Virus record (IMG/VR): IMGVR_UViG_3300028840_001395
Span: 1-64,000 of that record
Length of the DNA stretch: 64,000 nucleotides
From: a virus
Direction: 5' to 3' (one strand)
Below the pieces are notes generated by a model that had not been told where the DNA came from, searched no databases, and worked only from the letters and a program-made list of their open reading frames with translations. Positions 1 through 64,000 of the stretch are shown here, piece after piece (the stretch's first letter is position 1; the number at the start of each line of letters is the position of its first letter). A program made the position numbers and the translations under genes.

Positions 1-605
1 CCGACCTTCGTGGTCTGAGGCTCGGTGGCGGGGGCGGGTGGCGGAGCCGGGGTCTGGTACTCGACCTCGGTGGGGGGCTCCTCACTCACCGTCATCGTGG
101 CCTTCTCCGGCACCGGAGTGGAGGTGGCCTCTTCACCCGGAGCATAGGGCGCATCCTCGATGGGAGCGTCCACCGGGAGGGGGGGAGCGGTCTTGGTCGT
201 GGCCTGGGCCGGGTCGGGACGGGGCGGCGTGATGGCGGCAGCCTCTCGGGCCTCATCCTGGTGATTCTTGAACTTGTCCACCGAACCGACGATCTGCTCC
301 TCCTCGGAAGCCTCCTCCATCTGCATCGGCTCGCCCCGCTCGTTCCCCGCAGACTGGGCCGGACGCACCCGGACTCCGGCGGGCTGCGGGCGATACGTCG
401 AGGTCTGATCCTCGGCGGGCACGAGCCACCCAGCCCGGATACCTGCCTGCAACTGGGGAACCGTGTAGGTCTGGCCACCCCAGCGCATCACGGAGCCGTC
501 GAACTCCACGACGGTGCCCTCGGGGACATCCTGCTGAACCGCCCCCAGATGAACCTTGCTGGTGAAGCGGTAGGGCTTGAAAGTACCAGTCTCGAAATCC
601 GACAT
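1..605 (-). CDS. Hypothetical phage protein, probably virion-associated (partial, C-terminus missing)
   Basis: An ATG at 603-605 opens a minus-strand frame that stays open to the window edge, giving at least 201 codons. The N-terminal 60 residues (starting MSDFETGTFKPYRFTSKVHL) look like a compact domain: a valine-rich strand, then VVEFDGSVMRWGGQTY, then a PQLQAGIRAGWLVP helix. After that the protein becomes low-complexity, rich in Pro, Glu, Ala and Thr, ending in PAPPPAPATEPQTTKV at the edge. Small globular head plus long disordered tail is common in phage head and neck proteins, but no family is recognised and the role is inference. A good Shine-Dalgarno (GGAGGCGAG) precedes the start. Confidence 0.7.
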   Translation of the reverse strand, partial: MSDFETGTFKPYRFTSKVHLGAVQQDVPEGTVVEFDGSVMRWGGQTYTVPQLQAGIRAGWLVPAEDQTSTYRPQPAGVRVRPAQSAGNERGEPMQMEEASEEEQIVGSVDKFKNHQDEAREAAAITPPRPDPAQATTKTAPPLPVDAPIEDAPYAPGEEATSTPVPEKATMTVSEEPPTEVEYQTPAPPPAPATEPQTTKV

Positions 606-766
606 GACTCGCCTCCACGGTCAAATCCACTACATACTACCCCGGAAGTTCGGGGGGAGTTTCAGCTCAAGGTGGTTTAGTTTACCCCGACACCCGAAGG
701 TTGTCACGAATCCCAGCCTTAGATATCACGCAAAACCGGGCACGAAAGCCGGATGTCTCAATGATT

Positions 767-1150
767 TCAGGAACTTGCAAGAGGGGAGGTTCTCGGGATG
801 GTGTCGGGGATGCCCCGGTCAACCTCCAGGAGGTGCCATTTTTCCACCCCCAGGACTTCGATCAGGACGTTATGGGCAGCCATCGGGTCGCATTCTTCCC
901 CGTGAGTGAAGAAGTCACAGGCGACGTAGCCCTTCTCGGGCCAGGTGTGGATTGCGAAGTGAGACTCCTCGACCACGATGACCCCGGTGACGCCCTTGTG
1001 GTCGAACGTGTGAAAGACAGAATCGACGGCCTTGGCGTGAGCCACCCCGGCAGCCACGAGGAGGGCGTTCCGAAGCTGCTCTACATCACTGAGGAGGCTG
1101 GGATGGATACCCCAGTACTCTGCGAGGATGTGGGTGCTCTTGGTGTCCAC
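767..1150 (-). CDS. speD: SpeD-like pyruvoyl-dependent decarboxylase proenzyme (S-adenosylmethionine decarboxylase family)
   Basis: The 127-aa protein has the length and layout of the short bacterial/archaeal AdoMet decarboxylase proenzyme (class 1B). That enzyme self-cleaves at a serine to make a pyruvoyl cofactor, then decarboxylates AdoMet to supply aminopropyl groups for spermidine. The processing motif VVEESHFAIHTWPEKGY is intact, including the cleavage Glu-Ser, the His of ESH and the downstream HTWPE. The usual FTCG motif, whose Cys is the proton donor in Thermotoga-type enzymes, reads FFTHGEECDP here, so His replaces that Cys. Other cysteines lie three residues before the FFTHG motif and four after its His. 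The GTG start at 1150 fits the family N-terminus. It sits beside the Acb2-like gene. Substrate could be AdoMet or, as in neofunctionalised SpeD homologues, arginine or ornithine. Confidence 0.88.
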   Translation of the reverse strand: MDTKSTHILAEYWGIHPSLLSDVEQLRNALLVAAGVAHAKAVDSVFHTFDHKGVTGVIVVEESHFAIHTWPEKGYVACDFFTHGEECDPMAAHNVLIEVLGVEKWHLLEVDRGIPDTIPRTSPLASS

Positions 1151-1186
1151 CTGCTCACCTCATACAAGACGGCAGGTATAGGAGAG

Positions 1187-1429
1187 CTAGCGGGCGTGGG
1201 CGACCCCTGCACTGGCCCACATCCGGGCCTCCTCGACCTTCTCGATGGCCAGCGTCAGTTCCCGGCTGGGGTTCGGACAGTGGATCATCAACTGGGTGGC
1301 GAACTCCATCGCCGCGTCCTGAATCGCCTTGTGATCTTCGACCTCCTCCTTGGAGGGGACCTTGTAGTACATCCGGTTCTTCAGGTCGGCATCGGTGATG
1401 GCTCTGTCACGAACGAACTTCCCGGCCAT
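1187..1429 (-). CDS. acb2: Acb2/Tad1-hairpin-domain protein, candidate anti-CBASS cyclic-nucleotide sponge
   Basis: An 80-aa protein, the family's usual size. The pattern NRMYYKVP, then HKAIQDAAMEFATQL, then CPNPSRELTLAIEKVEEARMW matches the helical-hairpin Acb2/Tad1 domain as remembered (aromatic-Tyr plus Pro, a long helix, a Cys-Pro turn, then a Leu-Glu-Glu-Ala-xx-Trp helix). Known Acb2 proteins bind cyclic di- and trinucleotides and so block CBASS and some other cyclic-nucleotide immune systems. Tyr22 aligns with a ligand-stacking Tyr of characterised Acb2. The partner basic residue 15 positions later is Gln37 here, so ligand preference may differ. The ATG at 1429 overlaps the upstream stop as TGATG, indicating translational coupling; the GTG one codon earlier is less likely. 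Assignment is from remembered motifs, not a search. Confidence 0.78.
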   Translation of the reverse strand: MAGKFVRDRAITDADLKNRMYYKVPSKEEVEDHKAIQDAAMEFATQLMIHCPNPSRELTLAIEKVEEARMWASAGVAHAR

Positions 1430-2010
1430 CACATCACCTCCCAGAGCTTCATCGGATTGTCGATGGTGTCATCCAGGCTCAGATCCTTGGGATACTTGCC
1501 GCTCCAGCGAGCGGCGAAGGGGTCAACCCCAATGCCGTCTGCGTCCATGTTGTCCGGGTGCAGCACACCACTCCCGACCAGCTTCAGATGCTCCACGTCC
1601 TCGGAAGTGAGGGTGAGAGTCGAGTAGGGATCACACTTCACCCCCCAAGTCCACTCCTCACCGTCATCGCTGTAGGGAACCGGCACGGGATCCTCGGTGG
1701 CGATGCAGACCTCGTTCTCGGTTCCCTGATCTGCGATGGTGCCGTCAGGCTCGACCACCCGGAAGATGTCACCCGTGCGAAGGGCGCTGAACCGTGTTCG
1801 ATGCCAGCAGACGACGCCCTCGGCGTCCATGTAGGCGATGTCGGCACCCCGGATCTTGAGGGACGACCCTGACCAGCCCGGATTCGGGGTGACCTTGATG
1901 TTGATCTTCTTGGGCGGCGACTCCTTGGCGTCCAGCTTGACCGGAAGGAGTCCGGCTCCGCCCAGCACCATCAGGCTGCCCAGAAATCCTCGACGGGTCA
2001 TGTCAGGCAT
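1429..2010 (-). CDS. Hypothetical protein with a twin-arginine (Tat) signal peptide
   Basis: The 193-aa protein starts MPDMTRRGFLGSLMVLGG and continues AGLLPVKLDA. This is a textbook Tat signal: polar n-region, RRGFLG motif, moderately hydrophobic h-region and an A-x-A-like end near residue 28. The mature part has a Lys/Pro-rich linker and then a beta-rich domain (GADIAYMDAEGVVCWHRTRF, GDIFRVVEPDGT, EVCIATEDPVPVPY) with two Trp-rich stretches. I recall similar domains without a signal peptide in other large phages but cannot give a function. The GGAGGAGGTGACC Shine-Dalgarno supports ATG 2010. It is coupled to the Acb2-like gene. Export of a folded phage protein to the periplasm or membrane is inferred; fortuitous resemblance is possible but the motif is unusually complete. 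Confidence 0.75.
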   Translation of the reverse strand: MPDMTRRGFLGSLMVLGGAGLLPVKLDAKESPPKKINIKVTPNPGWSGSSLKIRGADIAYMDAEGVVCWHRTRFSALRTGDIFRVVEPDGTIADQGTENEVCIATEDPVPVPYSDDGEEWTWGVKCDPYSTLTLTSEDVEHLKLVGSGVLHPDNMDADGIGVDPFAARWSGKYPKDLSLDDTIDNPMKLWEVM

Positions 2011-2034
2011 CGGTCACCTCCTCCCTGATTATAC

Positions 2035-2775
2035 CTACCCGAAAACGATGCGGGCCATGATCATCTGCCAGCCCCGATTGCTACTCCGATAGACGTGGAA
2101 CACCTCGTCGGGAAAGCTCTTGAGACCACATAGCTTTCCCAACGCCTCCCTGAAAGATTCCCGGCATTGCTGGATGGTTCTGCCATGCGAGGACCGGAAA
2201 ACCATGTTCAGGACCAGGAGGAATCGGCCCGTCTTGACCACCTGATCCTGGGCGAAGTGGACGAATGGGGCGCACCGCTGCAAGAGATGATGGTCACCCG
2301 TGGAGTAGTAGGAGTCCGCGATCAGGACACCAGTTCGTTCCAGCTCGGGCGTGAACAGGTAGTCCTCCAGCATCCCATAGAGCCACTGGGCTGTCCCCTC
2401 CTTGGTCTCCTTGGAGAAGAAGTCGGCGTTGTCACGGAGGATACCCTTCTTGACCGGATCGCGGACATGGACGTAGGTAGGGTCCGAATTCGCGGGGAAA
2501 GCAATGGTCAGCGGCTCCGTCCAACTGTCCTTGATCTGATTCTGGGGGACGACCACCAACACACCGTCGATCTCGCCCGACCGAATGAGGTCTTCAGCCA
2601 CCGTCCGGCAGATGATCGACTTCCCAGAGCCCATCTGGCTGCACAGGATGGCGTCTTTCTGATCGGGGTCCGACAGGTCAGCCCGCAGAAACTCTACCGC
2701 GTCTTCCTGGTATCCCCGAAGTGTGATGGAGGCCCCGAAGAGAAGATCTTCCAGCATCTCGAAGGCGTCGCGCAT
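2035..2775 (-). CDS. SF2-helicase-like ATPase fragment, probably degenerate
   Basis: The first ~100 of 246 residues look like the N-terminal RecA domain of an SF2 helicase: TLRGYQEDAVEFL (Q-motif-like), CSQMGSGKSIICRTVAEDLI (Walker A, motif I), then VLVVVPQNQIKDSW (motif Ia). The expected DEAD/DEAH box is replaced by GVLIADSYYSTGDHH. No second RecA domain follows; the C-terminal half (FAQDQVVKTGRFLLVLNMVF onward) resembles nothing I know. Full SF2 enzymes are over 400 aa. This is either a truncated and diverged helicase or a small ATPase reusing one lobe. It lies downstream of the capsid terminator at 2830-2859, so it needs its own promoter or read-through. No obvious promoter is seen in the 115-bp gap. 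Confidence 0.65.
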   Translation of the reverse strand: MRDAFEMLEDLLFGASITLRGYQEDAVEFLRADLSDPDQKDAILCSQMGSGKSIICRTVAEDLIRSGEIDGVLVVVPQNQIKDSWTEPLTIAFPANSDPTYVHVRDPVKKGILRDNADFFSKETKEGTAQWLYGMLEDYLFTPELERTGVLIADSYYSTGDHHLLQRCAPFVHFAQDQVVKTGRFLLVLNMVFRSSHGRTIQQCRESFREALGKLCGLKSFPDEVFHVYRSSNRGWQMIMARIVFG

Positions 2776-2829
2776 GATGACCCCGCAGAATTCCTCTGCG
2801 AGATACTACCCTTTCCCTGAGAAAAGAAA

Positions 2830-2859
2830 CCGCCCCCCGGCCCGCGAGCCGGGGGGCGG
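2830..2859 (-). terminator. Intrinsic terminator after the major capsid gene
   Basis: A perfect 12-bp G+C stem (arms 2830-2841 and 2848-2859) closes a 6-nt loop. On the minus strand it is followed by GTTTCTTTTCTC. It lies 32 bp downstream of the capsid stop codon and before the helicase-like gene, so it should end the head-gene transcript. Confidence 0.85.
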
Positions 2860-2890
2860 CGAAAGCACTAGAAGCTCAGGTGCCGGTCAG

Positions 2891-3766
2891 CTACCGGGTG
2901 ATCGTGAGCCGGGTCAGACCACGGGGGTTGTAGGCCCCGATGCCCAGGTTCTCGAACACGCTGAAGCCGATGGTCCGCGCCTTCGGGTCGTCGGCGGAGA
3001 GCACGGTCAGCTCGGTGCGGACCGGAATCCGACCGAACATCTCGGGCTCGCAGCAGACGTAAACCGTCCCGACCGGAACCAGGCGGCTCGTCACGATCTG
3101 GGCTCCCCAGAGGGTCGCCATCAGGCCGGTCTTGAGCAGGGTCGCCTGGGTCTCGATGTCGAGGATGTCACGCCCGAACTTGCGGAGGTCGGCGTAGTCC
3201 CTCGCGTTCATGTACACGCGCGCGACCCGGAGGTCGTGGCGCTCGATGAGCGCGAAGGCGTCGGCCAGCACGGCACCGGACAGGGGAGCCACGACCGGGA
3301 TGTCGGGGTTCATCTGCGCCGGGAGGCTGTCGAAGCCCGCCGTGGCGATGCTGTCGAGGATGGCGAAGACGCGCTCGTCCTCGGCGGCCTGGATCTGGGC
3401 GCGAGCCAGATCCTGCGCCCGCTCGATGAGGTCGAAGCGACGCTCCTTGATCTGCGTCAGCGGGATCTCGGGGTTGCTGGCGACCTCGAACAGGGGGAAG
3501 ATCACGCGCCGGGGCTTGGTCACGGCGAGGATGTTCTCGCCCTCCTCGCCCACGATGTACGCGGTCACGTCCGGGTCCTTGTCGTAGATCGGCAGGGCAC
3601 CGTCCGGGAGCTGCTCCACCAGGAACGTCTTGCGTCCCACGGCGGCGTAGTCCCGACGAGTGCGGAGGGGCTGCGTCATCGACGCGGCGAGCTTCGCCCG
3701 ACCCTGCGGGGTCTTGACGTACTCACCGATGATGCGCTGCTTGACTGCGTTGCTCACGTTTGCCAT
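2891..3766 (-). CDS. Major capsid protein, HK97-fold type
   Basis: A 291-aa protein with family-typical features. There is a basic helical N-terminus (MANVSNAVKQRIIGEYVKTP) and a central helix (IKERRFDLIERAQDLARAQI) resembling the HK97 spine helix. Next comes a P-domain-like stretch (VARVYMNARDYADLRKFGRD), then WGAQIVTSRLVPVGTVYV and a C-terminal GFSVFENLGIGAYNPRG. The last two elements are hallmarks of capsid proteins in many large phages. It forms the icosahedral head shell. It lies downstream of the protease and scaffold-like genes and just before a strong terminator, the expected place for the most abundant product. Shine-Dalgarno GGGAGGGAG precedes ATG 3766. No long delta-domain is visible, agreeing with a separate scaffold. 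Confidence 0.9.
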   Translation of the reverse strand: MANVSNAVKQRIIGEYVKTPQGRAKLAASMTQPLRTRRDYAAVGRKTFLVEQLPDGALPIYDKDPDVTAYIVGEEGENILAVTKPRRVIFPLFEVASNPEIPLTQIKERRFDLIERAQDLARAQIQAAEDERVFAILDSIATAGFDSLPAQMNPDIPVVAPLSGAVLADAFALIERHDLRVARVYMNARDYADLRKFGRDILDIETQATLLKTGLMATLWGAQIVTSRLVPVGTVYVCCEPEMFGRIPVRTELTVLSADDPKARTIGFSVFENLGIGAYNPRGLTRLTITR

Positions 3767-3781
3767 CGGTTACTCCCTCCC

Positions 3782-4474
3782 TCAGATGCGCTGGTCGTAG
3801 ACCAGTTCGGTCTGGACCGCATCCGGCGGCATCTTGAGGATGCCGATGACGGTGGACTGGTTGTCCGCCCCAGCCACGAAGGACTGCGCCGCGACGGCCT
3901 GCGAGTCGGTCGAGCTGATGGCGGGGCCTGCGATGACCTGCTCGGCGGGCATCAGGAAGCCGTTCCGGGACGAGATGAGCCGCATCCCCGTGGTGTACAC
4001 GAGCGCGGTTCCCGCGACCGGAGCGCCGCCGACGCCGTTGCCGATCATGGCCGTCTCGTAGAGCGCGTTGCCGTAGGTGCCCTGGGAGGACATGTACGGC
4101 CCCTTGCCCGACGCAACGCTCGGAAGGTTCTCGTAGGCGTGGCCATTGGCATCGTTGATGAAGCATCCGAGGACATCATACCCGATGGCCTGCGTCAGGT
4201 CCGCCGCGATGGCGGTCTGCACGGCATTCGAGCCCGGTCCTCCGATGAAGTTGCTCCCCGCGTCGGGCCGCGTGAACGCCACCGAGCCGGAGAGGACACC
4301 CGTCAGAGAGGTGTCAACCCGAGTCGAGACGTTGGTGGCGACCGCCGGGGGGTTGGTCTGGGTGAACGCATCGTCCGTCAGGACACCCACGGTGTTCCGC
4401 ACGCCAGCGTGCAGAAGCCGGAGCATCGAGGAACTCTCCGTCCAACCACCCGAAGCCTGTCCAAGCAGTGGCAT
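3782..4474 (-). CDS. Putative virion structural protein upstream of the capsid gene (head accessory or decoration candidate)
   Basis: The 230-aa product is rich in Gly, Ala, Ser and Thr, with short alternating-hydrophobic segments (QTAIAADLTQAIGYDVLGCF, GTALVYTTGMRLISS, QVIAGPAISSTDSQAVAAQSF). This looks like a beta-rich capsid-associated protein. No enzyme motif or signal peptide is seen. It sits 15 bp upstream of the capsid gene with an excellent GAGGAGGAAAC ribosome site, so high expression is likely. Decoration, head-completion or minor capsid roles are all possible; the name comes from position and composition, not a recognised family. Confidence 0.65.
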   Translation of the reverse strand: MPLLGQASGGWTESSSMLRLLHAGVRNTVGVLTDDAFTQTNPPAVATNVSTRVDTSLTGVLSGSVAFTRPDAGSNFIGGPGSNAVQTAIAADLTQAIGYDVLGCFINDANGHAYENLPSVASGKGPYMSSQGTYGNALYETAMIGNGVGGAPVAGTALVYTTGMRLISSRNGFLMPAEQVIAGPAISSTDSQAVAAQSFVAGADNQSTVIGILKMPPDAVQTELVYDQRI

Positions 4475-4703
4475 GTTTCCTCCTCGCCGTCTGCTCCCTG
4501 TTTACAGGGCCTGGTGGTGGGGCCGTTTCTTACGACCCCGGTTTTCCAACCCACGGCGGTTTCGCGGAACCTCCGTGGAACTGCGTGGGACTCTCATCCC
4601 TTCTACATCTATGCCCATTTAATAGAGCGACTATTGAGAAAAGTCGCTCTACCGAGGGGTCAGGGCCGAGAAAGTTGTGGCCCTGACCCCCGGAGAGAAC
4701 CTG
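4475..4703 (-). other. Intergenic region with two stem-loops between the scaffold-like and head-accessory genes
   Basis: No gene is seen in these 229 bases. A 12-bp perfect stem (4656-4667 with 4679-4690, 11-nt loop) lies right after the scaffold-like stop codon. A 9-bp stem (4623-4631 with 4643-4651) follows. Neither has a strong U-tract on the minus strand, so they may attenuate or protect mRNA ends rather than terminate fully. A short palindrome CCCTGTTTACAGGG (4496-4509) lies 22 bp before the next start. Stepped expression of scaffold versus capsid proteins could depend on these structures. Confidence 0.6.
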
Positions 4704-6335
4704 CTACTCGGCGGAGCCCTTGACGCCGAAGACGCTGCTCACGTCCGGCTCGGAGTCCCAGAGCTGCGACAGCTCGTTGACCTCGTTGCCCCCGGCGGGG
4801 GCGGGCTGGACGTGCCCGACCTTGGCGACGCCCTTGGACGCCTTCTTGGGCTGCGGGCGCTGGGTGGCCTTCTTCTTGCCGCCCTCCTTCTCGTCCTTGT
4901 CCTTGGCCTCTTCCTCGTCCTCTTCCTGGATGGTCTCGGCGGCCTCTTCCTCGGCCTCCTCCTCATCCTCCTTCTTCTCTTCCTCGTCCTCGGACTTCTT
5001 GGACGCGACGCGCTCGATGTCGCCGCCGAAGATGTCCATCAGGAGCGAGTCGTCCTCGGTGATGACCGAGTCCTCGGTGGCCAGGCCCATCGGGTCGCCC
5101 TGCATCGAGAACATGTCGGCCTCGACGCTGGACTCCTTGTCGGAGTCCTCATCGGCCTCCTCGTCCTGGTCGTCGTCGCCGTTGTCGTCGCCGTTGTCGT
5201 CGTCCTCGTCATCCTCGGACTTCTTCTTGGCGGCCTCCTTGTCGGAGCTGTCGTCGTCCTCGTCATCCTCGGACTTCTTGGCGGACATGATCTCCATGCC
5301 CTCCTCGATCATCTCCTCCATGCCCTCGACGCCATCGTCCTCGTCCATCATCTCGGCCAGCATGGCGGCCTCGTCCGGATCGAGGTCGGTGTAGAGGTCA
5401 TCGACCATCACGTCCTGGGCGTAGAAGGAAGCGACCACCTCATCGCGGGCGATGATGCCGTCACCGTCGGTGTCGAGGCTGGCGAACACGGCCTTGCTTC
5501 CGCGCCACTCGTCCTGGCTGACGAAGCCATCGTTGTCCGTGTCGAACTGGTCGAACATCACGGCGATGGGGTTGTCCGGGCTGGCGGTGTGCTCGTCCTT
5601 CGCGGTCGCGGCACCCTCGGCACGCTCCTGCTCCTCGGTCTGGGGCTTGGGAGCGAGGGTGTCACCCTTGGGGTCGTTCTGGTCGGCGTTCTTGAGACCC
5701 TTCACCTCGGCGGTGAGGGCTTCGAGCTTCGCCATCACGGACTCGGCGGAGTACTTGGGGCCGCAGGCCATCTCGACGTCCTCCTCGACCTCGACCTCCT
5801 CGTCGTCCTCGGCCAGAAGCGCATCGACCATCTCGTCCTCGACCATGACCTCATCGTCCAGCATCAGGTCATCCTGGGCGAGGAAGCCGCCACCGAGGCG
5901 CTCCAGGGTCTTGTTGAGCTGCTCGTCGGGCATGTCCATGTAGTCGAGGGCCTGGTCCTCGACCATCTCGGTCGAAGCCTCCTTGCCCAGCGTGTGGCGG
6001 GCGAGGCGGATGCACTTGTCGGCCTTCTTGACGACCTGGGCGCGGAGGCTCTTGGCCGACTTCGGCAGGCGCGGCTGACGCTTGTGCGCCGGGTGATCCT
6101 GATCCTCGACATCGTAGCCAGGGTCTGCCGGAGGGTTGCCGTCCGGATAGGGCGGCGGATGGACATCCTCGGCCCACGAGGACGTGTCACCGTTCTCGTA
6201 CTGGCTGGCCTCGGGGTCCTCCTGGGTGTGCGCCGGGTGGCCCTGATCCTCTGTCCCGTAGCCAGGGGTTGCGGGCGGAGCAGACGCCTTGCGATCTGTC
6301 GCCTGCCGCCTCGTCATGCGGTTACGCTTGCTCAT
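4704..6335 (-). CDS. Acidic scaffold/prohead-core-like protein with two EF-hand calcium-binding loops
   Basis: A 543-aa, very acidic protein between protease and capsid genes, the usual place for a scaffolding or core protein. Residues ~1-90 are Pro-rich with two near-repeats (PGYGTEDQGHPAH and PGYDVEDQDHPAH). Residues ~90-150 form a basic helical domain. Two canonical EF-hand loops follow: DTDNDGFVSQDE (~265-276) and DTDGDGIIARDE (~288-299), both with Asp at 1, 3 and 5, Gly at 6 and Glu at 12. The rest is highly charged Asp/Glu/Lys helix, probably coiled coil, ending in a Pro/Lys-rich tail. Calcium binding is a confident inference from the loops; the scaffold role is inferred from charge and synteny. 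Start ATG 6335 has AAGGAGGAG and overlaps the protease gene by 14 bp. Confidence 0.75.
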   Translation of the reverse strand: MSKRNRMTRRQATDRKASAPPATPGYGTEDQGHPAHTQEDPEASQYENGDTSSWAEDVHPPPYPDGNPPADPGYDVEDQDHPAHKRQPRLPKSAKSLRAQVVKKADKCIRLARHTLGKEASTEMVEDQALDYMDMPDEQLNKTLERLGGGFLAQDDLMLDDEVMVEDEMVDALLAEDDEEVEVEEDVEMACGPKYSAESVMAKLEALTAEVKGLKNADQNDPKGDTLAPKPQTEEQERAEGAATAKDEHTASPDNPIAVMFDQFDTDNDGFVSQDEWRGSKAVFASLDTDGDGIIARDEVVASFYAQDVMVDDLYTDLDPDEAAMLAEMMDEDDGVEGMEEMIEEGMEIMSAKKSEDDEDDDSSDKEAAKKKSEDDEDDDNGDDNGDDDQDEEADEDSDKESSVEADMFSMQGDPMGLATEDSVITEDDSLLMDIFGGDIERVASKKSEDEEEKKEDEEEAEEEAAETIQEEDEEEAKDKDEKEGGKKKATQRPQPKKASKGVAKVGHVQPAPAGGNEVNELSQLWDSEPDVSSVFGVKGSAE

Positions 6336-7950
6336 GGTCTCCTCCTTGAGCTTCCCTTGACCCTCCCGAGGCCCTTCCCCTGGAGAGCAACTTGCTTAGA
6401 CGAAGAATAGTCTTGGATTCAGAAAGCGACGGCTCACGACCCATCGCGGTCGCACAGGCGCTCCTGAAATCCTCGACGGTGCGGTACTTGGTGTGGCGGC
6501 CAACTTCGAGGGCCACCCTGTAGATCGGAACGGGCACCTGGATGCCCGCACGAGCGTTGAACGAAGCCACGGCCTCCAGAAGCTCCACATCAGACCTCGC
6601 GGTCTTGGCCAGAGCATCCAGGCCAGCCAGGTAAGCCCGGCGGATTCTGGTGTTGGCCTCCTTGACCACGTTGTCATTGGGGGCCATCGAGGAATCTTCC
6701 AGGGCTTCGTCCACCGTGTCCTGGCGGAGCTTGTCCTTGATACGGGTCTTCACCCGGTCGAGAACGAACTGCTCCAGCTCCTGCTCGACATCTTCGAGCG
6801 GGGCCTTCGGTTCCTCCGCCTCGTCACCACCCTCATCTTCACCACCCTCGTCCTCGTCCATCCAGCCCGAGAGGAAGCCGTTGGCCTGGATCGGGTCGGT
6901 GATGGTGAACTTCTGACGGGCGGGGGTCTCGAACGTGGTTGAGATGATATCGGCACCCTTGGATGCCTGGCTGGCAAGCTGGGCGTCGCTCTGGGCCACT
7001 CGATCAGGAATGACAGCATCCGAGAATCGAGTGGGGACGACGCCTTCGGCCAGGTTGGCAGCCTTGAGCTGAGCGTCCGGCGACCACTCGGGCGGCGGAC
7101 TGGCCAGAACCTTGGCTGCCCGGCTGGTGATCTCCGGCGTCGGCTCCAAGATGTTTCGCATGACCGCGCCCGTGAAGGCCGGGACACCGACCCAGGAACC
7201 CTCCACGAACATCACGCCGCCCGTGGGGTCGAGATCCTGGTGCCCACACAGCTCCGCGATGAGGTGGCGTCCGCCCTGCTCATCGAAGAAGGTGTTGCCC
7301 TTCATATACTTGATATGAGGGCACATCTCGGTTTCGTCGGCTGCCCAGTGACCACACTTGGTGCAGATGGTGCCATCGACGGTGCAGCCCATTGACAGGG
7401 TGCCCATCTTGCCGTTCTCGATGGCCTTGATCAGCTCGGTGTGCTTGCGGTCGGTGGCGATGAGGATATCCACGTAGATCGAGTCCCCGATGTCGCGTGC
7501 GACGGCATCGATGATGCGACCCTTGGACAGCTCCTCGACCTGGACGTGCTCCACGAAGTTGTGGGCACCCACGAACGTCGGGTACGCCTTGGCCAGAACA
7601 TCACGGTTCCAGGCGTCCTTGTTGTTGTTGATGTACTTCTGGGTGCCCGGCGTGATGCGGAAATCCGGGTAGCGCAGATCCACCTTGAACCCATCCACGA
7701 CCTGGGAGCCCCTCTTGGTTCCCGGCGGAGTCACCGAGTCCACGGAGGCGATGATGGTGGCGTGGGTCAGGAGGAAGTCCTTGGGGCTGAAGGGCTTGGA
7801 GAAGAACTCGGAAGCCCGCTCGATGAGGTTGTCCTTCAACCCCTCTGCGGCGATCTTGGTGCCCTTCCCGGCGACCCGGATGTTCGCCCACTGGGTCTTG
7901 CTCACCGAAGGGTGAACCAGATGGGCGTCAGCGGTCTTGGGCATCGCCAT
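6322..7950 (-). CDS. Putative prohead (capsid maturation) protease with zinc-ribbon insert
   Basis: The 542-aa protein probably processes head proteins during capsid maturation. Residues ~50-260 carry a conserved-looking core: HATIIASVDSV, then DLRYPDFRITPGTQKYINNN, PTFVGAHNFVEHVQ, LSKGRIIDAVARD, VDILIATDRKHTELIKAI and KMGTLSMGCTVDG. The core His (GAHNF) and Ser (TLSMG) are candidates for the catalytic pair of phage serine prohead proteases. A zinc ribbon (CTKCGHWAADETEMCPH) is inserted straight after the Ser motif. The C-terminal third is acidic then helical, perhaps its own scaffold-like part. The start is taken at ATG 7950, overlapping the upstream stop as TGATG; an upstream extension in this frame is unlike coding sequence. 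Order portal, protease, scaffold, capsid supports the call; family membership is not certain. Confidence 0.65.
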   Translation of the reverse strand: MAMPKTADAHLVHPSVSKTQWANIRVAGKGTKIAAEGLKDNLIERASEFFSKPFSPKDFLLTHATIIASVDSVTPPGTKRGSQVVDGFKVDLRYPDFRITPGTQKYINNNKDAWNRDVLAKAYPTFVGAHNFVEHVQVEELSKGRIIDAVARDIGDSIYVDILIATDRKHTELIKAIENGKMGTLSMGCTVDGTICTKCGHWAADETEMCPHIKYMKGNTFFDEQGGRHLIAELCGHQDLDPTGGVMFVEGSWVGVPAFTGAVMRNILEPTPEITSRAAKVLASPPPEWSPDAQLKAANLAEGVVPTRFSDAVIPDRVAQSDAQLASQASKGADIISTTFETPARQKFTITDPIQANGFLSGWMDEDEGGEDEGGDEAEEPKAPLEDVEQELEQFVLDRVKTRIKDKLRQDTVDEALEDSSMAPNDNVVKEANTRIRRAYLAGLDALAKTARSDVELLEAVASFNARAGIQVPVPIYRVALEVGRHTKYRTVEDFRSACATAMGREPSLSESKTILRLSKLLSRGRASGGSREAQGGDHEQA

Positions 7951-8549
7951 CAGAGCGCCTCCAGCAGATCGGGGTCGGGCTGGAACTCCACGTAGGACGG
8001 ATCTCCCAGAATGTCCTCCCGCTTGATGAGGAACAGGCAGTTCCCGCATCCCAGCAGGGGGACACTCTGTCCGCTGCGCCGCTTGTAGATGGCCTTCCTC
8101 AGTGCCTCCTGCTTGCACTTGGGGCACAGGTAGCTGCCGGAGTCCAACTCCCCCTGCGTCGCCTTGTACTGCCGGTCGGCAGAAGCCCAGTAGATGGCCT
8201 TCTTGACGAAGGCTCGGGCCACCCGCTCACGGGTGTTGTGGTCAGACGAAGTGTGGGGGAGCTTGTCGGGGCCACCAGGGACATCCACCGTACCTGCTCC
8301 ACCGGGGATGTTGTCGTCCCCGACCTCGGGGGGCTGGTAGTCCTTGGACTCATACCGCTGGAGATCCTCGACAGCCATACGGGCGGAACCTGTGGAGAAC
8401 TCCACATCCACCATGCCGATTGCAGGCCAGACGGCCTGCACTCTCCCGCTCTGGGCCGCGTGCTCCAGGATGGGATACACGATGTCCCCGACCTGGAACT
8501 CCTTGGCCCGGCGCTGGTAATCGACGTATGCCTGCTTGGTCTTCGGCAC
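7950..8549 (-). CDS. Hypothetical protein with SH3/KOW-like N-terminus and C-terminal zinc ribbon
   Basis: 199 aa in two parts. Residues ~15-70 (FQVGDIVYPILEHAAQSGRV, VWPAIGMVDVEFSTGSARMA) read as a small beta-barrel of SH3/KOW type. After a Gly/Pro linker and a helix (RERVARAFVKKAIYWASADR), the C-terminus has a four-Cys zinc ribbon: CPKCKQEALRKAIYKR, then CGNC. It is coupled to the protease gene. A nucleic-acid-binding or head-assembly role is possible but unproven. The REVA-type helix RERVARAFVKKA resembles the short basic tag found in neighbouring virion-cluster proteins. Confidence 0.7.
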   Translation of the reverse strand: MPKTKQAYVDYQRRAKEFQVGDIVYPILEHAAQSGRVQAVWPAIGMVDVEFSTGSARMAVEDLQRYESKDYQPPEVGDDNIPGGAGTVDVPGGPDKLPHTSSDHNTRERVARAFVKKAIYWASADRQYKATQGELDSGSYLCPKCKQEALRKAIYKRRSGQSVPLLGCGNCLFLIKREDILGDPSYVEFQPDPDLLEAL

Positions 8550-8567
8550 GAGTATCTCCGAAGGCTG

Positions 8568-9269
8568 CTACGCGGTCAGGACGTAGCCGTGGGAGGCCTT
8601 CTTCTCCTTGGCCTCCTCTTCCTTCTCTTCCTGCATGGACTTGGCGGCCTCCTCCTCGGAGTCGTCGGCGGCCTTCTTCTTGCCGCCTTCCTTCTCGTCG
8701 CCGTCGTCCTTGTCCTTGGCCTCTTCCTTCTTCTTCTCGATGTTCTTCAGGAACTCGGGAGGAAGATCCTTCTTGGCCTGGCGAACGACGGTCGCGGCGA
8801 GGTTGAGCGCCTTCTCGACCTGGGCTGCGGCCTCCTTGGGGAGGTCACCCTCACCGATGGCGGCAGCGAGGCCACCGAGGGCAGCCTGGACGCCGGGGCG
8901 CGGGGCCTGGGGATCGGTCGTGATGCGGTCGGGGCCGATCTCGCCGCCCTGCTGCTTCTCGCGCAGCTCGCGGTTCTCCTGCTGCGAGAACTCGCCCTTC
9001 ATGTAGGCCTCATCCGGCTCGTCCTCCAAGGGACCGGCCTTCTCACGCCCGATGTCGTCGGGGTCGAAGCCCTGCTCCTTGACGACATCATCGCCGGTCA
9101 GTGCGACCTTCTCCAGATGATCGGAGAGCATGTCACACCGCAGCGAGAAATCGTGAGCGATCCGCTTCTCGACCCCGAGGGTCTGGAAGTCCACCTCGAA
9201 CAGGTTGGCGAGCCGATCCAGGTCCGCTGTCACGGCCTGTGCGCCCTTCTTGGTCAGCTTCTGGGTCAT
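8568..9269 (-). CDS. Hypothetical charged helical protein in the head cluster
   Basis: 233 aa, mostly helical and highly charged. The N-terminal ~60 residues (TADLDRLANLFEVDFQTLGV, IAHDFSLRCDMLSDHLEKVA) could be a folded helical bundle. A Gln/Arg/Pro linker follows, then an Ala-rich helix. The final 70 residues are Lys/Glu repeats resembling the C-terminal third of the EF-hand scaffold-like protein (both contain EKEGGKKKA). That shared segment suggests relatedness or a common partner in the prohead. The start ATG 9269 overlaps the giant protein's stop as ATGA; an earlier in-frame start would overlap more and lacks a better ribosome site. Confidence 0.7.
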   Translation of the reverse strand: MTQKLTKKGAQAVTADLDRLANLFEVDFQTLGVEKRIAHDFSLRCDMLSDHLEKVALTGDDVVKEQGFDPDDIGREKAGPLEDEPDEAYMKGEFSQQENRELREKQQGGEIGPDRITTDPQAPRPGVQAALGGLAAAIGEGDLPKEAAAQVEKALNLAATVVRQAKKDLPPEFLKNIEKKKEEAKDKDDGDEKEGGKKKAADDSEEEAAKSMQEEKEEEAKEKKASHGYVLTA

Positions 9270-12200
9270 CGTCTGGTTCCTCCTCCGAGTTCCATCCGTG
9301 GAAGCTCTGCTTGGGCACACACTTGCCCTTCGCTTATAAGGTTCCACGTATAGAAAGAAGATTGAAAAACTTTGGGCGAAGATGCGAAACTTTGAGCCTC
9401 TTTGCCCTGCGACTTGTACTTCTTGTCGAGATTCCCGATGTCCTGTTCCTCGACCGTATCTCGAATTTGTGCCCCCGTCAGAGAGTCCGGAGCAGGTTCA
9501 CCTATGATCTCACGGGCAATATCCTGGGCAATCTCGACCTGCTGGACACGAGCCTTGTTCGAGACTTCGTTGCACTTATTGATCTTTTCCGGGTCACCCT
9601 CGGCATCTGCCAGGCACTTCATCAGCTCCTTCTGGATCTGGGCGAACCGCTTATCGTTCCGCAGCGCCCCCTGGGCCGACTTGACCTTTTCGTCAACCTC
9701 ATCCTGGTCGTCGGTGCCATTCTCCCCCTTCCGGGCCGTCTCGGTCAGGAAAGCGTGGATCGTGGTCATCCCGTCCAAGTGGAGGTCTTTCAGCATATCG
9801 GTCAGAACCTTGGCGGACTGCTTGTCCTCGTCCTCATCCGAGGAAGCCTTCTCCTTGATCACCTTGATCATGTCCTTGTAGGGGCCGTTTTCACCCCCTA
9901 CCAAGGAGTACAGCTCATCGTCGGACACCTCTGACATCACCCCCTGTACAAGTTCCCGGCCAGCCGGGCTGTGGAACTCATCCGTGGACATCCCGACGAG
10001 CTTCATCGCCTCGCCCTTCTTGTGAAGGGCCTTGACCAGGGCCTTCATCTCATCGGCGGGTTCCTCCCGGAGGGGGGATATCTTCTCGTCGTTGACCAGG
10101 GCGGCCATCGCCAGGCCATTGGCGATGTTCTGTAGCTCCGCGAACTTGTTCTCATCATCCGTATCTTCGAGCAGCTTCTCCATCTGGGCGATGGCAGCCC
10201 CTCGAAGTTCGGGGGTCATCTTGGAGTACTCCTGGAACGCCTGCTCGGTACGCTGGCGGAGAGCATCCGCGTCCTTGGGCTGGTCGTTGACCTTGGTGCC
10301 TCCAACCAGGGTGGGGTTGGAAACAACCTTCCTGGCCAGCGTCTTGGCAGCGAGGGCCTTGGCGCTGTCCCGGAGGTTCATCCCCTGGCCGAAAGTGTCC
10401 TTCTTCAGCGCCTTGGTGGCCTCTGCGATGGTCTTGTCGGAGAGAGCGTCCCCAGAGAACACGCCCGTCTTGAGCTTCTCAAGCTCATCGGCGTAGGCCA
10501 TGAGGATGGCCCGCTTGTCCTCGTCGCTCTCGACACCCTTGAGTTCCGCCGCGAAGTTGGTATCCCCGACCTGGCGGGCCACGTTGTCGATCTTGTCGAT
10601 GTCCGCCTGGAGCTTCTTCTTCTCGGCCTCGGCCTTCCGCTGCTCAGCCTCTTCCTCAAGGCGCTGCGCCTTCTGGGCGAGGGTTTCTTCCTCAACCTCG
10701 GTCTTCTCATCGGGTGTCAGAGGCTCTCCCTTGGCCTTCTCGGCATCAGAGAGAGCCTTGGACTTCTCAGCCAGGCTGAGACTGACTTCCTCATCCCCCT
10801 TGCCCTTTTCGGCATTCCTCTCATCTGCATCGTCAGGATCGAGCTTGCCCGCAGCCATCGCAGCGGCATTCGCCTCATTCTTGGCGTGGCTATACTCGCC
10901 ATCGGGGAGTCGGAGCCCCCACTCGCCGTTCTCCTTCTGCCAGTAGTCGCCGGGCTTCTTATCCTTGCTGTCCTCGGGAACCTTCCCGGCCAGCCGGTCG
11001 AGCCAGCGCATGGCAACCCGCTTGTAGTTGAGGGAGAGATCCTCGTCTGTGTCCGCCGTGCCGCCCTCGGTGTCCTCATCCCCCATGTCCACCCGCTTCT
11101 TCTTCAGATCCTTGCGGGGTGGCTTGAACTTCGGAGCGGGCTTGACGAGATCCTCGACAGCCTCATCTTCCTTCTCGGCGTGGGTCTTGGTGGCGCGGCG
11201 CGTCATGTAGGTGTGGCCCGGACCCTTGCCCGTCTCCACGAAGCCTCGCTGCTTGAGCATCCTCACGGCATGGGGATTCACGGCATCGAGGCAGAACTTG
11301 ATGTCTGGGAACGGATCGGTCAGGTCATCGTAGTTGCTGATGGCGATGTCCATCAGCTTGCTGCCCAACGCCTTGCGCTGCCAGGCGGGGTCCACCACGA
11401 TGTCGAACTCGTAGCACTCCCGGTCACCAGAATCCGACGAGTCGAACAGAGCTGCCACAAGCTGTCCGTCAACCTCGTATCCGGCTACCCAGTCCTGGTG
11501 AGACAGGACACGGATGCCTACCCGCTGTGCGAGATCCCACGGGTCGGAGCCACGAGGGATGCGCCAGACGAGCTTCGGGGATCCTGCGGTGAGGATGTCC
11601 TCGAACTCCTGGCGGTAGCGGTCGATGATCTCGATGACCTCTGCGAAGCCACCCCCTGCAGCCTGCTTGTCCAGCTTGGTCTTGACCTGGCCCGTCGCCA
11701 GGAAGGTGTCTTCGAGGCCCGGAACGAGATACTGGCTCTTGAGGGTCGAAGGCTCGTGGCCGACCTCCTTGGCGGTCTCTTCCAGAGCCTTCTTGAACTC
11801 CTCCTTGAACTTCTTCTCGCGTTCCTTCTTGTCGTCCGGGGCTGGGTTGCCCTTGTTCCGGATGGCCTTGAGCTTGTTCTGCATCACCCGGTTGGCGTGC
11901 AGCCCCCGGATGTCCTTGGCCGTGATATCCATCGGCTTGAGGTAGTCGTTGACCGTGGTGGAATCGACCTTCACGTCGTCCACCTCGAACACCGGATCGG
12001 TGCCGGACTTGTCCTTGACGGCCTCCCGCAAGACCCGGACGATATCCGGGTCACGGGTCTCCTTCTTCTGGCTCACCCCGGACTTGCCGACGTACTTGAT
12101 CGTGGCCTTGTCCTTACCCACCGTGACGTGCTTGGCCTGCCAGCCGGTGACACCGAAGTGACCTTCCTTGGCCGAGTCGGGGTTGCCCACGCGCTCGTAG

Positions 12201-15200
12201 GTGTCATTGATGAGACCCACAGCCAACGCCGTGAGACGGGTCTTGAGGTCGTCAGAGGACAGATCCTTCTTGACCTTCTTCTGGAGGTCACCGAGCTTCC
12301 CACGGAGCTTCTCGACCCGCTTGGCCTTCTCCCGGTTCCGATGCTGAACCTGGCCTTCCGAATACTCGTAGACTGTGGTGGTGCCCTTGCCGTCCGCCTT
12401 GGGCACTTCCTTCTTCTTCTGGTACTTGGCGGCTACTCGCTCCGCCGGAGTCGCGTTCGGGTGAAGCTCCCGCCACCGCTCGTAGGGAGTCACATTGTCG
12501 CAGTCCGTGGACTCCTCACCGTAGGGGGACTCGATCTCGATGTCCCCGACGCACTCATCGGTCGTCTCCAGAACCTCGGCCCAGACGTACTCGGGCTCGC
12601 CGGTCATCGGCCCGAACACGGCACGCTCACCTTCCTCGAAGGCTTCGCCGTCAGCGGCCATGCGGGAGGCGAAGCGGTCAGCCACGTTCTCGACCAGCGG
12701 GGCGTCGCTGATGAGGAGAGGCACCGAATCCTCGGGGATGACCCAAGAGCCGATCTCCTTGCCATCCTCATCATCGAGTTTCAACTCGGTGTACTTGACG
12801 TTAGCTGCAGCCCGCTTCTTGCGAGGTCTCTTACGGGGTTTCTTGCGGGGCTTCGGCTTGGGCTTGTCCTCGTCGCCTCCGCTTCCCCAGATGCGCTCGA
12901 AGTCCTCCAGATGCTCTTCGGGCAGCTTCTTCATCACGGCCAGCGCAGAGGCATCGCAGAAGTGCTCCTGGGGATGGGTCGATGAGTAGGGCGTCGGGTA
13001 GTTCTTGTTCGCCCGTGCTGACCGGAGCAGCACCTTGCGGATCTCATGAATGGGGATGGGGAGCACCCTGTCCTGGTTCGGAACCTGGAACCAGTAGTTT
13101 TGGTCGTCCATCTTCTCCACGAAGAACGGCCCCTTGATGCGGCGCATCCTGATGGGAAGCTCATCACCCACACCCGGCATCTCGATCTCGGGGGTCTTCT
13201 GACCCACCCGGATGTGGTGCATCTCCCACTCACGCTGGGCCTTCTTGTCCCCGAACTTCTGCCACCACCGATGCGACAATTCGTGGATGATGTTGTGAAC
13301 CACATCCATGTTGAACCGGGCGAAAGGCCGGATATACATGTCGTCCCGCTTGCCGTTGTACCAGGCCATTGTCTTGGCTTGCTGTAGCTGCGGGACGATG
13401 AACACGTCGCCGTAGAGGGTCTTCTTCAGAGTCGCCGGAACCTTGGCTGCCCGGATGAGCTTCGCGGCCTTGTTGATCGTCTTCTTGACGTTCTCCAGCT
13501 TCTTGCCCGTCAACCCCATCGTGTTGTGAACCATGAACGGGCCGAGCTTGAACTTCTCCTCCGTCCCCTCCACCTTGTCGCGCCAGTGCTGGGTCGCGTT
13601 GAGGAAGTCGATGTGCCGCTGGGTCTTCTCCATCCACGGCCCGAACTTGATCGGCATCCGGCGGGCGGACATGAAGTGCCGGGCCGCCAATTCCAGACCC
13701 TTGTGCTTCTTCGCTGGGACGTGCTTCAGGTCGAGCACGCCTTGGGCCACATTCCGGCCATGAACGACGAGCCAACCCCAGGGATTCTTGAGTTGCCTCT
13801 TGATATGGCGATTCTGGAGGGCCTCGGGAGGCACCTGGCGAAGAACGTCTTTCAGGGCCTTCCAGAGTCCCATCAACTCCTGATAGGAATTGGCCAGGTC
13901 TGCGGGGGTTGTGAGCGTCGCCTGCTTCTGGTATCGGAGGGCTACCCGCTCGGCAGATGCCTGCTTCTCCTCGGGCCACGGCTCGGGAGCCGGGCGGATC
14001 TTGAACAGCTTGAGTTCCTTGTTCTGCTTCCGGCCCTTGGGGTAGGGCTCGACCGTGACCACCACATCGCCTTTCGAGTCGGTCTTGAAGCCCTTGATCT
14101 TGCCCTTCTTGTTCTTGTACTTGCCGTAGAGAACCGAGTCTCCGATGTTCAGCTTGAATGTGGCTGCGATCTTCCCACCCTGCACCTCCGAGGGCACCTG
14201 GTAGTAGACGATATCGTCCTCATCGCGCACGTTCAGCCGGTGCGGGGTCTTCTTGAGCATCGAGACCCCCTTCTCGAAGGGAATCATCTTGGCGTTCTTC
14301 AGCACCACATCCCTGTTCCAGACCACCTCCTCGGGATACCCATACTTGGGCACCGTGGGAGTCTGGAACGTGATGGCAACGAGCTTCTCGCCCATCTCGG
14401 GCTTGATGTGCGTGGTCTGCACTCTGGGAACGAAGTGCCCCCAGCGGGACGACACGGCGGTCACGTTGTCCGTCCCGAACTTCTTGTATGGGGGCCTCAT
14501 CTTGAGCTTGCCGTCAGCCAGAATCAGGCGTGCCCGGCGGTTGGTCGTGAAGTGGACGAACGCATCGTCCTTCACGTCCATCAGGTAGTGGGTGTGCTGG
14601 TCTTGAATCGGCGTTCCCAGCCACACCATCCACTCGGGATGAGCCTCGGGAGCCCCTCGGAGGGCCATCTTCGTTCGCCCCCACTCACTGGCATCATCGA
14701 ACATCACAATGAACTCAGGCTGACCGCGAAGTGCCCCCGTGCGCCCCCCGCCCAGCGCCTGACGCACCTTCTTCTCCAGACGACGTGGATTGGCAGCCAG
14801 CACAGGGTCAATCAGGAGAGCCTGGCGGGCGGCCTCGGTGATCTTCTGGAACTCCTTGCCCGTCAGTCCGAACTCCGAAGCGAGTGCCCTCATGTCCATG
14901 ACCTTGCCCGGCTGGGCCAGGACAGCAACGAAGGCATCGGACTCATCGGCGCTCATCTGGACGGTGATCTCGCGGACACGCTGCCGCTGCCGGGCATCGA
15001 GGAACCCCAAACGCTTCCCGGTGGGCATACCCAAGTCCATCAGGTCGAACAAGGTCGCCAGGTCAGCCTTCTTCTCGGCCCAGTTGCCCAGTGCCGAGGC
15101 GAAGCCCTTGTCCTTGCGGGCGATGTCCTTGACCACATCGAGGAGACCCAGGCGCTTCATCTCCAGCAGGGCCTTCTTGCCCACTCCGCCCTCATAGAAC

Positions 15201-16693
15201 GTGTCGATGATCATGTTCGACAGGTGGGACGGCGGGACGTTCTGGAGCTTCTGCCTGTTCCGCTTGATGGAGGCTTCCACGTCCGGGGCGATCTTCAGGC
15301 CATACTTGAGCAAGAACTTGATGGCCCTCACCATCCGGCTCGGGTCGTCCGCGAACACCTTGTCAGGGTTCTGGGGGCACCGGGCAACGCCCTCCTGCAA
15401 GTCCCGCAGGCCACACCCCGTCAGGTCGATGATCTCGGCCTTGTCCGGCCCCTTGGCCAGGTCGAGCAGCCTCCACATCAGCGTGTTGAACGTGAACTCC
15501 CGACGAATCACGTCCTCCTCGATGGTCGAGGGCTCGACCATGTGGGGCTTGTAGCCCTTCCCGGCCTGACCGCCGTAGCTCTCCTTGCGGGCGTTGGCGA
15601 TCTCGATGACCTCACCGTCGAGGTTGGCCCCTCCGACCTCCCAGTCGCCCTTGATGGTCAGGATGGCCACGCCGTAGTTGTTCGTGGTCAGATTGGTCGG
15701 GACAGGAATCGCCCTCTGGAGCTTCTTGGCGAACCACTCCGAATCACGACCAGCCGCGATGGAGTCAATCACCACGTCGATGTCCTTGATAGGCTGGTTG
15801 ATCACGAAGTTGCGGACGGCTCCACCCACGACGTAGGTGTCCTTGGCGACCCCGAGCTTCCGGGCCACGTCCGAGAGGAACTTCATCAGCGCCCGGCTGG
15901 CCTGGTCGGTCATCTCGGACAGGTGTGTCGAAGCCACTCGATTGGCAGTGGCACTGCCAAAAGGAATGGTCTGGAGCTTCGGGAGCCCCCAGACCTCGAT
16001 GTTATCGAACTCCCAGTCGCCTTGGGGCACATCGCCCTTGTAGACCGCCGTGAGGCCGTCCAGGTAGGCCAGAGTGACGTGGGGGCGGTAGATGAGCGGG
16101 AACTTGTCGTCCACCCGAAGGCCTGCGTCAATGAGCTTGTCGCGGAGCTTCCAGCGAATCCCGGCCATGTCGTGACTGTAGCGGATGCCCATCAGGGCGA
16201 CCCTGCGGCCCTTGTCGGGATGGACGAAGTATTCGGGGCCTTGGAGATGGGCTCGAACGGGCTCCCGGATCTCCGCGAAAGCCTCCCGCGAAGCGTTGAG
16301 GAACGCTTCTTCCTGGTCTGCCGGGACGTTCCCGACGTAGAGGAATGTGGCGTGGGGCTTGGACTTGTCCTCGTCGCCCAGCGGGGGGAACTGGCCTGCA
16401 AGCTCCTTCGGGACAGGGATGAAGAATCCGACCCCGGTGCGGTCGCCGGTCTTCTTGCCGTCCTGGGAGTCGGCCTTCTTCTTCGGCTTTGCCGGATCCT
16501 CGCCGTACTTCTTGCCGACCTGGCCGCCCTCGACCTCGCGGTGCTTGACGATATCGCCCTCGTGCTCCTTGCTCCAGGACTTCCAGTGCTTGTCGCAGAA
16601 CCAGGCCCGGCCCCGGCCCTCGGCCCAGACACACTCATGGGTCGGGGGCTTGCTGCATTCCATGCACTTCGACATGGAATGGCGGCCAGCCAT
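9266..16693 (-). CDS. Giant 2475-aa polyvalent protein: zinc finger, 2H phosphoesterase, CCA-adding-like nucleotidyltransferase, ART-like, zincin, topoisomerase IB, GNAT
   Basis: One uninterrupted frame. A Cys/His finger (residues ~10-40) leads. A 2H phosphoesterase follows (~88-250) with HAT at 114-116 and HVT at 205-207. A class II nucleotidyltransferase/poly(A)-polymerase head and RNA-binding region (~265-640) shows VVGGAVRN, DID (304-306), IEEDVIRREFTFNTL and DDPSRMVRAIKFLLKYG. A possible ADP-ribosyltransferase-like region (~655-815: VHFTTNRRARLIL, TDNVTAVSSRWG) is uncertain. A zincin (HELSH 1137-1141) precedes topoisomerase IB (~1430-1665), whose five catalytic residues are visible: Arg1501, Lys1537, Arg1596, His1646, Tyr1655. 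A GNAT domain (~1690-1825) and a ~600-aa charged helical tail complete it. Short RVAxRY tags mark several boundaries. Lying between portal and protease, it may be packaged and injected. ATG 16693 has GGAG spacing and abuts the upstream stop. Confidence 0.88.
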   Translation of the reverse strand: MAGRHSMSKCMECSKPPTHECVWAEGRGRAWFCDKHWKSWSKEHEGDIVKHREVEGGQVGKKYGEDPAKPKKKADSQDGKKTGDRTGVGFFIPVPKELAGQFPPLGDEDKSKPHATFLYVGNVPADQEEAFLNASREAFAEIREPVRAHLQGPEYFVHPDKGRRVALMGIRYSHDMAGIRWKLRDKLIDAGLRVDDKFPLIYRPHVTLAYLDGLTAVYKGDVPQGDWEFDNIEVWGLPKLQTIPFGSATANRVASTHLSEMTDQASRALMKFLSDVARKLGVAKDTYVVGGAVRNFVINQPIKDIDVVIDSIAAGRDSEWFAKKLQRAIPVPTNLTTNNYGVAILTIKGDWEVGGANLDGEVIEIANARKESYGGQAGKGYKPHMVEPSTIEEDVIRREFTFNTLMWRLLDLAKGPDKAEIIDLTGCGLRDLQEGVARCPQNPDKVFADDPSRMVRAIKFLLKYGLKIAPDVEASIKRNRQKLQNVPPSHLSNMIIDTFYEGGVGKKALLEMKRLGLLDVVKDIARKDKGFASALGNWAEKKADLATLFDLMDLGMPTGKRLGFLDARQRQRVREITVQMSADESDAFVAVLAQPGKVMDMRALASEFGLTGKEFQKITEAARQALLIDPVLAANPRRLEKKVRQALGGGRTGALRGQPEFIVMFDDASEWGRTKMALRGAPEAHPEWMVWLGTPIQDQHTHYLMDVKDDAFVHFTTNRRARLILADGKLKMRPPYKKFGTDNVTAVSSRWGHFVPRVQTTHIKPEMGEKLVAITFQTPTVPKYGYPEEVVWNRDVVLKNAKMIPFEKGVSMLKKTPHRLNVRDEDDIVYYQVPSEVQGGKIAATFKLNIGDSVLYGKYKNKKGKIKGFKTDSKGDVVVTVEPYPKGRKQNKELKLFKIRPAPEPWPEEKQASAERVALRYQKQATLTTPADLANSYQELMGLWKALKDVLRQVPPEALQNRHIKRQLKNPWGWLVVHGRNVAQGVLDLKHVPAKKHKGLELAARHFMSARRMPIKFGPWMEKTQRHIDFLNATQHWRDKVEGTEEKFKLGPFMVHNTMGLTGKKLENVKKTINKAAKLIRAAKVPATLKKTLYGDVFIVPQLQQAKTMAWYNGKRDDMYIRPFARFNMDVVHNIIHELSHRWWQKFGDKKAQREWEMHHIRVGQKTPEIEMPGVGDELPIRMRRIKGPFFVEKMDDQNYWFQVPNQDRVLPIPIHEIRKVLLRSARANKNYPTPYSSTHPQEHFCDASALAVMKKLPEEHLEDFERIWGSGGDEDKPKPKPRKKPRKRPRKKRAAANVKYTELKLDDEDGKEIGSWVIPEDSVPLLISDAPLVENVADRFASRMAADGEAFEEGERAVFGPMTGEPEYVWAEVLETTDECVGDIEIESPYGEESTDCDNVTPYERWRELHPNATPAERVAAKYQKKKEVPKADGKGTTTVYEYSEGQVQHRNREKAKRVEKLRGKLGDLQKKVKKDLSSDDLKTRLTALAVGLINDTYERVGNPDSAKEGHFGVTGWQAKHVTVGKDKATIKYVGKSGVSQKKETRDPDIVRVLREAVKDKSGTDPVFEVDDVKVDSTTVNDYLKPMDITAKDIRGLHANRVMQNKLKAIRNKGNPAPDDKKEREKKFKEEFKKALEETAKEVGHEPSTLKSQYLVPGLEDTFLATGQVKTKLDKQAAGGGFAEVIEIIDRYRQEFEDILTAGSPKLVWRIPRGSDPWDLAQRVGIRVLSHQDWVAGYEVDGQLVAALFDSSDSGDRECYEFDIVVDPAWQRKALGSKLMDIAISNYDDLTDPFPDIKFCLDAVNPHAVRMLKQRGFVETGKGPGHTYMTRRATKTHAEKEDEAVEDLVKPAPKFKPPRKDLKKKRVDMGDEDTEGGTADTDEDLSLNYKRVAMRWLDRLAGKVPEDSKDKKPGDYWQKENGEWGLRLPDGEYSHAKNEANAAAMAAGKLDPDDADERNAEKGKGDEEVSLSLAEKSKALSDAEKAKGEPLTPDEKTEVEEETLAQKAQRLEEEAEQRKAEAEKKKLQADIDKIDNVARQVGDTNFAAELKGVESDEDKRAILMAYADELEKLKTGVFSGDALSDKTIAEATKALKKDTFGQGMNLRDSAKALAAKTLARKVVSNPTLVGGTKVNDQPKDADALRQRTEQAFQEYSKMTPELRGAAIAQMEKLLEDTDDENKFAELQNIANGLAMAALVNDEKISPLREEPADEMKALVKALHKKGEAMKLVGMSTDEFHSPAGRELVQGVMSEVSDDELYSLVGGENGPYKDMIKVIKEKASSDEDEDKQSAKVLTDMLKDLHLDGMTTIHAFLTETARKGENGTDDQDEVDEKVKSAQGALRNDKRFAQIQKELMKCLADAEGDPEKINKCNEVSNKARVQQVEIAQDIAREIIGEPAPDSLTGAQIRDTVEEQDIGNLDKKYKSQGKEAQSFASSPKVFQSSFYTWNLISEGQVCAQAELPRMELGGGTRR

Positions 16694-16694
16694 C

Positions 16695-17666
16695 CTAGCT
16701 CCAGGAAACGACTTCAAGGGGCATCCCTTCCCAGACTCGACCCTCATAGAGCCTCATCAGCTTGTCCAGGAACCACTCGTGGGATGCCGGATCCCACGGG
16801 GCATTCCCATCCGCACCGGGCCAATCCGGATTCTGGACAGCGAACTGACCCTCCCGTGCCCCGCCTCGCCCCAGCGTTCGGGGGAGCATGTAGATGCTGT
16901 ACCCCTCGTCCTGGGCGATATCCTTCAGATATCGGTATAGATACGGAGCTTCCGGGCTGTCCCTGAAAGCTCCCTCGATGACGATAGGGACTCCGGGAGG
17001 CACGTCATCCTGCACGTTGATGGTGATGGAACCCTCTGGAACACGGGCCTTGATATACTTGGAGGCCACACGCCTCGATGTCCGCATCTGGAGGATCTTC
17101 CCCGCGTCCTCCTGGGCAAAGTGCCACATGGACTGGACGGTGGAGGCAAACGCCGAGTATAGCTCCTCGGCTGACCTCTCCTGCCCATGACAGGTGACAT
17201 CCGGGTCGTCACAGTGCCGGGCGTTCCGGTAGTCCAGATACATCTGGGCCAGCTCGTCCCGCTTCGCTTTCGGAAGGGCCATGAGGGACTTCATCGGGAC
17301 GCCCAGGATCTTGACCGCCTCATCCACCCACTCGTTCTTGGGCCAGCACACGGGGTTCTTGTCCTCGACACACCTGAAAACGAACTCGAAGACCGCCCGA
17401 AGCTCCTCGGGTTGAGCGGGCCGACCCCAGACGTAGCGGTAGGACTGATCGATGTCCGCCAGGACATCTCCCATCATGTCGGCAGGGCCATCCCCGTTGT
17501 ATAGCTCGGTGCCGTCGTATCTGCCGGGCGGCTCGACATGAGCACCAGGTTCGCCCGGCTGGATAGTCCACCAGCCCGCTGTCCGCTCCAAGTGCGCGAG
17601 AACCTTACGCATCTGGCTTCGGGCTGCGACTTTCTGGGACAGGATCTGGCGCACGCGGGCCTCCAT
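16695..17666 (-). CDS. Hypothetical protein between portal and polyvalent genes, with RVA-type basic tags
   Basis: 323 aa, no family recognised. The N-terminus is a basic amphipathic helix (RVRQILSQKVAARSQMRKVL). A helical domain with several Trp and Cys follows (YRYVWGRPAQPEELRAVFEF, HCDDPDVTCHGQERSAEELY). A second tag RRVASKYIKARVP lies near residue 195, and then a mixed alpha/beta domain (SITINVQDDVPPGVPIVIEG, YLYRYLKDIAQDEGYSIYML). The C-terminus abuts the giant polyvalent protein. The tag shared with that protein suggests a common location, perhaps inside the head; this is inference. Confidence 0.7.
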   Translation of the reverse strand: MEARVRQILSQKVAARSQMRKVLAHLERTAGWWTIQPGEPGAHVEPPGRYDGTELYNGDGPADMMGDVLADIDQSYRYVWGRPAQPEELRAVFEFVFRCVEDKNPVCWPKNEWVDEAVKILGVPMKSLMALPKAKRDELAQMYLDYRNARHCDDPDVTCHGQERSAEELYSAFASTVQSMWHFAQEDAGKILQMRTSRRVASKYIKARVPEGSITINVQDDVPPGVPIVIEGAFRDSPEAPYLYRYLKDIAQDEGYSIYMLPRTLGRGGAREGQFAVQNPDWPGADGNAPWDPASHEWFLDKLMRLYEGRVWEGMPLEVVSWS

Positions 17667-17703
17667 ACGGAGCTAACCTTCTGTATGGAGGGAGAATATA
17701 GGA

Positions 17704-19401
17704 CTAGAAACGACCGCCCTCTTCCTCCGGCTTCTCGTACTTGAGCCCGAGGTTCTCGGCAATCTTCTCCGCAGCGTCCGAATTCTCGGCCAGAGCGTCG
17801 CCCGTCCGGCTGTAGATGCCACGGAGAGCCTCGTTGAACGTCGCGTCCTTGAGGGTGAACAGGTCGCGCTTGAGCTTCTCGTCCACCGTGTCCGGGTCGA
17901 GGTTGAGCAGGTCGAGGATGGTGTCGATGTCCAGCGACCCCTTCTGGTAGAGGTTGAACAGGGCATCGAACGTATCGCTGTTGTCCCGCAGAGCCAGGCG
18001 AGTGAACGAGAGCCGGGGGACGATGACTTCCAGATTCCCGTCCTCGTCCTCCTCCACGAAGCCCATTCGGCGGCACATCGGCTTGAAGAAGCCGTCCTCC
18101 ACCAGGTCTTGGAACAGCTCCCGCATGAGCATGTAGCGGGTGTTGATGACTTCCAGGTGAATCCGGTCGCCCGAGTAGGACGACTCGCCCGACAGAAGGC
18201 TCTCGGTCACGCCCAGGCCCGCATACATCTGCCGGTCGGTGAAGTCCCAGACCCACGACCAGTCGGGAAGCCGCTGGTCTGCTCCCATCTCTTCCCAGTT
18301 GACCTGGAAGTTGGTGATGATGGAGTAATCCGGGTCTTGCAGAGCGAGATCGACCTGCTCCCGAAGCTCCTCGGTCTGTTCCTCGTTCATGTCCTCGGCG
18401 TAGACGAGCCGGTAGGGCGTCATGTGCCGGGAAGCGATGGACGTGAGGCTCTGACGCACCTTGTCACGGAATACCAGCGTCCTCATGCACCGCTGGAGGA
18501 TGCTCTGACCCCGATCCTCGTAGTCCGCCCGCTTCCGCTGGAGGCAGTAGAGGTAGGAGCCCGCGTCAGGGTCCATGTTCAGCGGGATGTTCTCCCCCGC
18601 CTTGATGGACGCCACAACGCCCTCGGGCATCGAGTTGACGATACGGATGGCCTGAGCATCACCCTGCTCGGCCTTCTCGATGATGTTCTTCGTCTTGCTG
18701 TCGGGGATGAGTTCGACCAGCTTCTCATCGGTGAACGGGAAGCTCTCCATGTGGATCTGCTCGGGAGGGAGCACACGGATGGCCGTCCAGCCCTTGTAGT
18801 TCTTCTTCAGCCAGGCAACCTCGCGCTCATCGGCATCCTCGTAGACCTGCCACTTCTCGACGGTCTCGCCCTCGGCGGTGATCTCTCGGATGCACTCCTC
18901 ACGGATCTCGCGGGGCATCTCCGGCGACGTGTCCTCGCAGAAGATGTTGGCCTCGCCCAGCAGGTTGTAGTCGTGGCTGATGCTGATGAGCCGGTGCAGC
19001 AACTTGATGTTCTTCGCCCACCGCTCACAGAACCGCAGGGCCTTCTTCCCTAGCTCCTTGTCCTTGCACTTGGGCGGGGCCAGCCGGAGCTTCGACAGCG
19101 GCAACTCAGTGTGAAGATCGACCGCCTGACCGACGAAGGGCTCGTACTTGTAGAAGAATCGGTAGAAGTTCCGCTGCTCATCGATGCTCTGGGGAAGCTC
19201 AAGGAAGTCCGTGGACAGCTCGGGCGAATACCAGTTGCCGCCCATTCCCAAGACGGTCTGGCCACCGGCACCCCAGACCGAAGCGTTCTTCATCTTCATG
19301 GCGGAGGTGACAATCTTGCTGGGCTTGCCAACCGTGACGTTGCCCCTGACGGGCTTCATCTCTGCCACCTTGATGGTGTGCTCTGGGTCGTTCTTCGTCA
19401 T
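17704..19401 (-). CDS. Portal protein
   Basis: 565 aa, a usual portal length. The dodecameric portal sits at the capsid vertex and is the DNA channel and motor dock. Supporting features include the N-terminal MKMKNASVWGAGGQTVLGMG with NFYRFFYKYEPFVGQAVDLH, typical of portal clip/wing starts. The core has LISISHDYNLLGEANIFCED and WTAIRVLPPEQIHMESFPF. The long stem/crown helices are RSQ-type (ILQRCMRTLVFRDKVRQSL), followed by MYAGLGVTESLLSGESSYSG and the INTRYMLMRELFQDLVEDGF helix. It lies downstream of TerL with two tiny genes between, the standard order. Start overlaps the upstream gene as ATGA. Confidence 0.88.
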   Translation of the reverse strand: MTKNDPEHTIKVAEMKPVRGNVTVGKPSKIVTSAMKMKNASVWGAGGQTVLGMGGNWYSPELSTDFLELPQSIDEQRNFYRFFYKYEPFVGQAVDLHTELPLSKLRLAPPKCKDKELGKKALRFCERWAKNIKLLHRLISISHDYNLLGEANIFCEDTSPEMPREIREECIREITAEGETVEKWQVYEDADEREVAWLKKNYKGWTAIRVLPPEQIHMESFPFTDEKLVELIPDSKTKNIIEKAEQGDAQAIRIVNSMPEGVVASIKAGENIPLNMDPDAGSYLYCLQRKRADYEDRGQSILQRCMRTLVFRDKVRQSLTSIASRHMTPYRLVYAEDMNEEQTEELREQVDLALQDPDYSIITNFQVNWEEMGADQRLPDWSWVWDFTDRQMYAGLGVTESLLSGESSYSGDRIHLEVINTRYMLMRELFQDLVEDGFFKPMCRRMGFVEEDEDGNLEVIVPRLSFTRLALRDNSDTFDALFNLYQKGSLDIDTILDLLNLDPDTVDEKLKRDLFTLKDATFNEALRGIYSRTGDALAENSDAAEKIAENLGLKYEKPEEEGGRF

Positions 19402-19736
19402 TCGCTACCCTGCACTGTCTGGGCTGCCTGCTCGTCCCTCGCTTCCCGCTCGGCCCGTGCGATCTCGGCAAGCTGCTCCTCGGAGAGCATATCCCGCTCG
19501 TCATGGTCGATTCTGGGGGTCAGGTAGCCGATGTTACTGACGAGCGACAGGGCTCTCTGAATGGTGTCCTGGGCGAGCTTGGCCCGACGAGCTTCCGTGC
19601 CTCGCCTCCGATTGGTGTTGATGACCTTCCCGCAAGAGTGGGCGGCCTTCCCCAGACACCTCTTGGCTTCTGCCAGGTGCGTCTGAAGTTCCCGGTCAGC
19701 TTCGCTGGCTGCCAGTCTGGCCCGAAGCCTAGTCAC
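19398..19736 (-). CDS. Small hypothetical helical protein between TerL and portal
   Basis: 112 aa, Arg/Ala/Glu-rich and almost wholly helical (LRARLAASEADRELQTHLAE, IRQ-type heptads, ERDMLSEEQLAEIARAEREA). The start is taken as GTG 19736 because it overlaps the preceding stop as GTGA; the longer upstream extension is out of character. It is coupled by ATGA to the portal gene. A coiled-coil adaptor or packaging accessory is possible, with no direct evidence. Confidence 0.6.
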   Translation of the reverse strand: MTRLRARLAASEADRELQTHLAEAKRCLGKAAHSCGKVINTNRRRGTEARRAKLAQDTIQRALSLVSNIGYLTPRIDHDERDMLSEEQLAEIARAEREARDEQAAQTVQGSE

Positions 19737-19990
19737 TTCGGCCCCCACTTGTGCTTCTTGGTCATCTGGCCCTTCTCGTAGGCGGCCTTGAGCACCTTCT
19801 TGAGCTTCCGGATATCGGTGGGGGAGCCCTTGAAAACCCGCTCCCACGACCCTCCGGCTCGCACAAACACGTCGGAGATCAAGCTGAACTCCTCCGGCAC
19901 GTATTCTACCTTACCCTCCAAGGTCGAAACTGTCAGCTTCTTGATGAACCGATGGTCGGCCCGAACAGGGCTACGGGGGTCAATGTCCAT
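19733..19990 (-). CDS. Small hypothetical protein after the terminase gene
   Basis: 85 aa: an acidic-basic N-terminus, a short beta region (KKLTVSTLEGKVEYVP), and a basic helix ending KKVLKAAYEKGQMTKKHKW. Start and stop overlap both neighbours by 1-4 bases (TGATG and GTGA), so it is translated with TerL and the portal set. No family recognised. Confidence 0.6.
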   Translation of the reverse strand: MDIDPRSPVRADHRFIKKLTVSTLEGKVEYVPEEFSLISDVFVRAGGSWERVFKGSPTDIRKLKKVLKAAYEKGQMTKKHKWGPK

Positions 19991-21864
19991 CAGCGCCTCC
20001 CCCGAATCCGACCATGTGCGATGGGGGACCTCTGCCGATCTGGACTCGTGCCCAGCTTACGGGCGTTCAGCCGGGCCTTTCTCATGGCCGACTGCATCTG
20101 CTTCTGTCCTCGGATAGCCCCGGAGCGACCTCCCGTGTGGACACCCGTGATGTAGCGAGTGTTGCCGAGATTCTTGCTGGCGAGCCAAACCATACGGACG
20201 ATTGCGTCCGAACGGTCATCATGCTTTCCATCCACGTTGGGCGCAGCCACGGTGGTCACGTACTTGGAGTGATACTGGGCCTGCAGCTCCAGCATCTCCT
20301 GGATATAGTCGCAATGTTGCTTCCCGGCATCCTGTGGGATGGGCCAGTCATACAAGACCAGCCGCTTGTCCCACATCATGTCCTTGAAGTTGCGGAAGAT
20401 CTCGCTGGTCAGGTTCTTCGTGAAGTGCTCAGACCGAAGCTGCTTGAGGCCCTTCTTTGCCAGTGCCTGCTCGAACGCGATGCCGGACCACTGATCGAAC
20501 AACCCCTCGGTCATGTAGAAGCGCCGGGAGTAGTTGAACACCCACTGGGCGACCTCATCGAAGTCCAGCCGGTCCACGTTCTCGTAGTCGCCCTCCCCGG
20601 CCTTGATCTGCTCCACCAGGTCGAGGACAATCTTGGCCTCCCCGTCAATCATCTCGATGTGGCCGATGGCGATGGCCGATGCGTCACCCACCAGGCCCAG
20701 GTCGATGCCGACGAAGTGGGGTCGCTTGGCCGGAGCCTGGGTCATCGGACGGTGGCTCGGGTCCACACACTCGATGAGGTCTGACTCTCGCTCGATCCAG
20801 CCCTTCGTCCGGTCGGAGAACTCGCCCCCGAACTCGGTGAAGAACACCACCGGGTCTTTGACGTACTTGCTCTCAAAGTAGCTGCGGGGGATGGTCGGGT
20901 TGACCTCCCAAGACGGTGCTTGGATTGCCAGCATGTCCTGTGAAGCCCGGCCCCCGGCCATCGCCATCTGGTAGAGCTTGTAGAACTGCCCCTGACGGCC
21001 CAGCGGGGACGAGATGGAGAGGATACGACCCTCGACGCCTCCGATGGGGACGGTCGAGTCGTTGGGGTCTTTCTGGGAGAAGGTCGCGGTCGAGGGCGTA
21101 ATGGCGTCGTACACCGCCTGGGCCGACGACTGCTGGGTGCCGTCCGTGAAGTGGGCAAGCTCATCCAAGATGATGATCATGTTGCCCGGACCACGAAGTC
21201 CCTTGGCGATGCAAGAGCGGAAGCTCACCCGAAGAGAAGCCCGTGCTCCAGGGTTGTCGCAGTAGCGACCCGAGTGGTCGATGTCCGCCGGGGTCTGGAA
21301 CCGGGCGTAGGTCTGGGTGTTGTTCGCCGTGTAGGGGGAGAAGAAACCGCACTCGCTGAAGTAGGCCGACACGTCCCGATACAGGATGCCCGCCTGATCC
21401 TTGTCGGTAGCAACGGAGATGATGCCGATCTCCTTGCCAGGCGGGATTCCGTAGTAGCCCTGTGGGTCACCCTTCAGAAGGAGCTTGTAGGTCTCATAGG
21501 CACCCACGGCAGCGGCCAGGTAGGTCTTGCCGGAACGGCGACCGATGACAAGGACAAGCTCGGGACGGTCGTGATCGACCTCCTTGATGTTGCTCCGGCC
21601 CTCGTTGAACAGGTACTCCAGATACTCGCGCTCGGTGAAGTGCCAGTAGCCCGAAAGCTGCCAGTCCTTCGCCACCTTGAACCGCTTCCTGTCATCCAGT
21701 TCGATGCCGTAGTGGGCCTTGAGGATCACGCGCTGGACGGGGAACAGGTGGAGATTGACACCCCACCGAGACTCGCAGAACTCGATGATATTGGCGATCT
21801 GGGAAGTCGCACCCTTGACCGTCTGGCCGACGTTCAGGGCGATGTCAGAAAGCCCGCTCCCCAT
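19990..21864 (-). CDS. terL: Terminase large subunit (packaging ATPase and nuclease)
   Basis: The 624-aa motor protein pumps and cuts DNA at the portal. Its ATPase domain has Walker A GRRSGKT (~108-114), Walker B MIIILDELAHF (~229-239) and a coupling motif-like ILSISSPLG. The C-terminal RNase H-like nuclease has its first acidic residue in FVGIDLGLVGDASAIAIGH and a late acidic pair in GKHDDRSDAIVRM. An insertion with Cys/His residues (ARASLRVSFRSCIAKGLRGP) lies before Walker B. The basic tail (RKARLNARKLGTSPDRQRSP) may bind DNA. Start ATG 21864 is 8 bp from the upstream stop. Confidence 0.95.
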   Translation of the reverse strand: MGSGLSDIALNVGQTVKGATSQIANIIEFCESRWGVNLHLFPVQRVILKAHYGIELDDRKRFKVAKDWQLSGYWHFTEREYLEYLFNEGRSNIKEVDHDRPELVLVIGRRSGKTYLAAAVGAYETYKLLLKGDPQGYYGIPPGKEIGIISVATDKDQAGILYRDVSAYFSECGFFSPYTANNTQTYARFQTPADIDHSGRYCDNPGARASLRVSFRSCIAKGLRGPGNMIIILDELAHFTDGTQQSSAQAVYDAITPSTATFSQKDPNDSTVPIGGVEGRILSISSPLGRQGQFYKLYQMAMAGGRASQDMLAIQAPSWEVNPTIPRSYFESKYVKDPVVFFTEFGGEFSDRTKGWIERESDLIECVDPSHRPMTQAPAKRPHFVGIDLGLVGDASAIAIGHIEMIDGEAKIVLDLVEQIKAGEGDYENVDRLDFDEVAQWVFNYSRRFYMTEGLFDQWSGIAFEQALAKKGLKQLRSEHFTKNLTSEIFRNFKDMMWDKRLVLYDWPIPQDAGKQHCDYIQEMLELQAQYHSKYVTTVAAPNVDGKHDDRSDAIVRMVWLASKNLGNTRYITGVHTGGRSGAIRGQKQMQSAMRKARLNARKLGTSPDRQRSPIAHGRIRGRR

Positions 21865-21871
21865 GAGGCAC

Positions 21872-22552
21872 CTACACGATGCTCTTCATGCGCCGCTTGG
21901 CTTCGGCCTCCCAGCCCTCATCGTTGAGGCTGCTGGCGAGCTTGGCGAACACGGTCTCGACCATCTCACCCGCCAGTCCGGAGTCCTCCAGGGCTCCTCG
22001 GAACGTGTTCATGATGAACTCGAACAGCACCTTGAAGGCCGGGGATTCCATGTCCACGCCTCGGGCCGAGATCTGCTCCTTGCGCTTGAGCCAGGTATCA
22101 CCAATGGCCTTGAGGGCGGCGATGCGCCGGTTGGAGATGAGGCTGGTCTCCTGGCCCTGACGCTCAGCTTCCTGACGCTCAAAGCCGATGCTGGCAGCTT
22201 CCTCGCCCAACGCGAGAAGGATCTGCTGCAGCACGTCGGGGGACTCGGGGTTATCACGGGCGACTTCGAGGATGGAATCGGTGTCGATGATCTCGTTCTT
22301 GCGCCGGATCTTCTCCGCCACCTCGGGCGTGGCGGGGTCGAGGGTCACGTCCTTCTTCCGACCAGGCTTGGTCAGCATGACGATGGGAGTGCCGTCCTTC
22401 TTGGTCTGGATCTCGTCCTTGTCGGCCAGGTCTGCGATCTCCTTGTACTTGATCTGGCCCATCTCGGTCTTGACCTGGACACGGGTAGCCCCGTCCGGCA
22501 CCTTGGCCAAGAGCTTGTCTCTCCTCCGCTTGTCTACCGTGCGTTTCGGCAC
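21872..22552 (-). CDS. Putative terminase small subunit or packaging accessory protein
   Basis: 226 aa from a GTG start with GGAGGAAG upstream. The N-terminus is basic (KRTVDKRRRDKLLAKVP). A short domain follows (TEMGQIKYKEIADLADKDEI), then a long helical region (IRRKNEIIDTDSILEVARDN, SNRRIAALKAIGDTWLKRKE, FEFIMNTFRGALEDSGLAGE). TerS proteins are small, helical, with an HTH, and are encoded next to TerL. The position fits, and ISNRRIAALKAIGDTWL recalls a TerS-like helix, but no HTH is convincing. It could equally be a head-completion factor. Confidence 0.5.
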   Translation of the reverse strand: MPKRTVDKRRRDKLLAKVPDGATRVQVKTEMGQIKYKEIADLADKDEIQTKKDGTPIVMLTKPGRKKDVTLDPATPEVAEKIRRKNEIIDTDSILEVARDNPESPDVLQQILLALGEEAASIGFERQEAERQGQETSLISNRRIAALKAIGDTWLKRKEQISARGVDMESPAFKVLFEFIMNTFRGALEDSGLAGEMVETVFAKLASSLNDEGWEAEAKRRMKSIV

Positions 22553-22562
22553 GACTTCCTCC

Positions 22563-23108
22563 CTACGTCAGCACTGGCGGCTCGATGTTCGGGCTCCCCG
22601 TGAACATCTCACCCGTGGGCGGGATGAATGGCGTGAAGTTGACCACCGTACCGTAGTGCTCAGCCCTGAAGTCAATCTCGTCCGCCGACCCGGAATAGTA
22701 GCCTACCACGACGTTGATACCGGCTGCCAAAGCGTCGAAGCCGGGCAGTCGGTCAATCGCCGCCGCAATCGCCAGGGCCGTCGCTGCAGCCCCCCCGCCG
22801 GGGATGAAGTCGATGTTGCTGATGAGCCGGTAGTTCCCAAGAACGAGAATTGCCCGACCCGTCGTGAAGTTGTTGTCCGCGACAGTGAACTGACCCACTG
22901 CGGGATAGGGGGTGAAAGGAGCCACCGGGTTGGTGTTGATCAGACCGTTCTGGATCTGGGCGTAGCCATCCTTGTGGATGGGGCCGTAGAGCACCGCCGT
23001 CCTGGTGTGGGCAGGCTGAAGCGGTGGGGAACGGTCAGGCTCGGTGTGGTGTGGGTAGGTCCCGACCAGAACCCGGAACGGCGTCGGTGCATGGACTCGT
23101 CTGTGCAT
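22563..23108 (-). CDS. Hypothetical virion-like protein
   Basis: 181 aa with a Pro-rich first third (PTPFRVLVGTYPHHTEPDRS) and a beta-rich remainder (GRAILVLGNYRLISNIDFIP, INVVVGYYSGSADEIDFRAE, TVVNFTPFIPPTGEMF). Composition resembles small structural proteins of tail, neck or head. It is 10 bp from its neighbours on both sides. No family recognised. Confidence 0.6.
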   Translation of the reverse strand: MHRRVHAPTPFRVLVGTYPHHTEPDRSPPLQPAHTRTAVLYGPIHKDGYAQIQNGLINTNPVAPFTPYPAVGQFTVADNNFTTGRAILVLGNYRLISNIDFIPGGGAAATALAIAAAIDRLPGFDALAAGINVVVGYYSGSADEIDFRAEHYGTVVNFTPFIPPTGEMFTGSPNIEPPVLT

Positions 23109-23117
23109 GACCTACTC

Positions 23118-25667
23118 CTACAGCTCGGTGCCCCCGAACAGGATGTCGCTCAGCACCTCCGCAGAGGCATCTTCTTCCAACTCCACTTCGCCGTCGAGCT
23201 GACTCTGGAGAGCGAATTCGCTCGGGTCGAACAGAGATGCCGTGACCTCATGGTCTGGGGCCTCGGACAGCTTGATGGAACGCTCCTGATACGCCTTCAC
23301 GTCCGCCACGGGCGGGGCGTCCACCAGCTTCTTGTTGTACTTCGCGCAGTAGCCGTCCGCGTTCTTCTGGGTACAGGAAGCGCAACGGTCCATCGCCATG
23401 ACGAACTTGAGACCGTTCGCCCGGTGCTTCAACGCACCCTTCTTGCACCCCTTCACCCCAGACGGGGAGGCATACGCCTCGGCGTCCACGTAGAGGAACC
23501 CGGCCAGACCCTCGTGAATCTCGCGGGCCTCCTTGATGACGGGAGCGGCAGCTTTGAGCAACGGCCCAGAGAACCGGGCCTTGAGCATCTGGTCAAGCTC
23601 CACGCCAGCGGTGCCTTCGCTCATCAGGCGACGCGACCAGTTCAGGAGACCCTGGATCTCGGCCACCTTCTGTCCGGACTTCTTCGCCAGAGCGGCGATG
23701 CGGTCAGTCCGGTCGTCCAAGACCTTCGGAGCAGGACGGCTCTGACCGGCTGCCTCGAAGTGCTGACCCTCGTAGTCACCCTTCTGGGCAAGCTGCCGGT
23801 CGTGCATGAGCTGTTCGGCAGCCGCATACATCTGCTCCGGAGTCTCACACGCCTTGCGGATCTTCTCGGCCTCGATCTTCTGGATCTTGCCCGCCTTGAC
23901 GAGCTTGTTCAGATGCCCCAGCGCCGCATCCCGAAGCTCCTTGGCCCGGTTATCCACGATGTTGCCTCGGGCGTTGCGGTCGAGGTTGCCCTCTGGCTTC
24001 GCCACGGCACCGGCACCGTCGTATTCGCCAGCCTCCTCGGTGGCGAGCTTCTCCTGGCGGCGCTGCTCCCCGATCTTCACCGCTGCTCCGGCCAGGCGCA
24101 TCAGTTCTGCCGGAGGCTTGTTGATCGCCAGAATTCGACCCACCTCTTCGCTGGTGAGCAGACCGGCGTTGATGGCCCGATTGAGGTACTTCTGGAGCTT
24201 GCCTGCCTCGCGCTTGGTGACCTCGGCCTCCCGCTCATCGAGCGAAGCCCCTGCCGATTCACGCTCCGCCTGGGCCTGGGCGACACCCTCACCCGTCCCG
24301 GCGTAGGATGCCTGCTTGTTCTGCCGGGCCTGCATGAGCCGGGCAGCCGCCTTGAGCATCACCGCAGGAGTGCCCCCAGACTGACGGATCTCCTGGGCCT
24401 CCGCCTGTGTGAGCAGATCCTCCTTGACCCACTTGGCCAGCTTGACCAAAGCAGCCTTGCGCCGCTTGTCAATGGCCTTGTCCTCGGAGCCCTGAACGGT
24501 CGTCGGAGGTGTCGCTGCCTGCCCCAGAGCCTCGGTGGCCTCCTTCTCGGTAGCCACGACGGGCTTGACGACCGGCTTCGGAGTCGGGTCGTGCTGCTTC
24601 TCTTCGGGGCCACGGAGGAAGGCTTCCCGCAGGATGGTCTTGGGGTCACCCTCACTGGCGACCTTGTAGCCAGCCAGACCCAGCCACTCACGGTAGTAGC
24701 TCAGAGCACTGTCCCACGGAACCTCGGAGACAGCGGCCATCCCCAGCTTCTTGCCCACCGTATCATCGTCGGTGATGACGTAGTGGGCTGTCCGTGCGAT
24801 CTTCTTCAGCTCCTTCGACCACTTGCCGTTCTTGAGCCCAGGGAAGGCATTGGCCCGGACGAATACCTTGCCCGCCAGACCATGCTCCCGTTCGATGATC
24901 TCCACCGCCTTGACAGTGCGACGGGCATCGTGACCAAGCTGCCTGACCAGGCCCCGCTTGATGTCCAGCATGTCAGCACCGTAGTGCGACTGACGCATGG
25001 CCCACAGAATCGCGTCCTTGACCTCTTCGGCGGTCTTGGACGCAGGCTGCGGGAGACCAGACTCCGGCCCCTCCTTGATGGACTCGTTGTACTGGGCGAC
25101 TTCGCGGTCAGTGACGTTCGGGATGATGTTGATGCCGTCCGTGCGACGGTCAACGCCCCACGCATCCTCAAGCTCGGGCGAACTGTCCAGCGGAGGCCGG
25201 TCGGGGAGAAGCTCCTTCGGGAGCCGGTCGGGATCTTGCTTCTGGGTCGGGTCGAGCCACTGAAGGTCGGCCAGAGAAGCCGCCTGCTTCTCCTGGGGGG
25301 TCATGGGGAGGGCACCCTCATCTTCGGAGAGCATCGAACCCAGGAGCGTCCCATCATGGTCGGTCGGCGTGGGCATCGCTCCATCCTCGAACACGCCGTC
25401 GAGGTAGAGGCCCTCTCCACCTTCGGAGGAGGACTCCATGAAGAAGCTGTCGTCGTCCTCGCTGCCCCCTTCCACGATGCCGTCAGGCAGCCCCGCGAGG
25501 CCCTTGGCCTCGGGCAGTCGAGCGCCCTGCTCGACCCCCTCGTTGGGCGGGGTGTAGAAGTCGTAGCCGTCGAGTCCGAAGTTCGAGCCATCGGTGAAGG
25601 TGAACTCGTCGGCAGGGAGCCCGGACTCGCCCAGGTGGTCAGTCCAATCGCTATTCTTCTTGGTCAC
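23118..25667 (-). CDS. 849-aa protein with three helical repeats and a C-terminal Cys-rich domain (polyvalent/virion-associated candidate)
   Basis: Starts at GTG 25667, overlapping the upstream stop as GTGA; the longer open frame to 25796 is a run-on. Residues ~1-200 are acidic and low-complexity. A domain near 240-360 (KDAILWAMRQSHYGADMLDI, VFVRANAFPGLKNGKWSKEL) is unassigned. Three ~45-aa helical repeats follow, sharing Leu-x-Lys, GLLT-x-x-EA-x-x-I and a Pro-x-x-x-[ML]-x-x-A-A end, at about 445-495, 540-590 and 620-670. The C-terminal ~110 residues have a Cys cluster (GCKKG, DRCASCTQKNADGYCAKYNK) like a metal-binding knuckle I associate with large phage polyvalent proteins. Possible internal head protein. 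Confidence 0.7.
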   Translation of the reverse strand: MTKKNSDWTDHLGESGLPADEFTFTDGSNFGLDGYDFYTPPNEGVEQGARLPEAKGLAGLPDGIVEGGSEDDDSFFMESSSEGGEGLYLDGVFEDGAMPTPTDHDGTLLGSMLSEDEGALPMTPQEKQAASLADLQWLDPTQKQDPDRLPKELLPDRPPLDSSPELEDAWGVDRRTDGINIIPNVTDREVAQYNESIKEGPESGLPQPASKTAEEVKDAILWAMRQSHYGADMLDIKRGLVRQLGHDARRTVKAVEIIEREHGLAGKVFVRANAFPGLKNGKWSKELKKIARTAHYVITDDDTVGKKLGMAAVSEVPWDSALSYYREWLGLAGYKVASEGDPKTILREAFLRGPEEKQHDPTPKPVVKPVVATEKEATEALGQAATPPTTVQGSEDKAIDKRRKAALVKLAKWVKEDLLTQAEAQEIRQSGGTPAVMLKAAARLMQARQNKQASYAGTGEGVAQAQAERESAGASLDEREAEVTKREAGKLQKYLNRAINAGLLTSEEVGRILAINKPPAELMRLAGAAVKIGEQRRQEKLATEEAGEYDGAGAVAKPEGNLDRNARGNIVDNRAKELRDAALGHLNKLVKAGKIQKIEAEKIRKACETPEQMYAAAEQLMHDRQLAQKGDYEGQHFEAAGQSRPAPKVLDDRTDRIAALAKKSGQKVAEIQGLLNWSRRLMSEGTAGVELDQMLKARFSGPLLKAAAPVIKEAREIHEGLAGFLYVDAEAYASPSGVKGCKKGALKHRANGLKFVMAMDRCASCTQKNADGYCAKYNKKLVDAPPVADVKAYQERSIKLSEAPDHEVTASLFDPSEFALQSQLDGEVELEEDASAEVLSDILFGGTEL

Positions 25668-26296
25668 GATGCGCTCCTCTGGAGATACCGATGTGCCACC
25701 CGTCTTGCTAGAATACCCCGGACGCCAGAAGCCATCTTGCTCCGAGCCACCTTGCCTGGAGCCTCGTCCATCTCCGCTTCTTCTTCCTCGGCCCATTCCT
25801 CGGGATTCTCCCGAATCTCGTCCACATCCTCCATGATCTCAACGACTTCCTCGCGCTCACGAGGGCTCTGCTCCTCGACAGCGGGGTTCCAGTGCGGGGC
25901 GTTGATCTCGTCGTAGAGGGTGTCGGTGAAGGCGGACAATGCCTCGGAAACATTCATCATCTGGCGGCGCATGTCCGAGATCTTCTGAATGTATCCCTTG
26001 CCGCCGAGACTTCCATCGGGGCTGACACGGGCGGACTTGATCTTGGTGAACTGGGTATAGGCCGACTGGGCGTGTCCCAGTGCCGAGAGAGCAGCGCGAA
26101 GAGTCTTCGCAAGAGGCTTGAGGTTTTTGGGCTGGAACTCGAAATCCCCAACGATTTCGCGCTCCGTTGGGCCAGGAGAGCCCCAGCCCCACTCGTTCTT
26201 GTCCCCACCACGATCCTTGATGAAGCGGACTTCACCAGCCGTTTTGACGCGCCGCGCCGTGTGTCGGGCTGCTACTTTCTGCGCTGGGGTGGCCAT
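25664..26296 (-). CDS. Hypothetical protein with RVA-type tags at both ends
   Basis: 210 aa from ATG 26296, which has GGAGG six bases upstream. A GTG four codons earlier is less likely. The N-terminus (MATPAQKVAARHTARRVKTA) and C-terminus (RGILARRVAHRYLQRSAS) both carry the basic VAxRxxxR tag of this gene cluster. The middle has long helices (LKPLAKTLRAALSALGHAQS, MRRQMMNVSEALSAFTDTLY) and a Glu-rich segment. Function unknown. Paired end tags suggest virion targeting or protease processing, which is inference. Confidence 0.7.
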   Translation of the reverse strand: MATPAQKVAARHTARRVKTAGEVRFIKDRGGDKNEWGWGSPGPTEREIVGDFEFQPKNLKPLAKTLRAALSALGHAQSAYTQFTKIKSARVSPDGSLGGKGYIQKISDMRRQMMNVSEALSAFTDTLYDEINAPHWNPAVEEQSPREREEVVEIMEDVDEIRENPEEWAEEEEAEMDEAPGKVARSKMASGVRGILARRVAHRYLQRSAS

Positions 26297-26351
26297 TCGT
26301 GCCTCCACACTTCTCCTACAGACTCCGACCTATAGAGTGAATATCAGAAAC

Positions 26352-27206
26352 CTACCCGAGCACCGGAATGACCTCATCTGGCTGATCTACTCCCATTTTC
26401 TGCCAGTGGACAACGATATTGCCTCGTGCCCAGGTGACGAACTTCTTCACCGCCAGGTAGATGATCCTGCCGATAAAGGTGACTGGGAGGGCTCCATAAC
26501 CCAGCCCCGCCATTGCAGCCAGGAGCCCGATACCGGACTCGGGGAGGGTGGAGAGTAGCTCCCCGAAACCCATCCCTCCGGTGAATCCCTGGATGAGCCC
26601 TTCCATGTCCCAGGACAGCTCGGCCACGTTGAACCAGATCCAGATGAAGATGGCTGCCACGATGGGCCGTCGCATGGTCTTCAGGACGCGAGACTTCTCC
26701 ACGAAGTCGTCCAGGGGCTTGACGAAGCTCTTGGCTCCGGCGAGCGCCTTGGCCACCCACGGCGCGTTGCCGGTGATGCGATTCATGAGGTCGGTGAGGC
26801 CCGGCATCTTGTTCTTCGGCACGAAGTAGAGCGAGAGTGGGAACGTCTCGGCCATCTTACGGAAGACCTTGATGATGGCCTGCTTGCCCTTCTTCGCCCA
26901 CTCCTTGATCTTCTTCGGGATGTCCGCCAGACCCTTGATGCCGAGGAACTGCTTGATGCGCTCCCACACCTTCGGCACCTTCTTGAACAGCTCGACCAGC
27001 TTCTTCAGCTTGCGGACGAGGCCCCCGAAGGCCACGCGATTCTGGTGGGTCGGCAGGTAGAAGGCTTCCCCGAAGGCTTCCAGCACCTCGGGGGTCAGGT
27101 CATGGAGGGCGGCTGTCCGGCGCTTGAATGTCTTGGAGGCGCAGACCTCGCGGACAGCGAGACGCACCTGGTAGCGGTCAGCGATCTGCTGGGCGAGAGC
27201 GGCCAT
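26352..27206 (-). CDS. Putative membrane-interacting protein with two or three hydrophobic segments
   Basis: 284 aa. The N-terminus (ALAQQIADRYQVRLAVREVC) is a tag-like helix. A very basic middle (GGLVRKLKKLVELFKKVPKV, IKEWAKKGKQAIIKVFRKM) precedes hydrophobic spans: RRPIVAAIFIWIWFNVAEL, ESGIGLLAAMAGLGYGALPV and VTFIGRIIYLAVKKFV. This layout, basic amphipathic helices plus membrane spans, fits a virion protein that inserts in a membrane during DNA entry. A lysis role is another possibility. Stop and start abut the neighbouring gene by one base. Confidence 0.65.
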   Translation of the reverse strand: MAALAQQIADRYQVRLAVREVCASKTFKRRTAALHDLTPEVLEAFGEAFYLPTHQNRVAFGGLVRKLKKLVELFKKVPKVWERIKQFLGIKGLADIPKKIKEWAKKGKQAIIKVFRKMAETFPLSLYFVPKNKMPGLTDLMNRITGNAPWVAKALAGAKSFVKPLDDFVEKSRVLKTMRRPIVAAIFIWIWFNVAELSWDMEGLIQGFTGGMGFGELLSTLPESGIGLLAAMAGLGYGALPVTFIGRIIYLAVKKFVTWARGNIVVHWQKMGVDQPDEVIPVLG

Positions 27207-27207
27207 C

Positions 27208-27555
27208 CTACCGGGTCGAGTCCGACGCTTCCCTGACTGTCGGCCCCCACTGGGCGGACAGGTCAGAGGCGAACATCATGCTCGGGAGCTTCATGCCCAG
27301 GCTGTTGGCAGCCTTGAAGATGTTGTTCCGCAGGAGAGCCACATCCCAGTTGGCTCCTCTGGAGGAGATGTCCTGTAGCCGAGACAGGGCCTCCTGTGCG
27401 CCACGGGACATATCAAGCTCATCTGTGATCCTGTCCCACACGTCCCGCATGAGGTCAGCCGACTGGGCATCCTCCTTACGGAGACGGCTATGGAGTTTCA
27501 CGAACCCCCTGTAGTCCACAAGGCTCCGAAGAATATCGGTCCCGCTCATAGACAT
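27208..27555 (-). CDS. Small hypothetical protein
   Basis: 115 aa, mostly helical (LRSLVDYRGFVKLHSRLRKE, SADLMRDVWDRITDELDMSR), ending with SDLSAQWGPTVREASDS. The phrase QWGPTVREA resembles EQWGPTIKEA at the N-terminus of the 70-aa protein at 29408-29620, so the two may share a partner-binding segment. No family recognised. Confidence 0.6.
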   Translation of the reverse strand: MSMSGTDILRSLVDYRGFVKLHSRLRKEDAQSADLMRDVWDRITDELDMSRGAQEALSRLQDISSRGANWDVALLRNNIFKAANSLGMKLPSMMFASDLSAQWGPTVREASDSTR

Positions 27556-27565
27556 CTCTGACTCC

Positions 27566-28129
27566 TCAGACCTTCAGGGGCTTGCCCGTGTCATCGAACA
27601 GCCGCTCGATGATGAACTGTTCACCGTCCTGCTTGAACGCCCACAGGTCTTGCGTGCTCTTGTGAACCAGTTCGTCCTCGCGCCCCGCCGACTGGAAGAA
27701 GCCCGAGAGATCCCCGAGGTCAGAGACGACCATCCTGACGTTCGCGGCCTGCTTCTTCGATGCCTTGGCCAGACGGAGATGCTCCGCCAGGATGGGCCGG
27801 AACTTGCCGTCATCCCACTGGACGAACACCCGCTCATCGAGCGAGGTGGAGTGTCCGGCTCCGGTCTTGACGGTGACGACCGTTCCCTCCATCCCATCGT
27901 CGGGGATGTCGCTGTAGGACAGCACCGACCCCAGGTTGGCGATGAAACGCACCCGAACTCCGGCATCCACCGGGAGCCGGAGGGCGTTGGCGGCTCTGGA
28001 CTTGTCGGTCAGATCCCGCATCGAGCGGGACGATGAGCCGTCCTCCTCATTGGCCTGAAGGTGCTGATCGAGTGCCGACTCGACCGAGAATACACCGCTC
28101 ATCCCGTCCCAGAAATCCTGATCACCCAT
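27566..28129 (-). CDS. Hypothetical protein with SH3-like central domain
   Basis: 187 aa. The middle (AGVRVRFIANLGSVLSYSDI, GMEGTVVTVKTGAGHSTSLD, RVFVQWDDGKFRPILAEHLR) reads as an SH3/KOW-type barrel. The C-terminus (DLWAFKQDGEQFIIERLFDD) is a short strand-rich unit typical of small phage virion proteins. Function unknown. It lies between tail-like genes and is read in the same operon. Confidence 0.65.
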   Translation of the reverse strand: MGDQDFWDGMSGVFSVESALDQHLQANEEDGSSSRSMRDLTDKSRAANALRLPVDAGVRVRFIANLGSVLSYSDIPDDGMEGTVVTVKTGAGHSTSLDERVFVQWDDGKFRPILAEHLRLAKASKKQAANVRMVVSDLGDLSGFFQSAGREDELVHKSTQDLWAFKQDGEQFIIERLFDDTGKPLKV

Positions 28130-28141
28130 CTTGCGCTCCCG

Positions 28142-29398
28142 TTAGTTCGTCGCTCCGCCCATGACGCGGTGGACAGTCCACTCCACACCCAGCGTCTGGG
28201 GAGCCGTGAACACGATGTTGAAGCCAGTCGTGCTCTTGCCCGTGATGGCCCAGGAAGTCGTCGGCCCCGCGTCAGCCTCGATGCTCACCGTGTAGTTGGC
28301 GTCTGGCTGCGGGGTGACGAAAGCCACCGACTTCGACAGGTCTGCCGCAAAGGCCACGGTGCCCCGCTGAACCGGCTCCTCCAGAGAGGCTGTCCCGCCC
28401 GAGGTCACGGTGCCCTTCTTCGATCCCGCGATGGACACGGCAATCGAATTGAGCATGTTGATGTTGCCGACCTCGGAACCCCGGATGACCACCGACCGAT
28501 CTCCCGCTAGGCGAAGGTCCGGTCCTCCCGAGCAGCCCACGATGGAGAGCTTGCCCTGGGTGTTCAGCGTTGAGTTCACGGGCGGTGACAGGCTGCCACG
28601 TCCCAGGTTCGGGCAACCGACAAGCTGGTAGTCCGAAGTCGTGATGGAGGGCACATCCCCGCCGTTGTAGTCCAGTTGGAGGTTCGGCACACTGTCCACG
28701 GTGGACAGTACGAAGCTGGCGCACATCTCGGCCATGACCAGAGAAGTGGCGCTGCTCTCGGCCATGCTGCCGCCCTGGATGAGCACGTTGTTGACCGACG
28801 TGGCCCGCACCGGGCGTCCCGCACCCGAGTTGATGATGTCACAACCCCGGAAGGCGATGACATTCTCGCCCACCTCGGAACCCGCGCCACCATCGATCCT
28901 GACGGCAGCGTAGGCGTCATGGGCGTTGGTGATGCGGAAGCCGGAGAGGGTGACGTACTTGGGGATGGTGCCCAGCGCCGCCTGGATGACCAGCGTATGA
29001 TAGGCCCCAGGGCCGTTCGGATTGTCCTCGGCCAGTGACGCCAGCGTGGCCCCGAAGCCGATGAGATGAACGCCGTCACGGACCAGGTTGAGGGTCTCCT
29101 TGTAGCGACCCGGCCCGACCAGGACGAAGTAGGGGTTCAGGACGCTCGACGTGGCCGGGATGGCGTCCAGAGCGGACTGGACGGTCGAGTACTCGGCTCC
29201 GGCACCGCTCTGGCCGACCACGAGGAGGTTGCCGATGGAGCGGAGGCCAGCAAGCTGGGCCACGGTGATGCCCCCGGTGACCACGGCGTCCACGAACTCG
29301 ATGGAACCGTCCGCAGCGGCCCGGATGAGCCGGTCTCCGCCCGCAGTTGCGCCCGGCTCGATCTCGATCTGGTCAACCAGAAGTGGGTCTTGTGCCAT
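28142..29398 (-). CDS. Beta-helix tail spike/fibre or baseplate-associated protein
   Basis: 418 aa. Residues ~60-330 have the turn-rich pattern of a right-handed parallel beta-helix of the pectate-lyase type. It begins YSTVQSALDAIPATSSVLNP then YFVLVGPGRYKETLNL and continues with repeated short strands such as VTLSGFRITNAH and VNNVLIQGGSM. This family forms trimeric receptor-binding or depolymerising spikes; no catalytic triad is evident. The last ~75 residues (GTVAFAADLSKSVAFVTPQP to VEWTVHRV) are a fibre-tip-like beta domain that also ends the protein at 29630-30310. The N-terminus (EIEPGATAGGDRLIRAA) looks like a short anchoring peptide. Confidence 0.72.
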   Translation of the reverse strand: MAQDPLLVDQIEIEPGATAGGDRLIRAAADGSIEFVDAVVTGGITVAQLAGLRSIGNLLVVGQSGAGAEYSTVQSALDAIPATSSVLNPYFVLVGPGRYKETLNLVRDGVHLIGFGATLASLAEDNPNGPGAYHTLVIQAALGTIPKYVTLSGFRITNAHDAYAAVRIDGGAGSEVGENVIAFRGCDIINSGAGRPVRATSVNNVLIQGGSMAESSATSLVMAEMCASFVLSTVDSVPNLQLDYNGGDVPSITTSDYQLVGCPNLGRGSLSPPVNSTLNTQGKLSIVGCSGGPDLRLAGDRSVVIRGSEVGNINMLNSIAVSIAGSKKGTVTSGGTASLEEPVQRGTVAFAADLSKSVAFVTPQPDANYTVSIEADAGPTTSWAITGKSTTGFNIVFTAPQTLGVEWTVHRVMGGATN

Positions 29399-29407
29399 CG
29401 ACTACCT

Positions 29408-29620
29408 CTACATCACCTTCTTGACGGCCTCTTCGAGCTTGAACAGAGCCTTGCTCACCGCAACGCTCTCCCGATGAATGGCCCGAGGGTCGGAGACACG
29501 CCGCTTGATCTGGGCGAGCAGATCCGACATGCCATAGGTCATATCGAGAACGGTGTCCCCAGGGTAGGAGAACGTCCCCGCCTCCTTGATCGTCGGCCCC
29601 CACTGCTCTTTCAAGCCCAT
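29408..29620 (-). CDS. Small hypothetical protein
   Basis: 70 aa, helical C-terminus (SDLLAQIKRRVSDPRAI, ALFKLEEAVKKVM). Its N-terminal EQWGPTIKEA matches a C-terminal segment of the 115-aa protein at 27208-27555. It lies in the tail-protein operon with 9-bp gaps either side. No family recognised. Confidence 0.55.
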   Translation of the reverse strand: MGLKEQWGPTIKEAGTFSYPGDTVLDMTYGMSDLLAQIKRRVSDPRAIHRESVAVSKALFKLEEAVKKVM

Positions 29621-29629
29621 CTTGCCCTC

Positions 29630-30310
29630 CTACACGAACACGTCGAACCCGACTTCGGCGGTGGCCCCTGTCTCCAGGGTATATCCAAGCTCCACCGTGA
29701 AGCCGGTCTTGGTCTTGTTGATGACACGAGCCAGGTAGAAGTCATCCGCTGTCAGAATCACCCGGTAGTCATCCGTGGTGAACGGCGTCGAGAACGTCAC
29801 CGCCTTCTGGCCCATGTCGAAGTCCTGGAACGTCAGGAAGCCGCTTGTGGTGCTCGCCTGCTGGGTGGCTACCAGGACGACGTACTCGACGTTCTTCGGC
29901 TCTGTGGGCGAGCCATACATGCAGGGGGCCACGATCTTGAAGCTCGTGAGGGTCTTGTCCTCGGTCTTGAGCACCACGTTGTCGGGCACCGAGTAGGCCA
30001 CCCGGTAGTTGGTGTTGTTCAAGACCCCCGCCGGGATGCTGACCGTCTGTTCAGTCTGTCCAGTGAAGACCACGATGCCGTTGGCCACGGCGGTCTCGGC
30101 CACCTGTTGCTGGACGATGTACTTGGCTCGCTCGATGTCGTTGAGGACGTACTCGGGGATGCTGGTGGCGCAGTCCACGGCTCCGTAGGCGGCTCGGATG
30201 TTCCGCACCGATACGAGCCCCTGGGCGTCCACCACGATGTCGAAGTAGTACGCCGTTCCGCCCGATGACGACTCGTAGGTGAAGACTGACTGTTGCCTGA
30301 TGAGCGTCAT
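29630..30310 (-). CDS. Tail/baseplate-like protein with C-terminal fibre-type beta domain
   Basis: 226 aa and beta-rich. The final ~75 residues (FLTFQDFDMGQKAVTFSTPF, TTDDYRVILTADDFYLARVI, KTGFTVELGYTLETG) follow the same strand order as the C-terminus of the beta-helix protein next door, including the K-TGF-x-V/I pattern. Such H-type or tip domains occur on phage fibres. Another copy of a related unit may sit near residues 75-120 (QTVSIPAGVLNNTNYRVAYS). No catalytic motif. Attachment or baseplate role is inferred. Confidence 0.65.
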   Translation of the reverse strand: MTLIRQQSVFTYESSSGGTAYYFDIVVDAQGLVSVRNIRAAYGAVDCATSIPEYVLNDIERAKYIVQQQVAETAVANGIVVFTGQTEQTVSIPAGVLNNTNYRVAYSVPDNVVLKTEDKTLTSFKIVAPCMYGSPTEPKNVEYVVLVATQQASTTSGFLTFQDFDMGQKAVTFSTPFTTDDYRVILTADDFYLARVINKTKTGFTVELGYTLETGATAEVGFDVFV

Positions 30311-30312
30311 CG

Positions 30313-31044
30313 TCAGACTGCCTTCACCGCCGCCTTGAGCGCCTTGTCCAGCTTGCCCTTGAGATCACGCAGATCCTTGAACACGAAGGTCGTCTCGAAG
30401 GGTGTGACCATCTGATTGGGCAGGTAACGACCATCTGGATCGATGGCCGAGAACACGTACATGTTGTTCATGCCACGCTTCTTCACCCACGGACTCGTGC
30501 TGTCCGGGTCATAGAAGAAAGCCCCGATGCGGACCCCAAAGCCCTCATCGACATAGAGTTCCCGCATGGCCTCATCGAACTCCTCGGCCAGAGAGTAGTC
30601 GATCTCCTCAAGGTCGTGATAGCTGATGTCATTGGGCGCGAGACCCAGTTCCGGGTGCCTCTTCGCAAACCACTTCGCGGTCTCATCGTGGATCTTGTCG
30701 TCGGCACCTGACCGCATGGACTCAGCCTTGGAGTTGCTGAAGCCATACCCCGTGCTGATAGTGTATTCTAGTGGAACCCAGCACTCAGCACCCCAACCCC
30801 CATCAGAGCCAGAACCGAACTTGGAGTTCCGCTGACCCTTGACGACAGGGAGCAAGGTCGCGTCAGACTCCCAACGGGAGCAGAGATCGTCAGCGGCATC
30901 TTCCACAGCCCGGCGGACGATCTTGTCCATCTCGGGGTCATCGAGGGCCTGGCGGGCAGCGAACTTCCGCAGCAGCGGCACCAGATGCCGTCGAAGTTCG
31001 GGCTTCTCATGGGCCAGCTTGACCAGTTCTCCACGAAGACCCAT
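30313..31044 (-). CDS. Hypothetical protein with the recurrent N-terminal LRxELxxLAH tag
   Basis: 243 aa from ATG 31044 (TGATG overlap with the upstream stop). The first 30 residues, GLRGELVKLAHEKPELRRHL then VPLLRKFA, are an amphipathic helix that I recall as an N-terminal extension on many unrelated proteins of large phages, probably a localisation tag. The body (VKGQRNSKFGSGSDGGWGAE, YVDEGFGVRIGAFFYDPDST, NNMYVFSAIDPDGRYLPNQM) is a mixed domain of unknown family. The C-terminal helix is Lys-rich. Confidence 0.65.
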   Translation of the reverse strand: MGLRGELVKLAHEKPELRRHLVPLLRKFAARQALDDPEMDKIVRRAVEDAADDLCSRWESDATLLPVVKGQRNSKFGSGSDGGWGAECWVPLEYTISTGYGFSNSKAESMRSGADDKIHDETAKWFAKRHPELGLAPNDISYHDLEEIDYSLAEEFDEAMRELYVDEGFGVRIGAFFYDPDSTSPWVKKRGMNNMYVFSAIDPDGRYLPNQMVTPFETTFVFKDLRDLKGKLDKALKAAVKAV

Positions 31045-31355
31045 CACCAGACTCCCGTTGTCTCGAAGCCCCGCTTCTCGAACCAGGCTGCCAGCTTCAC
31101 CAGCGCCTCCCGATTCCGAGACCAGACCTCGACAGAATCGAAGGTATCCTTGACCCCCAGGTCAGGGATTGAGTCCACCTCGGCCATCGCCACCTTGCCG
31201 TCGCGGAACGAGCGCAGCAGGTTGGGGAGATTCTTGATCTCTCGGATGCCGTAGAGGACTTGGAAGCGATACTCGGGCGTGGAGAACTTCCCGACCCAGC
31301 GCCGGGCCACCCGCTTCGCCATCACGACCCGCTTCTTGGACTCTTGTTCTGCCAT
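31044..31355 (-). CDS. Small hypothetical protein with N-terminal RVA-type tag
   Basis: 103 aa from ATG 31355, which has GGAGAGG at the right distance; a TTG four codons earlier is not needed. The N-terminus (SKKRVVMAKRVARRWVGKFS) carries the basic KRVARRW tag. The rest (YRFQVLYGIREIKNLPNLLR, DSVEVWSRNREALVKLAAWF) is a small alpha/beta unit. Unknown function. It is the first gene of the structural-side operon after the sigma-like regulator. Confidence 0.6.
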   Translation of the reverse strand: MAEQESKKRVVMAKRVARRWVGKFSTPEYRFQVLYGIREIKNLPNLLRSFRDGKVAMAEVDSIPDLGVKDTFDSVEVWSRNREALVKLAAWFEKRGFETTGVW

Positions 31356-31415
31356 AGCCCTCTCCAAAGCTCTACTCCTATGTACGCATAGGGCGATTAT
31401 CGACTGAGGAGGGGT

Positions 31416-32021
31416 CTACGCGATGCGGTGAGCCACGACGTTGCAGCCGGAGGGACGCTGGACTTCACGGAGGATGTTGAGGTTGCTGGCGACATACTGG
31501 AACAATTCCACGTATTTGCCGAACTTGACGTTGGCCCCCATGCGCTTCAGGGACCGGAGGAAGCGGTGTCGGACAAGCCCTTGGCTGACTCCAAGCTGCT
31601 TGGCTACCTCGGACTGGCAGGTCGTCTGCCACATCAGGAGCATGATCTGGACATCCAAGGGGTCGGAGAGGAAACCCGTCAGGTCTTTCTCCATCTTCTT
31701 CTTCGGGATATCGGGGAGGTTGAGGAGGAAGCGGATTCTGTCAGCGGCCCGCATCAGGCGATAACAGACCGTGGGCTGACTCACCCCGAAGATCAGGGCG
31801 ATGTCTGTCTGCCGGAGCCGTTTGAAGTAGTAGAGGTCTACGAAGTCGGCCTCTCGGTCGGGTAGCAGGTTGAGGATATCCTGAATCTGCTCGATCTGCT
31901 TGAGGTCATCTTCGGAGGGTTCGGTGAAGATGGAGTCCATATACGCCATCGAATCCTCGTTGGCGAACCGGGATTCCATCTCCGTAGGGTCGATTGTGTG
32001 ATGACCTGACCATGAAGTCAT
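31416..32021 (-). CDS. Sigma-region-4-like transcription regulator with two HTH units
   Basis: 201 aa. Residues ~50-100 (LNLLPDREADFVDLYYFKRL, RQTDIALIFGVSQPTVCYRL) match sigma-70 region 4: a helix pair followed by a DIALIFGVS-QPTV recognition HTH. A second, similar HTH follows at ~120-165 (MLLMWQTTCQSEVAKQLGVS, QGLVRHRFLRSLKRM). No region 2 is present, so it is not a full sigma factor. Promoter-recognition or co-activator roles like those of other phage sigma-4-like proteins are plausible. It is preceded by a good host-type promoter (32078-32105) and lies at the boundary between replication and structural genes, a good place for a late-gene switch. Start ATG 32021 has AGGAGGCG. Confidence 0.75.
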   Translation of the reverse strand: MTSWSGHHTIDPTEMESRFANEDSMAYMDSIFTEPSEDDLKQIEQIQDILNLLPDREADFVDLYYFKRLRQTDIALIFGVSQPTVCYRLMRAADRIRFLLNLPDIPKKKMEKDLTGFLSDPLDVQIMLLMWQTTCQSEVAKQLGVSQGLVRHRFLRSLKRMGANVKFGKYVELFQYVASNLNILREVQRPSGCNVVAHRIA

Positions 32022-32077
32022 TTCTCACGCCTCCTGGAGAAGGACCAGTTACAGCGCGAGAAGCTCAGGGTGCCCCC

Positions 32078-32105
32078 ATTATACCGTTCGACGGTGATTT
32101 GTCAC
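32078..32105 (-). promoter_or_regulatory. Sigma-70-type promoter for the sigma-4-like gene
   Basis: On the minus strand, GTGACA (32105-32100), a 16-bp spacer, then a perfect TATAAT (32083-32078). The spacer holds the inverted repeat ACCGT-TCG-ACGGT (32083-32095), a possible operator. The -35 overlaps the stop codon of the NusG-like gene. Confidence 0.75.
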
Positions 32106-32680
32106 CCCTCATTCTCGATTGCCTCAAGAAATACGAGAGGGATGGTGGCAATGACCCGTAGGGAGCGGAGCTTGATCTTCACGAAAGCGTCCTCTCCATC
32201 CTTCCCCAGCACGACACCTTCGAGCATCCGGTAGGTGCCCTCGATGACTCGAACCTCGTCGTGGATCTCGATATCGGAGCTGACCAGCTCCTTGAATTGC
32301 TGTTTTAGCTCATCGATTTTCTTGTTCGGGATGGTGCTCAGGACGCGAATGGAGTGAGGGCCGGAGTTGGAGGACATGACCTGGTTGATATAGGGCTTCC
32401 GTTCCAGGTCGAAGTAGGCCGTCTCTGGAAGCCCTGTGGCCAGAAAGACGTATCCCTCCATCAACTGGACGGTGAACTTGCGCTTGCCCTTGCTGTAGGT
32501 GACGGCGGGGATGAAGATGGGGAAGTCTGGGCCGATATTGAGGTCTGATCGGAGGGTATCTTCTAGAACGCCATCCTCGACCTTCGTTTCTCCCATCCGG
32601 GAGAGTTCAACGGCTATCCAAGTGGTTTCGTCCCGGCGGTCCAATCGAATCCCCGTCCAATTCTGCCACTCGTAGCGCAA
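32102..32680 (-). CDS. NusG-like transcription elongation/antitermination factor
   Basis: 192 aa. The first ~110 residues form an NGN-like domain: TTWIAVELSRMGETKVEDGV, then IFIPAVTYSKGKRKFTVQLM and EGYVFLATGLPETAYF, matching the NusG pattern of Trp-x-Ala-Val, a helix, a 'P' strand and a GY-V strand. A KOW domain ends the protein (IEIHDEVRVIEGTYRMLEGV, VKIKLRSLRVIATIPLVFLE). NusG-family proteins bind RNA polymerase beta' and alter pausing and termination. A phage copy upstream of the long structural operon suggests antitermination. The start at ATG 32680 overlaps the gamma/tau gene by 74 bp; a later start would remove the first NGN strand. Confidence 0.75.
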   Translation of the reverse strand: MRYEWQNWTGIRLDRRDETTWIAVELSRMGETKVEDGVLEDTLRSDLNIGPDFPIFIPAVTYSKGKRKFTVQLMEGYVFLATGLPETAYFDLERKPYINQVMSSNSGPHSIRVLSTIPNKKIDELKQQFKELVSSDIEIHDEVRVIEGTYRMLEGVVLGKDGEDAFVKIKLRSLRVIATIPLVFLEAIENEG

Positions 32681-34025
32681 GAAGCGTGCAAAACTGGTCG
32701 GGGCCGAATACGTCCTGGGAAACTTTCTGCCCTTGATCCCCCTGATGAGCAGAACTTCCAGGCTTCGCCACCGCCCTTGGGTCTACTTCGACCTCTCCTT
32801 TGAGCATTGGAGGGGCCGAACCCCTAGATAGTTTACCAGAGTCAGGTGAAAGTTTTGCAGAAGTTTTCTCATCCTCGGAGGATGCCTTGTCGCCCGCCGA
32901 TTTCTCGGGGGGAGTTCCAGTCTGGACGACAACCATCTCGGGCTGACTTCCAACGACGGAACCTCCAACATGGTGAAGATGGCCCAGGTCACAGACCAAC
33001 ATGGCCTCGGTCGGGCGTCCGGGGCGGCTCGACAGCCGGGCGGCGAACCCCAGCAGATTGGCCTGGTGCTGATCATAGATGCTCTGGAGTCGGTCGGCGT
33101 CCCAGTAGGCGTCGGGGGTGGTGGCCTTGATGCCGACCTCGTAGATGGTCACGGCGGTCTTGGCCAAAGCCGTGTAGCAGGTCAGCGGGGACGTGCGCTT
33201 CATCAGGTCGCGGGCCGACTTGATCACCACGGACAGATCTCGACCCAGATTCTCCAAGATGTCGAGGTAGACCTCGTTGTGGTCGAGGTGCAGGTAGGAG
33301 GTGACGTTCTCCTTGTTGATCACACCCAGCATCGAGACACCCTCGATAGCCTTGAGGGCATCTCGGATGTGGCATTCGGTGATCTCTGCGATGAGCTGAA
33401 GCATCCCGTCCTCGTACTTGATGCCCTCCTGGTCGCAGATGTAGGTCAGTCGCTTGGCGATATCTTCTGGCTCGACGGCCTGAATCACGAACGCGGGGGC
33501 GCAGCGAGACAGAATCGTAGTCCGCATCTTCTCGGGCTCGGTGGTGCAGAAGATACAGACCAGCTTCTTGTCGTCGGAGTCCGGGTTGTTCTCTTCCAGG
33601 GGCTTGAGCAGGGCATCCAAGGCATCCCTGCTCAACTGGTGGGACTCATCGAACAGGTAGATCTGCTTGCGCCCTGTGAACGTGTGATACTGGATCTCGT
33701 CCACGACCTGTCGGATGGCGTCCTTGCCCGAGTTCGTGGCGGCGTCAACCTCGATGAAGTCCACCGAGGTTCCCAGGCTCAGCAGCGACTTGCAGGACTC
33801 GCACTGATCGCAGGGGTCGCCCTCGTCGGTCGGGCTCTCACACAGCAGGGCTCGGGCCAGAATCCGGCCCAAGGTGGTCTTGCCAGAGCCGAAGGGGCCA
33901 GCGAAGAGGTAGGACTGTCGCCTGCCGGTGCCCTTGGCGATGAAGTTCCGCAGAACGCGAATGGTGGCGTCCTGGCCGAGCACGTCATCGAAGCGGGTGG
34001 GCCGGTACTTGGTATCGAGGCTCAT
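32607..34025 (-). CDS. dnaX: DNA polymerase III gamma/tau-like clamp-loader ATPase
   Basis: 472 aa. It opens clamp rings onto primed DNA. The N-terminus TKYRPTRFDDVLGQD is the classical DnaX start. Walker A is FAGPFGSGKTTLGRIL, the zinc module is CDQCESC (with an upstream Cys), Walker B is IYLFDESHQLS with a DE-S-H box, and sensor 1 and SRC motifs are IFCTTEPEKM and ILSRCAPAF. Domain III runs to ~350. The C-terminus is Pro/Ser-rich and short, so this is more gamma-like than a full tau. Partners delta and delta' are at 57979 and 59270, and the clamp at 37507. Confidence 0.93.
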   Translation of the reverse strand: MSLDTKYRPTRFDDVLGQDATIRVLRNFIAKGTGRRQSYLFAGPFGSGKTTLGRILARALLCESPTDEGDPCDQCESCKSLLSLGTSVDFIEVDAATNSGKDAIRQVVDEIQYHTFTGRKQIYLFDESHQLSRDALDALLKPLEENNPDSDDKKLVCIFCTTEPEKMRTTILSRCAPAFVIQAVEPEDIAKRLTYICDQEGIKYEDGMLQLIAEITECHIRDALKAIEGVSMLGVINKENVTSYLHLDHNEVYLDILENLGRDLSVVIKSARDLMKRTSPLTCYTALAKTAVTIYEVGIKATTPDAYWDADRLQSIYDQHQANLLGFAARLSSRPGRPTEAMLVCDLGHLHHVGGSVVGSQPEMVVVQTGTPPEKSAGDKASSEDEKTSAKLSPDSGKLSRGSAPPMLKGEVEVDPRAVAKPGSSAHQGDQGQKVSQDVFGPDQFCTLLALRVAELDGDSIGPPGRNHLDSR

Positions 34026-34048
34026 CGTGCCCCCTGGTGCTTTCTTCT

Positions 34049-34073
34049 ACTACCCGAACAGGGGGCTAGATAG
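34049..34073 (-). promoter_or_regulatory. Bipartite promoter-like element upstream of dnaX
   Basis: Minus strand CTATC (34073-34069), 15 bp, GTAGT (34053-34049), about 25 bp before the ATG. One of ten related sites in this half of the window. Confidence 0.5.
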
Positions 34074-34078
34074 ACCTC

Positions 34079-34531
34079 CTAGTCGTCCCCGAACAGCTCC
34101 TGGATGTGGTTCGGCTCGGGAGCCGCTCCGCTCGTCCGCCAGTAGCCGTGGCGCTCGACTTCCTCCTTGTAGAAGGACACGTCGGGGAGCCGGACGTAGA
34201 ACTTGAGGTCGCCGTCCTTCTCGTTCTCCTCGGCCCCACAGGCGCAGAGGTGGTGGTCGAGCAGGGCGACCTTCTGCTTGTCGGTCATCTCCTGCCACTC
34301 ATCCTGGGCCAGGGTGATGACGAACTTCCAGTCGGTCTCGCCCAGGATGCCCAGGAGCGGAGGTGCCTTGGCGGTCTTGCCCGCGATCACGGCGTCCCCG
34401 ACCTGGGTGGCCTTCTCCTTGAACACCACGGCGATCTCGTCCGCTACCGACGCCAGCCGGGGGTGGAACTTGGAGATCAGATCCTTGACGGTCTTGTGGA
34501 TGTCCTCGCCTGCCTTGAACTGTGCTCCCAT
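34079..34531 (-). CDS. Phage metallopeptidase-family protein with degenerate HExxH motif
   Basis: 150 aa resembling the short 'putative phage metallopeptidase' family: LASVADEIAVVFKEKATQVG, then DWKFVITLAQDEWQEMTDKQ and KVALLDHHLCACGAEEN, ending VSFYKEEVERHGYWR. In the family the central motif is DHELCH, giving zinc-binding HExxH. Here it reads DHHLCA, so both the catalytic Glu and the second His are gone. It is probably not a peptidase. The fold may serve in protein or DNA binding. It lies between primase and dnaX, the family's usual neighbourhood of replication genes. Confidence 0.72.
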   Translation of the reverse strand: MGAQFKAGEDIHKTVKDLISKFHPRLASVADEIAVVFKEKATQVGDAVIAGKTAKAPPLLGILGETDWKFVITLAQDEWQEMTDKQKVALLDHHLCACGAEENEKDGDLKFYVRLPDVSFYKEEVERHGYWRTSGAAPEPNHIQELFGDD

Positions 34532-34541
34532 AACTCGCCTC

Positions 34542-35255
34542 CTACAGCAAGAAAGAAGACCGGAGGGCTGTCTCGCCCCCTCGGTCCCAAATCTCTCCGG
34601 GGTCTGAACCCCCCGAGTAAGTCACTTCACGACACTCTAACCCTACCCTCTTGAGCGAGGCCAGTGCCCCCCATCGGCGTTTTCCAGTCGAATCAGTGTA
34701 TCCGTGGACACCTTTCCGGCCCGCCTCGTCTCGGTCATAGACCATGTGTACCCACCCCTTGCAGAAGCGCCGGAGGAACTCGACGTGCCACCAGGACAGC
34801 TTCGCCCGAACCGAGGCCAATACGGCATCCCCTTCGGGCACAACCCACTGCATCGGGCTCAAGTCGAACAACCCCTCGGTGACCCACACGTCACCACCGG
34901 CCCAGATGAGGGGCATGGCCGTCCGAAGCCCCAGCCAGAAGGGGTTCCAGGCAGCCTCATCCAGCCTGTAGTCGGTGATCTTCTTGATCCCCGTGTGTCG
35001 GCCCTCGAAACCAATGACGCGGCCTCTGGGCGAGTACACGGGGCAGATGAGCCAGCCGTCCAGGGCATCCCCGTAGTCCCCGTATCGCTTCCGAAAGGTC
35101 TTGTCGGGGACGGGATTCGAGGTTGGCGTCCAGATGGTGATACCTTCGGACTCGATGAACTCGGGCCGGACACCCCGACCCAGGAGGTAGCCCTCGCCTT
35201 CTTCGGTCAGCTCGCATCCTGCGAGAGCGTCATCCAGCCAACTCACTGGCACCAT
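34542..35255 (-). CDS. DnaG-type primase core (Toprim) without the zinc-binding domain
   Basis: 237 aa. The N-terminal part (YLLGRGVRPEFIESEGITIW) and GWLICPVYSPRGRVIGFEGR-H match the DnaG RNA-polymerase subdomain, in which a basic GFxxR patch binds template. The Toprim domain shows GDVWVTEGLFDLSPM (catalytic Glu) and WVHMVYDRDEAGRKG (DxD-type Asp pair). DnaG is about 580 aa with a zinc finger and a helicase-binding domain; both are absent here. They may be supplied by the Cys-rich proteins encoded just upstream (35826 and 36259), which is speculation. The start overlaps the upstream gene by 26 bp. Confidence 0.82.
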   Translation of the reverse strand: MVPVSWLDDALAGCELTEEGEGYLLGRGVRPEFIESEGITIWTPTSNPVPDKTFRKRYGDYGDALDGWLICPVYSPRGRVIGFEGRHTGIKKITDYRLDEAAWNPFWLGLRTAMPLIWAGGDVWVTEGLFDLSPMQWVVPEGDAVLASVRAKLSWWHVEFLRRFCKGWVHMVYDRDEAGRKGVHGYTDSTGKRRWGALASLKRVGLECREVTYSGGSDPGEIWDRGGETALRSSFLL

Positions 35256-35835
35256 TCCAGGCCACGGCGATGCTCCGACTCGGGTTGTGAGCGACGGCAG
35301 CGACCTTCTTGGGGGTGATGTGGTTCAGAAGACCCACGAAGTCCCTGTCCTTGGGGACTACCACGGCACAGTCGTCGGGGATCCACGAGGACGGACGGAC
35401 AGGGAAGCCCAGGGTGTCCGGCTGGAGCCAGTCAGGCCGTTGATACGGGCCAAGCTCGTTATCTTCCTCCCGCACTCGGGGGGCCAGGATTTCCAGATCG
35501 CCCAGGTCGTAGTCTTCGAGGTGCATCGTCGCGGCGATCACGCCGCCCTTGGAAAAGGGCTGGACGTTCCCCCACTCGTCACGTAGGCCCCGGTGGACGA
35601 CCGAGAGAGTCATGGCCCAGAACAGGTCTCCGGGGGTCGTGATCTCCCGGATTGCGGCTTTCACGATGTCGCCAGGGTGGGGCTCCTCAATCCACATGAG
35701 CCCTTCCGATGAGGTGACCAGGTAGGGGACAGTCTCCGGCGATACGTGGAACTCCATGATAAGGGGGACGTTCCCCTTCTTGGCTGCCGCCTTGGAGTGA
35801 ACTCGGACGACTTGCAGAAGATTGCTCACTGCCAC
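35230..35835 (-). CDS. Hypothetical protein in the replication operon
   Basis: 201 aa, beta-rich (VPLIMEFHVSPETVPYLVTS, GGVIAATMHLEDYDLGDLEI, SWIPDDCAVVVPKDRDFVG), with no zinc or nucleotide-binding motif. It overlaps the primase gene downstream by 26 bp and the Cys-rich gene upstream by 10 bp, so it is translationally coupled to replication genes. No family recognised. Confidence 0.65.
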   Translation of the reverse strand: MAVSNLLQVVRVHSKAAAKKGNVPLIMEFHVSPETVPYLVTSSEGLMWIEEPHPGDIVKAAIREITTPGDLFWAMTLSVVHRGLRDEWGNVQPFSKGGVIAATMHLEDYDLGDLEILAPRVREEDNELGPYQRPDWLQPDTLGFPVRPSSWIPDDCAVVVPKDRDFVGLLNHITPKKVAAVAHNPSRSIAVAWNGASELAG

Positions 35836-36266
35836 AGCTCCTCATCAGGAATCTGATCGATGGCGTTGTCCACCTCGTTGCAGTCCTCGGTCACATCCGG
35901 GCTGTCGAGCACCCAGAGCAATGCCGCTATGTCAGGATACTCCGAAGCCACTGGCCCTCGGGCCTTCGAGTTGACAAGATCGTAGAAGGCCCCCTTGATA
36001 CGGGCCTTCTCTTGTCGGGCCTCCCAGAGAGGGCATTCACGGGCATTCTCCGGACACCCCTCTACCCGCATGTCGCAGATGGGACGCCCCTTGACATCAG
36101 GATGGTTGCAGAATCCGACCTGTCGGCTCGGGTCACCCCCCACGGGCACCATCTTGTTGAACTTGCAGGTGTGGGGCTGCTTGCGGAAGTTGTCCTTCAG
36201 GAGCTTCTTCAGGTGCCGGTAGCAGACCTGCTTGAACTTCTGCCGGATGGTGGACTCATCACGCAC
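35826..36266 (-). CDS. Cys-rich hypothetical protein, possible metal-binding DNA-replication accessory
   Basis: 146 aa from GTG 36266. The N-terminus is basic (FKQVCYRHLKKLLKDNFRKQ). Seven cysteines follow in a patterned region: HTCKFN, VGFCNHPD, PICDMRVEGCPENARECPLW. This could bind zinc or an iron-sulphur cluster. The C-terminus is acidic. Such Cys-rich small proteins next to primase cores might replace the missing primase zinc domain; this is a guess. Confidence 0.6.
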   Translation of the reverse strand: MRDESTIRQKFKQVCYRHLKKLLKDNFRKQPHTCKFNKMVPVGGDPSRQVGFCNHPDVKGRPICDMRVEGCPENARECPLWEARQEKARIKGAFYDLVNSKARGPVASEYPDIAALLWVLDSPDVTEDCNEVDNAIDQIPDEELWQ

Positions 36267-36870
36267 GCATCAACTCCTGCCAACTCCACTTACTCCCCAG
36301 AGCGTCCTGGATGTCAACCGGAAGCTGCTCCCAGCCGATGACCTTGTTGTCGTAGAGATAGACATGGGAAGGCACCTTCAGCAGTCGCTTGACGAACTTG
36401 ATACCCTTCTCGGTCGGCTTCCACAGCCCCGAATCCTTCTTGTCCTGGGATCGGGTCGCGGGAGCCGTGATGGCGAGCCCCCATTTGGTGATGTAGGAAT
36501 AGTCCCGCCCCTCACCCTCCGAACGGATGTCGGTGTACTTCACCCAGTCCTGGGTCTCCCCGAAGCGACGAACTAGCCGGATGAGGAAGCGAGCCATGTT
36601 GGCGTTGAGCTTCCGGCGATAGACCTTGATGTTCTGGCCACAGCACGGACACTCACCCCCATCACCTTCCAGGCACATCGTCACCTGACGAACGGCATCC
36701 TCGTGGGTCAGATCCGACCGAGGGGCGGGGAGGACACCATCCAGGTCACTGTGCGGGTACTCGCTCCGGGGAAAGAGCGCCCCTTCATCCTCATCTTCGT
36801 CGTCGTTGAGGCCCAGAAGGTCATCGATGTCCAGGGGCTCTCGGCCTGCGAAGGGGTCTCTGGTGCTCAT
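36259..36870 (-). CDS. Zinc-ribbon plus winged-helix-like DNA-binding protein
   Basis: 203 aa. After an acidic tail (LLGLNDDEDEDEGALFPRSE) come a CPCCGQNIKVYRRK zinc knuckle, a helical part (MARFLIRLVRRFGETQDWVK) and a winged-helix-like end (ITKWGLAITAPATRSQDKKD, GLWKPTEKGIKFVKRLLKVP). This resembles a widespread phage protein of unknown function that I recall as a probable DNA-binding wHTH. The start ATG 36870 overlaps the upstream stop as ATGA; the longer frame to 36990 is not coding-like. Confidence 0.65.
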   Translation of the reverse strand: MSTRDPFAGREPLDIDDLLGLNDDEDEDEGALFPRSEYPHSDLDGVLPAPRSDLTHEDAVRQVTMCLEGDGGECPCCGQNIKVYRRKLNANMARFLIRLVRRFGETQDWVKYTDIRSEGEGRDYSYITKWGLAITAPATRSQDKKDSGLWKPTEKGIKFVKRLLKVPSHVYLYDNKVIGWEQLPVDIQDALGSKWSWQELMRA

Positions 36871-37502
36871 CGGACAGCCTCGAACCGAGCGGCACCGTTC
36901 TTCTTGACGATGCGGTATGCCTGGTCGGCAGCCTCGACCAGCGCCGGGTTGTGGGTCACCAGCAGGATGTCCAGCCCCAGCCGCTCGCACAGGACGGACA
37001 TGAAACGGCCCATGTTGGCGACGTAGTTGCCGTCGAAAGCCGGAAGAGACTCATCCAGCAGCAGGACAGGTCGGAGTCCACGACGGAGGATGATGATGAC
37101 CCGGAGCAGGATGGACTGAACAGTCGCCACAGCCCCGCCAAAGGCGTCGTTGCTCATGCCTTCGACTTCGGCCCCGCCGGGATGTGTCTGTGAGGTCACC
37201 AGATCCACCGTGACCTTGCCCCGCTGGACATCCACGTTGGCCTTGACCCGAAGATCCTGGTCATCGAACACGGTCTGTAGCCCCTCGGTCTGGAGCTTCT
37301 CGACTGCCTCAACCCCGACCGTGACCTCCTGGTCGATGAGTTGCCGGAGCAGCCCGGCCACGAGGTCGAGCAGTGCCTCTTCGTTCTCCAGGGTGCGGAT
37401 GTCACTCTCGACGGTATTCAGCCGCGAGGCGACTCCATCTCGGAGACCGATGGCCCGGTCGAGCTTCGACCGCAGCTCGGTCGCTGTAGGGAGGGAAGGC
37501 AT
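36867..37502 (-). CDS. C-terminal half of a split Rad50/SbcC-type ATPase
   Basis: 211 aa from ATG 37502. A coiled-coil N-terminus (LRSKLDRAIGLRDGVASRLN, ENEEALLDLVAGLLRQLIDQ) leads into the ABC signature (SNDAFGGAVATVQSILLRVI), Walker B (RPVLLLDESLPAFDG) with a D-loop, and the H-loop (LLVTHNPALVEAADQAY). No Walker A exists here. The complementary N-terminal half, with Walker A and ending at a CPVCG zinc hook, is encoded at 46876-47964 beside SbcD. The two could assemble one complete ATPase. An alternative is an independent, unusual SMC-like fragment. It lies next to the clamp gene (4-bp gap). Confidence 0.78.
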   Translation of the reverse strand: MPSLPTATELRSKLDRAIGLRDGVASRLNTVESDIRTLENEEALLDLVAGLLRQLIDQEVTVGVEAVEKLQTEGLQTVFDDQDLRVKANVDVQRGKVTVDLVTSQTHPGGAEVEGMSNDAFGGAVATVQSILLRVIIILRRGLRPVLLLDESLPAFDGNYVANMGRFMSVLCERLGLDILLVTHNPALVEAADQAYRIVKKNGAARFEAVR

Positions 37503-37506
37503 CCCG

Positions 37507-38673
37507 TCACCGGAGCCACGCCGCAACGGTCAGGTACTCGTCGCCGCCCTTGCCTTCCTCGTCCGCGAACAGGACATCCACGAACCGCAGGTAGCCACCC
37601 TTCTTGCGACGGCTGACGCCGAACTTGATGGTGTCCGACTTCACGAAGTCGAGGATCTTGGTCAGGTTCGGGTAGGCCAGGGTGAAACCCTCATCCGGGA
37701 GAGGGTCAGCGTCGGGCTCGGAGCCCGACTCCACACAGGTCACCTTCTGCTCCGCCGTCCCACCCGTGGCGGTCTGCATCGAGAGGATGACAGGCCGCTC
37801 CGTGTCGTCCGGGTCGCCGGGTCGGGTGAAGCGGAGGCGGTCATCCTCTCGCTGGGCACCCGACTCCAGGAAGGGGATGGCGTTCCGAAGCTCCTCGGTG
37901 TCGAGCACCCACCAGTGCGGATCCTTGTCCGGAGGGCGGTTGAAGACCGGGAAGTTGGCATCGAACCGGCTCTCCTCGAACACGGCCCCGTCCGACCGGC
38001 GGAGGAACAGGCACTTGTCGTGCTCCAGCACTTCCACGTCGTCCTTGATCGTGGCCAGGAAGCTCAGGATGGCCCCCGCATCCTTGGAGTGGACGCGCAT
38101 CGAGGAGTCCTTGAGAGCCGCCACCGACACCAGGGTCGCCGTCCGCTTGTTCGTGCTGGCGAGCACCCCCTCCTTGACCTCGCAGACGCACAGCTCCGGC
38201 TGACGGCTCTCGTCCGCCGACGCGAAGTTGCGGGAGTAGTCGATGGCCCGGTGCAGCCGCTCGGCGGGCATCAGGGCGATGATCTTGGCATCCCCCAGCG
38301 CCTTGTCCCAGAACGGGAACTTGCTCGGGTCGAGCGACTGGAACTTCTGCGTGCCCTTGCCAGGGCAGACCGCCTCGACCACGGCCCCGTCGAACTCGAA
38401 GGTCAGGGCAGCGTCCGGCAGCTTGCTGAGCCACTTCTTGAGCCGCCAGCCCTCGATGGTGAAGGCGTCGAAGTCCGACTCATCCACTGTCGCTGTCACC
38501 GGGCACAGGGCCGAGATGCGGGTCGAGTAGGTCATCACCTGGATCTTCTCGCGGTCGGCGGGATCACGCCGGAACAGGAAGTGAACCGACAGATCGCTGC
38601 CCGTCCCTGCCAGGCATGAGGCCACCACGTCCAGCGCGTTCTCCAAATCCTGCTTCGCCACCTGAATCTTCAT
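37507..38673 (-). CDS. dnaN: DNA polymerase III beta sliding clamp
   Basis: 388 aa, close to the 366-aa bacterial clamp. The start MKIQVAKQDLENALDVVASC is typical. Three repeated clamp folds can be traced: FDAFTIEGWRLKKWLSKLPD, AERLHRAIDYSRNFASADES with VLASTNKRTATLVSVAALKD, and GFTLAYPNLTKILDFVKSDT. The ring tethers polymerase. An insertion near residue 270 (PHWWVLDTEELRNAIPFLES) enlarges domain 3. It is coupled by ATGA to the upstream coiled-coil gene. Clamp plus gamma/tau, delta and delta' suggests the phage also encodes a Pol III-type polymerase outside this window. Confidence 0.88.
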   Translation of the reverse strand: MKIQVAKQDLENALDVVASCLAGTGSDLSVHFLFRRDPADREKIQVMTYSTRISALCPVTATVDESDFDAFTIEGWRLKKWLSKLPDAALTFEFDGAVVEAVCPGKGTQKFQSLDPSKFPFWDKALGDAKIIALMPAERLHRAIDYSRNFASADESRQPELCVCEVKEGVLASTNKRTATLVSVAALKDSSMRVHSKDAGAILSFLATIKDDVEVLEHDKCLFLRRSDGAVFEESRFDANFPVFNRPPDKDPHWWVLDTEELRNAIPFLESGAQREDDRLRFTRPGDPDDTERPVILSMQTATGGTAEQKVTCVESGSEPDADPLPDEGFTLAYPNLTKILDFVKSDTIKFGVSRRKKGGYLRFVDVLFADEEGKGGDEYLTVAAWLR

Positions 38674-38942
38674 GCTTCCTCCAGAAACGGGCGCACCTCA
38701 CCCTCAGCGGTCTCGATGCGCTGCGTCAAATCCTTCACTTCCTGGTCGAACCTATCTTCGAGCTTCTCGATGGCCCCGTCGAGCTTCTCGGGGGCCACCT
38801 TGCGCTTCTTGCATTCGGCCTCGATGCTCTCCACGTCCTCGCGGGCAGCCGTCAGACGCCCCTTGACGTTGCTCACGCTTTCCTTGGCGTCATCCCGGCG
38901 TCCCAGCAGGGCATCGAGCATCGCACGCTTCTCATCGGCCAT
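38670..38942 (-). CDS. Small coiled-coil protein upstream of the clamp
   Basis: 90 aa, entirely heptad-like (MLDALLGRRDDAKESVSNVK, REDVESIEAECKKRKVAPEK, KLEDRFDQEVKDLTQRIETA). It has one Cys and no enzyme motif. It overlaps dnaN by ATGA. Given the split Rad50 nearby, it might be a detached coiled-coil piece of that ATPase, or an unrelated regulator. Confidence 0.6.
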   Translation of the reverse strand: MADEKRAMLDALLGRRDDAKESVSNVKGRLTAAREDVESIEAECKKRKVAPEKLDGAIEKLEDRFDQEVKDLTQRIETAEGEVRPFLEEA

Positions 38943-38964
38943 TTCAACCTCCGCAGCTAGTCCT

Positions 38965-38989
38965 ACTACCCCTTGTCTCCGGAAGTTGA
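38965..38989 (-). promoter_or_regulatory. Bipartite promoter-like element upstream of the coiled-coil/clamp operon
   Basis: Minus strand TCAAC (38989-38985), 15 bp, GTAGT (38969-38965), preceded by a six-G run. It overlaps the end of the Cas4-like gene. Confidence 0.5.
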
Positions 38990-39973
38990 CCCCCCATCGA
39001 AACTGAGAAGCTGGAATCCCTCCACACCGTCGAGCATCTCATCGGTGTTCCGGGGCTTGCGGCGATTCTTGGACTTCTGGGCCTGGCGGTCGGGGCAGAC
39101 GCTCTCGTAGTCACAGAACCGGCAGGTCTTCCAGTGGGGCTTGGCGTCGAACTTCTCCTTGTCCATCGCCTTGCGGACATCCACGGCCCGCTGGGCGAGC
39201 CCCTTGACATCCTCCTTGGAACACTCGACCCACTCGATCCCCTCCTCCTTGACCTCGTTGCCCTCGTCGTCCAGCACGGGCTTTCCATCTACATCGAGGA
39301 CCGTCGCGCCGTAGGGGTAACGGTAGTAGCAGAAGCCCAGACGGTCAGGCATCTGCTTGTAGCACAGGTAGAAACAGAGGGCGTACCAGCGCAACTGGTC
39401 GGGGTCGGTGTAGGTCATCAACCCACCCTTGCCGTCCTTGTAACGCCGGGAGTTCTTGCCGTCGATGATGGTGACCCCGGTGTCCTCGCGCTTGACGATG
39501 AGGTCAGCACGACCACCGATGGGCGTGTACTTGTTGGCGTAGGCCACCATGTCCTGCTCGGCCTTCGAGTAGGGGCCGATGAGCCGATGGGCCTTCATGG
39601 TCTTCATGTAGCCCAACACCCCGGCCTTGATGACCTCCAGCATCTCTTCCCTGGGAGGGGCCTGTCGCCAGTCGATGTAGTTCCGGGCCGCTTCGAGCTT
39701 GAAGTTCTGCTCGCACATCTCCAGCAGCCGCTCGATGAGCTGATCCTTGGACAGGAGCTTCCACAGCTCGTCGTTGTAGAACCGCTCGATGACCCACTGG
39801 ATGACGACGCCCATCAGGGCGTGATGCCAGGACTTCTGGAAGGGCTTGGGCTTCTTCCTGCCCGGCCCACCACCGACATCGATGGCTCCCCACCCCTTCG
39901 ACCAGAGGAAATTCTGCGGGCAATCTTCATACTTGGCGAGGCTTGACCAGTAGAGCGTGAATTCCCGTGCCAT
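38966..39973 (-). CDS. PD-(D/E)XK nuclease, RecB/Cas4-like with Fe-S cluster cysteines
   Basis: 335 aa. A nuclease of the Cas4/AddB-C-terminal group that degrades or trims DNA ends. The N-terminus has SSLAKYEDCPQNFLW (first Cys). The core shows GGRADLIVKREDTGVTIIDG followed by KNSRR, giving the D-(x)n-D-x-K signature. A Gln-containing helix follows (DPDQLRWYALCFYLCYKQM). The C-terminal trio CRFCDYESVC completes a likely four-Cys [4Fe-4S] site. It probably acts with RecD-like helicase or SbcCD in recombination. Confidence 0.88.
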   Translation of the reverse strand: MAREFTLYWSSLAKYEDCPQNFLWSKGWGAIDVGGGPGRKKPKPFQKSWHHALMGVVIQWVIERFYNDELWKLLSKDQLIERLLEMCEQNFKLEAARNYIDWRQAPPREEMLEVIKAGVLGYMKTMKAHRLIGPYSKAEQDMVAYANKYTPIGGRADLIVKREDTGVTIIDGKNSRRYKDGKGGLMTYTDPDQLRWYALCFYLCYKQMPDRLGFCYYRYPYGATVLDVDGKPVLDDEGNEVKEEGIEWVECSKEDVKGLAQRAVDVRKAMDKEKFDAKPHWKTCRFCDYESVCPDRQAQKSKNRRKPRNTDEMLDGVEGFQLLSFDGGSTSGDKG

Positions 39974-40026
39974 ACCACTCCTACCCTTTCTCCGAGGTAT
40001 CTTATCCTACCCCGAAGCGGGCGGAG

Positions 40027-41184
40027 TCAAACAGGATTTTCCACGGCCCAGATGAGGTTCTGACACAGCTCGTCCAGCTTGGCGAAGTCAGGTGTCCGGG
40101 GAAGAGAGGACTTCCGCCACACCTCGATGAGATCCTTGTCCTGCTCCTCGGCCCAGGAGTCGAGGTAGTCGAAGGCCCACTCGCCGTTGAGCACGCCCCT
40201 CAGCTTGGGCGCGTCGTGTACCCTCTTGACGATGACGTCACCCGTGGTGCCTATCTCCCGGCACATAGTCATGAGCCGGACAAGGTGCATCCCGTGCTTG
40301 GTGTCGTACCCGAACTTCTTCTCCAAGGCGGCACGGGCCGGGTTCCGGTGCTTCTTCCAGTTCTGGTAGTGCTCCCAGTCCAGCACGGCCTGCCGCCACT
40401 GCTTCTCCCTGGTGAGCATCTCCAGGAAGTTCTCCTCGTAGCCCAGGAGGCGTCCGGCGGCGGCGAACTGCTCGTCGTCCGCGATCTCCAACTCGGTCAG
40501 ACGACGGTACATCTGCTCCTTGACGTAGATCTTCTCGGCGTCGTCCATCTGGCCGAAGTCGATCTCCCAGGAGTCGATCTGCTTCTGGATGCGGCTCATC
40601 GCAGCGTTGAGCTGATCCTTGGAGATGGCCACCATGTCCGAGAGGCCGAACTCCGACCGCAGCGGCCTGTGGGTCGGCGGGTCAAGCAGCCAGCGGCGGT
40701 GCCGCTTGATGCGCTTGATCTGCGACATCGCATAGCCCCGGAAGCTGGCGCTGGCCTTCTTCGAGAGGAAGTCCTGCCGGGCGTTCCGAAGGATCTGGCC
40801 GACGTGGTTGCAAACCACGAGGTCATCGCCGTGGGCGAACAGCACATCGAGGATGTTCGGGTTGCAGGCTGCCGCCATCTGAACGAACTTGATCACGTTG
40901 AAGATGGTGCAATCGATGGGCTGCTTGACCTCCAGTTGGTCGAACTTGTGCAGGAAGCCCATCCGATACTGATGGGGCGGCACGCAGACGCCCTTGTAGT
41001 CGTAGTCCGAGTCGGGCCGATTCGTCCCGTAGGCCCGGCTGCCCGTGACCGCGACCAGAATCAGGCGGTCCTTCTCGCCCATCCACCTCATGTGGGAGCG
41101 GGACTTGTCGCTCAAGAGAGACGCAATGTTGAACAGGGTGTGGAGGTTGCCCTCGGCCTCCGGCCCCTTGACGATTCCATCCAT
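40027..41184 (-). CDS. RlaP-type predicted nucleotidyltransferase (RNA-repair associated)
   Basis: 385 aa from ATG 41184 (TGATG overlap). The polymerase-beta-fold catalytic motif is VAVTGSRAYGTNRPDSDYDY followed by KGV, matching GSRAYG-(x)n-DSDxD of the RlaP family. That family is linked to RNA ligases and repair in bacteria and phages. Helical segments follow (FVQMAAACNPNILDVLFAHG, ASFRGYAMSQIKRIKRHRRW), typical of this group. Substrate unknown; it probably transfers a nucleotide to RNA ends or a protein. It sits one gene away from the Tpt1/KptA gene, supporting an RNA-repair role. Confidence 0.82.
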   Translation of the reverse strand: MDGIVKGPEAEGNLHTLFNIASLLSDKSRSHMRWMGEKDRLILVAVTGSRAYGTNRPDSDYDYKGVCVPPHQYRMGFLHKFDQLEVKQPIDCTIFNVIKFVQMAAACNPNILDVLFAHGDDLVVCNHVGQILRNARQDFLSKKASASFRGYAMSQIKRIKRHRRWLLDPPTHRPLRSEFGLSDMVAISKDQLNAAMSRIQKQIDSWEIDFGQMDDAEKIYVKEQMYRRLTELEIADDEQFAAAGRLLGYEENFLEMLTREKQWRQAVLDWEHYQNWKKHRNPARAALEKKFGYDTKHGMHLVRLMTMCREIGTTGDVIVKRVHDAPKLRGVLNGEWAFDYLDSWAEEQDKDLIEVWRKSSLPRTPDFAKLDELCQNLIWAVENPV

Positions 41185-41531
41185 CAGATCACCTCGTAAT
41201 CCTCCAGGGCCATCGGCCCTTCGAGCTTGAACGTGCCCTTCTGCTTCCCGTTGGGATCCCACCCCTGCGTCAGGGCGGAGAGAATGAGCTTCTTCGCGTC
41301 CTTGGGCGTCACCGCCGCCTTCAGATCCTCGTCGGGCATCTCCGGCCCACGGTCATGCACCATGAGCTTAGCCTGCAAGGTCGCCCCGTGATCCTTGATG
41401 TCCTCGTGGGCCAGGAACCAGACCACATCGGGAGCCGCTCCTGGAAGGGTCTTGTGGTGGTTCCCCAGCGCCCAGCGGAAAGCTCTGTCCTCGATCTCGA
41501 TGCGCCTCGACTTCTTTCTCGGTAGTGTCAT
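41184..41531 (-). CDS. Hypothetical protein coupled to the RlaP-type gene
   Basis: 115 aa, basic N-terminus (LPRKKSRRIEIEDRAFRWAL), a conserved-looking core (PDVVWFLAHEDIKDHGATLQ) and an acidic helical middle (DEDLKAAVTPKDAKKLILSA). Overlaps the nucleotidyltransferase start as TGATG. It has its own promoter-like element upstream. No family recognised. Confidence 0.6.
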   Translation of the reverse strand: MTLPRKKSRRIEIEDRAFRWALGNHHKTLPGAAPDVVWFLAHEDIKDHGATLQAKLMVHDRGPEMPDEDLKAAVTPKDAKKLILSALTQGWDPNGKQKGTFKLEGPMALEDYEVI

Positions 41532-41549
41532 GCGTCACCTCTTGCCTAG

Positions 41550-41574
41550 ACTACTCTCTCGAAAGGTCTGATGA
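41550..41574 (-). promoter_or_regulatory. Bipartite promoter-like element (AGAGTAGTCTAGG type) upstream of 41184-41531
   Basis: Minus strand TCATC (41574-41570), 15 bp, GTAGT (41554-41550) within AGAGTAGTCTAGG. The same 13-mer occurs upstream of the kinase-phosphatase and coaD genes. Confidence 0.6.
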
Positions 41575-41575
41575 G

Positions 41576-42127
41576 CTACTGTTTCCCCAGGTACTCCGGC
41601 GGAACATGATCGGTGAGCCAGACCCCATTGTCGCTCACGAAGAACTCGAAACCATCCCTGAACATCCGCCCAGCCTGAACCTTGAACATGATGGGGCGGC
41701 CCCCGCGTCGCAGACCCACCGTATGGGCGGTCTGTGGGTCCGGGGAGAGATGGACGTGGTGGCGCTCCATCTTCTTCAATCCCTCCCGCTCAATGGCCTC
41801 CCTCACCTTCGGGTAGCTCCCGTGGTAGAGATACTCGGGCGGCTCGGAGGGCTGGTATCCCAGGTTGACCTTGACGGAGTGGCCCTGGCTGGCCCGGATA
41901 CGCTTGCCATCCTCGGACATGGCGAACCGCTTCTTGTTGTTCTCGGCCACCGCTTGCAGGATGAGTTGCCGGGTCATCCAGTTCGGAGACTTCTCGACCA
42001 GCGTGTTGAAGTCCGTCCAGCCCTGGTCATCGAGGGTGATGCCGATCTTCTCGGGCTTGTGTCGGAGCACCAGGCTCATGAACTTGCTGGCCCTGACGAC
42101 CGGGTTCTGGCTTCTCTTGCCAGCCAT
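41576..42127 (-). CDS. kptA: RNA 2'-phosphotransferase, Tpt1/KptA family
   Basis: 183 aa, family length. The enzyme moves an internal RNA 2'-phosphate to NAD+, giving ADP-ribose 1'',2''-cyclic phosphate and clean RNA. Visible motifs: SKFMSLVLRHKPEKIGITLD (the Arg-His of the catalytic set), DGKRIRASQGHSVKVNLGY, YLYHGSYPKVREAIEREGLK, HHVHLSPDPQTAHTVGLRRG and FEFFVSDNGVWLTDHVPPEY. All main conserved Arg/His positions of the family seem present. The start is ATG 42127 (MAGKRS); the frame upstream is not conserved. It is neighbour to the RlaP-type and Pnkp genes. Confidence 0.92.
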   Translation of the reverse strand: MAGKRSQNPVVRASKFMSLVLRHKPEKIGITLDDQGWTDFNTLVEKSPNWMTRQLILQAVAENNKKRFAMSEDGKRIRASQGHSVKVNLGYQPSEPPEYLYHGSYPKVREAIEREGLKKMERHHVHLSPDPQTAHTVGLRRGGRPIMFKVQAGRMFRDGFEFFVSDNGVWLTDHVPPEYLGKQ

Positions 42128-42159
42128 CTTTCTATCTCCCGTGGGTGGCTGCCAGCACA

Positions 42160-42411
42160 TCAGGATTCGTGGAACTCGTGGCACTTCCCGCAGTACTTGT
42201 GGCGAACATCGTTGGGGTTGTAGGAAGTCATCCCGCACTTGAGGCACTTGATGGCCATATCCCCATGAGCACCCTCGACCGGGATGATCTTGTAGGTCTT
42301 GCGGGTCTTCTCCGCCGGGGGCTCGGCCTTGGGAGGAGGAGCCGCCCTCCGCGTCGGCAGCGGCGCTCTCCGGCCACTCCTGCTACGTCTGCCGCCTCTG
42401 CAACAACCCAT
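42160..42411 (-). CDS. Small zinc-ribbon protein
   Basis: 83 aa from ATG 42411 (TGATG overlap). The N-terminus is Arg/Pro-rich and disordered. The C-terminal 35 residues (IKCLKCGMTSYNPNDVRHKY followed by CGKCHEFH) form a four-Cys ribbon with the TSxNPNDV phrase that I recall from many phage zinc-ribbon proteins. Probably a nucleic-acid-binding accessory. Function unknown. Confidence 0.7.
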   Translation of the reverse strand: MGCCRGGRRSRSGRRAPLPTRRAAPPPKAEPPAEKTRKTYKIIPVEGAHGDMAIKCLKCGMTSYNPNDVRHKYCGKCHEFHES

Positions 42412-42755
42412 CAGTGCCACGTCACATTCTCGGGAATCTCATCGTCATCGTCACCGAAGATGCGATCCCAGCCGTCCCGATACGCCCTGGACGCTACGCG
42501 GGCAGGCCCCTTGTGACCTGTCCCCTCCTGGACCACCTCGACATCGTAGAGCGGACTGCCCTCACGCCTCTTGACGTTGATGATCTCCTTGCCGTCCATC
42601 TCTTCCTCGGTCATCGAGTCGGTGTTCTTGACCCTTCCGACCTCGATAGACCGCTGACCTTCCTCGTTCTGGCGAAGGCGCATGATCTGGGCTTCATCCT
42701 TGTCCTCACCGAGGATGATGGCCTGGTCGATCTTCTTGGCCTTCTTCTCGCTCAC
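42411..42755 (-). CDS. Hypothetical charged protein
   Basis: 114 aa from GTG 42755 with GGAGGCGAGG upstream. Lys/Glu-rich N-terminus (SEKKAKKIDQAIILGEDKDE) and a C-terminus with ARVASRAYRDGWDRIFGDD and an acidic run. The segment PARVASRAYRDG recalls the RVA tag seen in structural-cluster proteins. No family recognised. Confidence 0.55.
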   Translation of the reverse strand: MSEKKAKKIDQAIILGEDKDEAQIMRLRQNEEGQRSIEVGRVKNTDSMTEEEMDGKEIINVKRREGSPLYDVEVVQEGTGHKGPARVASRAYRDGWDRIFGDDDDEIPENVTWH

Positions 42756-42776
42756 GACCTCGCCTCCGTGGAGGAT

Positions 42777-42800
42777 TCTACCACACCTATAGCCCCATGA
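42777..42800 (-). promoter_or_regulatory. Bipartite promoter-like element upstream of 42411-42755
   Basis: Minus strand TCATG (42800-42796), 14 bp, GTAGA (42781-42777). Weaker member of the ten-site set; the first half lies inside the upstream coding sequence. Confidence 0.4.
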
Positions 42801-43026
42801 CCTTGGATACGAACTTCTTCACGACCTCCACCACCTCGACAGCCGACCGATCTCCCCGGTCATAGGCATCGAAAGCCTCCCTGGAATAGGGGTCAGCCGC
42901 TCGGGCGTAGTCGAGGTAGTCCCGTTTCTTCTCCGCAGAGAGGTTCCCGCCCCAGGCTCGGACGAATGGCCCGAGATACCACTCACGGTGAGGACGGTCA
43001 CCTGGCCTGCACTCTCCCTCTGCCAT
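42787..43026 (-). CDS. Small hypothetical protein after the kinase-phosphatase gene
   Basis: 79 aa from ATG 43026, one base past the upstream stop. Contains PHREWYLGPFVRAWGGNLSA and helical YLDYARAADPYSREAFDAYD, then VVEVVKKFVSKVMGL. No known domain. Confidence 0.5.
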   Translation of the reverse strand: MAEGECRPGDRPHREWYLGPFVRAWGGNLSAEKKRDYLDYARAADPYSREAFDAYDRGDRSAVEVVEVVKKFVSKVMGL

Positions 43027-43027
43027 G

Positions 43028-43999
43028 TCAGGCTCCGAAGAACTCGTGCGCCCAGGCGAACTGGAATCCACACCGCTCCGCGAAGGTCTTGTCCTTGGTC
43101 ATGTCGCCCACGAAAATGGTCTGGCTCGGGTCGAGCTTGTATTTCTCGATGAACCACACGCCCATGCCGGGGCACGGCTTCGGCCAGTACGACTGCGGGA
43201 CGCCGCCCCGCTCGGTCGAGTAGATGTAGTCGATGTCCACGCCCAGGAGCCGGTTGGTCTCATCGAACGCCTCGATGGCCCCCTGCTCGGGCACGTACTT
43301 CTTGTCACCCGGCTTCTTGGCGATGCCAGACTGGTTGCTGGCCCCACACAGGATGAAGCCCTCGCGCTGCTTGGCCTGGAGCAGATCCCGGCGACCATCC
43401 ATGATCTGCACCTCGACGGCGCAGGTCGGAGAGGGGTTGTCCGGGTTACTCGACGTGCGGAGGGTGCCGTCGTAGTCGAGGATGATGGCCCGGTTGGTGT
43501 AATCGTCTGGCAGGGTGATCTCGACCGGGACAGTCTCGATGGCCGTGAACCCCTCGGACTGCTCGGGCATCACCAGTCGCTTGAACCAGGCGAACTGGGC
43601 CACGGGCGGGAACATGTTGGGGTCATCCTTGTGAGCCTTGTAGTCCTCCTTGCGGAACAGCTTGCCGTAGCGCCGGATCTGACGCAGAGCGGCGAGGAAC
43701 TGGCACTGTTCCTTGGTGGCGTCCAGCCACACGAGCCGGACGGGGAGCCCCAGCTCCTGACCCACAGCCAGGAGCGTCTCTCGGGCCTCCACGGTGCCGT
43801 AGGTGTTGTCCAGGACGAACAACCGCTTGCCCTGTGCGTGCAGCTCGCGGACTCGCTGGTAGACCTGGCCTCCATCCTTGAGGGAGCCTCCCAGCTCGTC
43901 CCGGTTCACCCGGATGTAGCCCACCTTCTCGAAGCGTGCGGTCTCCCGTGTCTTGCCCGAAGCCATCGGGCCACCCACGGCCACAATTTCACCGCTCAT
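43028..43999 (-). CDS. pnkp: Polynucleotide kinase-phosphatase (T4 Pnkp order)
   Basis: 323 aa. It heals nucleic-acid ends by adding 5'-phosphate and removing 3'-phosphate or 2',3'-cyclic phosphate. The kinase half begins with P-loop GGPMASGKT (~9-17), then RVNRDELGGSL, VLDNTYGTVEARETL (lid/acceptor Asp) and RQIRRYGK. The HAD phosphatase half has AIILDYDGTLRTSSNPDNPS (catalytic Asp175 and Asp177), ILCGASNQSGIAKKPG (motif II Ser) and FVGDMTKDKTFAERCGF (motif III/IV Asp pair). Kinase-first order is as in T4. Genome context with KptA and an RlaP homologue favours RNA repair. Confidence 0.94.
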   Translation of the reverse strand: MSGEIVAVGGPMASGKTRETARFEKVGYIRVNRDELGGSLKDGGQVYQRVRELHAQGKRLFVLDNTYGTVEARETLLAVGQELGLPVRLVWLDATKEQCQFLAALRQIRRYGKLFRKEDYKAHKDDPNMFPPVAQFAWFKRLVMPEQSEGFTAIETVPVEITLPDDYTNRAIILDYDGTLRTSSNPDNPSPTCAVEVQIMDGRRDLLQAKQREGFILCGASNQSGIAKKPGDKKYVPEQGAIEAFDETNRLLGVDIDYIYSTERGGVPQSYWPKPCPGMGVWFIEKYKLDPSQTIFVGDMTKDKTFAERCGFQFAWAHEFFGA

Positions 44000-44017
44000 G
44001 CGATACCTCCTACCTAG

Positions 44018-44042
44018 ACTACTCTCTCGGAGAGCGAGATAA
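44018..44042 (-). promoter_or_regulatory. Bipartite promoter-like element upstream of pnkp
   Basis: Minus strand CTTATC (44043-44038), 15 bp, GTAGT (44022-44018) within AGAGTAGTCTAGG. Spacing and both half-sites match the coaD site exactly. Confidence 0.65.
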
Positions 44043-44044
44043 GC

Positions 44045-44821
44045 CTAGTCCAGCAAGTCCATGATGTCGGTAGGTTCAAAATCATGGAGGGGTCTGTCCC
44101 CAGCAGCTTCCAGACGTTTCCGAGCCACATCGCAGTAGCCAGGCTCCTTCTCAATCAGGACATATCCCCGTCCCATCTGCTGGGCCACGACCCCCACAGT
44201 GCCGCTTCCGGCGAAGGGGTCGAGAACCACATCCTCGGGGTCTGTGTACACTTCAAGAACCCGCTGGACAAGAGACTCGGGGAAGGCTGCGGGGTGTTCC
44301 ACCGCCATGTGCTTCTCACCGACCGTGCTCCACACGGCCCGCTGGCTCAACTGGCGGTTCCTGATCTTCTGCTCCTTGGGCGCACCCTCGATCTTGCGGA
44401 AGGTGTAGAGGTGCTCGAACTCGGGGACAGGGCGAGGGGCAGAGATGGCGTGCTTGCCCCCGGTGATCTTGGAGAAGTCCTTGTGCCAGACCCGCTGGGC
44501 CTGGAGGACAAGTCCGTTGGCGAGGCCCTGCGACCAGTAGATCCAGCCCATCGGCATCTCGCACGGGGCCTCTGTCCCCAGAATCTCTCGGGCCGGGATG
44601 ATGTCTCCGAAGTTGAACACGGCGTAGCCACCACGCTTGAGGACGCGCCGACACTCCCTGAAGGTCTCGTTGAGCAGTTGCAGCAGGACGCCGATTCGGA
44701 TGTCCGGCTCGTAGTCCTTTCCAACCGCATAGGGCGGTGACGTGAACACGAGAGCCACTGATTCGGAGGGGATCTTGGGCAGCACGTCTTCACTACGACC
44801 ACAGATCAGAGTGTTCTTCAC
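44045..44821 (-). CDS. DNA methyltransferase, N4-cytosine/N6-adenine beta-class
   Basis: 258 aa from GTG 44821 (GTGA overlap with the HNH gene). The catalytic motif is VFTSPPYAVGKDYE (SPPY suggests N4-cytosine, though some adenine enzymes share it). The AdoMet-binding motif is VVLDPFAGSGTVGVVAQQMG near the C-terminus, so the order is IV then I as in the beta class. Middle: GYAVFNFGDIIPAREIL and PEFEHLYTFRKIEG. No partner restriction enzyme of standard type is next to it, so it may protect phage DNA from host restriction. The HNH gene beside it might be a nuclease partner; uncertain. Confidence 0.9.
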   Translation of the reverse strand: MKNTLICGRSEDVLPKIPSESVALVFTSPPYAVGKDYEPDIRIGVLLQLLNETFRECRRVLKRGGYAVFNFGDIIPAREILGTEAPCEMPMGWIYWSQGLANGLVLQAQRVWHKDFSKITGGKHAISAPRPVPEFEHLYTFRKIEGAPKEQKIRNRQLSQRAVWSTVGEKHMAVEHPAAFPESLVQRVLEVYTDPEDVVLDPFAGSGTVGVVAQQMGRGYVLIEKEPGYCDVARKRLEAAGDRPLHDFEPTDIMDLLD

Positions 44822-45309
44822 GGGATCGGAACTCCTACGGACAAGAGCCAGGACAGGTCGAGAGTCCACTCATGGACGCTGCGCTCGTTCCAGATCCGGG
44901 CCGCATCGCGGACATGCTCCCGCGCCTGGCGCTCCGTCCAGCCGTTGACCTCCATCATGTGAGCGATGGCCTCGTCCGCGAACCCCTGGGTCTGGGTGAA
45001 CCCGAAGTGCTTGACCCCGTGGCAGGCCGGACAGAGCGCGATGAGCCGGACGAGTTTCTGGACGTGAGTCTTCTCATCGTAGTCCCAGATCTCGTGACAC
45101 TCGACTGGATGCTTCGGCCCCTTCCCACCACAGATCTCGCAGTGGTATCCGGCTGCCGCGTAGGTCATCTTGCGGAGCTTGTCCCAGTCCTTCCTCGGGA
45201 GGTCAGAGCGCAGGTTCTTCCCCCACGCCGTCGAGGGAACCAGTTCGACAGTCAGAGTCTCGGTCGGAGACGTGTCGTTGAGGTCGAACTCCTGAAAGCC
45301 GTCAGCCAT
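44818..45309 (-). CDS. HNH-family nuclease-like protein with zinc cysteines
   Basis: 163 aa. The core is CEICGGKG, then VECHEIWDYDEKTHVQKLVR and LIALCPACHGVKHFGFTQTQ: two CxxC pairs for structural zinc, with H-(x)n-N/H-H type residues of the beta-beta-alpha metal fold. The C-terminus is a helical domain (MEVNGWTERQAREHVRDAAR). Such short HNH proteins are common in phages. Start ATG 45309 overlaps coaD by 8 bp. Function could be DNA nicking in recombination or restriction-like cleavage with the adjacent methyltransferase. Confidence 0.8.
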   Translation of the reverse strand: MADGFQEFDLNDTSPTETLTVELVPSTAWGKNLRSDLPRKDWDKLRKMTYAAAGYHCEICGGKGPKHPVECHEIWDYDEKTHVQKLVRLIALCPACHGVKHFGFTQTQGFADEAIAHMMEVNGWTERQAREHVRDAARIWNERSVHEWTLDLSWLLSVGVPIP

Positions 45310-45823
45310 CTCCAAACCTCTCCCGAAGGCGCTTCCGGACGGCGGGGGGCACCATCCGATCCACCACCTCGCGCCAGCCGTTCGGGCCGATGAGTCCCTT
45401 GACCAGACTGGACGACACCTCGCAGTATTCACGGGGCGGAATGAGATACACGCTCTCGACTTCGGGGTCGATGTCCTCGTTGACGTGCCTCATCATCTTC
45501 TCGAAGGCCAGATCCTCGGCTGACCGGACACCCCGAACCAGATGCGTAGCCCCTACCTTGGATGCGTAGCGGACGAGGTAGTCGCCTCCGAATCCGGCAA
45601 CCTCGACCTTCTTGCCCTCGGGCCAGATGATGACCTTCTCCAGCAGCATGTCCACAGTCTCTTGGAGCATGTCCATGCGCTCCTCCAGACTGAACATCGG
45701 TGTCTTGTCCGGGTTGACCCCGACCGCGATCACCAGATCATCGAAGAGGGTGATCGCCTGTTGCATGACCCAGACGTGGCCCACGGTGGGAGGGTCGAAA
45801 CTGCCTGCGTAGATGGCTTTCAT
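45302..45823 (-). CDS. coaD: Phosphopantetheine adenylyltransferase
   Basis: 173 aa, family length. It catalyses the fourth step of coenzyme A synthesis, ATP plus 4'-phosphopantetheine to dephospho-CoA. Motifs: YAGSFDPPTVGHVWVMQQA (nucleotidyl-transfer TxGH motif), LVRGVRSAEDLAFEKMMRHV (R-GxR-x-xxDxxxE) and CEVSSSLVKGLIGPNG (ISSTxVR equivalent). All expected sites are in place. It has its own promoter-like element. A CoA gene in a phage is an auxiliary metabolic gene; it could also supply a nucleotide-modifying activity. No other CoA gene is visible here. Confidence 0.93.
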   Translation of the reverse strand: MKAIYAGSFDPPTVGHVWVMQQAITLFDDLVIAVGVNPDKTPMFSLEERMDMLQETVDMLLEKVIIWPEGKKVEVAGFGGDYLVRYASKVGATHLVRGVRSAEDLAFEKMMRHVNEDIDPEVESVYLIPPREYCEVSSSLVKGLIGPNGWREVVDRMVPPAVRKRLRERFGDG

Positions 45824-45839
45824 GAGACCTCCGCCCTAG

Positions 45840-45864
45840 ACTACTCTGCCGAGATCGGGGATAA
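45840..45864 (-). promoter_or_regulatory. Bipartite promoter-like element upstream of coaD
   Basis: Minus strand CTTATC (45865-45860), 15 bp, GTAGT (45844-45840) within AGAGTAGTCTAGG, 20 bp before the start codon. Confidence 0.65.
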
Positions 45865-45866
45865 GC

Positions 45867-46886
45867 CTATGCCCCCGCCTTCTCCAGGTAGAGGATAGCC
45901 CGCTCTCGCACCTCGTCCTCGATCCCGTCCATCCCCTCAATGGTCTCCCGAAGTGACACGTCATCCTGTCGGGTGAGCACATCTCGGAGCCCCTCCACGA
46001 AGGTCTCGATGTTCATCTGTCGAGCCTCAGCCCGGACGCGACCCTCGATGTCGAATACCTCCTTGGCAGGCTGCACCCGCAAGGGCTTCTCCTCGATGCT
46101 GAAGACCTCCTTGCCTGGGCCGAAACGGAGGATCGCACAGGATGGCGTCCGTTTCAGGTCATCCTCGACCAGCGCCCCGCGAGCCAGGCTGCCGATGTTG
46201 ACCACCCACTTACCGTGGGCGATCTCGGTGACCCCCTGGTTCTTGTGCCAGTGTCCGAAGCACCACACGTCCGGGTCGAGGTTGGCCAGGTCAGAGTAAT
46301 TCAGCACATCCTCGGCCCCGAAGAATTCGCCCCCCTCCTCGCTGGCCAGACAGTGAGCCACCACGACCAGATGATCCTCGTCGCCCTTGGTGATAGCGTT
46401 GAAGCGGTTCACGTCATACTGGGTGCCGTGATAGGGAATGCCCACCACCCGGACGCGGAGCTTGGGCTTGGTCGTCCCGTCCACCTTCACCGCGTCCGGC
46501 CAGATCGTGAAACGGGCCTCGTGCTCATCGAACAAAGGCACGAACGTCCGGGTCTTGAACAGCACCCCCAGAGGGCTCTCTTCCAGGTATTCCAGGCTCC
46601 CGTACTTCACGTCATGGTTGCCCACGGTAGCATGGACTGTCACGCTCTGGTGGACTTCTGCGACCCGCTGGATGAGCTTGTGGCTGTTCCTGACCGGGCT
46701 CTTGATGTGAAAGAGGTCGCCGCCGTCGAGAATGGCCTCGGCATTCTCGTCCAGGGCGATCTCCACCGTCTGGGACAGCTTGTCCAGAATCGTAGCGGCC
46801 CAGTCGTCTGTCCGCGACTGGGGTGGTTGGTCAGCCAGGTGGGCATCGGAGCGCCAGATCAGGGTGATGGTGTCGTCAGTGCTCAT
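45867..46886 (-). CDS. sbcD: SbcD/Mre11-type DNA exo/endonuclease
   Basis: 339 aa, calcineurin-like metallophosphoesterase. Motifs in order: WRSDAHLAD, AILDGGDLFHIKS, ATVGNHDV, LVVVAHC and WCFGHWHKNQ, the full Mre11 metal set. The C-terminal capping part is short. With a Rad50/SbcC partner it opens hairpins and resects ends. It starts at ATG 46886, inside the last codons of the Rad50 N-half gene (overlap 11 bp), so the two are co-translated. The ATG two codons earlier is possible, but GGGGGA spacing favours 46886. Confidence 0.92.
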   Translation of the reverse strand: MSTDDTITLIWRSDAHLADQPPQSRTDDWAATILDKLSQTVEIALDENAEAILDGGDLFHIKSPVRNSHKLIQRVAEVHQSVTVHATVGNHDVKYGSLEYLEESPLGVLFKTRTFVPLFDEHEARFTIWPDAVKVDGTTKPKLRVRVVGIPYHGTQYDVNRFNAITKGDEDHLVVVAHCLASEEGGEFFGAEDVLNYSDLANLDPDVWCFGHWHKNQGVTEIAHGKWVVNIGSLARGALVEDDLKRTPSCAILRFGPGKEVFSIEEKPLRVQPAKEVFDIEGRVRAEARQMNIETFVEGLRDVLTRQDDVSLRETIEGMDGIEDEVRERAILYLEKAGA

Positions 46887-47964
46887 GGTCATCCCCCAGC
46901 ACCGAACCGCAGACCGGGCATTCCCCAAGCTCCTCCAGAAGCTCGGCCACAGCCTTCTCGGCACTATCCAGACTTGCCTGTTCCGCAACCAGCTTCTCTT
47001 CCAGGGTGGCAACCCTCTTGGTGGCCGCAGCGTGCCGGGCCTTGAGGTCTTGCAGCACACCCAGGGCGTCGAGGAACCGGGTTGCCGGGGTGAAGTCGAT
47101 GTCCACCTCGATGTTCTCGACCCCAGCGAGGGACTCGACCCGCTCCACCGCGTCTGTGTAGCGGGTCTGCAACTCCCGCAGGTCGTCGGATTCATCGAGG
47201 ATGGCCTGGAGAGAGTCGAAGTCCTGGTCACCCGGCACTTCGACATCCTCGATGCCTTCCAGGGCTTCCACCGCCGCTGTGGCGGAGTTCTTCCTGTCCC
47301 GCAGGTCAGAGAGCCCGAGAATGGCCTTTTCGACCACAGCGGCCTTCTGAAGCCCCTGCTCGATGCTCTGGACTTCACCCTCCAGGTCGTCCAGGCCGTC
47401 GAACCGCCCAAGCTCCTCTTGGAGCGTCTGCCTGTCAGACATCCGCACCTTGAGTGTCGAACCAGCCGAACGCCGGTCAGACTCGGACAGCTTGAGCGCC
47501 TGATTGAGCTGAGTCACCCGCTCCACGTCGGCCACAGCCTCGGCCAGCACACTTCCGGGCTGGTCGAGCAGGAAGATCTGGCCGGTGAACTGGGGGGCGA
47601 ACTGGGGCCAGATCTCCCGACCCCCGGCCTGGATGGGTCGGATGCCCAGGTCACGCACCTCGTCGGGAACATGCTGACCCGGATGGATGGGCGACCCATC
47701 GTTGATCACGTAGGTCGGCTTGGCCTTCTTCGCCTTGCCCTTCGACCATTCCAGCTTGCCGTCCGGGAACTGGACTTCGACGGTGGCCTTGGGCTTCTTG
47801 TGCCGGACGAACCCGGTGCCACGGGTGTTCTGGAAGGCTCCCCGAATGGCCCGCATCAGGGCGGACTTGCCCGAGTTGTTCGGGCCGGTGATGACTGTGA
47901 AGCCATTCACCTCGATGGACGCATCTGCGATGCTTTGGAAGTTCTGGACGCGGACCTTGAACAT
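46876..47964 (-). CDS. N-terminal half of a split Rad50/SbcC-type ATPase, ending at the zinc hook
   Basis: 362 aa. Residues 1-60 are a Rad50/RecF-like ATPase start: VRVQNFQSIADASIEVNGFT, then TGPNNSGKSALMRAIRGAFQ (Walker A). A Q-loop region (QIFLLDQPGSVLAEAVADVE) follows, then coiled coil from ~160 to 340. The last 15 residues hold CPVCG, the zinc-hook CxxC, and the protein stops ten residues later. No signature, Walker B or H-loop exists, so it cannot hydrolyse ATP alone. The missing half is encoded at 36867-37502. Overlap with sbcD fits an Mre11-Rad50 complex. Confidence 0.85.
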   Translation of the reverse strand: MFKVRVQNFQSIADASIEVNGFTVITGPNNSGKSALMRAIRGAFQNTRGTGFVRHKKPKATVEVQFPDGKLEWSKGKAKKAKPTYVINDGSPIHPGQHVPDEVRDLGIRPIQAGGREIWPQFAPQFTGQIFLLDQPGSVLAEAVADVERVTQLNQALKLSESDRRSAGSTLKVRMSDRQTLQEELGRFDGLDDLEGEVQSIEQGLQKAAVVEKAILGLSDLRDRKNSATAAVEALEGIEDVEVPGDQDFDSLQAILDESDDLRELQTRYTDAVERVESLAGVENIEVDIDFTPATRFLDALGVLQDLKARHAAATKRVATLEEKLVAEQASLDSAEKAVAELLEELGECPVCGSVLGDDHEH

Positions 47965-47987
47965 CGGTCACCCGCCTTTCAGAGCTA

Positions 47988-49241
47988 CTACTCCTCGACG
48001 GTCTCTTCCGAGTCCCCCTTGGAGGACTGGTTGCCCGTGAGGATGGCGTCGATGTCCGCGAAGTCGTCCTCCTCCGGCTGCGGGATGTTCTCGACCTTCC
48101 CGGAGGACATCGCCACCATGACGGCCTTGTACAGCTCAGGCCACGCCCCCTCAACCTGGGCGATCTCCTCCTTGAACTTGGACATGCCCTGACCACGGAT
48201 CTCGGTGCCGTCCTTGCGCTCCCAGGTGAGCCACGCGCCGCCCTTCTTCACGACCCCGTGGGACGAGGCCGTCTCGATGACGGAGCGGATGTCGTCAATC
48301 CCCTCCCCGAACCGGATGTAGAGATCATCTTCGAGGCCCTGGCTGCCCGCGACCTTGCACTTGTCGATCTTGAGCCGAACCACCGCGCCAGAAGCGGCAT
48401 CGACCTTCTGGTGCTTGCGGGGATCGTAGGCCTTCTCCTTCAAGGACTTGACCCGCTTGAGCCGCAGACGCAGGGCGGAGTAGAACTTCCAGGCGTTGCC
48501 GCCCGCTGTGGTGGTCTTGTCCCCGTAGCCCGACATGTTGATCTTGTCCCGAAGCTGGCTGACACCGATCACGCAGGAGCCAGTCCGGGTGATCACGGTC
48601 TGAAGCTGCGGGAGGAACTGCGACCAGATCCGGGCGACGTTGCCCAATCCACCACCGCCACCGCCCGTGTCGCCCTTGTCGTCAAGCTCCTGGGACATCA
48701 CGGCCTCGGGAATACCGGCGCTCACCGAGTCCACGATGATGAGGGTGACCCCGGCCTTGGCCATCGCCCACAGAACCTTGATGCCCTTCTCCAGGCTGTC
48801 GGGCTGGACGAGCATGAACTTCTTGGGATCCTGCACCGGGACACCGATGGTCGTCGCGTAGGCCAGGTCGATGGCGTGCTCCCAGTCGATGAAGCACACG
48901 GTGCCGCCCTTGGCGATGGTCGTGGCGGAGGCGGTCAGGGCCAGGGTGGTCTTGCCTGCCGACTCCATGCCGTAGAGATTGACGATGCGACCACGGGGGA
49001 GGCCGGGACACGGCATCACACCGAAGCGATTGGTGCGACCCCCGATGAGGAAGTCGGCCACGATAGACCCCGTGGGGAGGTGAGGGATGGACTTCTTGAG
49101 CCGCCCCTCGTTGACCTCCACGAAGGAGTCATCCTTGAGCACACTCGACACGATCTTCTTGCCCGCCAGCAGCGGGTTCGGAGACCCCTGCTTCTCATCC
49201 TTGTCCTTCTTGGTGGACTTCTTCGCCTTCGCCTTCGCCAT
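47988..49241 (-). CDS. recA: RecA/UvsX-type recombinase
   Basis: 417 aa from ATG 49241 with AGGAGGAAGACG; the open frame to 49277 is not needed. It forms filaments on ssDNA for strand exchange. Motifs: VNLYGMESAGKTTLALTASA (Walker A), VCFIDWEHAIDLAYATTIGV, TLIIVDSVSAGIPE (Walker B), GVSQLRDKINMSGYGDKTTT (loop L1/L2 region with AGGNAWKFYSALRLRLKRV). An insertion of glycines (DTGGGGGGLGNVARIWSQFL) replaces the usual loop L1 sequence. The C-terminus is acidic, as is usual. It overlaps the RuvC-like gene by 47 bp. Confidence 0.94.
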   Translation of the reverse strand: MAKAKAKKSTKKDKDEKQGSPNPLLAGKKIVSSVLKDDSFVEVNEGRLKKSIPHLPTGSIVADFLIGGRTNRFGVMPCPGLPRGRIVNLYGMESAGKTTLALTASATTIAKGGTVCFIDWEHAIDLAYATTIGVPVQDPKKFMLVQPDSLEKGIKVLWAMAKAGVTLIIVDSVSAGIPEAVMSQELDDKGDTGGGGGGLGNVARIWSQFLPQLQTVITRTGSCVIGVSQLRDKINMSGYGDKTTTAGGNAWKFYSALRLRLKRVKSLKEKAYDPRKHQKVDAASGAVVRLKIDKCKVAGSQGLEDDLYIRFGEGIDDIRSVIETASSHGVVKKGGAWLTWERKDGTEIRGQGMSKFKEEIAQVEGAWPELYKAVMVAMSSGKVENIPQPEEDDFADIDAILTGNQSSKGDSEETVEE

Positions 49242-49887
49242 CGTCTTCCTCCTGCGACCATAGGAAAAATCGTTCATCCTCCCGGTAGAGGATACCTTTC
49301 AAAGCTGTCTCGCCAGCCCGCTTGCCCCGAGAGTACTTGTGGATCTCGGTGAACTGCTTCTTCTCCAAGGGTGTCAGGTCACTGACCCCTATTACCCCAT
49401 CATGGAGCAACCAGAACCTAGCTGCCGACCTGGCGACCCAGTAGGCGTCTGCCTCGTTGTGGTTCCAGCGGCCCTTGCCGCCCGTGTCGGCCTTGGCAGC
49501 CTCCACCATGTCGGGCTTGTTCATCTTCCAGCCCTTCGGTCGCTCAAGGAACCGATGGGCGTGGGCCTTGATCTGGCCGGGCGAGAAGAACACCACGTCC
49601 ACCTTCTCCATCCGGAGAGCCTCACAGGTGAACAGGAAGAGACCATACATGCCCTCTGACCAGAGATCGTTGAACACGGGATACTCGACCCCGAGCTTCT
49701 TCACGTCGAGTGACTGGACGAGGGCTTGGACGTGAGATCGCATCTCGACGTAGCGGTCAACGAAGAGGGTCTTGGCCGAAGTCTGGAATCGACCGCGCTC
49801 AAGACAACGGCCAGGCCCTGCACCATCGGTATCGTGCAGAGCCCAGCCGAAGTTCGTCAATGAGGGGTCAAATCCGAGGACGCGCAT
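49195..49887 (-). CDS. RuvC-like Holliday-junction resolvase
   Basis: 230 aa, RNase H-fold. Catalytic acids appear in RVLGFDPSLTNFGWALHDTD (first Asp), KLGVEYPVFNDLWSEGMYGL (Glu) and WNHNEADAYWVARSAARF (late acidic pair). These match the RuvC/phage-resolvase pattern. It cuts branched DNA before packaging. The C-terminal ~60 residues are charged and lie in the recA overlap, so they are probably dispensable. Start ATG 49887. Confidence 0.85.
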   Translation of the reverse strand: MRVLGFDPSLTNFGWALHDTDGAGPGRCLERGRFQTSAKTLFVDRYVEMRSHVQALVQSLDVKKLGVEYPVFNDLWSEGMYGLFLFTCEALRMEKVDVVFFSPGQIKAHAHRFLERPKGWKMNKPDMVEAAKADTGGKGRWNHNEADAYWVARSAARFWLLHDGVIGVSDLTPLEKKQFTEIHKYSRGKRAGETALKGILYREDERFFLWSQEEDDGEGEGEEVHQEGQG

Positions 49888-49908
49888 CGGCCCCCTCCGG
49901 GCCGAAGG

Positions 49909-50646
49909 CTAGTCGAGAAGGTCGTCCACCAGGTCATCGATCTCGCCCGTGGTGGCCGTGGACGGGGCCGTCGCACCGCCGCCACCCGCCGTCGCTCCGG
50001 TGCCGCCCGCGAGCTTGTCCTTGACCTGCTCGATGGTCATCTCGCGGCCCACCTCGCCCTGGATGCTGCTGACGACCTGCTTGGCGGCGTCGATCATCTT
50101 GGTGACCAGCTCCTTGGCCTTGTCGCTCTCCATCAGCTTCCGCAGGAGGTTCTCCTTGCACGGGGAGAAGGTGAGCTTCTGGAACTTCGCCTCGGTGCAG
50201 GTGATCGTGATGTCGTGCATCCCGAAGTTGAACTCCTTGTGGATCTGCTGGAGCGACTTGTACTTGTCCGCCGAGAAGACCCAGGGCATCACCTCGGCCT
50301 CACCGCCCATGAGCCGGGACTTGTCCACGTCGCCCATCTTGTCGGTGGGCCACATGATGACCGCCGTGGCCACGCGGGTCTTGGGCGGGCTGCCCGCGAG
50401 CTTGGTGTACTCCGGCCCCTTGTTGACGACGTACCCGACGCCCTGGATGTAGTGGATGGGAGCACCGACGAACTTGGGAGCCACGGGGTTGTCCGCGTCA
50501 CCCATCTCGGGCTTGTCCGCGTCGAGGCCCTCCCACCAGACGAAGGACACCCGGTAGGTCTTGCCCTCCTCGAACTTGGCACGCTTGCCCTTGTTGCCGA
50601 TGTTCTCGTCGTTCTGACCGAAACTGAACTCCTGGAAACCGCTCAT
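49909..50646 (-). CDS. Single-stranded DNA-binding protein-like
   Basis: 245 aa from ATG 50646 with AAAAGGAGG. The middle is beta-rich (GKTYRVSFVWWEGLDADKPE, APIHYIQGVGYVVNKGPEYT, AEVMPWVFSADKYKSLQQIH), consistent with an OB fold like large-phage SSB proteins. A helical part and a Gly/Ala/Thr-rich linker lead to the acidic tip TGEIDDLVDDLLD, the usual protein-interaction tail of SSBs. Genes for RecA, resolvase and RecD-like helicase surround it. Fold assignment is by pattern and context. Confidence 0.68.
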   Translation of the reverse strand: MSGFQEFSFGQNDENIGNKGKRAKFEEGKTYRVSFVWWEGLDADKPEMGDADNPVAPKFVGAPIHYIQGVGYVVNKGPEYTKLAGSPPKTRVATAVIMWPTDKMGDVDKSRLMGGEAEVMPWVFSADKYKSLQQIHKEFNFGMHDITITCTEAKFQKLTFSPCKENLLRKLMESDKAKELVTKMIDAAKQVVSSIQGEVGREMTIEQVKDKLAGGTGATAGGGGATAPSTATTGEIDDLVDDLLD

Positions 50647-50709
50647 GGCTCTCGCCTCCTTTTGGGACGGAACTAGGTCATCTTGGACAGGTTCCGTCAG
50701 TCTGTATCT

Positions 50710-50733
50710 ACTACACCCAGCCTCAGAAAATGA
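50710..50733 (-). promoter_or_regulatory. Bipartite promoter-like element upstream of the SSB-like gene
   Basis: Minus strand TCATT (50733-50729) after a six-G run, 14 bp, GTAGT (50714-50710). Lies right after the stop codon of the preceding gene. Confidence 0.55.
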
Positions 50734-50742
50734 ACCCCCCAA

Positions 50743-51579
50743 TCAGTCCATTTTCTCGAATGAGGACAGTATTTCATCCACCGCCGACTCGTCCAGGTCA
50801 GGTTTGTCGCCTTCGGGAACGATGTCATCTTCGAGGAAACTGTCGATTTCCTCGGTGGTTGCGGTGGAAGGAAGCTCCTTGTCCAGGTCTGCGGACTCGG
50901 GCTCCTCGGGGGTCTCTTCTTCCTCGGCTTCCTCGGGCTGCTCCATCGGCTCGGGGTCTTCCCAATCTCCCGACTGCTGGGCCACATGGATCTCGCCGTC
51001 CACTCCTTGGAGGATGTCGTCCACGTCCTTCAACTCGGCAGCCGCACCCGTGGGCTTGATGTCCGGGGCGTCCGGGGCTCTCGACCCCCAGCGGTTCCCC
51101 AGCCCGATCTCTTCCTGGCAGAGCTTGAGCTGATCGCGGAGGCGTCCCTGGGTGTCCTTGAGGTCGGTGCGCTTGGCCTTGACCACTGTGAGGGCCGATT
51201 CCAGAGACATCTGCACCTGCTCCAGCCGGTTCGCCTCCTGCACCTCGTTCTTCAGCTTGCCGCTGGCAATGGCCTCGCGGTCGGACACACTACGCCCCGC
51301 CCTCGTCTCCGGGTCGCTGGCGAAGAGATCCTTCTTCGCCAGATCGAGTTCGGTGTTGGCCACGAGCAGGCGACGCCGGACAGCGTGAAGCCGCTGGGAC
51401 ACGTCGAGGAAGATACGCTCACAGCGGTCGAGCATCTTCCTGGCTTCGGCCACCTTGTTGTTGAGCCGCTTGGGGCCATAGACGAGAGGGTCGGAGTCCA
51501 ATTCGACGGACAGATCCCGAAGCTCCTCGTAGATGGCGTCCGCCTCGGCCTGCGAAAAGGTCAGGACTGGTGTGGTCAT
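50743..51579 (-). CDS. Hypothetical coiled-coil protein with SSB-like acidic tail
   Basis: 278 aa. Helical coiled coil over ~1-160 (EELRDLSVELDSDPLVYGPK, ARKMLDRCERIFLDVSQRLH, LEQVQMSLESALTVVKAKRT). The C-terminal 90 residues are highly acidic. They hold STATTEEIDSFLEDD, resembling STATTGEIDDLVDD at the SSB-like C-terminus encoded next door, so both may bind the same partner. No enzyme motif. Confidence 0.65.
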   Translation of the reverse strand: MTTPVLTFSQAEADAIYEELRDLSVELDSDPLVYGPKRLNNKVAEARKMLDRCERIFLDVSQRLHAVRRRLLVANTELDLAKKDLFASDPETRAGRSVSDREAIASGKLKNEVQEANRLEQVQMSLESALTVVKAKRTDLKDTQGRLRDQLKLCQEEIGLGNRWGSRAPDAPDIKPTGAAAELKDVDDILQGVDGEIHVAQQSGDWEDPEPMEQPEEAEEEETPEEPESADLDKELPSTATTEEIDSFLEDDIVPEGDKPDLDESAVDEILSSFEKMD

Positions 51580-52004
51580 CAGCTCTCCCCGTTACCGTTC
51601 CCGTTGCGGAGCACCTCGACCATGAGCTTGGTGTAGTTGCCCTTGATGGCCCGCCGGGCGTTGTCGAGCTGGTCGGAGGACAGGTTCGCACCCGCCGTCG
51701 CGTGCTCGTGCGCCGCCAGGTCAGCCTGCATCCCGACCACCAGAGCCGCGATGCGCCCCTCCTTGAGCGTCATGCCACCCTTCTGGGCCAGGGCCACATC
51801 ACCATCCTGGGCCGAGTTCAGGTCAGCCCCGCCGCCCGCGTCGTCCTGAATCGTGTCCCAGGCGGCGCTGAATCCGACGTAGTGATCGCCACCACGGCCC
51901 TTGACCGACCGGGTGCAGACGACCTTGGTGATGCGGACACCCTTCTTCACCTTGTCCAAGGTCTCCGTCAGGGCCTTCTTCTCATCGTCCGTCAGCTTGC
52001 TCAT
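51579..52004 (-). CDS. Hypothetical protein in the recombination operon
   Basis: 141 aa from ATG 52004 with GGAGG. Contains ITKVVCTRSVKGRGGDHYVG then FSAAWDTIQDD, an Asp/Ala/Gly-rich middle, and a helical end (KEGRIAALVVGMQADLAAHE). No family recognised. Overlaps the next gene by one base. Confidence 0.6.
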   Translation of the reverse strand: MSKLTDDEKKALTETLDKVKKGVRITKVVCTRSVKGRGGDHYVGFSAAWDTIQDDAGGGADLNSAQDGDVALAQKGGMTLKEGRIAALVVGMQADLAAHEHATAGANLSSDQLDNARRAIKGNYTKLMVEVLRNGNGNGES

Positions 52005-52040
52005 CTTTCCAGCCTCCAATCAGGCGGTAGTTCACCACTT

Positions 52041-52064
52041 ACTACCCCTCCCGATTGGAGATGA
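52041..52064 (-). promoter_or_regulatory. Bipartite promoter-like element upstream of 51579-52004
   Basis: Minus strand TCATC (52064-52060) after a six-G run, 14 bp, GTAGT (52045-52041), in the 71-bp gap after the RecD-like gene. Confidence 0.55.
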
Positions 52065-52075
52065 CCCCCCTATTT

Positions 52076-54421
52076 TTAGGCGGCATCGGGAACAATACGC
52101 TCCTTGAACAGCGTGTTTCTCTGGTCTTCCCGGTCGTTGGCGACGGCACGGGCCAGCGCAGAGTGAGTTCCGACCAGGATGACCTTCTGCTTGGCCCGAG
52201 TCACCGCCGTGTAGAGCAGGTTGCGCTGAAGCTGGTGGCTGAAGCTGTCCACGATGGGCATCACGATCACGTCGTATTCAAGCCCCTGCGCCTTGTGAAC
52301 CGTACAGGTGTAGGCCAACCTCACCAGCCGGGGCACATCCTTGAACGGAACCCGGACGAACAGCGGAGGATCACCGAAGATCTTCAGTTCAACCTCCTTG
52401 GCCTTCCGGTCAATTCGGGACACCTTGCCCACATCACCGTTGTACACGCCCAGCCGGTAGTTGTTCTTGACGACCATGATACGGTCATCCTCCCGCATCA
52501 TGTCCTGGCCGATACGGGCCTCGGCCAGCCCACTGCGCTGCGGGTTGAGCAACTCCCGAAGGGCCACGTTGAGGCTCGTCACACCCACCGTCCCCGCATG
52601 GCGAGGGGACAAGATCTGGAAATTCCTTCGCTTGTCGTAGAGCTTCTCGGCCAACTGCATGATGACCTGTTGAACCTTCTCTTCAGACCCCACCTGGACA
52701 AGCGAGAAGTCCGAGGGCGGCTGGCACTCGGGAACCTTGCCGTGGTAGATGTCGTGGGCCGCGAACACGATGTCGCTGGTGTCCTTCTGCCGGAAGATCT
52801 CGGTGAGGTTGACCACCGGGAAGTTGCCCGAGTTGATGAGATCCCGCAGCACGTTCCCCGGCCCGACCGAAGGAAGCTGGGCCGCATCCCCGACGATGAC
52901 CATCCGACACTGGGGCGAAGTGCAGGTCAACAGCCTGAAGATGAGATGCTGGTCGAGCATCGAAGCCTCATCGACCACCACGACCTGGGCCGGATGCGGG
53001 TTGTCCGGGTCATAGCCCCACAGACTATCGGCCTCGCCCCCCTTGAGGTCACGTTCCGAGTCACCCACAATGCCCGCGTAGGTGGACTCCCGCTTCTCAT
53101 CGCTCTTGCCCTTGGCCGAGAACGCCCGGTGGATGGTGTAGGCGTGGGCTCCCGTGAGCTTGGCCAGGTTCTTGGCTGCGATGCCCGTGGGGGCACAGAG
53201 AAGGAACGTGACCCCGGCCTCCTGAAGGATGTTCACCACGGCCCGCAAGCTGGTGGTCTTCCCCGTTCCAGGCAGGCCCGTCAAAACGCTGACGGGCTGC
53301 GTGAGAGCGTTCAAGACGCCCTCTTTCTGGGTGTCCGACAGCTTGAGGTGCTGGGCTTCACCCCACTCCTGAATGGCTGTCTCGACCACCTTGTCGAGCC
53401 GGGGACGCTTGAGCTTGGACTTCTTCTCGGTCTTGGGGCCAACCGACCCGAGCTGGCTGATATAGGGCTTCTTGTCGAGACCCCCACGCCGGAACCCCGC
53501 CGCCTTCTGCCGGTCGAGAAGAAGAGAAGCCGCCTCCTGCTCCATCTTCCAGTAGGAAGGCTCATAGATGGCGAGGGTGCCCTGCTTGGTGTCCCGGTCG
53601 AGGATGATATCCTCCGTCTTGTGCAACTCGGTCAGAGCCGTGGCGACATCCTTCTTGTCCACATCCGGAATGAGTGACTGAATCTCACCGAACATCTGTC
53701 CAGTAGTCATGTAGAGATGTCCGAAGTTCCGCTGGTTCTTGCACGAGTAGAGGACAGCCCCACGGATACGGTCGGGCACGTTCACGTCCAGCCCGAGCTT
53801 CATCGCCACCGCGTCGGCCTGGTGAAAGGAGATCCCGTCCACCCGTACCAGCGCCCACGGGTTGCTGCTCAAGACGTGTTCGGCATCATCCCCGAACACC
53901 GTCCAGACCTCGCGGACCTTTCCGGTCGGGAGGCCCAGGTCGTTGAGGAAGTCCAGGGTCTTGAAGTACGCCTGGACGGTCTCCCACCGCTGGACGATGT
54001 ACATGGCGGTGAAGGAGTTGACTCCGGGCACTTCTTCGAGCTTCGCCTTGTCGGCCAACACCTTGAGGAACTCGTCATCCCCGAAGTGACCCCGGATCTG
54101 AAGCAAGACCCGTGAGCCGACCCCGTGAGAGACCAGCACCTTCTCGGCGTTGTCAGGATCCCACCCTCCCTTGAACACCGGAGCCTTGGTGATGGCAAGC
54201 TGCTTGCCATACTTGGAGTGGTTCTTCCACTCGGCCTCGAACCCGAACCAGGTGCCGACCTTGATGACCAGACCCTGAACATGCCCCCGCACGGTAACCT
54301 GCTGCTTCTGGAACACCAAGGCTTCCGCCTCGTCCGAGTCGAGAAGCACCTTCAAGATGTAGAAGCCCTGTGCAGGCTCCTCAAAAAGGACAGCATTCAC
54401 TCGTCCAGAGAAGTACATCAA
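52076..54421 (-). CDS. recD2: RecD2-like 5'-3' DNA helicase
   Basis: 781 aa, SF1B family. The N-terminal ~330 residues match the RecD2/YrrC helical-hairpin and OB-like region (SGRVNAVLFEEPAQGFYILK, GVGSRVLLQIRGHF with helix-hairpin-helix repeats). Helicase motifs: SVLTGLPGTGKTTSLRAVVN (Walker A), CAPTGIAAKNLAKLTG, QVVVVDEASMLDQHLIFRLL (motif II), VIVGDAAQLPSVGPGNVLRD (III), FRQKDTSDIVFAA (IV) and TCTVHKAQGLEYDVIVMPIV with LLYTAVTRAKQKVILVG (V, VI). It unwinds DNA in repair or recombination. It is coupled to the next gene by ATGA. Confidence 0.92.
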   Translation of the reverse strand: MMYFSGRVNAVLFEEPAQGFYILKVLLDSDEAEALVFQKQQVTVRGHVQGLVIKVGTWFGFEAEWKNHSKYGKQLAITKAPVFKGGWDPDNAEKVLVSHGVGSRVLLQIRGHFGDDEFLKVLADKAKLEEVPGVNSFTAMYIVQRWETVQAYFKTLDFLNDLGLPTGKVREVWTVFGDDAEHVLSSNPWALVRVDGISFHQADAVAMKLGLDVNVPDRIRGAVLYSCKNQRNFGHLYMTTGQMFGEIQSLIPDVDKKDVATALTELHKTEDIILDRDTKQGTLAIYEPSYWKMEQEAASLLLDRQKAAGFRRGGLDKKPYISQLGSVGPKTEKKSKLKRPRLDKVVETAIQEWGEAQHLKLSDTQKEGVLNALTQPVSVLTGLPGTGKTTSLRAVVNILQEAGVTFLLCAPTGIAAKNLAKLTGAHAYTIHRAFSAKGKSDEKRESTYAGIVGDSERDLKGGEADSLWGYDPDNPHPAQVVVVDEASMLDQHLIFRLLTCTSPQCRMVIVGDAAQLPSVGPGNVLRDLINSGNFPVVNLTEIFRQKDTSDIVFAAHDIYHGKVPECQPPSDFSLVQVGSEEKVQQVIMQLAEKLYDKRRNFQILSPRHAGTVGVTSLNVALRELLNPQRSGLAEARIGQDMMREDDRIMVVKNNYRLGVYNGDVGKVSRIDRKAKEVELKIFGDPPLFVRVPFKDVPRLVRLAYTCTVHKAQGLEYDVIVMPIVDSFSHQLQRNLLYTAVTRAKQKVILVGTHSALARAVANDREDQRNTLFKERIVPDAA

Positions 54422-54930
54422 TCGCCCTTCATATCCCGCAGAAAGTCCCGCAATCCTGTGATCATCTCTCTCATCTGCGAGGCCCGGCCCCCCAGGGTTT
54501 CCAAGTCGTCGGTGTTGAGCATCCCCCGCAAAGCATCTCGGTCGAACTTCGTCACGGCAGCCAGTCGAGACCGATGCCCCAACAGCATCGCCAGGTCAAC
54601 ATTCTGACCCTCAACCTCCCATCCCTGATCCGTCTGCTTGAGGGTTCCCTCGGCAGAGAAGTTGAACAGGAACGCCTGATCTTCGTGATGACCCGCCGGA
54701 CACTTCCCGGCGGACTCCCACATGCAACAACCACCGCCCCAGCGAGTCTCATCAACGGGTTCGGTGGGATGATGGTGGATGGCCAGAATGACCTGCTCAT
54801 CGAGGAATGGGGCCAGAGCTTCCCGAACGGACACAGGCGTCGGATGCTGATCGGTCTGGACTAGGATCTCCGTATCACCCTCATGGGTGTAGAAGATACC
54901 CTCCAGCAACAGTGTCCGAAGCTCGCCCAT
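54418..54930 (-). CDS. Hypothetical protein coupled to recD2
   Basis: 170 aa. N-terminus EGIFYTHEGDTEILVQTDQH, then ILAIHHHPTEPVDETRWGGG and a Cys pair region (GCCMWESAGKCPAGHHED), then a helical end (DALRGMLNTDDLETLGGRAS). His/Cys-rich phrases suggest metal binding. No family recognised. Confidence 0.6.
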   Translation of the reverse strand: MGELRTLLLEGIFYTHEGDTEILVQTDQHPTPVSVREALAPFLDEQVILAIHHHPTEPVDETRWGGGCCMWESAGKCPAGHHEDQAFLFNFSAEGTLKQTDQGWEVEGQNVDLAMLLGHRSRLAAVTKFDRDALRGMLNTDDLETLGGRASQMREMITGLRDFLRDMKGD

Positions 54931-54947
54931 GCACTCCTCCGCCTACT

Positions 54948-54971
54948 TCTACACCCCTACGCGAAGAATGA
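54948..54971 (-). promoter_or_regulatory. Bipartite promoter-like element upstream of the recD2 operon
   Basis: Minus strand TCATT (54971-54967) after a six-G run, 14 bp, GTAGA (54952-54948). Confidence 0.5.
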
Positions 54972-55011
54972 ACCCCCCTATAGTGGTTCAGACGGAGGAT
55001 TACCACTACAT

Positions 55012-57855
55012 CTAGGGGCGGCGAAGCTCGCACTTGTCCCCGGAGCAGAACTTGTCATCGACCTCGTGCTGGGAGCCGGTCATGTCGATGGGGGAGATGC
55101 GGGCAGCCATCTCCTTGTACTCGTCCTCGGAGATAGCCTGGTAGGGCGGGTGCTTGTATCCGTGGTCAGCATCTTCCAGGGGAAGCATCGAGACACCCTT
55201 GAGCCGATCCTCGAAGGATTCCAGGCACGACTGGATGTCCCGGACTTCCTCCTTGTTGAAGGTCACGGTCACGCTGACGGCATTGTTCGCCCAGTGGCGC
55301 TGCATGTCGGCGGCGTTGACGAACTGCTCCCAGATGGTCGCCTCGCACTTGCCCTTGACGAAGTGTTTCTCCGCCACCGGGAAGGCCACGACCGAGGTGT
55401 CATCCGCGTAGTCGTCCGGCTCGACCGTGTACCCGGCCTTCCGGGCAGCCTCGACCAGCGGGCTCGTGTTCGCCACCCGGATGTGCCGGACGTAGAACGG
55501 CGCGTGCGGGTAGTGGATGCCCGGCGTCGCCCCGCAGAGAAGAGACGTGGTGCCGGACGGCTTGACCGTGGTGGTCTTGATGGACAGCGGGACACCCAGC
55601 CAGTCCGAGTAGATGCGGTCGAGCCGGTGGATGTAGTCGTATCCCTTGTCACACCACTGGAGGAAGCCCCGACGCCCGAGCTTCACCATCGCCTGAATGA
55701 TACCGGACATCGAGCAACCGATTCTGCGGTTCCGGGTCATCACCGCGTTGGCCCGAGGAACGTGCGTCGGGACCAGCGTCACCGTCTTGGCGTAGAGGTA
55801 GGCCATCTTCAGGGTGCGCTCGTAGTCGTCGTAGTCGTCATGGTGGGCAGGGAAGGTCTCGACCAGGTTGCACAGTTCGTGGGACTCCAGAAGCTGCTCA
55901 CCGCAGGGGTTGGACCCCATCACGCGCCAGTCCTTGTTGTCCGGCACCCCATCCATCCGCGAGAAGGCCCGAGCGTTCTCCAGCCAAAGGACTCCAGGCT
56001 CGCCGTTGTCCGCGATGCGGGCGGCGACGGTGCTGTAGTCCATGCCCTGGTAGGCATAGACGCTGTTGTTGCTGGCCCAGCGGCGGTCTTCCAGAGCCTT
56101 CTGGTCGCTCTTGAGGTTGATGAACTCATCATCATCGGGCTCACCGAACATGATCTCCGCCGTCCGGCGAATACCTCCGGCGACCACGCCCTTCCCGATG
56201 TAGTTGAAGATGTCCACGATGATGGCCGAGGTGATGCGGTAGGGCTCGCCCGACCCGCTGAACTTCACCTTGGTCACGTCGATCTTTCCGGTGTCCTGAT
56301 GATAGGGCACATTGAACTTGACCTTGACGCCCTTCGGGAGCAACAGGCGGGTGAGGTTCTCCACCATGTCCTGCAAGGGCTTGGGGCCAGAGGCCGTCCC
56401 GCCGAAGGTCTTGAGCGGAACACCACGGCCACGGATCTGCGTGTAGTCGATGTTCAGCGGGTAGTGACCCTTGCCGACGAAGGTGTTGAGGATGACCCTG
56501 ATCAACTCGACCCAACCCTCACGGCTGTCCTCGACCACGTAGGGTTCCTCGGTCGTCCGGGGCATCTGGAGCTTGACCTTGCCAGCCCCCTTGGTGTCCG
56601 CCCCGGTGCCGACGCCGAGCATCGACATATCCATGAGGAAGCAGAAGGGGTCAGCGAAGTCCTCGGAGATGCCCTCGCTCGACACGAAAGCGCAGTTCTG
56701 AAGAGAGGCAGCGCCCCGCTCGTACACCACGTCCGTGCCCATCATCCAGAGGCCACGGCCAGGCGGGAGGAATTTGAAGGCCCACATGCGCTCGAACATG
56801 TCCTGGGCGGACTTCTGCGCTTTCTGCTCGTTCCAGGGCAATCCCATCTGACGGCAGTGGATCTTCTGGATGTTGTAGCATCCCTCCACGACCCGGCGAC
56901 AGGTCTCCCAGAACTCCTCCGTGCGGTCTTCACCCTCGACCTGCCGGGCGTAGGTGTTGTGGCTGGCAAACCCACCCGTAAAATGAGTCTGGATATCTGT
57001 GCTAAGAACAGCGATTTCCTTCTTTCCAGCGGGAAATACACGAACCACCCTAACAATATCATCAGGATCACAGCGGAATGCCCCACCACCCTTCGCTTGG
57101 AGATTCCTTTTGAACACCTCCAACAGACGCTGTGGCTGGAAGATCCCAAGTAGGCGGAACAAGGTTCGTCTTCGATGGGTTCTAAGGTTGTAGACCTGCT
57201 GACGACCCTCTACTTTCTTTCTCATCCCCTTGGTGTAAGGGATGCCCCACTCATCCAACAGGGATTCAACCTTCCGCAACATGGGATTGTCCACCTGAAT
57301 GAACTGAACGCTGTTCATTCGGTCGAAACACCCTTCCCCATCATACGCTGCTGAAAGGTATCCCCCAGAGAAGCTGGTATCAGTGTCCCATACTGGCCCG
57401 AAAGGACGAAGGAGATGAACAGCCCCTCCCTTATGAGTCCCCCCTAACTCTTGTGTCTCCTTCCAATAAAGGCGATTGTCAGTTTCGGACAATTTCACGA
57501 GCCAGGGGTGATCAGGGGTCGCATAAAGGACAGTCCCGTCCTCCAACTCCACCCCAAGAACTTCAGCATCTTCCGTCTCGTTGTGCATCACGATGCCGTG
57601 TCTCAGATGTCTGAGAGCCCGACCTTTGCGCTCAGGGTCAAATCCAATGATGCCCTGACCCACCTGAAGCTCTCCCGCAGGCCTCCATACAAGGTCATCA
57701 CAAAGGACGGGTGTGTCCACCGTGACACACCTCTTGTAGGTGAAGTAGCCCACCGGCCCCCACTCGGGCTGCTTGTCCTTGTACTGATCGAGGAAGTCGG
57801 TGGAGAGGGAGAATACGCGAACCTTGCGGTCTGCCGCAACCTGCTCAAAAATCAT
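55012..57855 (-). CDS. nrdJ: Adenosylcobalamin-dependent ribonucleotide reductase (class II) with in-frame intein
   Basis: 947-aa precursor; after splicing about 689 aa. It reduces ribonucleotides to dNTPs, needing vitamin B12 but no oxygen. Extein motifs: LQNCAFVSSEGISEDF (Cys388, redox pair), SNPCGEQLLESHELCNLVE (Cys651 thiyl radical site, Glu653, Cys662 redox partner), KTTTVKPSGTTSLLCGATPG and a C-terminal CSGDKC pair for re-reduction. The intein spans residues 43-300 and is annotated separately. The N-extein is only 42 residues, ending GYFTYKR and joining TYARQVEG, the normal NrdJ junction. No cobalamin-synthesis gene is seen, so host B12 or a precursor would be used. Confidence 0.95.
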   Translation of the reverse strand: MIFEQVAADRKVRVFSLSTDFLDQYKDKQPEWGPVGYFTYKRCVTVDTPVLCDDLVWRPAGELQVGQGIIGFDPERKGRALRHLRHGIVMHNETEDAEVLGVELEDGTVLYATPDHPWLVKLSETDNRLYWKETQELGGTHKGGAVHLLRPFGPVWDTDTSFSGGYLSAAYDGEGCFDRMNSVQFIQVDNPMLRKVESLLDEWGIPYTKGMRKKVEGRQQVYNLRTHRRRTLFRLLGIFQPQRLLEVFKRNLQAKGGGAFRCDPDDIVRVVRVFPAGKKEIAVLSTDIQTHFTGGFASHNTYARQVEGEDRTEEFWETCRRVVEGCYNIQKIHCRQMGLPWNEQKAQKSAQDMFERMWAFKFLPPGRGLWMMGTDVVYERGAASLQNCAFVSSEGISEDFADPFCFLMDMSMLGVGTGADTKGAGKVKLQMPRTTEEPYVVEDSREGWVELIRVILNTFVGKGHYPLNIDYTQIRGRGVPLKTFGGTASGPKPLQDMVENLTRLLLPKGVKVKFNVPYHQDTGKIDVTKVKFSGSGEPYRITSAIIVDIFNYIGKGVVAGGIRRTAEIMFGEPDDDEFINLKSDQKALEDRRWASNNSVYAYQGMDYSTVAARIADNGEPGVLWLENARAFSRMDGVPDNKDWRVMGSNPCGEQLLESHELCNLVETFPAHHDDYDDYERTLKMAYLYAKTVTLVPTHVPRANAVMTRNRRIGCSMSGIIQAMVKLGRRGFLQWCDKGYDYIHRLDRIYSDWLGVPLSIKTTTVKPSGTTSLLCGATPGIHYPHAPFYVRHIRVANTSPLVEAARKAGYTVEPDDYADDTSVVAFPVAEKHFVKGKCEATIWEQFVNAADMQRHWANNAVSVTVTFNKEEVRDIQSCLESFEDRLKGVSMLPLEDADHGYKHPPYQAISEDEYKEMAARISPIDMTGSQHEVDDKFCSGDKCELRRP
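56956..57729 (-). mobile_element. Intein with LAGLIDADG-type endonuclease remnant or mini-endonuclease in nrdJ
   Basis: 258 aa from Cys43 to Asn300 of the precursor. Splicing block A is CVTVDTPVLCDDLVWRPAGE. Block B is VLYATPDHPWLV (T-x-x-H). A LAGLIDADG-like motif GGYLSAAYDGEGCF is present once. Block G is FTGGFASHN followed by Thr as the +1 residue. The Cys1, block B His, terminal His-Asn and Thr+1 are all intact, so splicing should work. Only one dodecapeptide was seen, so homing activity is doubtful. The DNA looks less G+C-rich than the exteins, consistent with later arrival. Confidence 0.9.
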
Positions 57856-57978
57856 GTACTACTCGCTCCCGTTGAAAGAACACCCTGGTTCCCATCTGCG
57901 AAGATTTGGATTCCCCGTCCCCGCAGATGTACGTCCATAGAACAGATCCTATCAATGGACTATCGAACCAGGATCACC

Positions 57979-58965
57979 CTACCCGCAGATCGCAAGAAGG
58001 CGCGCGGTCAAACCTGTCCACGGTGCAACATGACCCGACAACACCGCCCGCTGAGATTCTCCAATGACCTTCAACAATCTGACGACTTCTTCTCTCTTCC
58101 AACCCCGCACCTGGGGCAACAATTTGTTCTTGTAAAACCAAGGGTTCTCTCGAAGCATGTCGGCTGCTTCGTCTGGACTCCTATCCCGGACTTCGATGGC
58201 CCCCAGCCAGCGCACCGCTGTCCGCCCCAGCCAGCCGCACACGGCCATTGTCGGGTCGCCCTTGTGCGTGTTCTTCACCCTGGTCAATGCCCTCGATACA
58301 CCCACAGCTTTCTTGGTTGAGAGTGCCTCGGTGATCGGGGACAGCGAAGCCTCCATCATGGGAGCCATCATGGGCTTGATCTGCGCCCCGGTCAGCTCAT
58401 CCACCCCATCGAGGTCGGCCAGCAAGCACATCTTCATCAGCTCGAACGAGAGCACCCCGAAGTCTGACCCACACCTGGTCACGAGGGCTCGGGCCAGACG
58501 CTCGGAGAGCTTCTTCTTGTATCGCTTGACCTCCGTGACACAGAACTCCACCGCCTGGGCTTCGGCTTCCCAGGGCTTACTCGCCGGGGCGGCGGGGTAG
58601 TTCCGATGGAGATTGGCCGGGAGCTTCTTGAGCCACTTGCCGAACTTGGTGTTGCCCTTGGGGTCATCCGCGTAGTCGAGCAAGAGGACGATGCCCTCAT
58701 CGCCGTCATCAAGATGCTCCTGAAGCAAGGTCAAGTCGGCCTTCTCGGGCTTGCTGACCACGACTAGAATCTGGGTCTCATCATCGAACAGCAATCCAGC
58801 CTGGGACAGCGCCGCCCGTAGGTCGGACTTACTCGACCCATCCACGTAGTCGATTCTCCAGCCCGCCTTCTTCTGAACCTTGATGGCCTCGGCCACAGCC
58901 CGTCGCTGCAGGAGTCCTTGCGACCCAGAGATAGCGGTGATGGTGACGGGCTTCTTCTCGGCCAT
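57979..58965 (-). CDS. holA: DNA polymerase III delta-subunit-like (clamp loader)
   Basis: 328 aa, the HolA length. N-terminus ITAISGSQGLLQRRAVAEAI and GWRIDYVDGSSKSDLRAALS resemble delta's NTP-binding-like fold without a working P-loop. LFDDETQILVVVSKPEKADL and DEGIVLLLDYADDPKGNTKF follow the delta pattern. A helical lid/collar (SFELMKMCLLADLDGVDELT) follows, then PWFYKNKLLPQVRGWKREEV at the end. It would open the beta ring. Start and stop overlap neighbours by TGATG. Confidence 0.8.
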   Translation of the reverse strand: MAEKKPVTITAISGSQGLLQRRAVAEAIKVQKKAGWRIDYVDGSSKSDLRAALSQAGLLFDDETQILVVVSKPEKADLTLLQEHLDDGDEGIVLLLDYADDPKGNTKFGKWLKKLPANLHRNYPAAPASKPWEAEAQAVEFCVTEVKRYKKKLSERLARALVTRCGSDFGVLSFELMKMCLLADLDGVDELTGAQIKPMMAPMMEASLSPITEALSTKKAVGVSRALTRVKNTHKGDPTMAVCGWLGRTAVRWLGAIEVRDRSPDEAADMLRENPWFYKNKLLPQVRGWKREEVVRLLKVIGESQRAVLSGHVAPWTGLTARLLAICG

Positions 58966-59270
58966 CAGACGACCGACCGCAGCCCTTCCTTGAGCGCACG
59001 GACTCGGGCCGAAGGAGGCCGCTCGGGCACCGGGATACTCCAGTAGGAGTCGGGATACACGGGCCGGAGGATGGACTCCATGAAAGGAATCTCACTGAAT
59101 CCAGCAAAGGCCACCGATACCGGGATCTCATGGTGGGTGTCGTCGTCCAGATCCCAGAACCCGAACAGGGCCTCCTTGGGTGAGTCCGACCACCCAAGTT
59201 CGTGTCCGTTCTCCCGACGCAGCTCGAACTCGTCTATCCAGGCTCGCAGGCTGTCATACTTGATGCTCAT
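58965..59270 (-). CDS. Small hypothetical protein between clamp-loader genes
   Basis: 101 aa from ATG 59270 (TGATG with the delta'-like stop). Contains KYDSLRAWIDEFELRRENGH, EALFGFWDLDDDTHHEIPVS and YPDSYWSIPVPERPP. No family recognised. Coupled at both ends to clamp-loader genes. Confidence 0.6.
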   Translation of the reverse strand: MSIKYDSLRAWIDEFELRRENGHELGWSDSPKEALFGFWDLDDDTHHEIPVSVAFAGFSEIPFMESILRPVYPDSYWSIPVPERPPSARVRALKEGLRSVV

Positions 59271-59884
59271 CAGGTTCCCTCCACCAGAGCGGCAGCAATC
59301 TCTATCTGCGTCGGGTTCCGCCACCGAGTCACGGGACGAAGGCGCTCCCACAAGGCCAACTTTGCCGGATCATCGAGGTCAGCACTCAAGACGCCCGCGA
59401 TGGCGTTGAGCAACTCGACCTCCTTGCCCTTGACCCGGAAGAGAGCGGAACCGACTCGGTAGGTCTCGTTGAGGGTCACGGCCTCGACTAGCTCCCAGGC
59501 TGCCGTGACGACATCCTCATCTTCCTCGACATCTTCCAGGGTCGGAGCCCAGCGTTCCAGACAGCGAGAACGGATGGTCGGGGATACTCCGCCGAGATCG
59601 TTGGCCCACAGGATAGGGGTCACCACCTCGGGGTTGAACTCCTCGATGCGCTTGAGCAGCACGTCGCTGGCCTTGGGCCAAGCCAGATCCATCGGCCCGA
59701 CCACGAGGACACCGGCTTCCATGCCCACGGGAGGGGAGAGAAGAGAGGCTACGACCTCGCGGGCTTCGGCGGCTTTGAGCCCGTCGTCACCGAAGGGGGG
59801 AGCCACCAGACGCCCCAACGTAGGGGCTTCTGCGAGGGCAGCTTCTCTTGCTCCGGGGCCGTGGAACAGAATGCAGGATGCCAC
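59270..59884 (-). CDS. holB: DNA polymerase III delta'-like protein, reduced
   Basis: 204 aa from GTG 59884. N-terminus ASCILFHGPGAREAALAEAP is a P-loop-like start lacking the GKT. Typical delta' phrases follow: DVLLKRIEEFNPEVVTPILW, then ANDLGGVSPTIRSRCLERWA, the conserved 'SRC' arginine-finger motif. It is shorter than E. coli delta' (334 aa); the collar domain seems abbreviated. Neighbouring delta and distant gamma/tau make a full loader. Confidence 0.75.
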   Translation of the reverse strand: MASCILFHGPGAREAALAEAPTLGRLVAPPFGDDGLKAAEAREVVASLLSPPVGMEAGVLVVGPMDLAWPKASDVLLKRIEEFNPEVVTPILWANDLGGVSPTIRSRCLERWAPTLEDVEEDEDVVTAAWELVEAVTLNETYRVGSALFRVKGKEVELLNAIAGVLSADLDDPAKLALWERLRPVTRWRNPTQIEIAAALVEGT

Positions 59885-59904
59885 CAGGTCACCTCTCTAG
59901 ACCT

Positions 59905-59929
59905 TCTACCCCACGCGAGGGGTGAATGA
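59905..59929 (-). promoter_or_regulatory. Bipartite promoter-like element upstream of the delta'/delta operon
   Basis: Minus strand TCATT (59929-59925), 15 bp, GTAGA (59909-59905). Confidence 0.45.
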
Positions 59930-59931
59930 CT

Positions 59932-60135
59932 CTAGGTGGTGACGTGAAAAGGCTGTCCGCAGGTGAGGCACTTGTAGCGGATGGTACGACCCCCGGCTGC
60001 GGGGTTGAATGCTCCTCGGTGAGAGGGTGCGCCATGACCTCGCATGAACACGATCTCGGCCTGCTGACCCTCACAGTCGTTCTTCGCCCGACAGGCGACC
60101 CACACCTTGTCTCCGACCTTGGGCTTGTCCGCCAT
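59932..60135 (-). CDS. Small zinc-binding hypothetical protein
   Basis: 67 aa. Begins KVGDKVWVACRAKNDCEGQQ, an SH3-like strand start with Cys, and ends RTIRYKCLTCGQPFHV with a CxxC. Four cysteines could bind zinc. Coupled to the next gene by TGATG. Function unknown. Confidence 0.6.
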   Translation of the reverse strand: MADKPKVGDKVWVACRAKNDCEGQQAEIVFMRGHGAPSHRGAFNPAAGGRTIRYKCLTCGQPFHVTT

Positions 60136-60656
60136 CAGTCCTCCACGATGGGGTAGTTCAAATCCCCGGCCTCGTCATCCACGATAGGGAAACCAGAGTC
60201 ACCGATAGACCCTACCCGGACAATGGGGTCTCCATCACCTTCCAGGTCAGAATCTTCGGTCACCATGCTCTCGGGGTCGGGAGGGATGAAGCCCAGCTCT
60301 TGAAGCCTGCGACGAAGGGTACCTGCCAGGTAGTCGATGTAGGTGTTGTAGTCCCCTCGACCGACCAGGTTCAGGTTGTTCTGGTTCCGGGTGCCATCCG
60401 AGTGGAATACCTGGTTGGCGGGATCTTTCAGCATGGGGACGACCCCGAACTGCCAGACATCCCACCTGACACTGAAGGGGAAGAAGGCAGTATCCCCTGA
60501 ACGGAGTACCTCTGGCCCTCCCCAGTTGACCACGACTTCCTCGGAGGGTCGAGAACGAAAGCTACCAGGGAAGTTGATCTGGGCTCTCCGCATGAGGATA
60601 TAGAAGCATCCCACAGCAATCTGGTAGATCTCACTATCCGACAGGGCAAGAGCCAT
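60135..60656 (-). CDS. Hypothetical protein, first gene of the replication operon
   Basis: 173 aa. N-terminal helix (LSDSEIYQIAVGCFYILMRR), then a beta region (VLRSGDTAFFPFSVRWDVWQ) and an acidic C-terminus with two similar units (GDPIVRVGSIGDSGFPIVDD and AGDLNYPIVED). No family recognised. Directly follows the long leader with GAAACTTT repeats. Confidence 0.6.
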   Translation of the reverse strand: MALALSDSEIYQIAVGCFYILMRRAQINFPGSFRSRPSEEVVVNWGGPEVLRSGDTAFFPFSVRWDVWQFGVVPMLKDPANQVFHSDGTRNQNNLNLVGRGDYNTYIDYLAGTLRRRLQELGFIPPDPESMVTEDSDLEGDGDPIVRVGSIGDSGFPIVDDEAGDLNYPIVED

Positions 60657-61452
60657 CTTTTGGCCTCCCTATCTACTCTGCCCTATAGACAGACTCTCGG
60701 ACACTTCCTTCAAACCTTGAACCCCGTATCTCGAAACTTTCTATCCACTAGGGACAGATATATTGAAACTTTGCGATGAAAGTCTGTTCTTTTTAGAGAA
60801 TTGACGAAACTTTCGGAATTTTGATAGACCCCGACCAAGGAAGCAAGGGCTTCCGGGGTGCTTCTTCCTGTCATCCGGTCTTTCTGCTCCGTGTAGGATT
60901 GGAAAGAGAAGATGAAGAGGAAGTAGCTTTGATGCTGCTTCTGTTTCTACGGTCGTCCTTCGGACTTCCTCTCTCCTCTCTCTTAGTAGAGGTCGGTCAG
61001 AGGTCGGAGGATAGGTTCTCCGAGGACAGGAGAGCTACTCAACCAGAAGGCGTCCTTCTTCCTTCTGGTGGCTCTCTCCCAGACCCTCTCACCCATGACA
61101 TTCTGGATGAGTAGGGTACGCCGCTTGGCTGCCTCCCTCTCTGAGGTCTTGAAGGACAAGATGCAAGAGAGGGTTGGTGGAAGGCTGACTTGTCAGAGAG
61201 CCAGGAACCGATTCAAGGGGCGCTCACATCTAGCTCAATGGCTTCCCCTCCGGTTACCCAGATACCAGTCATCGGAGAGATCCAGACCGACCTGGAAGCT
61301 CACCTAGCCCCCTGAACTGTATCCCGTAGTGGGAAATTGAGCCGAGGCGCTACTGGTACGCTTGCCTGTAAAGAACAAGAGAATCGGTTCTTCCGAATGA
61401 TCAAGATGCCAGAGCGTCACAGACCTGTCAAGAACGTAGTGTGGAAAGCCTG
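60657..61452. promoter_or_regulatory. 0.8-kb non-coding leader with three GAAACTTT repeats
   Basis: No gene convinces me here. The part next to the replication operon is A+T-rich and holds three direct GAAACTTT copies at 60733-60740, 60765-60772 and 60806-60813 (AAAGTTTC on the transcribed strand), spaced 32 and 41 bp. They lie 77-157 bp upstream of the first start codon and could be binding sites or part of an origin or early promoter. The remaining ~600 bp is pyrimidine/purine-skewed with two weak plus-strand frames (60821-61114 and 61068-61307) that lack ribosome sites and look non-coding. No tRNA cloverleaf was found. Confidence 0.5.
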
Positions 61453-63537
61453 TCAGGGGGCGGAGTTGGCCCACTCCTCGTAGGATGAAGGTTGGCCGAA
61501 CCAGCGGGTGATCTCCTGGTCGGTCTTGCCTTCCATCCAGCGGGTCGTGATCCGCTCGATCATCACGTCGGAGGCCCGACGCTTCCGCTTCTGCTTCTTG
61601 ATCACGTCGGCCCAGTCGGGCTTCTTCTGGAACCAGGGGATGCGGTTGGACTCGAACTTCTGCTGAATCTCACCCAGGATGGAACTGTTGCTCCACAGGG
61701 CATCGAAGAACAGCTTCCAGCCCTTGGGCCAGTACTTCTGGCTCAAGTCTGTCGGCTGAACGCCGACCACTTGGGCCACTTCCTTCTTGGCGGGGATGCG
61801 GCTCTGGTTGACCACGATGTCCAGCCAGGCGGACATCACATCTTCAGTCTTGCCCTTCCCCTGCCAGGAACGCCGCATCACGTCACGGATCTTCTTCCCG
61901 AGGGGATCCTTGCTCCAGAGGACGAGATCCATCAGGTAGGAGCCAGCCTCCCGCTTCTCAGCCTCGGTGTCCGCGATCTCCAGTTCCTCGCCCTCGACGC
62001 CCACGGGAACCTGCTGGTGATACTTCTGGATGGTCTTGGCCTCGTTGACCACCTTCCGGCCCAGGTAGGCCTTGAGCTTGCCCCCGGCGACGGACTTGGG
62101 GGTCTCCGCGCCCTTCTTGATCTTGTCGCCTAGATTCTTCCCGGCCTCGTAGGGGGGACGCTTGAGGCCGGACTCGGAACCATCGAAGCTGAGGCCCATC
62201 AGCGCGGAGTTGAGGATGTCGAAGGGCTCGATGGGCACGCTGTAGGTTCTGGCGGTCGCCTTGATCGCCATCTCCAGGATGCCATACATCCCCGAGTACT
62301 TCTTGTCGAACCACTCCGGCTGGACAGAGAAGCCGTTGTCCGCGAACCAGGCCCGTGCCTGGTCGAGTCCACGCTGGCCCTTGTCGAACCAGGTGCCCAC
62401 CTTGACTCCGGCAGCCCCTTCGAGCACCTGGGCGCGGAGCATCTTGTCGTAATCGTCCGCCATCGAGGCCAGAATCCAGCGTGCGGCGACTCGGAAACGG
62501 GCATCCTTGATGCTGGCTGCCCTGAGCAGCTTGAGCACGGTTCTCGCGGTCTTGATGTTCATTTCACACCTATCCGATCTTGATGCCTTACGTCGGCGGA
62601 ACTTCTTGGAAAAGAGTATCTCGGGGTCAGGCCTCTGTTGGAACCAGGGGAGCCCTTCCATCTCGTATCGCTTCTGGAGCTGTGCCTGGAGACTCTGATT
62701 GGCCCAAAGGGCGTCGAACACCCTTCGCCAAGCCCTTGGCCAGTACTTCTGGCTCAAGTCCTGTGGGAGGACTCCGGCTCGTTGAGCGACTTCCTTCTTC
62801 GGGGGGATACGCTTCTCGGTCTCCACGATGTCGAGCCAGGTGTTCATCACCTCTTCGGTGCGGCCCGTGCCCGCCCAGGTTTTCCTCATGAAGTCGCGGA
62901 TCTTCCTGCCCAGTGAATCTTGAGGTTGTCTGAAGATGATCTCCAAGAGGAAATCTCCGGCTTCCTCATCGCTGGCTGGCACAGGGGCGTCGTAGTCTTC
63001 AGGCAGGGATTCAAACTTCTTCTGTCGATTGGCCTCGGTGTATATCCCTCTTACCATGTAGCCCTGAAGGTCACGGTTGGCGGCCACGTTTGGACTCATC
63101 CTTCCAGAGAGGATAGCCTCAGCCTGATTCTTCCCGGCCTCGAAGACGGGACGCGACTTCTTCAGCTTCTCCGGGTCGATGATGCTCAGACCCATGAGGT
63201 AGTCGTGGATGACCTCGTAGGGGTCGAGCGACAAGTTGAGCCTCTTGAGTGCCCGCTGGATCTCCTTCATCACGATGTTGTAGACCACGGTGGAATCCAT
63301 GTCGAACCAGCGAGGGTCGAGTTCGTATCCTCGGTCGAGGAAGTACTTCTCGGCCTGCTGGAGACCCTTCTTTCCACGCTTCCACCAGGTATCGGGACGG
63401 ACTCCAGCGACCCCTTCAAGCATCTGCGTCCGCATGAAACGGTCGTATTCGGTGGACATCGAGGCCAGAATCACCCGAACACGGGGGTCTGATCTCCCGA
63501 GGAGCTTGATGATCGCTGCCGCTACACGAATATCCAT
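61453..63537 (-). CDS. Tandemly duplicated protein, possibly sigma-factor-like
   Basis: 694 aa comprising two paralogous units, residues ~1-322 and ~326-690. Both start with a basic helix (MDIRVAAAIIKLLGR; MNIKTARTVLKLLRA), then ILASM-x-x-[ED]YD-x-[FM][ML]R, [QK]-x-LEG-[VA]AGV, a central Pro-[YF]-[ED]-[VI]-[IL] with [YL]MGLS and [FY]EAGKN, and a C-terminal HTH-like KKEVAQ-x-x-GV-x-P-x-DLSQKYWP. The central MGLS region followed by YL-x-x-x-V and the late HTH recall sigma regions 2 and 4, but weakly. An internal ATG at 62562 with AGGTG six bases before could make unit 2 alone. First gene of the leftward set, opposite the plus-strand gene. Confidence 0.75.
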   Translation of the reverse strand: MDIRVAAAIIKLLGRSDPRVRVILASMSTEYDRFMRTQMLEGVAGVRPDTWWKRGKKGLQQAEKYFLDRGYELDPRWFDMDSTVVYNIVMKEIQRALKRLNLSLDPYEVIHDYLMGLSIIDPEKLKKSRPVFEAGKNQAEAILSGRMSPNVAANRDLQGYMVRGIYTEANRQKKFESLPEDYDAPVPASDEEAGDFLLEIIFRQPQDSLGRKIRDFMRKTWAGTGRTEEVMNTWLDIVETEKRIPPKKEVAQRAGVLPQDLSQKYWPRAWRRVFDALWANQSLQAQLQKRYEMEGLPWFQQRPDPEILFSKKFRRRKASRSDRCEMNIKTARTVLKLLRAASIKDARFRVAARWILASMADDYDKMLRAQVLEGAAGVKVGTWFDKGQRGLDQARAWFADNGFSVQPEWFDKKYSGMYGILEMAIKATARTYSVPIEPFDILNSALMGLSFDGSESGLKRPPYEAGKNLGDKIKKGAETPKSVAGGKLKAYLGRKVVNEAKTIQKYHQQVPVGVEGEELEIADTEAEKREAGSYLMDLVLWSKDPLGKKIRDVMRRSWQGKGKTEDVMSAWLDIVVNQSRIPAKKEVAQVVGVQPTDLSQKYWPKGWKLFFDALWSNSSILGEIQQKFESNRIPWFQKKPDWADVIKKQKRKRRASDVMIERITTRWMEGKTDQEITRWFGQPSSYEEWANSAP

Positions 63538-63540
63538 CAT

Positions 63541-63761
63541 CCACCCACACCAGGTTCCTGTCTTTACAGGGATATAGGCGGGCAACCGAAAAAGTTGTCG
63601 CCTCCCCCCGATTTCTTGGTGTCAGAGGTTGACTTGTCAGGGGGGTCTGGTATTGTGGTCTGCAAGCTACGACCCGGACCCGCTGGTCATTAAGCTCAGT
63701 CCTGTCGTGGCCCGATACATAACCGTGGCTCAGGCCAATGGCCCCAGCCCAGGAGGAAGCG
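63541..63761. promoter_or_regulatory. Divergent intergenic region
   Basis: It separates the leftward gene from the rightward gene. Plus strand: TTGACT (63629-63634), 16 bp, TATTGT (63651-63656), a fair sigma-70 promoter with a ~105-nt leader and AGGAGGAAG before ATG 63762. Minus strand: A+T-poor, with CCTGTAAAGACAGG (63557-63570 region) forming a short hairpin before the leftward start. Confidence 0.6.
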
Positions 63762-64000
63762 ATGCCCCAGTCCAGAGATCCCAGTCTCCCCCCTGTTCTG
63801 ACCATCTTCATCGAGCCGTTGCTCAAGGTGCTCGGTCGAAAGGTCAACTTCAAACCCGGCGTGTTCGTCAATCGCAAAGAGGTCATCCACGACGCCATCC
63901 GTGAAGCCGGTTTCGACCCCGACAATCTGGCCCAGTACGGCGACCCCGACAAGGGCTGGAAGTTCAGTGGGCAGAAGCCGATGGGGTTCCAGCGCCGTGT
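63762..64000 (+). CDS. Hypothetical protein (partial, runs off the window)
   Basis: The only convincing plus-strand gene. ATG 63762 follows a strong AGGAGGAAGCG ribosome site, and the frame stays open for 79 codons to the edge. The visible part includes VLTIFIEPLLKVLGRKVNFK, VFVNRKEVIHDAIREAGFDP and KGWKFSGQKPMGFQRR. No family recognised. Its direction marks a transcription divide at ~63.6 kb. Confidence 0.7.
   Translation, partial: MPQSRDPSLPPVLTIFIEPLLKVLGRKVNFKPGVFVNRKEVIHDAIREAGFDPDNLAQYGDPDKGWKFSGQKPMGFQRR

Follow-up and report, generated by a model that had tools for sequence, protein, structure and literature searches.

A Rad50-like ATPase divided at the zinc hook between two genes of a giant phage, with counterparts in Bacillota

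In the window analysed here, a 64-kb part of a 435,804-base virus record (435.8 kb; a giant phage), a Rad50/SbcC-like protein is encoded as two separate polypeptides, an N-half ending at the zinc hook and a C-half carrying the remainder of the ATPase head. The same division recurs throughout the family, and the split is real rather than a local accident. Very probably, the two products belong to a complex of the Mre11-Rad50 type that processes DNA ends and is split by nature, for which we infer complex assembly, ATP hydrolysis, zinc bridging, the role of a third protein, and the function in vivo. The genes concerned are the following.

36867..37502, minus strand: Rad50-like C-half, long helix and head lobe II, 211 aa (family profile, fold)
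37507..38673, minus strand: sliding clamp (DNA polymerase processivity factor; phrog_947, 4.4e-14)
38670..38942, minus strand: small helical-hairpin coiled-coil protein, 90 aa, candidate third subunit
45867..46886, minus strand: SbcD/Mre11-like nuclease (Metallophos PF00149, E=1.1e-10)
46876..47964, minus strand: Rad50-like N-half, head lobe I, helical arm, and terminal zinc-hook motif, 362 aa (profiles, Pfam, AlphaFold)
47988..49277, minus strand: RecA/UvsX-type recombinase, directly upstream of the N-half

Transcription on the minus strand runs from RecA through the N-half, SbcD, other genes spanning about 7 kb, the small coiled-coil gene, and the sliding clamp to the C-half, so that 9.4 kb lie between the genes of the two halves. 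The initial annotation had proposed a Rad50/SbcC split over two genes about 9 kb apart, and both products were recovered at these positions, each with the expected motifs. The overlap of SbcD with the N-half, likewise noted there, amounts to 11 bases, the SbcD ATG being located at 46886 inside the N-half gene; its product contains a calcineurin-like phosphoesterase domain with the motifs GGD, GNHD, and GHWH. The coiled-coil gene has a good ribosome site and shares an ATGA overlap with the start of the clamp gene, which sits between it and the C-half, likewise in related huge phages. The C-half ATG at 37502 lies 4 bases past the clamp stop codon (the mechanically called reading frame begins upstream, with a TTG at 37526).

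The N-half was found to combine a Walker A motif with a coiled arm that ends at a CPVC hook, as the initial annotation had described, and the protein terminates 10 residues past this motif.

47863..47886, minus strand: Walker A GPNNSGKS, N-half residues 27-34 (G27, G32, and K33 invariant in 60 sequences)
46921..47526, minus strand: N-half arm, residues 147-348, with predicted helices 147-187, 191-234, 246-279, and 292-346 (AlphaFold; family 47-residue repeat)
46909..46920, minus strand: zinc-hook CPVC, residues 349-352 (C349 and C352 invariant; solved hooks 1l8d, 6zff)

Pfam assigned the N-half to AAA_23 (6e-10), with a weak match to the Rad50 hook (0.002), and the profile of its relatives matched solved Rad50 over residues 6-221 (E=1.6e-7) and solved Rad50 zinc hooks with E values of 6e-6 and 1.2e-5. 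The AlphaFold model (pLDDT 87.2; pTM 0.44, the path of the arm not being fixed by the model) resembles the Rad50 chains 9a9j_A (Z 12.2, 160 aligned, 8.5 Å) and 1f2u_C (Z 11.7, 126 aligned, 3.0 Å).

The C-half supplies what the N-half lacks of the head, in agreement with the initial annotation: a signature region, Walker B, and the H-loop THNP.

37128..37142, minus strand: modified signature FGGAV, C-half residues 121-125, at the position of LSGGE (G122 in 155/156)
37050..37064, minus strand: Walker B LLLDE, C-half residues 147-151 (D150 and E151 in 155/155)
36945..36956, minus strand: H-loop THNP, C-half residues 183-186 (H184 in 155/155)

Pfam yielded only E=0.074 for this protein, and its link to Rad50 stands on the family profile and the fold. 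Specifically, the profile of C-half relatives matched the C-terminal chain (B) of Pyrococcus Rad50 over positions 24-208 (E=3.6e-14), and the AlphaFold model, with a pLDDT of 94.6, resembles 9a9j_B (Z 13.2, 166 aligned, 3.7 Å) and 1f2u_B (Z 12.4, 144 aligned, 2.9 Å). The proposed signature SNDAFGGAV is present at residues 117-125, but the signature serine itself is glycine across the family: in a gapless alignment to solved Rad50, LSGGE is replaced by [RF]GG[GA][VI], with the serine-to-glycine exchange in 155 of 156 sequences. Since this serine is important in Pyrococcus Rad50, hydrolysis or dimerisation could differ here. With the exception of the signature serine, the catalytic residues are conserved over 60 N-half and about 155 C-half sequences.

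Because the halves match different chains of the same Rad50 entries, the two products correspond to the two polypeptides of the Pyrococcus head. An ABC head with the N- and C-terminal lobes of the Rad50 fold is thus present, divided between two chains, together with the Walker A, Walker B, and H-loop residues of Rad50/SbcC (K33; D150, E151, and H184), the CxxC zinc hook, and the Mre11/SbcD partner; the serine signature LSGGE/Q is absent, and in place of a single chain with approximately equal coils flanking the hook there are two chains, with a C-half helix of constant length. In view of these last two differences, we class the set not as an ordinary member of Rad50/SbcC but as a variant with a Rad50-like mode of action. 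A separate full-length SbcC, which the initial annotation had set against its own reading, was sought across the whole 435.8-kb record, itself possibly incomplete, and none was found; a match at record position 88016 was discounted as a full-length SbcC, the ABC ATPase encoded there being compact (293 aa).

Scans of viral contigs gave 80 N-half and 66 C-half loci, and a scan of bacterial genomes added 43 more. In the public data, 181 of 187 stop-bearing N-half reading frames carry the CxxC motif past the head and continue for a median of 10 residues from there; the exceptions listed include three fusions, an unrelated ABC protein, and Microbacterium phage Magritte, which lacks the hook. The identical cut in 181 reading frames rules out a local gene break, a pseudogene, or an assembly fault, and the split at the hook, as originally placed, therefore holds family-wide in independent relatives. 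No reading frame of the two-gene kind was matched by both the N-half and the C-half model (179 N-half and 144 C-half frames). The halves also occur together: exactly one C-half is present in 21 of the 26 whole virus records with an N-half, the other five being fragments of ≤61 kb, and an N-half in 17 of the 20 virus records with a C-half. The two may be neighbouring genes or lie far apart, at distances of about 108 kb (Tunturiibacter phage Tunturi_5), about 147 kb (G003), and, at most, about 324 kb (G006). The annotations given to the halves in Bacillus phage vB_BboS-125 are 'exonuclease' and 'ATPase'. In a tree of 88 C-halves, the window falls within an all-viral group of 28, which is separate from the group containing the bacterial operon and Bacillota phages (100/97); as the cut is identical on both sides of this tree, the split appears to be old.

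While the position of the cut agrees with the initial annotation, the notion of a Rad50 simply halved does not. The arm of the N-half varies from 129 residues upward, with clusters near 138, 183, 230, 282, and 329, whereas the helix of the C-half keeps a constant short length of 75 residues (sd 3), and the two lengths are uncorrelated (rho 0.02, 64 distinct pairs). This rules out a C-half supplying a descending coil in register with the arm, and the descending coil is mostly absent from both chains; canonical controls show near-symmetrical coil spacing around the hook. The arm sequences repeat at 47 residues (z 31, top among the offsets tested). Canonical Rad50 arms have heptads but lack the 47-residue peak (z -2.2, from eight closely related controls), which argues against the repeat as a mere coiled-coil effect. 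AlphaFold predicts the arm of the window's N-half as four helices with loops between them. Taken together, the variable arm, the constant C-half helix, their lack of correlation, and the 47-residue repeat suggest that the N chain alone builds the arm, in steps of 47 residues.

The small coiled-coil gene (38670-38942), tentatively regarded in the initial annotation as a third piece, encodes a helical-hairpin protein whose family is conserved and has a G[IV]xP turn. The gene is conserved near the C-half in 74 of 88 nonredundant loci, comprising 71 in which it precedes the C-half directly, with another gene in between, or with the clamp in between, plus three more found by position; of 12 loci without it, several are cut by contig ends. 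It was not seen beside three fusions in which SbcD and both head lobes form one chain without an arm (see below). Its presence with the arm and its absence at the armless fusions suggest that the protein works with the arm as a subunit. The coiled-coil profile in the window's genome also weakly matches the final helix of the N-half ahead of its hook (E 0.006), which may reflect coiled coil only, and comparison of the family with solved structures gave only low-complexity or coiled-coil matches. Alternatively, this one protein could belong to the clamp or be independent of the split Rad50; in huge phages its gene directly precedes the clamp gene, and coiled coil makes profile matches less specific. 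We consider this unlikely, as in Bacillota and their phages the gene adjoins the C-half without a clamp and is missing beside the armless fusions.

Gene fusions and the bacterial operon connect both halves with SbcD. SbcD and the N-half form one reading frame at two loci, one viral (L078) and one in Bacillus sp. M6-12 (L213), and in three Bacillota-type genomes (L231, L232, and L233) SbcD, N-lobe, and C-lobe form a single chain of 686-702 residues that has neither arm nor hook. The latter places both lobes and SbcD in one molecule and thus provides fusion evidence for the composite head. The survey of relatives for one-gene versions that the initial annotation had suggested found none among the two-gene relatives, the nearest being this armless SbcD-N-C chain. 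Of 398 genomes sampled evenly across the phylum of Halonatronum (Bacillota), 65, or about one-sixth, gave a match to the C-half family model, as did none of 14 control genomes, B. subtilis included. The chromosomal order in Bacillota is usually SbcD, N-half, coiled-coil gene, C-half, often adjoining recA. With neighbour names read from translations, the order is recA-SbcD-N-cc-C-rny in Ezakiella, recA-recX-SbcD-N-cc-C-rny in Halonatronum, and NurA-HerA-SbcD-N-cc-C in Carboxydocella (cc, coiled-coil gene). Strong canonical SbcC matches were rarer in genomes with the split set (2/65 versus 103/333; Fisher p 1.6e-7, kinship ignored), two candidates being scored per genome at a cut-off so strict that even B. 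subtilis was missed. This hints at a replacement of SbcC by the split set in Bacillota.

These gene neighbourhoods also bear on the alternative that the composite ATPase is real but serves another job, either clamp loading or unloading or an SMC-like tether, with SbcD only sometimes as a partner. The operon shared by C-half, coiled-coil gene, and sliding clamp in huge phages and the signature atypical for Rad50 would fit such a role, but SbcD is close to the N-half or the C-half at nearly all loci, is fused to the N-half twice and to both halves three times, and the Bacillota operon adjoins recA or NurA-HerA without a clamp; we therefore regard this alternative as quite improbable. Still less credible are separate roles for the halves, with the N-half serving as a tether that bears the hook and the C-half as a stand-alone ATP-binding regulator. 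Although more than 100 kb can separate them and their operons can differ, neither half contains the full ABC motif set, so that, as originally argued, both are required for one head; the complementary chains of a single head that they match, their co-occurrence, and the natural SbcD-N-C fusion point the same way. Trans-splicing, a split intein, or ligation as a route from the two genes to a full-length Rad50 would agree with a cut always at one place but has a negligible probability, given the N-half stop about 10 residues past the hook, the C-half start beside the clamp stop, the lack of any intein-like extension, and the mostly missing descending coil, owing to which joining would not restore a canonical chain.

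For the split Mre11-Rad50-type complex, we propose the following arrangement. The N-half would supply head lobe I, with Walker A and a probable Q-loop, the whole arm, and the zinc hook at its C terminus, and the C-half would contribute a short helix, paired with the first helix of the arm, and, carried on it, head lobe II with its signature, Walker B, and H-loop. One composite ABC ATPase dimer, gating an SbcD nuclease dimer, would be formed by two chains of each half, with the two terminal hooks joining the arms through zinc; the small coiled-coil protein would most likely act as a third subunit with a structural role in the arm or in the head-proximal coil. In phages, the recA, RuvC-like, and helicase neighbours point to recombination-dependent replication and break repair; ends that are broken or form hairpins may be processed by the phage complex for replication that is linked to recombination and depends on RecA. 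More speculatively, with the C chain separate, the head gate could open while the hook stays closed. To a broader proposition we give an even chance: that the set represents an old, unrecognised Mre11-Rad50 branch of four subunit kinds (SbcD, Rad50-N, the small coiled-coil protein, and Rad50-C), with an arm of 47-residue repeats built by the N chain only and a C chain dissociable in principle, which would permit ring opening or regulation without counterpart in single-chain Rad50, and that it stands in for SbcCD in many Bacillota.

Rad50 and SMC proteins are held to be one chain folding back at the hook or hinge. A two-chain form that is natural and widespread would imply that the fold-back connection is dispensable and would offer a natural system for testing the role of hook and coil, while the armless chain of SbcD and both lobes would represent a minimal machine for structural work. 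Unnamed phage and Bacillota families would be tied to break repair, and distant phage 'exonuclease' and 'ATPase' genes would be corrected to parts of one enzyme.

Among known systems, NCBIfam gave Rad50 matches below threshold only, and models of anti-phage defence ATPases (e.g., LmuB and mad3) matched partially, mostly in the P-loop or coil. PHROG 16465, annotated as 'exonuclease', contains N-halves, and PHROG 15167, annotated as 'ATPase', contains C-halves; these annotations neither join the two families as one Rad50 nor link the third gene. The split Rad50 is apparently undescribed, as a search of open-access text for a split Rad50/SbcC returned nothing relevant. In the parts consulted of a jumbo-phage survey, SbcC is a single ABC ATPase with SbcD, without mention of a split, and the presumed role of the pair in the core recombination apparatus is alike (PMC7824862). 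With the Rad50/SbcC-Mre11/SbcD (MR) complex, the split set shares the head fold, Walker A, Walker B, H-loop, CxxC hook, SbcD partner, and the recA or NurA-HerA neighbourhood; it differs in its two polypeptides, a descending coil not matched in length, [RF]GG[GA]V for LSGGE, the arm of 47-residue repeats, and the additional small coiled-coil gene. It is likewise similar to the two-chain Pyrococcus furiosus Rad50 head of solved structures (1f2u, 1ii8, 3qkr, and 9a9j), in which an N and a C polypeptide form one head; there, however, the split was reportedly made in the laboratory, whereas here it is natural and the hook is kept on the N chain.

Among the relatives of the two Rad50-like chains, Microbacterium phage Magritte possesses both an N-half, here without the CxxC hook, and a C-half (loci L006:8992-10041 and L219:284-934), and at two further loci (L116:9953-10574 and L138:9956-10597) the C-half falls in two frames or pieces, perhaps reflecting a frameshift, either of the sequence or of the gene. 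In the related huge phage LR745208, a TnpB-like protein is encoded close to the C-half (L003:19971-20681, minus strand).

Between the N-half and C-half genes, window positions 40027-43999 (minus strand) hold a possible RNA-repair gene set, assigned from translations alone:

43028-43999, minus strand, polynucleotide kinase-phosphatase-like protein
41576-42247, minus strand, KptA/Tpt1-like RNA 2'-phosphotransferase
40027-41262, minus strand, nucleotidyltransferase-like protein

Elsewhere in the window, an intein, with the putative start CVTVDTPV and end HNT, appears to split a ribonucleotide reductase-like ORF (55012-57855, minus strand). The same phage encodes, at another site than the split Rad50 (G000:C1:88016, corresponding to L002:1405-2286), a compact ABC ATPase of 293 aa with a lysine-rich tail, KKKAVKKPKKKAAKKK.

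In Carboxydocella, NurA-like and HerA-like genes (L182:454-3304) are located immediately upstream of the four-gene SbcD-N-cc-C operon, an end-resection cluster of archaeal type, here in a bacterium.
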